From a virus: DNA of 25,168 bases. The notes under the pieces are model-generated. The model worked only from the letters and a program-made list of their open reading frames with translations. It ran no database searches and was not told the origin of the DNA. Each line of letters opens with the position of its first letter. The first letter of the stretch is position 1. Positions 1 to 25,168 of this stretch are shown here, one piece after another. Position numbers and translations under genes: made by a program. The stretch covers positions 1 to 25,168 of the IMG/VR virus record IMGVR_UViG_3300033146_000629. One strand, written 5' to 3'.

Positions 1-215
<215 letters not shown>

Positions 216-263
216 TTAATAAAGCAATACGTTTTATAAACAATTTCACAACATAAAATAAAT

Positions 264-271
264 CAAATTTA
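264..271 (-). promoter_or_regulatory. Possible -7 element (TAAATTTG) for the exonuclease gene
   Basis: Read on the minus strand, 271 to 264 is TAAATTTG, an exact match to the Bacteroidota -7 consensus TAnnTTTG, 67 nt upstream of the ATG at 197 in the largest gap of this part of the arm (198-381). No TTG is seen at the expected -33 distance, and single -7 matches are common in AT-rich DNA, so support is weak. The gap holds no other feature I can support. Confidence 0.2.
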
Positions 272-381
272 TAAATCTTGTTAAATTGCTTATTTATCTC
301 TTTTTCTTGTAACCATTCTGTTGGTATATTGGTATATATCTATTCTTATAAACTTGGTTTATTTTTATTCATTAGCGGTTA

Positions 382-699
382 TTAAGAGATAACCACCTTT
401 AACGTTCTTTCTTCGTCTTGCATTTGTGCTTTTACGCTCTTACAACTGTAATTAGTGTATGCTCTACCACTTTTATCTATTACCTCTACTCTAGTGCATT
501 TCGGCAAAGAACAACCGCTAATACAATATAAAGTGCATTCTTCTTTACTCGTATTAGCATCGTTCACTTTGTCAGTGGTATTATATTTAGCATCAAACCA
601 TTTCTTTAATTCAGTAGGGTCTTTACTTTCTGCACATCGCATCGCTAAGTATGTTATATCTGCATTTTCTCTAAGGTTATAATCTTCTTTAATATCCAT
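382..699 (-). CDS. Hypothetical small phage protein, 105 aa
   Basis: Not recognised. The open frame extends to a GTG at 711, but an ATG at 699 (MDIKEDYNLREN) is the more likely start because it is a better codon and lies in an A-rich context. The protein is hydrophilic with no signal peptide or membrane helix. The middle has four cysteines in a CTLYCISGCSLPKC cluster, followed by one more (NYSCKSV), which could bind zinc or form disulfides. The last residues (RTLKVVIS) closely resemble the end of the 22 aa peptide encoded at 794-862, which suggests partial duplication or a shared short motif. Confidence 0.65.
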   Translation of the reverse strand: MDIKEDYNLRENADITYLAMRCAESKDPTELKKWFDAKYNTTDKVNDANTSKEECTLYCISGCSLPKCTRVEVIDKSGRAYTNYSCKSVKAQMQDEERTLKVVIS

Positions 700-725
700 A
701 ATTCCGTTCACTATTCAGTTAATTA

Positions 726-788
726 TTAATATTTTTTCCTCGCATTTAGTTTATTACTATATTCCGCACTAAGTTTACTTATGTTCAT
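726..788 (-). CDS. Possible micro-ORF, 20 aa
   Basis: An ATG at 788 opens MNISKLSAEYSNKLNARKKY, lysine-rich and ending in TAA, placed 5 nt after the stop of the preceding minus-strand peptide gene. There is no homology signal. It is listed only because it fills the gap between two small genes with tight, operon-like spacing. Confidence 0.3.
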   Translation of the reverse strand: MNISKLSAEYSNKLNARKKY

Positions 789-793
789 TGTGA

Positions 794-862
794 CTAATTG
801 CTAATAAACACTTTCAATGTTTTGCCACCATCTTGTAATCTAAGTTCTGTTTTGTTACTCAT
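794..862 (-). CDS. Possible 22 aa peptide sharing a C-terminal motif with its neighbour
   Basis: The ATG at 862 reads MSNKTELRLQDGGKTLKVF followed by ISN and TAG. The second half (LQDGGKTLKVFIS) aligns with the end of the 105 aa protein at 382-699 (MQDEERTLKVVIS). Either it is a remnant of a duplicated gene that kept its 3' end, or a genuine micropeptide using the same terminal motif. The AAAAGAC stretch just upstream of the ATG fits the A-rich start context of this phage. Confidence 0.45.
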   Translation of the reverse strand: MSNKTELRLQDGGKTLKVFISN

Positions 863-884
863 GTCTTTTTACTTATTTATTAGC

Positions 885-998
885 TTAGTTTAATGGATCT
901 AAGCATAGATGAACCGTTGTTAATTTGCAGAATGTGCACATATCGCTTATGCCTATATCTACTTGGCCGAGCTCCTTGTCGGTATAGATAATTCTCAT
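885..998 (-). CDS. Hypothetical 37 aa protein with a CxxC motif
   Basis: The ATG at 998 gives a 37 aa frame beginning MRIIYTDKELGQVDIG and containing MCTFCKLTTVHLC: a CxxC plus a His and a third Cys nearby, which is plausible zinc-ligand chemistry. It is not recognised. It starts 22 nt after the stop of the membrane peptide gene upstream and carries the ATTAATAACA-type leader seen before other minus-strand genes here. Its small size leaves doubt. Confidence 0.5.
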   Translation of the reverse strand: MRIIYTDKELGQVDIGISDMCTFCKLTTVHLCLDPLN

Positions 999-1019
999 AG
1001 ATACATTCTGTTATTAATA

Positions 1020-1154
1020 TTATGCAAATACAATCATTGCCATTATAAATAATATGACTGTGATTATACTTAATTTCTGAATTGTTGTTGGCGGGTTAAG
1101 ATTGATATGCTCATCAACCTCTCTTTCCCTACGTTGTCTTCTGGCTGCTCCCAT
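1020..1154 (-). CDS. Small single-helix membrane protein, 44 aa
   Basis: The ATG at 1154 gives 44 aa: a strongly basic N-terminus (MGAARRQRREREVDEH), a short polar linker with NPPTT, then one hydrophobic helix of about 17 residues (LSIITVILFIMAMIVFA) running to the stop. This predicts a tail-anchored inner-membrane peptide with the charged part in the cytoplasm. Phage peptides of this form include holin-associated and host-takeover factors, but nothing assigns this one. It begins 2 nt after the stop of the 63 aa gene upstream, so the two are probably translated from one message. Confidence 0.6.
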   Translation of the reverse strand: MGAARRQRREREVDEHINLNPPTTIQKLSIITVILFIMAMIVFA

Positions 1155-1156
1155 GA

Positions 1157-1348
1157 CTATATATTGTTTGATTCAACAATAATATAACTATCATCAACAA
1201 AGACGAACATGCTTACCTTAAGCCAATGCTTCTCACTTCTGCATGTTGTTTTAATTTGACTAAGTTGTGATATACTTAAGTCTTTAATATTTACTGTGAA
1301 TCCTAAGGAATCATCCTTTGAGTTCATTATTTTTTTAGCTTCATTCAT
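1157..1348 (-). CDS. Hypothetical protein, 63 aa
   Basis: Not recognised. It starts MNEAKKIMNSKDDSLGFTV and ends VFVDDSYIIVESNNI; mixed alpha/beta composition, one cysteine, no signal peptide. Its ATG at 1348 lies inside the last codons of the upstream 41 aa gene, the overlapping arrangement typical of translational coupling. Confidence 0.65.
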   Translation of the reverse strand: MNEAKKIMNSKDDSLGFTVNIKDLSISQLSQIKTTCRSEKHWLKVSMFVFVDDSYIIVESNNI

Positions 1349-1466
1349 CTTTTTTATCGTTATAAATTGTTAATACTCCGTTACTATTTACTGATATTCT
1401 TACTAACTCCCTAGTAATTATGTCAGATTTAACTATTATACTATTTGGTCTGTAAAAGTTGTTCAT
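1341..1466 (-). CDS. Hypothetical protein, 41 aa
   Basis: The ATG at 1466 reads MNNFYRPNSIIVKSDIIT and continues to a TGA at 1341-1343; its final codons overlap the start of the 63 aa gene by 8 nt. The composition (alternating polar and aliphatic residues, NGVLTIYND at the end) looks like a short beta-rich protein. Function unknown. The overlap with a better-supported gene is the main argument that it is real. Confidence 0.55.
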   Translation of the reverse strand: MNNFYRPNSIIVKSDIITRELVRISVNSNGVLTIYNDKKDE

Positions 1467-1602
1467 GATTATTAAATGTTTAAAATAGTTTCTTTATCCT
1501 AGTGAAATCTATTAAATATCTATTACATGACCTACGATTCATGCAAGAGTAGTGTGCATTGTTAAGAGGCCTCCTTGAGGTTACGTTGCTTTCGGCCAAA
1601 GC
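1467..1602 (-). other. Non-coding gap with short hairpins
   Basis: This 136 nt gap after the 83 aa gene holds no convincing reading frame (only a 20 aa one). Just past the stop, a GCTTT-CGGCC-AAAGC hairpin (1590-1604) is followed on the minus strand by CCTC/GAGG (1570-1580) and the GAGGCCTC palindrome (1566-1573). There is no U-run, so I do not call an intrinsic terminator. RNA processing or pausing is possible. Confidence 0.35.
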
Positions 1603-1854
1603 TTATGTATTTTTAATTTTTTCTAATTTATATGTTGAATACATAGTTTTAAATATTCCGTCAGCTTCAACAGACACTACTACTGATGTTAATAGCGATG
1701 ATTGAGGCACTATACCTCTAAATTCATACCTATCTCCCACAACAGGCCCTTTGCCTTTAAATCCTGTTCTTGCATCACCCTCATATATTCCGTTAGGATG
1801 CTTACCATCAAATTTATCGTCTGATATCTTTGTTAATTTGTATTGATCTTTCAT
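1603..1854 (-). CDS. Hypothetical protein, 83 aa
   Basis: The open frame extends further upstream, but that part runs through the tRNA gene at 1873-1943, so the ATG at 1854 (MKDQYKLTKISDDKFDG) is taken as the start. The protein is beta-rich with a GIYEGDARTGFKGKGP segment and a YEFRGI strand, suggesting a small barrel-like fold. No family is recognised. It follows the tRNA by 18 nt and was probably co-transcribed with it. Confidence 0.65.
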   Translation of the reverse strand: MKDQYKLTKISDDKFDGKHPNGIYEGDARTGFKGKGPVVGDRYEFRGIVPQSSLLTSVVVSVEADGIFKTMYSTYKLEKIKNT

Positions 1855-1872
1855 ATTGTTTTGTTTTAATTG

Positions 1873-1943
1873 CGGAAATAGCAGGAATCGAACCTGCGTA
1901 ACCCGCCTGTCAGACGTTGCTCTAACCACTGAGCTATATTTCC
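1873..1943 (-). tRNA. tRNA-like gene with shortened anticodon arm, possible anticodon GAC (Val)
   Basis: Clear tRNA layout on the minus strand: acceptor GGAAATA/TATTTCC, TA at 8-9, D-stem GCTC/GAGC with loop AGTGGTTA, T-arm GCAGG-TTCGATT-CCTGC, discriminator G, no encoded CCA. The stretch between D-stem and T-stem is 21 nt where a canonical type I tRNA has 23. The best fold keeps position 26 (A) and a 5 nt variable loop (GTTAC) and leaves a 15 nt anticodon arm: ACGTC/GGCGG, with an A-G mismatch at the base and one T-G pair, closing a 5 nt loop TGACA. If T is U33, the anticodon is GAC. It may be a degenerate, decoy or non-decoding tRNA. Confidence 0.7.
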
Positions 1944-2005
1944 TGGTCCGCCCTATATAGCCGGTGCGGTTTCACATGCAGCCATGTAGCTTAATTAATT
2001 CATCC

Positions 2006-2021
2006 CTATACCCTAGTATAG
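2006..2021 (-). other. Hairpin downstream of the 96 aa gene
   Basis: CTATAC-CCTA-GTATAG forms a 6 bp stem with a 4 nt loop, 13 nt after the stop at 2034. The following 60 nt up to the tRNA hold two more short stems (ACATG-CAGC-CATGT at 1973-1986; CCGC/GCGG at 1949-1970). No U-run follows, so this is more likely a processing or 3'-end stability structure than an intrinsic terminator. Confidence 0.35.
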
Positions 2022-2033
2022 TCCCATTTTGAT

Positions 2034-2324
2034 TCAGTTGTTTAAGCTGACCTGTTGTAATGCATTACAGAGCAGGGATTCTTGCTGAGTTCTTTGAGTC
2101 CTTTCATGGTAATTACCATCCCAGATGTTACGTCTCTCATTTCTTGGAAGAGATATTATTGCTCTCTGTAACGATACAGCTCTACCTTTAGCTTTACTAA
2201 ACGTGTCCTTAGGGTTTTTTTTAGCTCTAACGTTTGATACGTGAGCGTCATCTATTGTTCTTACTGAACACGATGTTCCATTGTCATTATGACTAAAGAA
2301 TACTCTGTGATTTCCTAATTGCAT
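2034..2324 (-). CDS. Conserved-looking phage protein, 96 aa
   Basis: Starts MQLGNHRVFFSHNDNGTSC. The central segment NPKDTFSKAKGRAVSLQRAI resembles a pattern common in small phage proteins, where C/NPKDxFxKxxGRxxALxRAL follows a short beta-hairpin that senses or binds an unknown ligand. This is recalled family knowledge; I cannot name a function. No membrane or export signal is present. The 5' leader is A/C-rich (ATTAAATAAATAAC before the ATG), as for other minus-strand genes. Confidence 0.7.
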   Translation of the reverse strand: MQLGNHRVFFSHNDNGTSCSVRTIDDAHVSNVRAKKNPKDTFSKAKGRAVSLQRAIISLPRNERRNIWDGNYHERTQRTQQESLLCNALQQVSLNN

Positions 2325-2348
2325 AGTTATTTATTTAATTGTTAATAA

Positions 2349-2527
2349 TTATGTTAATAATGTAGCACATGCTAACATTGGTTTTGTCTGTATTGTGCTA
2401 CTGGTGTCTTTAATAACCTCTTTGATTATTTGACTGTCATCTTCGATGTATAATTTCACACCTTTTTTTGAGAAGGCAAACTTTACACCATCTTCATGTA
2501 TCGTAAACCATTTATTATTAGGGTCAT
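2349..2527 (-). pseudogene. Small gene (~59 aa) with ATG one base out of frame with its body
   Basis: An ATG at 2527, 7 nt after the stop of the 179 aa gene, is well placed but its own frame closes after 14 codons. The -1 frame stays open to a TAA at 2349 and looks like real protein (NNKWFTIHEDGVKFAFSKKG, then a charged helix SQIIKEVIKDTS), yet has no ATG, GTG or TTG near its beginning. The span from ATG to stop is 179 nt, one short of a whole number of codons. One extra C in the CCC at codons 2-3 would give MTPNNKWFTIHEDG in frame. It could be a sequencing or assembly indel, a real mutation, recoding right after initiation, or a non-standard start codon. Confidence 0.5.
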
Positions 2528-2533
2528 TACTTC

Positions 2534-3073
2534 TTATTGTTGCATAAATTCAGGAATGGTTATTTTAGTCCCTTCTTTGACTGTGCCCCAATCTATTCCA
2601 TCAAAACCCGTCCTCCCAAATATGTCAGTGATGGCTTTATTTTCGGCCCATTGATCTTTTTCTTCCCAACTGTAGTCGTTAGCTATCTCATTTATTTGAA
2701 TAGTAGAATCATAGCTTATTGTACCCCAATCCGTTGTCCAATTACCTTCTATTTGATAAAAATGGTTTTTATAATTATCTTGATCGCTTATTATACAAAA
2801 TTCTTTAAGTTCAGCATCAAATATGAAGAAATCCTCCACTATATTGTTCTCTAAGAATCTTCTCGCTTCTTCGTATTGACCTTTTCCGTATGTATCGGTA
2901 TCGCTGTTTGGTGGGATTAATATTAACGCATCAGCATCATCTAATTTAGATGGAGTATATTCCCCTCCCGTAAATTCAAGTATCTCTACTTCATATTTAG
3001 AGAGCATTTTGCGCAGTAACATCAAGTCATCAATGTTACCACGTTTGCTTTTACTAATGTATACTTTAAACAT
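2534..3073 (-). CDS. Rossmann-like protein, 179 aa (nucleoside deoxyribosyltransferase-like fold?)
   Basis: The N-terminal ~75 residues read as an alternating beta/alpha domain: MFKVYISKSK strand, a helix with DDLMLLRKMLSKY, EVEILEFTG strand, LDDADALILIPPN strand, then GKGQYEEARRFLENN. A D-A-D-x-hydrophobic-PPN strand followed by G-x-G-x-x-E-x-x-x-A is the layout of the nucleoside 2-deoxyribosyltransferase / YtoQ-like superfamily, where the Glu would be catalytic. The match is weak and the C-terminal 100 residues (rich in W, D, E; TDWGTISYD and DGIDWGTVKEG, a possible internal repeat) are not part of it. Its ATG overlaps the stop of the upstream 108 aa gene (TAATG), so the two are coupled. 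Confidence 0.7.
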   Translation of the reverse strand: MFKVYISKSKRGNIDDLMLLRKMLSKYEVEILEFTGGEYTPSKLDDADALILIPPNSDTDTYGKGQYEEARRFLENNIVEDFFIFDAELKEFCIISDQDNYKNHFYQIEGNWTTDWGTISYDSTIQINEIANDYSWEEKDQWAENKAITDIFGRTGFDGIDWGTVKEGTKITIPEFMQQ

Positions 3074-3399
3074 TATTTAGTTTCAGAAAACCACTCTTTA
3101 GTTGTTTCTTCAGCAACTTGTAGCTCAATCTTATTGTTTAAGATTTCTACTTTGATTGATTGCATTGATTTGGCCCAGGCTTTTGCATCAAAGTCTCCTT
3201 TAACCACATTGTTACTAAACTGACTGTCCGGAGATAAGTCTTCTAAGCCCATAAGCTTAGTCCTTAACTCTCTTCTCGTTTTCTTAAGGTCACGAACTAA
3301 GTCTTCGTGTTCAGCTTGTGTTGATTCTGCAATTATGTCAGCTCTCTGTGCTTTAATTGCCTTATTACTTTTCTTTAAATTTGTTGCGAATTTACTCAT
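3073..3399 (-). CDS. Coiled-coil-rich hypothetical protein, 108 aa
   Basis: Starts MSKFATNLKKSNKAIKAQR. Nearly all helical: a basic N-terminal helix, a long charged segment (EHEDLVRDLKKTRRELRTKL) with heptad-like leucines around residues 30-50, a short break with NNVVKGDFDAKAWAKS, and a second helix. No enzyme motif is seen. Such proteins are often small DNA- or virion-associated factors in Bacteroidota phages, but that is only a resemblance. The leader ATTTAAATAACAATAAG just before the ATG typifies minus-strand genes here. Confidence 0.75.
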   Translation of the reverse strand: MSKFATNLKKSNKAIKAQRADIIAESTQAEHEDLVRDLKKTRRELRTKLMGLEDLSPDSQFSNNVVKGDFDAKAWAKSMQSIKVEILNNKIELQVAEETTKEWFSETK

Positions 3400-3506
3400 C
3401 TTATTGTTATTTAAATGTTAATATTAATATTTGTTTAGTGCCCATATAAGGTCTCGATCCCTATTAATTCTCCCTAATTTATAGAATATGAGCTGACTGA
3501 TCTAAT

Positions 3507-3574
3507 CATGCCGTAAACCCTAACAACACACCTCATCGTCTTTCCAGATTGTTGGCATGTTGTATCATAGGGTT
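3507..3574 (-). ncRNA. Folded 3' segment after the lipoprotein gene, pseudoknot-capable
   Basis: AACCCTA (3516-3522) pairs with TAGGGTT (3568-3574), and ACAAC (3523-3527) with GTTGT (3559-3563), giving 12 bp across a 4 nt bulge. CATGCC (3507-3512) can pair with GGCATG (3554-3559), which lies inside the loop of the first stem; the order of arms is that of an H-type pseudoknot. The stem begins within the stop codon of the lipoprotein gene. It may protect the 3' end, pause transcription, or be part of an independent RNA. No U-run follows. Confidence 0.4.
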
Positions 3575-3854
3575 ATTTATATTTATCACATGTCAAGCTA
3601 ATTGATTCTGCGTATTTATCATCATAGTATTGTTCAGTTATTCTATATTCTTCTGAACTTGTGCTGTATCCTTGAGTAATCAGACGTTGTAACGCATCTG
3701 TCTTATTTCGTAACACGCTACATGTTGGTCCAAAATATTCATTGACACATTCGTTATATGTCATTTGTGAGTCACTTGAGTCTGAATCCTCTTTATTACA
3801 GCTTACTGTAAGCATTAACAACATTGTTGCTAGTATTAGTATTAAATGTTTCAT
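3573..3854 (-). CDS. Small phage-encoded lipoprotein, 93 aa
   Basis: MKHLILILATMLLMLTVSC: a short basic start, a hydrophobic stretch of about 14 residues and a lipobox-like TVSC ending at Cys19 (position -3 is Thr rather than the usual Leu). After the Cys comes NKEDSDSSDS, an acidic/serine segment like the export signals that send Bacteroidota lipoproteins to the outer surface. The mature part has three cysteines (Cys36, Cys46 and Cys89) and no known domain. Phage lipoproteins such as T5 Llp and TP-J34 Ltp block superinfection, so exclusion is a reasonable guess. It lies 4 nt after the secreted-protein gene at 3859 and shares its MKHL start. Confidence 0.75.
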   Translation of the reverse strand: MKHLILILATMLLMLTVSCNKEDSDSSDSQMTYNECVNEYFGPTCSVLRNKTDALQRLITQGYSTSSEEYRITEQYYDDKYAESISLTCDKYK

Positions 3855-3858
3855 ATCT

Positions 3859-4170
3859 TTAAAGTTTACGCCATCCTACTGGCTCTGTGTTAATAATCAT
3901 AGCATAATATGTTTCGCTACCTTTCTTTAATCCATCTTTGAAATAATACACCTCAATTGACCCTGTGGTATAATCTTCTATACGAATGTAGGCTGACGCA
4001 TTTTCTCTCTCCTTTGAATATGTTATTGCAAATTCATGAGTTGCATCTTCTTCAATTGCTTCCATTAAGGATTCGACTTTGTCATTAATCTCCTGATAGG
4101 TATATGTCACTTCCTGTGAATATCCTATTAGACTAAGTCCTATTAGGATTAATAATGCTAAATGTTTCAT
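3859..4170 (-). CDS. Secreted (periplasmic) hypothetical protein, 103 aa
   Basis: MKHLALLILIGLSLIGYSQ is a typical Bacteroidota signal peptide, with cleavage expected between Ser and Gln (YS|QE). The mature ~84 residues begin with a helix (YQEINDKVESLMEAIEED) and continue as strands (AYIRIEDYTTGSIEVYYF, YYAMIINTEPVGW). No family is recognised. First gene of a two-gene exported unit with the lipoprotein at 3573-3854; both proteins start MKHL plus a leucine/isoleucine run. They may act together at the envelope. Confidence 0.75.
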   Translation of the reverse strand: MKHLALLILIGLSLIGYSQEVTYTYQEINDKVESLMEAIEEDATHEFAITYSKERENASAYIRIEDYTTGSIEVYYFKDGLKKGSETYYAMIINTEPVGWRKL

Positions 4171-4352
4171 ACGTTATCGTTTATAGTTAATATTAATATT
4201 TAATTAGTAAATCATAACGGCTGTGCTTAATTGTCGATTAAGTCAAATTAAAACTATTTCAGAACTAGTGAATTTTGTTTTATAACACATTTAAAAGCCT
4301 GATATTACAGACACCGTTATGAAGTGCATTTATAGTTTGCCAACTTTTAAGC

Positions 4353-4419
4353 GCCAATAGCATGCGTTTTAGTAACCACTCTTCAGTGGGTTTCATCGGT
4401 CTCACAGAATTCTATTGGC
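4353..4419 (-). ncRNA. Structured non-coding element, 67 nt
   Basis: GCCAATAG (4353-4360) and CTATTGGC (4412-4419) are perfect 8 bp complements closing a 67 nt segment. Inside, AACCACT-CTTC-AGTGGGTT (4374-4392) forms a second stem of 7 bp with one bulged base. No reading frame covers it. The size and acceptor-like terminal stem recall a tRNA, but there is no TTCRANN T-loop, so I call it a folded RNA or degenerate tRNA of unknown role. The strand is inferred from its neighbours. The flanking non-coding DNA (4171-4352) shows nothing else I can support. Confidence 0.4.
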
Positions 4420-4437
4420 TAGTAAATTAAAGAAAGT

Positions 4438-4509
4438 GCGACAATATGGGACTCGAACCCATGACCTACTGATTAAATCAGCCGCTCTGACCAACTGAAC
4501 TAATCGCCG
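4438..4509 (-). tRNA. tRNA-like gene with 5 nt anticodon loop and extended acceptor stem (Lys-like)
   Basis: Minus strand: acceptor CGGCGAT/ATTGTCG (two G-T pairs), TA, D-stem GTTC/GAGC, T-arm ATGGG-TTCGAGT-CCCAT, no encoded CCA. Only 21 nt lie between D- and T-stems. The anticodon arm folds as GCTGA-TTTAA-TCAGT, a 5 bp stem with a 5 nt loop, followed by variable loop AGGTC. Bacterial tRNA-Lys(TTT) typically has CTTTTAA in this place, so this looks like a Lys tRNA that lost two loop bases. Read instead as a 4 bp stem with a 7 nt loop, the anticodon would be TTA, pairing with UAA. The flanks AAGAAAGTG and CACTTTCTT pair over 9 bp, extending the acceptor helix past the discriminator with one bulged T. 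Confidence 0.7.
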
Positions 4510-4525
4510 ACACTTTCTTATTTTG

Positions 4526-4651
4526 TTATCTCCCTACTTTACTCATGAGATGTTCTATTCTCGCTAAAGAATATCCTTTATTTTCCAACTTCATACGTCT
4601 AATTGCTTCTTTGCATTTGCGTTGTTGTTGTTTGATTTGTTGTTCTTTCAT
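4526..4651 (-). CDS. Hypothetical basic protein, 41 aa
   Basis: The ATG at 4651 gives MKEQQIKQQQRKCKEAI..., 41 aa, strongly basic and glutamine-rich in the first half, ending LARIEHLMSKVGR. Predicted helical and possibly nucleic-acid binding. It fills the space between the tRNA at 4438-4509 and the structured element at 4667-4734 and has no competing good frame. Function unknown. Confidence 0.55.
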   Translation of the reverse strand: MKEQQIKQQQRKCKEAIRRMKLENKGYSLARIEHLMSKVGR

Positions 4652-4666
4652 GATAATTTGTTTTAT

Positions 4667-4734
4667 AAATAGTAATGGCGGTTGGGTTTCAGTTCGCCTA
4701 AATACAGTTCAATATCCTGTAACCATTACTATTT
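4667..4734 (-). ncRNA. Structured non-coding element, 68 nt, possible degenerate tRNA
   Basis: AAATAGTAATGG (4667-4678) and CCATTACTATTT (4723-4734) are perfect 12 bp complements. Within them are TACAG/CTGTA (4703-4707 and 4717-4721) with a 9 nt loop starting TTCAAT on the plus strand, and GGCG/CGCC (4677-4680 and 4695-4698). The result is a three-way junction of tRNA-like size. On the minus strand ACAG/CTGT could be a D-stem, but a T-arm is missing; on the plus strand the TTCAAT loop looks like a T-loop but is two bases too long. The strand and role remain open. It lies just upstream of the 41 aa gene and could be its structured leader. Confidence 0.45.
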
Positions 4735-4758
4735 GATTTATAACCACATAAATCTTTG

Positions 4759-4834
4759 AGCGTCAAGCAGGAGTCGAACCTGCCATGTTGATATAGTGGT
4801 ATCATCCACTCATGTATACCGACAATATTAACGC
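4759..4834 (-). tRNA. tRNA-like gene, anticodon uncertain (GAT, Ile, if the 5+6+5 arm is right)
   Basis: Minus strand: acceptor GCGTTAA/TTGACGC with one T-G pair, TA at 8-9, T-arm GCAGG-TTCGACT-CCTGC, discriminator T, 76 nt in all, no CCA. The D-arm is poor (TGT/ACA, loop CGGTAT). The anticodon arm can be AGTGG-ATGATA-CCACT, a 6 nt loop with T as U33 and anticodon GAT, leaving an unusually long 11 nt variable region. An alternative, TGATA-CCACTA-TATCA, leaves a normal 5 nt variable loop but has no U33. Either way the loop is one base short. The T-arm and acceptor make a tRNA origin likely; decoding ability is doubtful. Confidence 0.6.
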
Positions 4835-4838
4835 ATGT

Positions 4839-4870
4839 AAAAAGCCCCCAACTTAATGTCAGGAGCTTTT
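4839..4870 (-). terminator. Intrinsic terminator after the 155 aa gene
   Basis: On the minus strand AAAAGCTCC (4870-4862) pairs with GGGGCTTTT (4848-4840) over 9 bp (one T-G), with a 13-14 nt loop and a run of five T. It starts 18 nt past the stop at 4889 and 5 nt before the tRNA at 4759-4834, so it should limit read-through from the 155 aa gene into the tRNA. Confidence 0.75.
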
Positions 4871-4888
4871 GATTATTTAACAAGCATA

Positions 4889-5356
4889 TTAAGCTTCTTT
4901 ATCAATTGATAGAGTAATATCTCCACCATCCTCGTTGAAGTCCTCAACTGCAACAAGGATTGTTGTTTGAAGAATTTGGACGCCACCGTGTAAACATTTT
5001 GCTCCAGTTGATGGATTCTCTTTATCCGTCAAGCTTAAAGCTATGTCAGCATCTACAGACCCTGCGTCTGTTACTTCTAACACCTGTATGGCATGCTCTC
5101 CATATTCTTCTGCAATTTGTGCATTTAAATCCGCACCTGGAACTAATCCTAAGCGTTCTTGCTCAGTTTTTTCCATTACTAAAAAGGCTACACGACCTGT
5201 CTTTTCAAACTTACTCTTTCCTAAGAAAGAAACTCTTTTACCTGATTTGCCACCGTTTAATTCAGAGGCTAATACTTCACGTTTTAGTTGGATATTTACA
5301 AATCCATCTTTCTTGTGACGTGTTTCTGTTACTGCTACTACTGTTATTTTTTGCAT
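4889..5356 (-). CDS. Hypothetical protein, 155 aa, probably well expressed
   Basis: Starts MQKITVVAVTETRHKKDGF. Mostly beta with several glycine turns: a basic N-terminal third (KKDGFVNIQLKREV, GGKSGKRVSFLGKSKFEKTGR) and an acidic C-terminal third (DADIALSLTDKENP, VAVEDFNEDGGD). That charge layout, OB-like strands and a ~150 aa size would suit a small nucleic-acid-binding protein, but no family motif is present and I do not assign one. It has its own leader hairpin (5364-5382) and a strong terminator (4839-4870), and its codons look less AT-extreme than those of its neighbours, all consistent with high expression as a single unit. Confidence 0.8.
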   Translation of the reverse strand: MQKITVVAVTETRHKKDGFVNIQLKREVLASELNGGKSGKRVSFLGKSKFEKTGRVAFLVMEKTEQERLGLVPGADLNAQIAEEYGEHAIQVLEVTDAGSVDADIALSLTDKENPSTGAKCLHGGVQILQTTILVAVEDFNEDGGDITLSIDKEA

Positions 5357-5363
5357 AATGATT

Positions 5364-5382
5364 GTGACACTAAGGTAGTCAC
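5364..5382 (-). promoter_or_regulatory. Hairpin in the leader of the 155 aa gene
   Basis: GTGACACTAAGGTAGTCAC folds as GTGA-(C)-ACTA / TAGTCAC, 8 bp with one bulged C and a 3 nt loop, ending 7 nt before the ATG at 5356. A hairpin this close to the start could control translation (autoregulation is common for phage nucleic-acid-binding proteins) or stabilise the mRNA 5' end. Confidence 0.4.
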
Positions 5383-5398
5383 TTCTCCATAGTTATTA

Positions 5399-5484
5399 TT
5401 AATCGTTATAGTCTATCCTATCGTCTAGTGCATATTTATCATCGAAGATATCACGGCTTAACCGATATGCTATATTTTACTCAT
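5399..5484 (-). pseudogene. Tiny gene (~28 aa) with ATG one base out of frame with its body
   Basis: An ATG at 5484 overlaps the stop of the 66 aa gene as ATGAGTAA, the same overlap used by the GroES-like gene at 10111. In its own frame it ends after MSKI. The -1 frame is open and protein-like (IAYRLSRDIFDDKYALDDRI, then DYND, TAA at 5399) but has no start codon. The ATG-to-stop span of 86 nt is one base short of whole codons. One more A in the AAAA run would give MSKNIAYRLSRDIFDD. The explanations are the same as for 2349-2527. Confidence 0.45.
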
Positions 5485-5677
5485 GATGTATTGATTGTAG
5501 TATGAGTTTGTTTAGATTTCTCGACTCCAATAGAACCATTAGTTCGTCAAAATCATTTACCTGATGAATACCAAATTGTATTTTACCTGTTGGCAGATCT
5601 TTGGCTTTCATTATTTGCACACGCCCTCCTTTAAGAACGTGTGTAAATGTGTATGTTGCTAATGTCCCTCTAGCCAT
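5477..5677 (-). CDS. Hypothetical protein, 66 aa
   Basis: Starts MARGTLATYTFTHVLKGGR and ends LILQSIHHE. A basic beta-hairpin start followed by a VNDFDELMVLLESRNLNKLIL helix; soluble, unrecognised. Its ATG lies inside the last 19 nt of the upstream 45 aa gene and its stop overlaps the next ATG, so three small genes here form one coupled set. Confidence 0.65.
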   Translation of the reverse strand: MARGTLATYTFTHVLKGGRVQIMKAKDLPTGKIQFGIHQVNDFDELMVLLESRNLNKLILQSIHHE

Positions 5678-5796
5678 TGTTTAGTTGTTTGGTTATTATT
5701 CTCAACTATCTCGTCTAAGAGTCCATTGATTTGATTCAATTGTTCTATCTCTTGCAGAGTTGAATCTTGTTGTGCTACTAATGTATAATTGTCCAT
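5659..5796 (-). CDS. Hypothetical acidic helical protein, 45 aa
   Basis: The ATG at 5796 gives MDNYTLVAQQDSTLQEIEQ..., 45 aa, Q/N/E-rich and almost entirely helical (EQLNQINGLLDEIVENNNQ), a probable short coiled coil. The leader is the standard CATTTAAATAACTAAATT type. Its 3' end overlaps the start of the 66 aa gene by 19 nt. Function unknown. Confidence 0.6.
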   Translation of the reverse strand: MDNYTLVAQQDSTLQEIEQLNQINGLLDEIVENNNQTTKQWLEGH

Positions 5797-5814
5797 AATT
5801 TAGTTATTTAAATG

Positions 5815-5928
5815 TTATGCTGGGAATTCAGCGATTAGTATTAATATCCCTCCAACTATTGCAGCGAAGGCTAAGCTTGCAAATCCTAAATCTATTAGGA
5901 AGTTTGCATAAAATGTTCTCTTGCTCAT
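5815..5928 (-). CDS. Small single-helix membrane protein, 37 aa
   Basis: The ATG at 5928 gives MSKRTFYANFLIDLGFASLAF..., 37 aa, with a short basic N-terminus and one hydrophobic helix (residues ~10-33, FAAIVGGILILIAEF) ending EFPA. It is a second membrane micropeptide in this arm besides 1020-1154. It could be holin-like or a membrane-acting takeover factor; nothing distinguishes these. Confidence 0.6.
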   Translation of the reverse strand: MSKRTFYANFLIDLGFASLAFAAIVGGILILIAEFPA

Positions 5929-6200
5929 TGTGTATGATTTATGTGGTTAATAATTAACATGTTCATCTAGGAATATGTGTAATAAATACGATTCGCTTAT
6001 AGTTTACTTGCTAAGGTATCGAGAACGAATGCAAGAGAGAATGGTATCGGATCCCCAGGCCAGAACATATTGTCAATTGAATGACACAGCTATACTGATA
6101 TGTTATTATAGGCTATATATATGTCATATTAGACACATATGCTATATTGGTTATATGGCGAATAGAGGTGTGAGAGGGCTGTAGCCCCCTCTGTCGCCCG
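5929..6200. other. Non-coding region with operator-like palindromes
   Basis: No good minus-strand frame; the 69 aa plus-strand frame at 5975-6184 is against the direction of all neighbours and has an unlikely composition. Two dyads share TGTC/GACA arms: TGTCA-ATTGAA-TGACA (6071-6086) and TATGTC-ATATTA-GACACATA (6120-6139), the latter inside a longer AT palindrome (6112-6146). These look like repressor or initiator protein sites in front of the small minus-strand genes. No promoter consensus was found. Confidence 0.4.
6173..6192 (-). terminator. GC-rich hairpin after the 81 aa gene
   Basis: AGAGGG (6173-6178) pairs with CCCTCT (6187-6192) across an 8 nt loop that can extend with GGC/GCC. It begins 9 nt past the stop codon at 6201. 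There is no U-run on either side, so termination would be weak or factor-dependent. Confidence 0.35.
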
Positions 6201-6446
6201 CTAGTAGCTTGCTACCTCTTCCCCTTTCGGCTTTAGGCTCAAGATAAGAACCTCTTCCCCGTTTTCATCCTCCTTAGCCATTACGCACACGTCATCTGAT
6301 GACAGGTCAGCCGTCCATTTCTTGGATACTGGGCCCATGTGAGAGCTGTGCTGGTCGGTGAAAAAGTGACCGTTAGGTGTTTTAATAACGATGATCTTTG
6401 CAACGTCATACTCGTCTTTAAATTGTTCGATAGAATAAACTTTCAT
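6201..6446 (-). CDS. Hypothetical protein, 81 aa, in a GC-richer patch
   Basis: Starts MKVYSIEQFKDEYDVAKIIV and ends PKGEEVASY. Beta-rich at first (KIIVIKTPNGHFFTDQH), then an acidic DVCVMAKEDENGEEVLILSL segment. Soluble, no motif recognised. The gene and its flanks contain visibly more G and C than the rest of the window, with GC-ending codons such as GTC, GCC and ACG, suggesting a different origin or strong expression selection. It is the first minus-strand gene from the divergent control region and so probably the earliest transcribed leftward. Confidence 0.7.
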   Translation of the reverse strand: MKVYSIEQFKDEYDVAKIIVIKTPNGHFFTDQHSSHMGPVSKKWTADLSSDDVCVMAKEDENGEEVLILSLKPKGEEVASY

Positions 6447-6483
6447 GATATGTGGTTATTTAATTGTTATGGGGCCTATTGCC

Positions 6484-6491
6484 CAAACCTA
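6484..6491 (-). promoter_or_regulatory. Possible leftward -7 element (TAGGTTTG)
   Basis: Minus-strand TAGGTTTG matches the Bacteroidota TAnnTTTG consensus exactly and lies 38 nt upstream of the ATG of the 81 aa gene. No TTG is found 17-23 nt further upstream, so only half the promoter is visible. Confidence 0.3.
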
Positions 6492-6604
6492 AAAAAGGGT
6501 AGGGGTGTTTGTTAAGGATATAAACCGCCCTCGAACATATATACATTTTTGAAATGCCACGAAATAGCATTTTGCTCAAATAGAATATTCTTCTGGTTTG
6601 ACCC

Positions 6605-6638
6605 GGGGTATCATCGGGGGGGGGTGATTTATTCGGGG
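6605..6638 (+). other. Putative G-quadruplex with a nine-G run
   Basis: GGGG (6605-6608), GGGGGGGGG (6616-6624) and GGGG (6635-6638) supply four tracts of four G with loops of 7, 1 and 10 nt; GGG at 6649-6651 could substitute. Such G runs are out of place in this AT-rich genome. A quadruplex on the plus strand here could affect replication initiation or rightward transcription; the G9 run is also a likely slippage site. Confidence 0.5.
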
Positions 6639-6706
6639 TGTAATTGACGGGACTTAATCAACTGACGAACAGTGTGTGAAATGTTGTCAAATAGGATTGC
6701 CAAACG

Positions 6707-6723
6707 ATTTTGCTTCGCAAAAT
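6707..6723. other. Perfect 7 bp hairpin in the control region
   Basis: ATTTTGC-TTC-GCAAAAT is a perfect dyad with a 3 nt loop and A/T-rich ends on both strands. No gene ends nearby, so an operator or origin element is more likely than a terminator. Confidence 0.4.
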
Positions 6724-6746
6724 AGGGGAATACTCTTGCTTAGTAA

Positions 6747-6780
6747 TTTGTAAAAGGTAACATATTATTATATATGTTTG
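6747..6780 (+). promoter_or_regulatory. Putative Bacteroidota-type promoter for the rightward genes
   Basis: TTTG (6747-6750), 22 nt spacer, TATGTTTG (6773-6780): this fits the TTG-N17-23-TAnnTTTG housekeeping promoter of Bacteroidota. Transcription would start around 6787, giving a leader of about 105 nt that holds the long inverted repeat and the second GGTAACATAT. The first GGTAACATAT lies inside the spacer. Confidence 0.45.
6756..6765 (+). repeat. GGTAACATAT element, copy 1
   Basis: First of four intergenic copies of GGTAACATAT on the plus strand. This copy lies between the -33 and -7 parts of the putative promoter and is followed by a small AACATAT/TATATGTT dyad. Confidence 0.45.
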
Positions 6781-6851
6781 GTTATCGGAGGAAATAATTA
6801 TATAGTCATTAATTAAGTATATTATATATATTATTCCTCTAGAATAACCAA
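6778..6851 (+). repeat. Imperfect inverted repeat, 74 bp
   Basis: Outer arms TTGGTTAT (6778-6785) and ATAACCAA (6844-6851) pair over 8 bp. Inner arms GAGGAAATAAT (6788-6798) and ATTATTCCTC (6830-6839) pair over 10 bp with one bulge. The centre is AT-only. It overlaps the end of the promoter's -7 element and forms most of the leader of the first rightward message, so it may be an operator, a 5'-stabilising hairpin or an origin structure. Confidence 0.5.
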
Positions 6852-6852
6852 T

Positions 6853-6874
6853 GGTAACATATATATAAAGTAAG
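6853..6874 (+). repeat. GGTAACATAT element, copy 2 (long form)
   Basis: GGTAACATATAT followed by ATAAAGTAAG, 18 nt before the first rightward gene. Copy 3 (9135-9154) is almost identical over 20 nt, differing by an AT insertion and one G/C change. Confidence 0.5.
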
Positions 6875-6891
6875 TTATATAAACACACAAT

Positions 6892-7182
6892 ATGGGATTA
6901 AATTCAAACGAGCAAAGAAGAGAGAAGTTATATACAGGACTTGAGTTTCACTTTAGTAAATCAGGTGAGCTTAAGGAAATATATAATGGTAAGAAAGAGT
7001 TGGTAGACCCACTCAATATATCATTTCTTAGAAACCTAATAAAGATTGGTGACGAGAATAGTAGAATAATGTTTGCTGACCTTGAGCAATACATAGAGGT
7101 GTTAAGCCCTAGATTCGGGAAGAAGTCAAACATTAATACAACCAGCAAAGGGATGGTGGTATCTAATATTAATATACATTAA
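6892..7182 (+). CDS. Hypothetical protein, 96 aa, first rightward gene
   Basis: Starts MGLNSNEQRREKLYTGLEF. Mixed helical and polar; KSGELKEIYNGKKELVDPLNISFLR in the middle and a loose polar tail (INTTSKGMVVSNINIH). Not recognised. The ATG at 6892 is preceded by AAACACACAAT, a leader shared by several plus-strand genes, and by GGTAACATAT copy 2. It heads a run of four closely spaced genes ending with the PhoH-like ATPase. Confidence 0.7.
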   Translation: MGLNSNEQRREKLYTGLEFHFSKSGELKEIYNGKKELVDPLNISFLRNLIKIGDENSRIMFADLEQYIEVLSPRFGKKSNINTTSKGMVVSNINIH

Positions 7183-7192
7183 AACACACAAT

Positions 7193-7417
7193 ATGGAAAA
7201 CAAATTTCACGAAGTATTTGATACTATGCGAGATCTAGAAGATGTTCAGCAAGTATTCGTTAACAATGCCAAACAGATGGCTAAGGATAATCCAAGATAC
7301 ATAGTCCTGTATAAGACAGATGTTATGATTGATGTGGATGAGAATGGTAAAGAGGTTCCTTCAATGACGTGCGCCTTAAGCATATCTAAGAAGGACGAGA
7401 CAGTCAGACGCCTGTAA
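7193..7417 (+). CDS. Hypothetical protein, 74 aa
   Basis: Starts MENKFHEVFDTMRDLEDVQQ, a predicted N-terminal helix pair, followed by a strand-turn-strand (YIVLYKTDVMIDVDENGKE). No known family. An AAAACACACAAT leader precedes the ATG, and the stop overlaps the next start (TAATG). Confidence 0.7.
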   Translation: MENKFHEVFDTMRDLEDVQQVFVNNAKQMAKDNPRYIVLYKTDVMIDVDENGKEVPSMTCALSISKKDETVRRL

Positions 7418-7761
7418 TGGATAGACCTTATGAGTTCCAAACCATTCAAACCCTTATGGGCGAAGAGGTTAGGATAGATGAAGAGACTGGTGAACAATAT
7501 GTTGAGCAAATCATAATAGCTCAGGATAAGAAATTAAGAAAGACTATTGACTTATTTAATGTCTCGTCTTATGAAGAATTCACCAATGATAAGGGCGCTG
7601 TATATTCAAAGAGATGTATGATTGAGGTGAACGGTGAGCCCGTAGTGGTTGCTAAATCTTATGAAGATATCAAGAAGATTATATCAGAGCTTAATGTTAA
7701 TTCAAAAAAAAGTGTAGGATTTGGAAGATCTAGTGATAAAAAAGAGAAAGTCTCCAGTTAG
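7417..7761 (+). CDS. Hypothetical protein, 114 aa
   Basis: Starts MDRPYEFQTIQTLMGEEVRI. Acidic first third (DEETGEQYVEQIII), then a helix and two strands (RCMIEVNGEPVVVAKSYED), and a basic serine/lysine tail. Not recognised. Translationally coupled to the gene before it (TAATG). The PhoH-like gene either follows its stop by 1 nt or overlaps its end, depending on that gene's start. Confidence 0.7.
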   Translation: MDRPYEFQTIQTLMGEEVRIDEETGEQYVEQIIIAQDKKLRKTIDLFNVSSYEEFTNDKGAVYSKRCMIEVNGEPVVVAKSYEDIKKIISELNVNSKKSVGFGRSSDKKEKVSS

Positions 7762-7762
7762 A

Positions 7763-8383
7763 ATGGACATTTCCCTTAATGACGAACAGAAGTTAGCTAA
7801 GGCGACTATATTAAGTCATGACATATCTATTATAACAGGCCCGGCAGGAACAGGTAAGTCTCTTTTAAGCGCAGCAATTGCAATGGACATGTTTCTTAAT
7901 AACGGCTATGATAAGATTGTTATAGCACGTCCTTATGTAGTTGACGAGAGCTTTGGATTTACTCCTGGAGGGGTTGATGAGAAGTTTGAGGGGTTAATAG
8001 CTGCATTGATGGAGAACTTTGAGAGAGTATACGGAAGTAACGCGTCTAAAAAGGCTAAGTTACGAAAGTATATTGAAGAGAAGAAGATTGAGATGGTTCC
8101 TATCGGGTTTATGAAAGGTAGGACATTTACTAATAGTATAATTATAATTGAAGAGGCTGAAGACATTACGCCTAAGCAGATGAAGTTAATCCTAACGAGA
8201 TTAGGGATAGGTTCTATAATGTTAATTAATGGAGATGTGTTACAGACGTCAATTAGAGGAACAAGTGGTTTACAGCGCTTATTTGAAGCTGAGCCAAATA
8301 TAGAAAGGATGTGTCATGTTGGATTAACCAAGAACCACAGAGCCTCTATTGTCCAGGACATACTTAAATATTTTGAAGAATGA
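7763..8383 (+). CDS. phoH: PhoH-like P-loop ATPase, 206 aa
   Basis: ATP-binding domain of the PhoH family, common in phages and thought to act on RNA or nucleotide metabolism; its phage role is not settled. Visible motifs: Walker A GPAGTGKS (residues 26-33); the PhoH-specific VIARPYV...ESFGFTPGG; Walker B and following residues in SIIIIEEAEDITPKQMKL; sensor-like LINGDVLQ; and a C-terminal NHR-type arginine region. The length suits the short single-domain phage form. The ATG at 7763 sits 1 nt after the previous stop; an in-frame TTG at 7721 would add 14 residues but overlap the upstream gene by 41 nt. Confidence 0.92.
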   Translation: MDISLNDEQKLAKATILSHDISIITGPAGTGKSLLSAAIAMDMFLNNGYDKIVIARPYVVDESFGFTPGGVDEKFEGLIAALMENFERVYGSNASKKAKLRKYIEEKKIEMVPIGFMKGRTFTNSIIIIEEAEDITPKQMKLILTRLGIGSIMLINGDVLQTSIRGTSGLQRLFEAEPNIERMCHVGLTKNHRASIVQDILKYFEE

Positions 8384-8664
8384 TAATAAATATAGTAGGG
8401 ACGCCGTTATTTCCCAAGTTTAATATAATTAAATCAATGGATAATTTATATGACAGTGATGGCAAAGTAATTCATAATGTAGATAACGTTTACAATATAG
8501 AATGCAGAACAAGAGTTGGTGAAATTGTTATTAGCGAATCTAAAGTTGTGAGAACATATGGGGATATAGGAAATACAAATGAAGTGATTAACTTAATAGC
8601 CAAATGTAATCAGAGAGCATACGATATACTATTCCCTGAAGAAGCATTGATTACAATATTATAA
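8380..8664 (+). CDS. Hypothetical protein, 94 aa
   Basis: Starts MIINIVGTPLFPKFNIIKS. Beta-rich first half with YNIECRTRVGEIVISESKVVRTYG, then a helix (NEVINLIAKCNQRAYDIL). Not recognised. The ATG overlaps the PhoH stop (ATGA), so it is probably translated with it and may be functionally linked. Confidence 0.7.
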   Translation: MIINIVGTPLFPKFNIIKSMDNLYDSDGKVIHNVDNVYNIECRTRVGEIVISESKVVRTYGDIGNTNEVINLIAKCNQRAYDILFPEEALITIL

Positions 8665-8683
8665 ATTAAATAAATATACAGAT

Positions 8684-8815
8684 ATGAATGCACACGAAAG
8701 GAGTTTTGCTATTGACGCCCTTAACAGGGTGTTACAAACGGCAAAACAATTAGATGATAAAAATCTAATTAAAATTGTTACCGATAAGATTATTAATTTA
8801 ATAAATTTACAATAA
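8684..8815 (+). CDS. Hypothetical helical protein, 43 aa
   Basis: The ATG at 8684 gives MNAHERSFAIDALNRVLQTA..., 43 aa. It is an amphipathic helical peptide (QLDDKNLIKIVTDKIINLINLQ) without export or membrane signals. It fills the gap between 8664 and the membrane protein gene, whose possible upstream ATG (8817) follows its stop by 1 nt. Function unknown. Confidence 0.6.
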   Translation: MNAHERSFAIDALNRVLQTAKQLDDKNLIKIVTDKIINLINLQ

Positions 8816-8860
8816 TATGAGAAAGAGAAATTTACCAGCAGTATCTCATTGTTCGGCGGG

Positions 8861-9133
8861 ATGTTGACGATGATGGAACTATTAGGATCGATTGGGCTAA
8901 CTATGATTGTTACCCAATCGTTTCTGTTTAAAGGAGTTAGAGATTACTTCTCTAATAAATGGATTAAGAAAGTATTAAATTGCACACAATGTTTCGGCTT
9001 TTGGAGCGGAGTATTAGTAGGTGTAATGGAATGGAATTATATAACTGACATATTGCTATTAGGGTTTTCTTCTAGTATATTAAGTTATGTTTTATACCTA
9101 TTAATAAAGCCATTAGTTATTAAATACGACTAA
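8861..9133 (+). CDS. Small membrane protein with CxxC-GFW motif (DUF1360-like)
   Basis: About 90 aa with an N-terminal hydrophobic helix (MELLGSIGLTMIVTQSFLF), then KVLNCTQCFGFWSGVLVG and a second long hydrophobic segment (ITDILLLGFSSSILSYVLYLLI). A CxxCxGFWxG motif between two helices is characteristic of DUF1360-type inner-membrane proteins, frequent in phages and of unknown function. The start is unclear: ATG codons at 8861, 8870 and 8873 and a TTG at 8849 are in frame. An ATG at 8817, 1 nt after the previous stop, is one base out of frame; a single extra base in AAATTT would join it, giving an N-terminus MRKRKFTSS. Confidence 0.7.
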   Translation: MLTMMELLGSIGLTMIVTQSFLFKGVRDYFSNKWIKKVLNCTQCFGFWSGVLVGVMEWNYITDILLLGFSSSILSYVLYLLIKPLVIKYD

Positions 9134-9134
9134 A

Positions 9135-9154
9135 GGTAACATATATAAACTAAG
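9135..9154 (+). repeat. GGTAACATAT element, copy 3 (long form)
   Basis: GGTAACATATATAAACTAAG directly after the stop of the membrane protein gene and 33 nt before the 90 aa gene, followed by two blocks of ACACAC repeats. Nearly the same 20 nt as copy 2, in the same position relative to a gene start. Confidence 0.5.
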
Positions 9155-9187
9155 ACACACACAAAACACACACAAAACACATTTTAC

Positions 9188-9460
9188 ATGAACGAAAAGA
9201 AAGAAGAGATTATTGACACTGTAGAATCTACAGAGGAAATTAAATTAGATGAGAGTAACTCAGGCGAATACACATTCGATAAAGAACCTGAGGTTAAGCA
9301 AGAGATACCAGAATTTGAGTATTTAGCAATATCTAAAGATGACTACGAGAAGTTCGTTGCTGGTATAGACATATTGAATGATGATATGAAACGATACTTC
9401 GGTGCGTTGCTGCATAATAAATTCAAAGTTGTTCCAATGCCTAAAGAAGTTAAAGAGTAA
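9188..9460 (+). CDS. Acidic hypothetical protein, 90 aa
   Basis: Starts MNEKKEEIIDTVESTEEIK. The first ~40 residues are highly acidic and probably disordered; the rest is helical (DYEKFVAGIDILNDDMKRYF) with a basic end (KFKVVPMPKEVKE). Not recognised. The leader has ACACACACAAAACACACACAAAACAC, the longest A/C-rich stretch in the window, after GGTAACATAT copy 3. Its stop overlaps the next start (TAATG). Confidence 0.7.
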   Translation: MNEKKEEIIDTVESTEEIKLDESNSGEYTFDKEPEVKQEIPEFEYLAISKDDYEKFVAGIDILNDDMKRYFGALLHNKFKVVPMPKEVKE

Positions 9461-9837
9461 TGACTGCAGGCTTTAAAACTATTAATATAAAGTCTGAAGG
9501 CATTAACGAATCTATACTTTATTACATAAAATCAATTTCATTCATACATAAAATAACAGCACCTAAAGATCAGAAGGCGTTATCTCTACTTATCAGTAAG
9601 TATATAGAGTTGTCCAAGGATGTTCTTAAAGAGAAGTTAATAAACACATTATTGTTCTCTAAAGATTCATCAGATGAAATAAAGGCTGGGGCTAATATGA
9701 ATAAACATGAATATTCTGTATTTTTAAAGAAGTTAGAAGAGCGAAATATACTAAAGGAAAACACACTGCGTAAAAGCGTAGTTCCTAAAATCAATGATGA
9801 CAATTCTATAGAGTTAAGATTAAAATTCACAATATAG
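9460..9837 (+). CDS. Winged-helix-like hypothetical protein, 125 aa
   Basis: Starts MTAGFKTINIKSEGINESI. The middle reads as a helical DNA-binding domain: a QKALSLLISKYIEL helix, VLKEKLINTLLFS, then NKHEYSVFLKKLEERNIL as a recognition-type helix and a strand with VVPKINDD...LRLKFTI as a possible wing. Related-looking proteins occur near packaging genes in Bacteroidota phages. The prediction is from pattern only; a regulator or packaging accessory is possible. Coupled to the upstream gene by TAATG. Confidence 0.7.
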   Translation: MTAGFKTINIKSEGINESILYYIKSISFIHKITAPKDQKALSLLISKYIELSKDVLKEKLINTLLFSKDSSDEIKAGANMNKHEYSVFLKKLEERNILKENTLRKSVVPKINDDNSIELRLKFTI

Positions 9838-9846
9838 ATTTGCGTT

Positions 9847-9881
9847 CGATGTCTTAGGGTTTGTGTGTTTCCCGGACGTCG
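9847..9881 (+). other. Hairpin in the leader of the HU-like gene
   Basis: CGATGTC (9847-9853) pairs with GACGTCG (9875-9881), one T-G, with GGG/CCC inside and a loop containing GTGTGTTT. It ends 12 nt before the ATG at 9894 and follows the previous stop by 9 nt. There is no U-run. A TAGATTTG -7 match at 9835-9842 lies just upstream but has no -33 partner. Confidence 0.35.
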
Positions 9882-9893
9882 TTCGTTATCGTT

Positions 9894-10118
9894 ATGATAG
9901 ACAAGACATTAAATAGAATAACACAAGAGGTATCTGACGAGTTAGGTATTCCTCAAGAGCATATAATAGCTATACTTAATTCACAACATGATGATATATT
10001 GTCATGTGCAAAGAATAAGGACATAGACTTTGTATTCTTAAAATATTTTGGAACATTAGCCACTCACGCAAATTATAGAAGGCCGTTCCGTAATGATAAA
10101 CACACAAAGAATGAGTAA
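9894..10118 (+). CDS. Short HU/IHF-like hypothetical protein, 74 aa
   Basis: The frame is open from 9861, but the ATG at 9894 (MIDKTLNRITQEVSDELG) is the sensible start, after a hairpin. Pattern: two helices (TQEVSDELGIP, EHIIAILNSQHDDILSCAK), then DFVFLKYFGTLATHANY, reminiscent of the helix-helix-strand GFGxF start of HU/IHF proteins, though lacking the DNA-binding arm. Short phage proteins of this type are frequent in Bacteroidota phages. It overlaps the GroES-like gene by 8 nt (ATGAGTAA). Confidence 0.65.
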   Translation: MIDKTLNRITQEVSDELGIPQEHIIAILNSQHDDILSCAKNKDIDFVFLKYFGTLATHANYRRPFRNDKHTKNE

Positions 10119-10464
10119 GAAATTTAAAGTTAGCAATATACTACCGTTAGGGGTAGATATTATAACGACTGCGAATAAAGCAGATCGATTACCATCTGGT
10201 ATCATTATGCCAGAGACATCCAATACAGTAAATCCTATTCAGGAAGTATTAGCTGTAGGCCCACACGAGCACTCAGTAAGCGTTGGTGATATAGTGGAAA
10301 TCAATCCAGAGTCATTTCCTTACGAAAATGTTAAGGCTAAGCATGATGTTGGAGCAGATACCAAAGGTAAGATTATTCTTCCTATATACACAGATGACGA
10401 TAAAGTTGAATTCTTAAAGATAAGAGCAGCTAATGTCTTGTGGGGAATTAAAGGTGATGAATAA
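10111..10464 (+). CDS. GroES-like co-chaperonin, 117 aa
   Basis: MSKKFKVSNILPLGVDIITT followed by LPSGIIMPE, VLAVGPHEHSVSVGDIVEI and a C-terminal KIRAANVLWGI. These correspond to the GroES PLgDRV strand, the mobile-loop region with GIxxPE, the VvavGpG...vkvGDxV core and the terminal strand. An insertion before the last strand makes it longer than bacterial GroES (~97 aa), as in phage T4 gp31-type co-chaperonins, which partner host GroEL to fold the capsid protein. The ATG at 10111 is preferred to one at 10093 because it carries the ACACACAAAG leader and the ATGAGTAA overlap. Confidence 0.8.
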   Translation: MSKKFKVSNILPLGVDIITTANKADRLPSGIIMPETSNTVNPIQEVLAVGPHEHSVSVGDIVEINPESFPYENVKAKHDVGADTKGKIILPIYTDDDKVEFLKIRAANVLWGIKGDE

Positions 10465-10688
10465 TGGGTAAATGGATTTGTTATAATGATGAATGCGACA
10501 GATGTAATTTAGAAGTTAACGAAACTGTTGAAGTTATTTCATTTACCGATGAAGGTAAAGTTAATAGCGCTACTAAGTGTCCTAGATGCGGTGGTAATAG
10601 AAAAGAAGTTTTACAAGATGGAGATTATTCAAAAATAGTTTCAATCGGTCATAATATTTCTGGTGGAATTCATAAACACCATGAATAA
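10464..10688 (+). CDS. Zinc-ribbon-like protein, 74 aa
   Basis: Starts MGKWICYNDECDRCNLEVNE; Cys6, Cys11 and Cys14, then KCPRCGGNRKEV with Cys39 and Cys42. Two cysteine knuckles about 25 residues apart give a rubredoxin/zinc-ribbon layout. The tail IGHNISGGIHKHHE adds several His. It could bind nucleic acid or be a small structural factor; no partner is known. Its ATG overlaps the GroES-like stop (TAATG), and an intrinsic terminator follows, closing this operon. Confidence 0.7.
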   Translation: MGKWICYNDECDRCNLEVNETVEVISFTDEGKVNSATKCPRCGGNRKEVLQDGDYSKIVSIGHNISGGIHKHHE

Positions 10689-10710
10689 ATATTAAATTGT
10701 TTTTAAAGAT

Positions 10711-10739
10711 AGCTGGGCACATTGTGTTCGGCTTTCTTT
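10711..10739 (+). terminator. Intrinsic terminator before the packaging genes
   Basis: AGCTGGGCAC (10711-10720) pairs with GTGTTCGGCT (10724-10733) over 10 bp, including three G-T pairs, with loop ATT, followed by TTCTTT. It separates the PhoH-GroES block from the terminase block. Confidence 0.65.
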
Positions 10740-10767
10740 GGTAAAGGCAATTACTAAAACACACAAA

Positions 10768-11313
10768 ATGAGATTATTTGAAATCGTTGATTTTGAGGTA
10801 GTTGTGAATCCTGTAGCATATACCCTAGCCCCGTTTAAAGCGGTTCTGGACAAGTATAGTAAAAAAGATAAGGAGTATGTTAATTCAGAGATGGCTTACA
10901 TATACTACTTTTCGGACTGGACAAGCGATTATTCCTCAGAGACAGATAAAGATAAGCGTAAAGAGAATATATTATCAGAAGTATTCACTGCGGACAGTAG
11001 TAAATTAAAGATAGACTCCGTTACAGACGACGCTATAGCCTTTTACGAGGAAAAGCAACAAACACTATCAATGTTATTGTATATTGATGCTAAGGGCGCT
11101 ATAAATAAGATACGAGAGTATTTCAGGGCTGTTGATTTAATGGCTATGGACAAGAATGATAAGCCTATCTATGATATATCTAAGCTAACTACAACTATAG
11201 AGAAGAGTGCCTCACTAGTGGCTAAAATGGCTGAGCTAGAGGATGCTATCAAGAAAGAGAAGCAAGCATCATCGAAAATACGTGGTGTTGACTCAATTGG
11301 ACTATTTGAATAA
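10768..11313 (+). CDS. Putative terminase small subunit (by position), 181 aa
   Basis: The frame opens at 10738, but the ATG at 10768 (MRLFEIVDFEVVVNPVAYTL) has the AAAACACACAAA leader and is taken as the start. The protein is helical with an aromatic patch (EMAYIYYFSDWTSDYSS), a central EEKQQTLSMLLYIDAKGAINK helix and a C-terminal coiled segment (AKMAELEDAIKKEKQASSK) ending RGVDSIGLFE. Similar proteins precede TerL in Bacteroidota phages. No HTH is obvious, so the small-terminase role rests on its place directly before TerL with overlapping stop and start (TAATG). Confidence 0.6.
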   Translation: MRLFEIVDFEVVVNPVAYTLAPFKAVLDKYSKKDKEYVNSEMAYIYYFSDWTSDYSSETDKDKRKENILSEVFTADSSKLKIDSVTDDAIAFYEEKQQTLSMLLYIDAKGAINKIREYFRAVDLMAMDKNDKPIYDISKLTTTIEKSASLVAKMAELEDAIKKEKQASSKIRGVDSIGLFE

Positions 11314-13571
11314 TGGAGTTTAATAATATTCAGACATCATTAGATAAAGCCAAAGAGATGTTTGAGCATTACACATGGCGGAAAGAGGCATATGGTGACC
11401 TTGTGGAATTTATTGATACAATACCATTCCTCAGAACAATATCATCTAACAATAGGCCGTTTGCTAGAACTTTAGAGAGAGATAGTGACGGTAGAGCTAT
11501 AATAGATATTACAAACCCTCCTATATTAGAGGACATGGACTTCTTTAGAAAGCCAGCTCTAGAATTTATAAGGACGGGGAAATATACACAATTGTATAAG
11601 AACGGTAATCCAAATTCAGAATATATGAAATTTTGGACTAGCGAAGAATATAAATGCGAACATGGATTAGTTAGAGAGTCTGACGGCATGTGGATAACTG
11701 GTTATAATTATTGGTATTGGAATTACAGCCCAATCATGTTAACCAAAGATATAGGTAAAGTGAATAAAGATGGTTCTGTTAGAGCTGAAAGAATATATAC
11801 ACATCCAGCCCCATGGGATCATGATGTAACATACTTTCACTATTTAGATCAAGCGGCAGAATCTGGTAATCACGCAGCTATAATAAAGGCACGTGGTAAG
11901 GGTTATTCATACAAAGCAGGATCAATGCTCACAAGGAACTTAATGATGTTAAAAAACACTGTTAGTTTCGCATTCGCTGCAATGGACGAATATCTACTTG
12001 GTGGAGACGGTTTGCTTACCAAGGCATGGGATACTGCCGATTTTGTTAATGTAAATACACCCTTTAAAAAACACTTCAGTCCTAATAAAGCTGATGAGAA
12101 ACGTTCTGCATATTACGATATGGACGACGCTGCTTACAAGGGTTATAAATCCATAGTCCGTGGGGTTATAGTAAACAAGCCATCAAAGACTCGTGGTAAG
12201 AGATCTAAGATAGCATTATTTGAGGAGGCGGGATCGTTCCCTAACCTACTGAAGGCTTGGAATATATACAGATCATCAATCGAGGATGGCGGCTCTGTCT
12301 TCGGGCAAGCTATTGCATTCGGAACTGGTGGTGATGAAAATTCAGACAATCTAAGTTCATTAGATGAAATGTTCTATTATCCAAGAGGATATAAGATACA
12401 TGCATTATCTAATATATATGACAAGAATGCCAGTAATTCTGATTGTGCATTTTTCGTTCCGACATACATGAATCGTAAAAATTGTTACGATAATAATGGA
12501 AATAGCGATGTAGTGAAAGCCATGGCTGAGGTTATCATAGGACGTCTTACTGTAAAGTATGGCGCTAGTGATAGTAATGCATTGACACAAACGAAAGCTG
12601 AGCACCCTGTTACTCCTGTAGATGCCTTAATGAGAATAGGAACATCAGTGTTTCCTGTTGCTGATATAAAGGATTATCTAACTGAGATACTTCCTAATCA
12701 AGAGTCATTTGTGTCTGATCACTATGTCGGTGATCTGCATTTTTCTGGAGACAAGTCAGTATCATGGAGACTTAATGCAGATAGAGTTGCGTTAAGAACA
12801 TATCCTATTAAGGAGTCAGATCAGTCGGGCGCTGTAGAGATATATGAATTACCAAAGAAGGGACTTGATAACAAGCCAGCAAACGATAGATATATAATAG
12901 GGGTTGACCCTGTTGACGCTGATACAGGAACGTCTTTATTTAGTGCATTCGTATTTGACTTATGGACTGATAAATTTGTTGCAGAATTCACTGGTAGACG
13001 CAAGACCGCTAATGAGAATTTTGAGATTGTATTGAGGATGTCATTATTTTATAATGCGCAAATAAACTACGAGAATAATCTTAAGGGGTTGTTTTCTTAC
13101 TTTGATAATAGAAACTTTGCTTACTTACTAATGGATACACCTGCTATATTAAAGGATCAGGAGATGATTAGGAGTATAGGATATGGGAATAAAGCGAAAG
13201 GGACTCCAGCTAATAAAGCAGTGAACCTATGGGCTAGAAAGTTACTAGCTGATTATATGCTAGAGAGACATGAGGAAGCCTCCTCTGAAGAAGTAATGAC
13301 TGTTGATGGTAATAATTTTGAAAAAGCAAATGCTCCAACGATTAAGTTAACGACTATTAGATCGTTAGGATTGTTAAGAGAGGCGTCTCAATGGAATCCA
13401 GATGGCAACTTTGATAGAGTATCGAGTGCAGGAATGGTAATGATTGCTAGGGCTGAATTATACAAGCATACTGAAAGGAATAAATTTAACGAGAGAATAG
13501 AAGATCCATTAGAAAATGATGAATTTTTAAATAATAATGATGGAAATTACGGAACGTTTGAATTAATATAA
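11313..13571 (+). CDS. terL: Terminase large subunit, 752 aa
   Basis: DNA-packaging motor: an ATPase that drives DNA into the prohead and a nuclease that cuts it. ATPase domain: a Walker A variant KARGKGYSYK (Arg194-Ser199), Walker B IALFEEAGSF with Glu304/Glu305, and a GTGGDE segment as coupling motif. Nuclease domain: YIIGVDPVDAD with Asp532 as the first RNase H-like metal ligand and LLMDTP further on. It is longer than classical TerL (~450-600 aa), with ~180 N-terminal residues before Walker A, as in crAss-like and related Bacteroidota phages. The start at 11313 overlaps the upstream stop; the portal follows 10 nt after its end. Confidence 0.93.
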   Translation: MEFNNIQTSLDKAKEMFEHYTWRKEAYGDLVEFIDTIPFLRTISSNNRPFARTLERDSDGRAIIDITNPPILEDMDFFRKPALEFIRTGKYTQLYKNGNPNSEYMKFWTSEEYKCEHGLVRESDGMWITGYNYWYWNYSPIMLTKDIGKVNKDGSVRAERIYTHPAPWDHDVTYFHYLDQAAESGNHAAIIKARGKGYSYKAGSMLTRNLMMLKNTVSFAFAAMDEYLLGGDGLLTKAWDTADFVNVNTPFKKHFSPNKADEKRSAYYDMDDAAYKGYKSIVRGVIVNKPSKTRGKRSKIALFEEAGSFPNLLKAWNIYRSSIEDGGSVFGQAIAFGTGGDENSDNLSSLDEMFYYPRGYKIHALSNIYDKNASNSDCAFFVPTYMNRKNCYDNNGNSDVVKAMAEVIIGRLTVKYGASDSNALTQTKAEHPVTPVDALMRIGTSVFPVADIKDYLTEILPNQESFVSDHYVGDLHFSGDKSVSWRLNADRVALRTYPIKESDQSGAVEIYELPKKGLDNKPANDRYIIGVDPVDADTGTSLFSAFVFDLWTDKFVAEFTGRRKTANENFEIVLRMSLFYNAQINYENNLKGLFSYFDNRNFAYLLMDTPAILKDQEMIRSIGYGNKAKGTPANKAVNLWARKLLADYMLERHEEASSEEVMTVDGNNFEKANAPTIKLTTIRSLGLLREASQWNPDGNFDRVSSAGMVMIARAELYKHTERNKFNERIEDPLENDEFLNNNDGNYGTFELI

Positions 13572-13581
13572 AACAATTGAT

Positions 13582-15987
13582 ATGAGTAATGTAAAACTAC
13601 CTAGGCAAAGGTTGGCATATAAAAGAAAGGGTGAGCAGTGGCGGAAAGATAACATTGACGCCATAGATAAAGGTTACTCAATGTATTACAATGGCGGATT
13701 AAGATTGTCATTGGCTGAAAAGGTTATAAATCAAAATCTATATGAAGGGGTATTAGATACTTCCGATATGGCTAAATACCTAAACCCTTACGGAATACAA
13801 GGTTATGATATAGATAAAGGGTTGGGGCATCATTCAATAATAGTTCCTAAGATAGATGTATTAGTTGGGGAAGTTGCTAACAGGCAAATTGACTGGGAAG
13901 TATTTGTAACTAACCCTGACGCAGTATCTTCTAAGATAAAGAATAAGAGAGCGGATATATCAAAGAGGTTAATGGATATAATACAAGCTAAGTATCCAGA
14001 AGATAACGAGCAGGCCAAGAATGCAATGGAAGCCGAAATGGCTAAATTGCAGAAGTATGCAAACTATTCATGGAAGGACTTAAAAGAGTTACGCGCTAAC
14101 AGAATACTAAAATACTTCTCTACAAAAGATAATTTCAAAAACATATTTGCGGAAGGGTTCAAGGATGCTTTAATACTTGGTGAAGAGGTTTATCAGACAG
14201 ATATAATCTCAGGAGCACCTAAGTTATTCAAGTTAAATCCAATGAATGTCCATACTGTAAGATCAGGGAATTCCTCTAAGATAGAAGATTCTGACATAAT
14301 CATAATTGATGACCACTGGAGTCCAGGCAGAATAATTGATACGTTTTACGAGCAATTAAAGCCTGATGAAGTTAGTCGTATTGCAGGAGATGATGACACA
14401 GATAATATGGAATCATCGGATAATGTTGAGGATTCGTTTGTGTTATTTGAGAGTGATGTTGATAAACAAACAATATCTGGAGTTCAGGGAGCTATAGAGA
14501 TAGCTGAGATAAACGGACATAAATTCTCTCCAGATTACAGAGATGATACAGGGAATGTTAGAGTTCTTAGAGTCTACTGGAAATCGCTACGTAGAATAAA
14601 GAAAGTTAAGTATTACGACGAACAGGCTAATACACAATATAAGATAATGGGGGAGCAATATATCCCTGACAAGATAAGAGGTGAAGAAGTAAAGGATTTA
14701 TGGATTAATGAGTGGTGGGAAGGCACAAAGATAGGTAAGGATATATATATTCAGATGAGACCTGTTGCTACACAATACACGAGCGTTAACCAACCAGCCA
14801 TAACATCAATACCTATAACAGGGGAGCTATACAATACTAATCAAGGAAAAGTTGTTTCTCTTGTTACGAGAATGAAGTCATATCAATATCTATACGATGC
14901 TATATGGGATAGGCTTAATAAAGCTATATCTAAAAACATGGGTAAGATACTTGAGGTTGATGTTGCTAAGATTCCCGCTAATTGGGATGTTGGTAAATGG
15001 ATGCACTATGCTACAACAATGGGTATAGGTGTAGTTGATTCATTCAAGGAAGGAAATAAAGGTAAGGCTACCGGGATGCTTGCAGGAAACTTCAATACAA
15101 CAGGAAAGGTTCTTGATGTTGAAACAGGAAGTTACATACAACACCACATACAGATGCTTGAGTTTATTAAGCAAGAGATGTCCGAGATAGCCGGCATAAG
15201 TAAGCAGAGAGAAGGAACTATATCAAATAGAGAGACCGTTGGCGGAGTAGAGAGATCGGTTGCGCAATCGTCACATATTACAGAGTGGTGGTATCTTAAG
15301 CATGACGATGTTGTTCAGAGAACATTGGTCGCATTCTTAGAGGTTGCTAAAATAGCGCTTAAAGGAAATAAGGTCATGATGCAGAACATCTTGGACGATA
15401 GAAGTATCGAGATGTTTGAGGTTGATGGAGACCAATTTGCTGATGCTGATTATGATGTGTTATTAACATCTAATGAGAATACAGCGGCAATACGTCAACA
15501 GATACAGCAATTGGCTCAAGCAGCTATGCAGAATCAAATGGTTAATTTCTCAGATATGTTATATATATTCAATTCTAAATCCATTAATGATATTAGAAGA
15601 CGTATAGAGACAGCTGAGGCAGAGAAGCAACAACAGGCTTCAGAACAGGCTAAGGCTGACCAGGCTAATCAAAAGGTTATGCAAGAGCAGGCTCAATCCG
15701 CATTACAATTTGAGCAAGAGCTTAAGGCTAAGGAAATAGAAATAAAGATGTCAGAGTTAGAATTATCTAGATTAGAGAAAGATAGAGATTATAACTTAGA
15801 GGTTCTTAAATTACAACTTAGCGAAGAGGTCGATATGAGTAAAATAGAGTCTGAATTAAATAAGGTAGACGAAGAACTCGATCATAAAAAGAAAGAGCTC
15901 GAGGAGTTAAAGAGAGCTAATAAAGCAAATGAATCAATTAAAATGATAGCAGCTAAGAAACCTGCTTCATCTAGTAATAATATATAA
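13582..15987 (+). CDS. Portal protein, 801 aa
   Basis: Forms the dodecameric ring through which DNA enters and leaves the capsid. Assigned from its place between TerL and scaffold, its size, the early HHSIIVPKIDVLVGEVANRQIDWE segment typical of Bacteroidota phage portals, a central beta-rich wing/stem region, IAGISKQREGTISNRETVGG near residues 540-560 as in many portals, and a long C-terminal coiled coil (about residues 670-790, Q/A/K/E-rich, MSELELSRLEKDRDY...). That coiled coil would form the barrel or crown inside the capsid. The ATG at 13582 is preceded by AAAACAATTGAT. Confidence 0.9.
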   Translation: MSNVKLPRQRLAYKRKGEQWRKDNIDAIDKGYSMYYNGGLRLSLAEKVINQNLYEGVLDTSDMAKYLNPYGIQGYDIDKGLGHHSIIVPKIDVLVGEVANRQIDWEVFVTNPDAVSSKIKNKRADISKRLMDIIQAKYPEDNEQAKNAMEAEMAKLQKYANYSWKDLKELRANRILKYFSTKDNFKNIFAEGFKDALILGEEVYQTDIISGAPKLFKLNPMNVHTVRSGNSSKIEDSDIIIIDDHWSPGRIIDTFYEQLKPDEVSRIAGDDDTDNMESSDNVEDSFVLFESDVDKQTISGVQGAIEIAEINGHKFSPDYRDDTGNVRVLRVYWKSLRRIKKVKYYDEQANTQYKIMGEQYIPDKIRGEEVKDLWINEWWEGTKIGKDIYIQMRPVATQYTSVNQPAITSIPITGELYNTNQGKVVSLVTRMKSYQYLYDAIWDRLNKAISKNMGKILEVDVAKIPANWDVGKWMHYATTMGIGVVDSFKEGNKGKATGMLAGNFNTTGKVLDVETGSYIQHHIQMLEFIKQEMSEIAGISKQREGTISNRETVGGVERSVAQSSHITEWWYLKHDDVVQRTLVAFLEVAKIALKGNKVMMQNILDDRSIEMFEVDGDQFADADYDVLLTSNENTAAIRQQIQQLAQAAMQNQMVNFSDMLYIFNSKSINDIRRRIETAEAEKQQQASEQAKADQANQKVMQEQAQSALQFEQELKAKEIEIKMSELELSRLEKDRDYNLEVLKLQLSEEVDMSKIESELNKVDEELDHKKKELEELKRANKANESIKMIAAKKPASSSNNI

Positions 15988-15997
15988 TAAAACACAC

Positions 15998-17074
15998 ATG
16001 GAAGACGATTTTTTAGATTTAGAAATTTTAGATGAGGACATAACTCCTCTAAATGAACAGGATGAGGAACCACCTACTCCCGATGAGGTTATTGAAGAAC
16101 CAACACCTCCAGCCACTGAAGTTAATGATCCTGATGAGAATAGCACAAGGAATAAAACTGAAGTGACTGATCTTGCTGAAGGTGATGAGGGTGATGAAAT
16201 AGAGTTAAATGACGAAGAAGGTAACATATATGGCTTGTTATCAGCCGCATTAAAAGAGCAGGACTTCTTCAAGGACACTGACATAACTAACGTTAACGAT
16301 ATAGAGTCGTTATCTGAAGCGTTTAGATCAGAGGTTAAGAATAATGAATTGTCTGGATTAAATGATCAGCAAAAAAGAGTTCTTGAGGCGTTCCGTAATG
16401 GGGTTCCTGAATCTGAGATAATTAATAATGAAAGTGATTTCGAGAGATTAAATAACATAACTGACGAACAACTTAGTGATGAATCATTTGCTAAAACATT
16501 AATCATAGGAGACTTACTAGAAAAGGGTATATCTCAAGATAGAGCAGAGAAAATGTTTGATATGTATGTAGATACAGGAGACATGGAATCTGAGGCAAGA
16601 ATATCATTAGATAATAAGAAGAATAGCGTTAAAGCAGAGTATGATGCTAAGATGCAACAAATACAAGATAGTCGTGACGCGAGCATTAAGCGAGCTAACG
16701 ATTTACATACTAACATAAGTAAGAATATTGCTGATACAGAAGAGTTTATGGGAGACTATAAAGTAACGGACACGTTGAAGGATAAGGCTCAAAAGAATAT
16801 GAATTCGGTCGTTGGTTATACTGATGACGGACAGCCTTATAACGCTTTAATGAAAGCGCGAATGGATGACCCAGCTGACTTTGAATCAAAAATGTATTTA
16901 TTATTTACAATAACCGATGGATTTAGTAATCTCGGAGCATTCTCTAGAAAAGCTGAAAGTAAGGCAACTAAGGATCTTGAGATGAAACTAAGGAATAGTG
17001 GCACTGCTTCCATCAGTAAACCTTCTTTCCAATCAGGGCCTAAGGCCACTACCGGAGAGATTGTAGATGTTTAA
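15998..17074 (+). CDS. Putative scaffolding / capsid assembly protein, 358 aa
   Basis: Starts MEDDFLDLEILDEDITPLNE; the first ~90 residues are extremely acidic with prolines (EEPPTPDEVIEEPTPP), followed by helical segments and a long coiled coil (about residues 200-250, SVKAEYDAKMQQIQDSRDAS). An acidic disordered N-terminus plus a helical body directly between portal and MCP is the usual form of phage scaffolds, which guide capsid assembly and are lost before DNA entry. No protease motif is seen. Leader AAAACACAC before the ATG. GGTAACATAT also occurs inside this gene (16220-16229), where it encodes GNIY. Confidence 0.75.
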   Translation: MEDDFLDLEILDEDITPLNEQDEEPPTPDEVIEEPTPPATEVNDPDENSTRNKTEVTDLAEGDEGDEIELNDEEGNIYGLLSAALKEQDFFKDTDITNVNDIESLSEAFRSEVKNNELSGLNDQQKRVLEAFRNGVPESEIINNESDFERLNNITDEQLSDESFAKTLIIGDLLEKGISQDRAEKMFDMYVDTGDMESEARISLDNKKNSVKAEYDAKMQQIQDSRDASIKRANDLHTNISKNIADTEEFMGDYKVTDTLKDKAQKNMNSVVGYTDDGQPYNALMKARMDDPADFESKMYLLFTITDGFSNLGAFSRKAESKATKDLEMKLRNSGTASISKPSFQSGPKATTGEIVDV

Positions 17075-17100
17075 TATTAATTTAAAAAATGTAAATTAAA

Positions 17101-18588
17101 ATGGGAGCAAAATTAAGTCCATTTCAAATGACTGGCGCTAAGTCGCACGCTGGTCTGACTACTAAGAACCACTTAGGAGCAATGTATGCGCAAAAACCAC
17201 AATTACTTTCTAAGATTGTGCATAAAATGCTTGGAGCGTCAGGTGTATCAAATTTAGATACATTATTGAATTCGTTCCCTGCTAAATATGTAGAAACAGA
17301 TGATGACTTTACATGGAAATTAGTTGGGTCTTCTGATCGTAACATTCCATTGATTGAAGCTAGATATCAAGGGTCTACGGTAACCTCGTCAACAACTAAC
17401 GTTGGTGCATTTGGTGCTGAGATCGAGTTAGTCTTCGGAGAGAAGTATTTCTCTGATGTTAACGTAATTGTTGGTGAGAAGAATGAAGTTTACCAATTTA
17501 GAGTATTAGACGAGCCAGAAATGGAAGGAACTAATGCTGTATATAGAGTGTCATTAATGGGAGAGGCTGCCTCTGGTTGTCCTGGATCTGAGTTAGTTGC
17601 CAACAAGCGATTCTCTAAAGATTTTAGTCCTGTTGAAGATACAATGTCTATCAAGGGTGGTGACATTGCGTTTAGCTCTCCAGTAGAGATGCGTAATGAA
17701 TTTACTACTATTCGTATGGAGCATAAGGTTCCTGGTAATATGATGGGTAGACGTGTTGGTGGTCAAATTGCAGGTATCGATTTAAACGGTAATGTTAAGC
17801 AAGTTGATACATGGATGCAAGAAGTTGAATGGGTATTTGAGCAAGAGTTTTCTCGTGAGAAGTCAAGAGCTTTAATGTTTTCTCGTTCTAACAGAGATGC
17901 TACTGGCCAATACCATGATATCGGTAAATCGGGTTACGTTATCAAGCAGGGTGCTGGTATCCGCGAGCAAATGGAAGTATCTAATACATATTTCTATAAT
18001 GACTTCGCATTAGAGATGCTAGAGTCTATTCTTTATGATCTTTCAGAAGGTCGTTTAGACATGGGTGACAGAAAGTTTATGTTAAGAACTGGTGAGCGTG
18101 GAGCTGCTCAGTTTCATAAAGCTGTAATGACTGCTGCTTCAGGGTGGACTTCATTAACAACTAATAACCCTGCGACTTATCAGTCAGCAAGTTCTCCTTT
18201 ACATACAAATGCATTAAAGGCTGGATTCCAATTCACTGAGTGGATGGCTCCTAATGGATTGCATATCATGGTAGAGGTAGATCCTATGTATGATGATAAG
18301 GTTCGTAATAAAGTTCTTCACCCAGATGGTGGAGTTGCTGAATCTTACAGATATGACTTACTTTATTTAGGTTCTAAAGACGAGCCAAATATTCAGAAGG
18401 TTTATATTAAGGGTAATGACGAGCTTAGAGGATACTCTAATGGTTTTAGAAATCCTTTCACAGGAGAAGTTAATACACTAATGACAACAATGGAGGATAG
18501 CGCAACTTACACACGCTATACAACATTTGGTTCTGCTGTAATTGACGCATCTAGAACAGTAGCGATTATACCTACTATTTTAGCATAA
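17101..18588 (+). CDS. Major capsid protein, 495 aa
   Basis: Assigned from its position after portal and scaffold and from features shared with capsid proteins of crAss-like and other Bacteroidota phages: FTWKLVGSSDRNIPLIEARY near residue 75, GAFGAEIELVFGEKYF, GYVIKQGAGIREQMEVSNTYFYNDF, a LSEGRLDMGDRKFMLRTGERG segment around residue 320, and SYRYDLLYLGSKDEPNIQKVY towards the end. This pattern belongs to the HK97-like fold. Codons are richer in C-ending preferred forms (GGT, CGT, TCT, TTC) than in its neighbours, consistent with very high expression. It has its own terminator 22 nt downstream. Confidence 0.88.
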   Translation: MGAKLSPFQMTGAKSHAGLTTKNHLGAMYAQKPQLLSKIVHKMLGASGVSNLDTLLNSFPAKYVETDDDFTWKLVGSSDRNIPLIEARYQGSTVTSSTTNVGAFGAEIELVFGEKYFSDVNVIVGEKNEVYQFRVLDEPEMEGTNAVYRVSLMGEAASGCPGSELVANKRFSKDFSPVEDTMSIKGGDIAFSSPVEMRNEFTTIRMEHKVPGNMMGRRVGGQIAGIDLNGNVKQVDTWMQEVEWVFEQEFSREKSRALMFSRSNRDATGQYHDIGKSGYVIKQGAGIREQMEVSNTYFYNDFALEMLESILYDLSEGRLDMGDRKFMLRTGERGAAQFHKAVMTAASGWTSLTTNNPATYQSASSPLHTNALKAGFQFTEWMAPNGLHIMVEVDPMYDDKVRNKVLHPDGGVAESYRYDLLYLGSKDEPNIQKVYIKGNDELRGYSNGFRNPFTGEVNTLMTTMEDSATYTRYTTFGSAVIDASRTVAIIPTILA

Positions 18589-18594
18589 GACTAA

Positions 18595-18604
18595 GGTAAC
18601 ATAT
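18595..18604 (+). repeat. GGTAACATAT element, copy 4
   Basis: Lies between the MCP stop (18588) and its terminator hairpin, 59 nt before the next gene. This copy lacks the ATAAAnTAAG extension of copies 2 and 3. Being upstream of the terminator, it would have to be in the MCP 3' UTR or initiate a transcript that reads through the hairpin. Confidence 0.4.
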
Positions 18605-18610
18605 AATTTA

Positions 18611-18642
18611 CAGAGAGGGAGCGATCCTTCTCTGTTTTATTA
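18611..18642 (+). terminator. Intrinsic terminator after the major capsid gene
   Basis: CAGAGAGGG (18611-18619) pairs with CCTTCTCTG (18626-18634), 9 bp with one G-T, loop AGCGAT, followed by TTTTATTA. It allows separate high-level expression of the capsid gene. Confidence 0.8.
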
Positions 18643-18663
18643 TAAATCTATTAAAAACACACA

Positions 18664-19584
18664 ATGGCAAAAAAGAAAGCAGATGCAGTAGAGAAAACTC
18701 CACTGCCAGAGATATCAGAGGTAAAAGCTGTATCTAGGGTTAAGAGTTTTTCATTACCAAACAATTCAATACTAGTAAGATATATTAAGAGGCAGAAGGG
18801 GAATATCTCGAATAAGAATCATATTGCATATGGTGGAATGTTAGAGGGCTCCATACAGTATCTTAATCCTAAAAAAGGAGCTAATGGACAATACGTTAAT
18901 GTATTAAGTGACTTAGAACAAAGTTATCTTGAAAAGAAATTAGCATTAGACGAGGGTGGTCTTTCCATATATAAGAAAGAAGGAAACTTCTTCAAGGAAT
19001 TAAGACCAATTCCATTGACTAAAGAGGGGTTCATGTTGGACTTATCTGATCCTGTTGAATACATTAAATATAAAGTATTATTATCATATTCTGACCTTAT
19101 ATCACCGTCAGTAACAGAGACCGGGAATAAGCGAACATATCGCTTTGAAATGGTAGCTAAAGGTGACGATGATAAAGTAGCTAAGAAAGGAATCGATTAC
19201 AAGCGACAAGCTTACAAGATCCTGTCTAATATAGAGGACAATAGAGATCAATTAGCAGCAGCTATTAGACTAACAACCGGAAAGAAAGTTTCTACCGAAT
19301 CTGGACACGAATGGCTAATTGGTCAAGTTGGTAATGAGATTGAGAAAAATGCTAAATCATTCTGTGAGATAATGACTGATGACTTGTTTGAAATCAAGCA
19401 CTTTATCGAGAAAGGTATAGACAAGAAGGCTATCGTAAAAGATAGAGGTCTTTATAGAACAATTGACGGAATAGATTTATGCTACGAAGGAGACATTCCT
19501 ACGCTAGAGAAAGCCATTGTATTTTTAACAGATATACAAAACCAAGATATTAAATTACTTATTCAATCTAAAATTAATAAATAA
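18664..19584 (+). CDS. Conserved head-region protein, 306 aa
   Basis: Starts MAKKKADAVEKTPLPEISEV (basic, flexible), then VKSFSLPNNSILVRYIKRQK, NKNHIAYGGMLEGSIQYLNP, LSDLEQSYLEKKLALDEGGL and FMLDLSDPVEYIKYKVLLSYSDLI. I recognise this as a type that follows the MCP in many Bacteroidota phages, with AYGGML and LDLSDPxxYIxYK as its hallmarks; its function is not established. Virion component or assembly factor is the likely role. Leader AAAAACACACA. Its stop overlaps the ATG of the next gene (TAATG). Confidence 0.75.
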   Translation: MAKKKADAVEKTPLPEISEVKAVSRVKSFSLPNNSILVRYIKRQKGNISNKNHIAYGGMLEGSIQYLNPKKGANGQYVNVLSDLEQSYLEKKLALDEGGLSIYKKEGNFFKELRPIPLTKEGFMLDLSDPVEYIKYKVLLSYSDLISPSVTETGNKRTYRFEMVAKGDDDKVAKKGIDYKRQAYKILSNIEDNRDQLAAAIRLTTGKKVSTESGHEWLIGQVGNEIEKNAKSFCEIMTDDLFEIKHFIEKGIDKKAIVKDRGLYRTIDGIDLCYEGDIPTLEKAIVFLTDIQNQDIKLLIQSKINK

Positions 19585-20435
19585 TGACAGTTGCTGAAAT
19601 GAATGATCGGTTTAATGTTTTATACGATAACGCTGATCAAGAAGCTCCAGGTTTAAATTTATATGAGAAATCATTATATTTAACAATGGCAGCGAATAGC
19701 GTTGTTGATAAAATAATTAAACCAATTACTCAAAAAGGCAGCAAGAGCAATCGAGATGATGATGCTAACAGAGATAAACTAAGAGGACTTGAGAGATACT
19801 GGTCGCAGGATACTAATGTAAGTAAGGATGAAATTATTGATGGTAGTTTAAAGAATGTTTCAACTACTGTAATCAACAATAGTGATATAGACTCTTTATT
19901 TATATGGCTACCTGATAACTTAGCTCATATTGACTACGAGAGACTGCAAGTCGTAACTAGGGACGAATGGAATAGCGATAAGATATCGCTCCCAATAAAA
20001 CCTACTAGACAGTCGTTTGTGGAAAGAATCATAAGAGACCCGTTTAATAAACCAAATATTCTTCAAGGATATAGAATTAATCATACTGATAGATCATCAA
20101 GACCTTACGGGGAGATCATAATGCCACATGATTATTCCTTTGATATGTATGAGTGTTGGTATTTTAAGTATCCAAGAGCAATTGTATTAGTAGATTTTGA
20201 TACAGAGTATCCTGGAATGAATTTATCATTAGACGGCTTCACAAAGCCTTACTCGGAAGACGAGCCATTATCACCACCAACGGCTTTATCACCAGCTACG
20301 GATATAAATCCAGATATGCATGATGATATTATAGAAGAGGCGGTAAGGATTGCTATATTACATTATAGAGAGAATACATTACAGAATAATGTTCAAATAG
20401 ATCAATTGAACAGACAGGAAGAATCAATTAAATAA
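19584..20435 (+). CDS. Putative head-tail connector / ring protein, 283 aa
   Basis: Starts MTVAEMNDRFNVLYDNADQE, then APGLNLYEKSLYLTMAANSVV, the pattern of a conserved protein in crAss-like and related phages that forms a ring under the portal. Later parts include DSLFIWLPDNLAHIDYERLQ, a proline-rich stretch (PLSPPTALSPATDINP) and a C-terminal helix (IIEEAVRIAILHYRE). The place after the capsid module supports a connector role. The ring assignment is from remembered family features and gene order. Confidence 0.7.
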   Translation: MTVAEMNDRFNVLYDNADQEAPGLNLYEKSLYLTMAANSVVDKIIKPITQKGSKSNRDDDANRDKLRGLERYWSQDTNVSKDEIIDGSLKNVSTTVINNSDIDSLFIWLPDNLAHIDYERLQVVTRDEWNSDKISLPIKPTRQSFVERIIRDPFNKPNILQGYRINHTDRSSRPYGEIIMPHDYSFDMYECWYFKYPRAIVLVDFDTEYPGMNLSLDGFTKPYSEDEPLSPPTALSPATDINPDMHDDIIEEAVRIAILHYRENTLQNNVQIDQLNRQEESIK

Positions 20436-20466
20436 TTATATTAATAAATTAAAACAAGTTTAAATT

Positions 20467-21372
20467 ATGTCAACATTTGGAGAAAACCAAGTAAATAAGT
20501 TCTTTGTTGCTACAGCATCGACAGATGCAGGAGTTGCAAACATTGGAGCTTTATCAGAGGGAGAGGTTCAGGCGTTCGCCTCAGACGGAACTAAGGCAAC
20601 TGGTACCGAAGATAAGTTTATAGTAGCTACACTTAAAGGTGGGATTACTTACACGTCAGAAATTATAGAAAGCGCAAAGGTTAAGAGAACTGTAAAAGAT
20701 GATACAGGAACAACAAATCTTACAACTTATGATATTGCCTTTACAGGAACACCTGTCGCAGGAGAGTATGTTAGCGCTATCTTCTTTATAGATAATTACG
20801 GTGCTAATCAAGGATCGGGACAACCTTTTCCATTCCATATCGGATACACTATCCAGGCATCTGACACAGCTACAGACGTAGTTAATGGTCTTAAGGCTAA
20901 TTTGCTATTAACAACTGCTGCTACATCAGATATGCCTATCACGGATAACACATCTGTTACAAGCACATGGAAAGTTGTTTGCGGAAGAACACCTTTCTCC
21001 TTAGGGAAAATGGATGGTAAACCATTAGTTACTAAGATTTCTGTTAGAACAAAGAATACAGGATTATCTGCAGCAGTAACTGAAGGAACGACTACTTCTA
21101 ACAATGGTATTGAAATTGCAAACCTAGAATGGTTTACATTGGGTAATACTGGAGATATTTATAGAGGAGTTGGATATCCTAATAATTTCGAGGGTGATTA
21201 CAATGTAACACCAACTGTAGCTTATGAGACTATTAATAGTTCTTATTACAGTGAAAGAATTAGTGCTCCTGGAGATAAGCAAATGGCTCAATACATAGTT
21301 GTTGCAGATACTGCCAATTTGGTTCAATTTGAAGCTTCTATTGAGACTATCTTAGGGATTACTTTAGCATAA
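20467..21372 (+). CDS. Virion structural protein, 301 aa (tail tube or decoration candidate)
   Basis: Starts MSTFGENQVNKFFVATASTD. Mostly beta, threonine/alanine-rich, with repeated strands (VKRTVKDDTGTTNLTTYDIAF, TSTWKVVCGRTPFSL) and a C-terminal helix-strand (MAQYIVVADTANLVQFEASI). Its own strong terminator and favoured codons suggest an abundant protein. In Bacteroidota phages a similar GENQV-start protein is a common virion component; a tail tube or capsid decoration role is plausible and cannot be separated here. Confidence 0.7.
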   Translation: MSTFGENQVNKFFVATASTDAGVANIGALSEGEVQAFASDGTKATGTEDKFIVATLKGGITYTSEIIESAKVKRTVKDDTGTTNLTTYDIAFTGTPVAGEYVSAIFFIDNYGANQGSGQPFPFHIGYTIQASDTATDVVNGLKANLLLTTAATSDMPITDNTSVTSTWKVVCGRTPFSLGKMDGKPLVTKISVRTKNTGLSAAVTEGTTTSNNGIEIANLEWFTLGNTGDIYRGVGYPNNFEGDYNVTPTVAYETINSSYYSERISAPGDKQMAQYIVVADTANLVQFEASIETILGITLA

Positions 21373-21390
21373 TAATATTAACCTATAATC

Positions 21391-21425
21391 TAAGGGTGGA
21401 TGGTAATTCATTCACCCTTTTTTTT
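21391..21425 (+). terminator. Strong intrinsic terminator
   Basis: AAGGGTG (21392-21398) pairs with CACCCTT (21413-21419); ATG/CAT pair further inside; a run of eight T follows. Ends the 301 aa structural gene, 16 nt before the next ATG. Confidence 0.88.
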
Positions 21426-21440
21426 GCTTAAATTTTAAAT

Positions 21441-22109
21441 ATGAGCGTATGTATAGGCCTTACTGGCCAAGAAACTATATGGGTCAATGATTTGTTTATT
21501 ACACCAGATTTAGGCTCGTTGTATGTAAATGCAACAACATGCGGAGAGTTCACTGAGCTATATGCTTATGTAGGAAATAACTTTCTTCAAGATGAGTCAT
21601 TAGATATATCAGCATTAATAGTTAATGAACCTGAATTATCTGGAAGTGTTCCTACAGGGAGAAATATAATGACTATATCTATTCCTCCATCATCATTAGG
21701 ATTAACTGACTTAAATACAGCAGTTGTGTTAAGGTTTGTTAATAATGCAAATGGCGATACTGAAGCAGACCCTTACGACACCGTAAAAGCAGTAGCAAGT
21801 TATGCAAGTTTATATCCATGTATGATACATAATATTAAAAGTATCACATCGGGATGTAATGATTGTAAAGCGTTAAATAATGCTATAATGCTTAACTTAA
21901 TGATGGATATAACAACTGCTTATTTCCAATACGACAGAATAAGCGAAGGTATAGAAACTTACCATCAAATGCTTAATTTATGTCTAGAGAATGAAATAAT
22001 TTTTCAAGCCAATACCCCCGGAGCACCTAGTCCATGTGGACAGTATGGCGGTATAGGATGTTGGATTGTTAATACTACATTTGTTGTTGGACAACCTTAC
22101 ATAGTGTAA
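21441..22109 (+). CDS. Putative tail-region structural protein, 222 aa
   Basis: Starts MSVCIGLTGQETIWVNDLF. The first ~125 residues are beta-rich (ELYAYVGNNFLQD, IPPSSLGLTDLNTAVVLRF). The second part is helical with a CxxC (TSGCNDCKALNNAIM) and a SPCGQYGGIGCWI hairpin near the end. The cysteine pattern and place between the 301 aa protein and the tailspike suggest a tail or baseplate-type virion protein. No enzymatic motif. The start at 21441 follows the strong terminator, so it is the first gene of the next transcript. Confidence 0.65.
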   Translation: MSVCIGLTGQETIWVNDLFITPDLGSLYVNATTCGEFTELYAYVGNNFLQDESLDISALIVNEPELSGSVPTGRNIMTISIPPSSLGLTDLNTAVVLRFVNNANGDTEADPYDTVKAVASYASLYPCMIHNIKSITSGCNDCKALNNAIMLNLMMDITTAYFQYDRISEGIETYHQMLNLCLENEIIFQANTPGAPSPCGQYGGIGCWIVNTTFVVGQPYIV

Positions 22110-22110
22110 T

Positions 22111-22338
22111 ATGATACCTACTGTAGGGAATACTCTAGCGACTACTGATTATGAGACTATAATTCTCATGGATCAATACACAAAAAAGCTGAAGATACAT
22201 GGTGTATCTGATGCTAAGAAATTGTCTATAATGATGATTGTAACAGATCTTCTTAAAGACGACAACGTAATAGATAAAGATAAATTAGATCTTAATTTAA
22301 TATTAATTAATTTTAAAAAAACATTAAAAATATTTTAA
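22111..22338 (+). CDS. Hypothetical protein, 75 aa
   Basis: Starts MIPTVGNTLATTDYETIILM; helical, rich in K, D, L and I (KLSIMMIVTDLLKDDNVIDK). Lies 1 nt after the previous stop and 1 nt before the next ATG, so it belongs to the tail-region operon. A chaperone or small virion role is conceivable; not recognised. Confidence 0.65.
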   Translation: MIPTVGNTLATTDYETIILMDQYTKKLKIHGVSDAKKLSIMMIVTDLLKDDNVIDKDKLDLNLILINFKKTLKIF

Positions 22339-22339
22339 A

Positions 22340-22660
22340 ATGGGTAAGATAGGTGATGTATTTGCATTTGTTAGGAACTTCGATAATTCGGCAGTTACCT
22401 TTCAGAATGTAGAAGAGATAGACGTAACAACAGTCTTTGATGATGATGCCGATAATAGATTAGATAAATCAGCACTACTTAGTGTGTATGCTTTTGATTC
22501 AAGTATAGTTGATGATATGGCAGATATAAAAGTAATGCTTAAAGGTAATTTTGAAACTACGCTAAAGGCTTGGCAGGTTAAGCAGCGATGTTATCAAGTA
22601 TTAAAAATATATGATACTGGAACTACTGTAGATGTTCAGTATATAAAGTTAAATAGATAA
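22340..22660 (+). CDS. Hypothetical tail-region protein, 106 aa
   Basis: Starts MGKIGDVFAFVRNFDNSAVT. An acidic middle (DDDADNRLDKSALL), then KGNFETTLKAWQVKQRCYQVL and a terminal beta-hairpin (IYDTGTTVDVQYIKLNR). Placed directly before the tailspike (2 nt gap), it may be a tail fibre attachment or assembly protein; this is inference from position only. Confidence 0.65.
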   Translation: MGKIGDVFAFVRNFDNSAVTFQNVEEIDVTTVFDDDADNRLDKSALLSVYAFDSSIVDDMADIKVMLKGNFETTLKAWQVKQRCYQVLKIYDTGTTVDVQYIKLNR

Positions 22661-22662
22661 TT

Positions 22663-24945
22663 ATGGCACATTTATGTAATGTAAATTCAAATTGTAATGG
22701 ATTTATAGCATATATGAGCGCTATGAATACAATGTGCTTCCCTAAAGTAGACTTATTACAGTTTAATAAGTATATTGAAAGTGGAGTATGGAAAGATTTT
22801 GATTTAACAACATCGGTAGACTTAGGCTCAACAGGGCTTACCATTGTTAATTATGTTGCAGAAAGCGGCACTACTCCAATTATTAGCACGCAATACCTTA
22901 AAGTAGATATTGCAGGATGGGTTGCTAATGTAGAGCTATCAAATGGTGAGTTTATAGTTTTTCAAAAAAGCGGAGCTAATACTGTTTATAGCGTCACAAC
23001 AAATACAGGATATTTAATTACAGGTTTAATATCGTGGACAACGCAAGATATTTATCATTATAATTTATTAAATGGATTCACAATAAATGGTTCTTATTAC
23101 ATTCCTGCGAGCCAATTAAATATAGGATGTGATGTGTTAGGTGATAAATTAACAAATCCAATAAAAAAATATAATGATATAATCTATACTAGATATTGTT
23201 GGAGCAACGACGGCTCGGTGAAATACGCAAGTCTAAATACTATATCTATGCTATCTACTGATTCGTGGAATATTGAATTTTATACTCAAAACCTAATATC
23301 TACATCTACGAACAGTCCTTTAGGAAGAGGCTCTAATGCTAGTAGATTCGGCATCGGAGCAAATTCTTTTAGATTTACTAATTCGTTAAATGCAGTAAGC
23401 ATACTTACGCATCAAGCTCCCATAAAAAGCGTTGTTAAATGGAATGTGATTGCAGACGGCACGGGCGGATTAAGCGTTTACGCTAATGATATTTTGCAAA
23501 GTTCAGTAACAGGGATTACTACTAGCTTCGCACCTCTTTATTTAGGTAGGAGTGGGGCTTCTACATATTTTAGAGGGGAAATGTGGGGCGTTAAGATTGT
23601 AATAAACGAAATAACAGAACGGTATTACCCATTATCAAGCGGTTATGAGACGACAGCATATGACGTTAGCTCAAACGCAAGTCATAGTAATATTGTAGGC
23701 GGTAGTGTATGGAAAAGAAATAAAAACAATTTATATAATGATGAGAACGGTGTTACTGTTGTTACTTATTTAGCCGATATTACAAATATCCCTTATAAAG
23801 AAGACGGAGTAAGTCTTTATGATTCTATTTCACCTGTAATAAATGCGGGTGAAACAACAGAAGATATAACACATTCCGAAATAATTCCTAATGACAAACA
23901 ATTGACAATTATAGCGGGGCAAAGCAACGCTAATGGGTATAAGATAGAGTCAGAGCTAGCGGAAGTTCCTTCGATAGACCCAAACCCTAAGAGCAGGATA
24001 TGGGATATAAATACTGGTAGATTTGCGAGGATAGATTATGTAGGATTAAACAATAACCAGCAAATATATCCTGTTGGGAGATGGGGATTTGAATTGTCTT
24101 TTGCTGAGAAATATTATAACGACACTAATAAAGAAAAGTATATTTTCAAATTTGCAAAAGGTAGCACTTCTTTATATTCAGATTGGCAACCAACAACTGG
24201 TTATATGAATGTAGGATTTTTAACCTCATTAAAATCAATGATACTTAGTAATAAGAGTATCAAAATAGACTCTATGATATGGTATCAAGGCGAAACTGAC
24301 GCCGAATCAGAATCTACCGCTAATGCTTATTTTGATAATTTTACTATTTTTTATAATCAGATGACGGGGATTAGTGAATTATCAGATATGAAGATATATA
24401 TTTGTATTTTAAATGAAGATTCTGTAAAGCCTTATTATGATATTGTAAGAGCAAAGCAATTCGAGATATGTTCAACTTACTCAAATTGCATAGCCTTAGA
24501 TATGAATAGCTATCCTTTAGATAGCGACGATAACCACCATACACCACAAGCCTATTATGACTTAGGGAATGATTTAGCTGATATAGTGGAAGCTTTGCCT
24601 GTTATTGAAAATAATATAGACAGACACAACGGAGCAGAAAGCAAAGTTCAGCAAAAGAATTTAGGATTATACGACCCTGACAATTTTTGGTATAACACCG
24701 ATGGAACTCGTAAACAACTTACTATTCAAGAGATGTTATTTAATACAGGGAATTATGATTATAACCATATTATAGACCCTGATAAGAATGTTCAGAAGCA
24801 TCTATTGTATGGTGCTGCTCAAAGCTCTGAGAATCAAGAGAAGATAGTTAAGTGTCAAGCTAAAGATGTTGATAATCCTGCTCAATTTAATGATGGTAAC
24901 ATTGTTCAGTTTAATAATGGGGTTATTGCTCAATTTAATAATTAA
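22663..24945 (+). CDS. Tailspike-like protein with SASA/SGNH carbohydrate esterase domain, 760 aa
   Basis: Probable receptor-binding protein that removes acetyl groups from host surface sugars. N-terminal ~150 residues: Cys-rich start (MAHLCNVNSNCNGF) and strands, likely virion attachment. Residues ~190-330: a concanavalin/LamG-like sandwich (WNIEFYTQNL, KWNVIADGTGGLSVYANDIL, LYLGRSGASTYFRGEMWGVK). Residues ~415-640: a SASA-type esterase with block I GQSNA (Ser421), WYQGETDA (540-547) and DDNHHTP with Asp622/Asp623 and His625/His626 completing the triad. The last ~40 residues carry three QFN repeats (AQFNDGNIVQFNNGVIAQFN). No intramolecular chaperone is evident. Confidence 0.82.
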   Translation: MAHLCNVNSNCNGFIAYMSAMNTMCFPKVDLLQFNKYIESGVWKDFDLTTSVDLGSTGLTIVNYVAESGTTPIISTQYLKVDIAGWVANVELSNGEFIVFQKSGANTVYSVTTNTGYLITGLISWTTQDIYHYNLLNGFTINGSYYIPASQLNIGCDVLGDKLTNPIKKYNDIIYTRYCWSNDGSVKYASLNTISMLSTDSWNIEFYTQNLISTSTNSPLGRGSNASRFGIGANSFRFTNSLNAVSILTHQAPIKSVVKWNVIADGTGGLSVYANDILQSSVTGITTSFAPLYLGRSGASTYFRGEMWGVKIVINEITERYYPLSSGYETTAYDVSSNASHSNIVGGSVWKRNKNNLYNDENGVTVVTYLADITNIPYKEDGVSLYDSISPVINAGETTEDITHSEIIPNDKQLTIIAGQSNANGYKIESELAEVPSIDPNPKSRIWDINTGRFARIDYVGLNNNQQIYPVGRWGFELSFAEKYYNDTNKEKYIFKFAKGSTSLYSDWQPTTGYMNVGFLTSLKSMILSNKSIKIDSMIWYQGETDAESESTANAYFDNFTIFYNQMTGISELSDMKIYICILNEDSVKPYYDIVRAKQFEICSTYSNCIALDMNSYPLDSDDNHHTPQAYYDLGNDLADIVEALPVIENNIDRHNGAESKVQQKNLGLYDPDNFWYNTDGTRKQLTIQEMLFNTGNYDYNHIIDPDKNVQKHLLYGAAQSSENQEKIVKCQAKDVDNPAQFNDGNIVQFNNGVIAQFNN

Positions 24946-24957
24946 AATATAAGTATT

Positions 24958-25168
24958 ATGAAATTTGAAGATAAAGATGATATAGCAGTTGATACGCTAG
25001 CCTTGACAGATAAGCTAGTGCAGTCTAATAGTGATAATAAAGAAGTATCATTATTAGAGATTAAAAAAACTATTTACAAGCCCTTAGTCGAGGGTATGAT
25101 GACTGGTGATGTAATTGATTTAGATTGTGATGGTAAAAACTTCTTTGATATTTACCTTAATAGAGATG
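24958..25168 (+). CDS. Unknown protein, N-terminal part (cut by window edge)
   Basis: The ATG at 24958, 12 nt after the tailspike stop, opens a frame that runs off the window (70 residues visible). Starts MKFEDKDDIAVDTLALTDKL; acidic and helical at first, then YKPLVEGMMTGDVIDLDCDG. Not recognised. Probably a further tail-region gene in the same operon. Confidence 0.7.
   Translation, partial: MKFEDKDDIAVDTLALTDKLVQSNSDNKEVSLLEIKKTIYKPLVEGMMTGDVIDLDCDGKNFFDIYLNRD

Follow-up and report, generated by a model that had tools for sequence, protein, structure and literature searches.

A clade-specific intergenic element as candidate core of late promoters in crAss-like phages

The 10-mer GGTAACATAT, repeated ahead of late-gene blocks in a fragment of a crAss-like phage, is by sequence comparison a real, conserved and clade-specific cis element. 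Its general form, GGTAAYATAT, probably serves, with moderate confidence, as the core by which late promoters are recognised in a small clade formed by this fragment and two related contigs (C6 and C7). At these promoters the element would replace the sigma-ABfr promoter (TTG-N19/20-TAnnTTTG) carried by most other crAss-like phages. Positions refer to the window, the whole 25,168-nt stretch of virus record IMGVR_UViG_3300033146_000629 that was analysed, unless another contig or locus is named.

Phage identity and copies of the element

The gene content of the window marks it as a fragment of a crAss-like phage (Crassvirales), with a crAss-type TerL, portal, MCP and ring protein in syntenic order. 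The matches to crAss-type PHROG families were 1.9e-94 for TerL, 9.9e-138 for the portal and 3.5e-137 for the MCP, and the TerL is 38-41% identical to those of the crAss001 group. Genes in the left 6.4 kb are on the minus strand, whereas all those from 6892 rightwards are on the plus strand and make up the late module, in which the order of HU-like, Cpn10-like, TerL, portal, MCP, dsDNA-binding and ring proteins is that of crAss001. The HU-like and Cpn10-like calls are weak Pfam matches, in the gene order of crAss001 Gp14-Gp19, and the last block contains PF25710 CrAss_Ring_3_4 (6e-19) and PF03629, the latter on g24. Neither a polymerase nor a sigma gene can be seen in the 25 kb of the window, and the window, C6 and C7 are all fragments of 20-25 kb that lack the transcription module.

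An Rfam search of the window returned two tRNAs and nothing else. One is a normal tRNA-Val at 1872-1943 (-), and the other, at 4438-4509 (-) with 52 bits, has the anticodon UUA and would read the ochre stop TAA. Since TAA still ends the late genes, and reading TAA as sense, tried in one minus frame, opened up no long uninterrupted frames, this tRNA looks like suppression at most.

The initial annotation had placed GGTAACATAT at four non-coding positions, each described as a short gap ahead of plus-strand genes, and once within the scaffold gene. All five copies proved to be exact matches on the plus strand, and the minus strand has none (Table 1). The four non-coding copies fall within 869 nt of late-arm gaps; copies 1 and 2, however, share one 445-nt divergent non-coding region instead of lying in separate short gaps. 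The agreement over about 20 nt noticed earlier between copies 2 and 3 is found only when a 2-nt gap is allowed and is not common to the other copies. The scaffold copy is judged, from its frame, to be a codon coincidence.

Table 1. Element copies, hairpins and gene blocks of the late arm
Feature	Position	Strand	Remarks
Element copy 1	6756..6765	+	Divergent leader region; exact match to GGTAACATAT
Long AT-rich hairpin	6778..6851	+	Between copies 1 and 2; RNA fold z = -4.3
Element copy 2	6853..6862	+	39 nt (start to start) before the ATG of the first plus gene (6892); orthologue C7 2383 = L007:999
First late-arm gene block	6892..9133	+	Small genes, PhoH-like 7721-8383 (PHROG PhoH), g7
Element copy 3	9135..9144	+	Directly past the g7 stop, 53 nt before the g8 ATG (9188); orthologue L007:2411
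Second late-arm gene block	9188..18588	+	g8, g9, HU-like, Cpn10-like, TerL, portal, scaffold, MCP
Coding copy of GGTAACATAT	16220..16229	+	In the scaffold gene, in frame GGT AAC ATA = Gly-Asn-Ile
Element copy 4	18595..18604	+	Between the MCP stop (18588) and g18 (18664); orthologue L007:11492, with the same hairpin adjoining
Terminator-like hairpin after MCP	18610..18635	+	RNA fold z = -5.6; 5 nt downstream of copy 4
Third late-arm gene block	18664..25168	+	g18, tail ring protein (19584-20435), g20-g24

Both window 6447-6755 and L044:843-1390 are divergent non-coding regions with G-rich runs and without an Rfam match. In L044 a terminator-like hairpin lies about 190 nt past an element copy (1159), and the two are perhaps a small RNA unit.

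Repetition, orientation and conservation

Dinucleotide shuffles of the whole window contained a mean of 0.044 copies of GGTAACATAT, with a maximum of 1. In the 869 nt of late-arm gaps, four copies of any one 10-mer were reached in 0 of 2000 dinucleotide shuffles, the maximum being 3, in 49 of them; as any 10-mer was counted, this result allows for the word having been picked afterwards. Scattering over coding DNA, which the initial annotation had proposed to look for, was not found. Although the window, C6 and C7 are about 89% coding and only about 11% non-coding, the sense copies of GGTAAYATAT in these three contigs number 9 in non-coding and 4 in coding DNA (Fisher p = 1e-6), with no antisense copy, so that all nine non-coding copies are sense.

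The word is also recovered by unsupervised means. The non-coding DNA of the window late arm and of C7 was searched exhaustively for 10-mers in which no more than one column was R/Y. Apart from register shifts of it, GGTAAYATAT was the only word with two or more non-coding copies in both genomes, and the antisense control returned no word. When a matrix built from two of the genomes was scored on the third (about 40-50 thousand positions), most sites of the held-out contig came near the top of the ranking (ranks 3, 5, 6 and 7 for the window copies; 1, 2 and 5 for the C7 sites). When information was calculated for each column over 12 sites, it reached significance in the ten core positions alone, the extended consensus being RGKAAYATATW, and neither a -35-like partner nor any other conserved box was found in the 50 nt upstream and the 44 nt downstream of the copies.

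The nearest relatives in an MCP scan were L006 (80% identical; contig C6) and L007 (74%; contig C7), and in the MCP tree the window, C6 and C7 form one clade with support 95/92. Exact GGTAACATAT is missing from both relatives, which have T in place of C. This C-to-T form, GGTAATATAT, stands in L007 at three gaps orthologous to those of the window: at 999, before the first plus gene; at 2411, after phoH and before g8; and at 11492, between MCP and g18. The C7 divergent gap is only 52 nt long, and there the element is mirrored for the minus gene, 11 nt before the plus ATG, as the palindrome ATATATTAC-tt-GGTAATATAT. An extra C7 copy lies at C7 1159, about 1.2 kb before the first plus gene. Coding copies in the relatives are mostly in the portal gene (C7, C6 and short relatives), with one more at the g18/g19 junction of C7. 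C6 has GTAATATATA at 490, 538 and 672 and GGGAATATATA at 1164, all sense and in a leader of about 1.2 kb; three of these four copies were found unguided by a repeat finder, as 31-nt repeats. Before g8 and after MCP the element is absent from C6, its copies being limited to the leader.

The element is clade-restricted. The 118 other non-redundant crAss-like loci (121 loci in all) provide 72.5 kb of late gaps and contain no GGTAAYATAT there. Over 20 relative records, GGTAAYATATA gave no more than isolated matches outside the clade, and matrix matches in distant relatives were scattered and not consistently at gaps. The longer pattern GCATAA-N-GGTAAYATATA occurred in 114 stretches across all IMG/VR, of which the only MCP-bearing one was the contig of C7 itself, and no relatives came out of scans with g20 and with a minus-strand gene. 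At L037:1258-1326, AGGGTAAAAT(A/T)TACC stands in three close copies that are similar to the element; this AGGGTAAAAT triplet was rejected as an instance of it, since the copies are clustered at one place in a GC-richer flank, away from late gene borders.

Some other features were seen in these loci. A hairpin after MCP is common to most relatives (L006, L007, L008, L009, L010, L012, L022, L033 and L120), its sequence is not conserved, and it appears to mark a conserved terminator position. The TerL of L047 (3-1000) has an apparent in-frame intein-like stretch with a possible homing-endonuclease part, and that of L046 (200-300) an apparent short remnant-like insert, both seen by eye in the translation only.

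Host-type and other known promoters

The primary sigma factor of Bacteroidota, sigma-ABfr, reads promoters with a -33 TTTG and a -7 TAnnTTTG box (PMC7366714), and the late genes of crAss001 and phi14:2 are thought to be transcribed by the host RNA polymerase (PMC8375218, PMC10136315). In the late gaps of the 118 other loci, TTG-N19-23-TAnnTTTG was found 103 times in sense and 15 times in antisense orientation, with a sharp spacing peak at N20 (66) and N19 (24) and a median of 30 nt from the start of the -7 box to the start codon. The late gaps of crAss001 contain TAnnTTTGY sites, mostly with an upstream TTG. An intergenic k-mer search of G003, G005 and crAss001 gave no dominant word, and the -7 box emerged only as a degenerate pattern. 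The counts from the 118 loci agree with the published view of transcription by the host polymerase and lend sequence support to the idea that most crAss-like phages have their late genes read via host-type promoters, and the survey of 118 loci offers a broad sequence map of these presumed host-read late promoters. No published late-promoter motif for crAss-like phages was found in the literature searched.

The window and its two relatives depart from this pattern. Sense TAnnTTTGY was seen 0 times in the three contigs against 7.5 expected (Poisson p = 5e-4), although the absence of the -7 box alone is not diagnostic because 12 further loci that have 300 nt or more of gaps lack it too. Full -33/-7 pairs show a weak deficit, with 1 seen, at the off-peak N22, against 3.9 expected (p = 0.10). 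The earlier statement that the repeat does not match the Bacteroidota consensus is accurate for 6853, 9135 and 18595, where TAnnTTTG is absent at -7, and needs qualifying for copy 1, which overlaps a TTG-N22-TAnnTTTG (6748-6780), the sole instance of the box beside a copy. The N22 spacing is rare in relatives, and no TTG or TTTG 19-21 nt upstream of a -7 box is present in the window, only the TTG-N22 at 6748.

The element resembles sigma-ABfr promoters in its placement, in sense gaps heading late-gene groups and tens of nt before the ATG (its starts being 21, 35, 39, 41, 53, 67 and 69 nt from it), but differs from them in having neither TTTG nor a -33 partner, and correctly spaced -33/-7 pairs are missing from the late gaps of the clade. 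The late genes of crAss001 and phi14:2 follow one another as in the window (HU, Cpn10, TerL, portal, MCP, ring proteins), whereas crAss001 carries TAnnTTTGY in its late gaps where the window clade carries GGTAAYATAT. T4-type late promoters consist of a single -10 box, TATAAATA, read by the sigma factor gp55, and the element, which may occupy a comparable place, is one compact AT-rich box of 8-11 bp, without a -35 box, before virion-gene blocks. Nevertheless its core is GGTAAYATAT and not TATAAATA, no gp55-like factor was identified in the fragment, and host and phage are unrelated. GTAAC is similar to the AAC-type -35 boxes of Bacteroidota ECF sigma promoters, but the second box of such promoters, about 16 nt downstream of the AAC box, has no counterpart here, as the element lacks a second conserved block 14-25 nt downstream. 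An E. coli-type sigma-70 promoter (TTGACA - 16-18 - TATAAT) was dropped as a reading, since the scan gave 96 matches against 84 +/- 9 in shuffles, no higher than these, and such matches are not common to the copies.

A probable late-promoter core and the competing readings

Of the functions proposed in the initial annotation, a phage-specific middle or late promoter fits best, given the sense-only orientation, the enrichment in gaps, the presence at three orthologous gaps, the C/T change and a clade without correctly spaced -33/-7 pairs, an activator site or a processing site being less probable. Being directional and compact, heading late gene groups and filling the 52-nt divergent gap of C7, where any plus-strand promoter must lie, the element is most simply read as a promoter core. 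It probably occupies the place of a -10/-7 box, about 5-10 nt upstream of the transcription start, and would need no -35/-33 partner, with transcripts that start in the divergent leader, ahead of g8 and in the gap from MCP to g18 and run into the late gene blocks. The departure from the host consensus makes a phage-specific factor likely. Since the element takes the place of the sigma-ABfr promoter, transcription in this clade probably needs a different specificity factor, either a phage polymerase or a phage-encoded sigma-like or activator protein working with the host enzyme.

A wider and more tentative proposal, somewhat short of an even chance, is that in this crAss-like lineage the late genes have abandoned the primary promoter code of the host and now depend on a 10-bp element, which a transcription factor specific to the lineage or a phage polymerase would read. 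Late-gene activation in crAss-like phages has so far been mostly inferred, and one lineage is here marked out as apparently using something other than host-type late promoters. If true, this would be a promoter-specificity switch inside Crassvirales, and comparison of complete genomes of the lineage with those of its sisters should reveal the factor and, with it, a late transcription switch in a widespread phage group.

The strongest competitor, though unlikely, is that the copies are bound by a regulator of the phage (activator, repressor or silencer) or some other DNA-binding protein and do not themselves form the promoter core. A dimeric protein could bind inverted pairs in divergent regions, as suggested by the palindromic C7 copy and by the window sequence after copy 1, which can pair with copy 2. 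The four C6 copies spread over about 700 nt of leader also speak for this reading. Most copies, however, are single and have no inverted partner (9135, 18595, L007:2411, L007:11492), and the lack of any other conserved promoter box near the copies leaves nothing else to serve as core.

A little less probable still is an element acting on RNA, at which an endonuclease would cut the polycistronic late mRNA or an end would be protected. The post-MCP copy is the chief argument for RNA processing and tells most against a plain promoter there. In the window (copy 4) as in C7, 4-5 nt separate this copy from the MCP terminator hairpin; a promoter would be awkwardly placed, since its transcript would open with the hairpin, while cleavage there would give a new 5' end that this hairpin protects, two copies being directly 5' of such a structure. 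Copies 9135, 18595, L007:2411 and L007:11492 are moreover within 10 nt past stop codons. Processing does not explain the copies in untranslated leaders that precede every plus gene (in C6 as many as four; in C7 one, some 1.2 kb ahead of the first plus gene) nor the one in the divergent gap of C7, where a promoter is needed, and an RNA structure common to the surroundings of the copies is absent.

A replication-origin iteron or packaging signal is very unlikely: several copies do lie together in the divergent leader, with two there in the window and four in C6, but they also occur 2.3 and 11.7 kb into the late arm, dispersed at conserved gene borders and without a regular tandem array. Chance, left open in the initial annotation, could have repeated an AT-rich word or Gly-Asn-Ile codons and would account for the scaffold copy and for those in the portal genes of C7, C6, L043, L046 and L047, which are in-frame or codon-driven. 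As a reading of the element it is refuted at the statistical level by the shuffles, the positions kept in C7, the unsupervised recovery and the nine sense against zero antisense non-coding copies.

Apart from the candidate promoter core, a second short sequence recurs near start codons. An AAACACA-like leader lies within 25 nt of the start codon in 6 of 26 plus genes of the window (in its late arm, for example, at 6878-6891, 7182-7192, 15988-15997 and 18655-18663) and in 5 of 27 genes of C6, compared with 0 of 20 in C7 and 24 of 1733 in the other loci, and is possibly a translation-initiation feature of the window/C6 pair.
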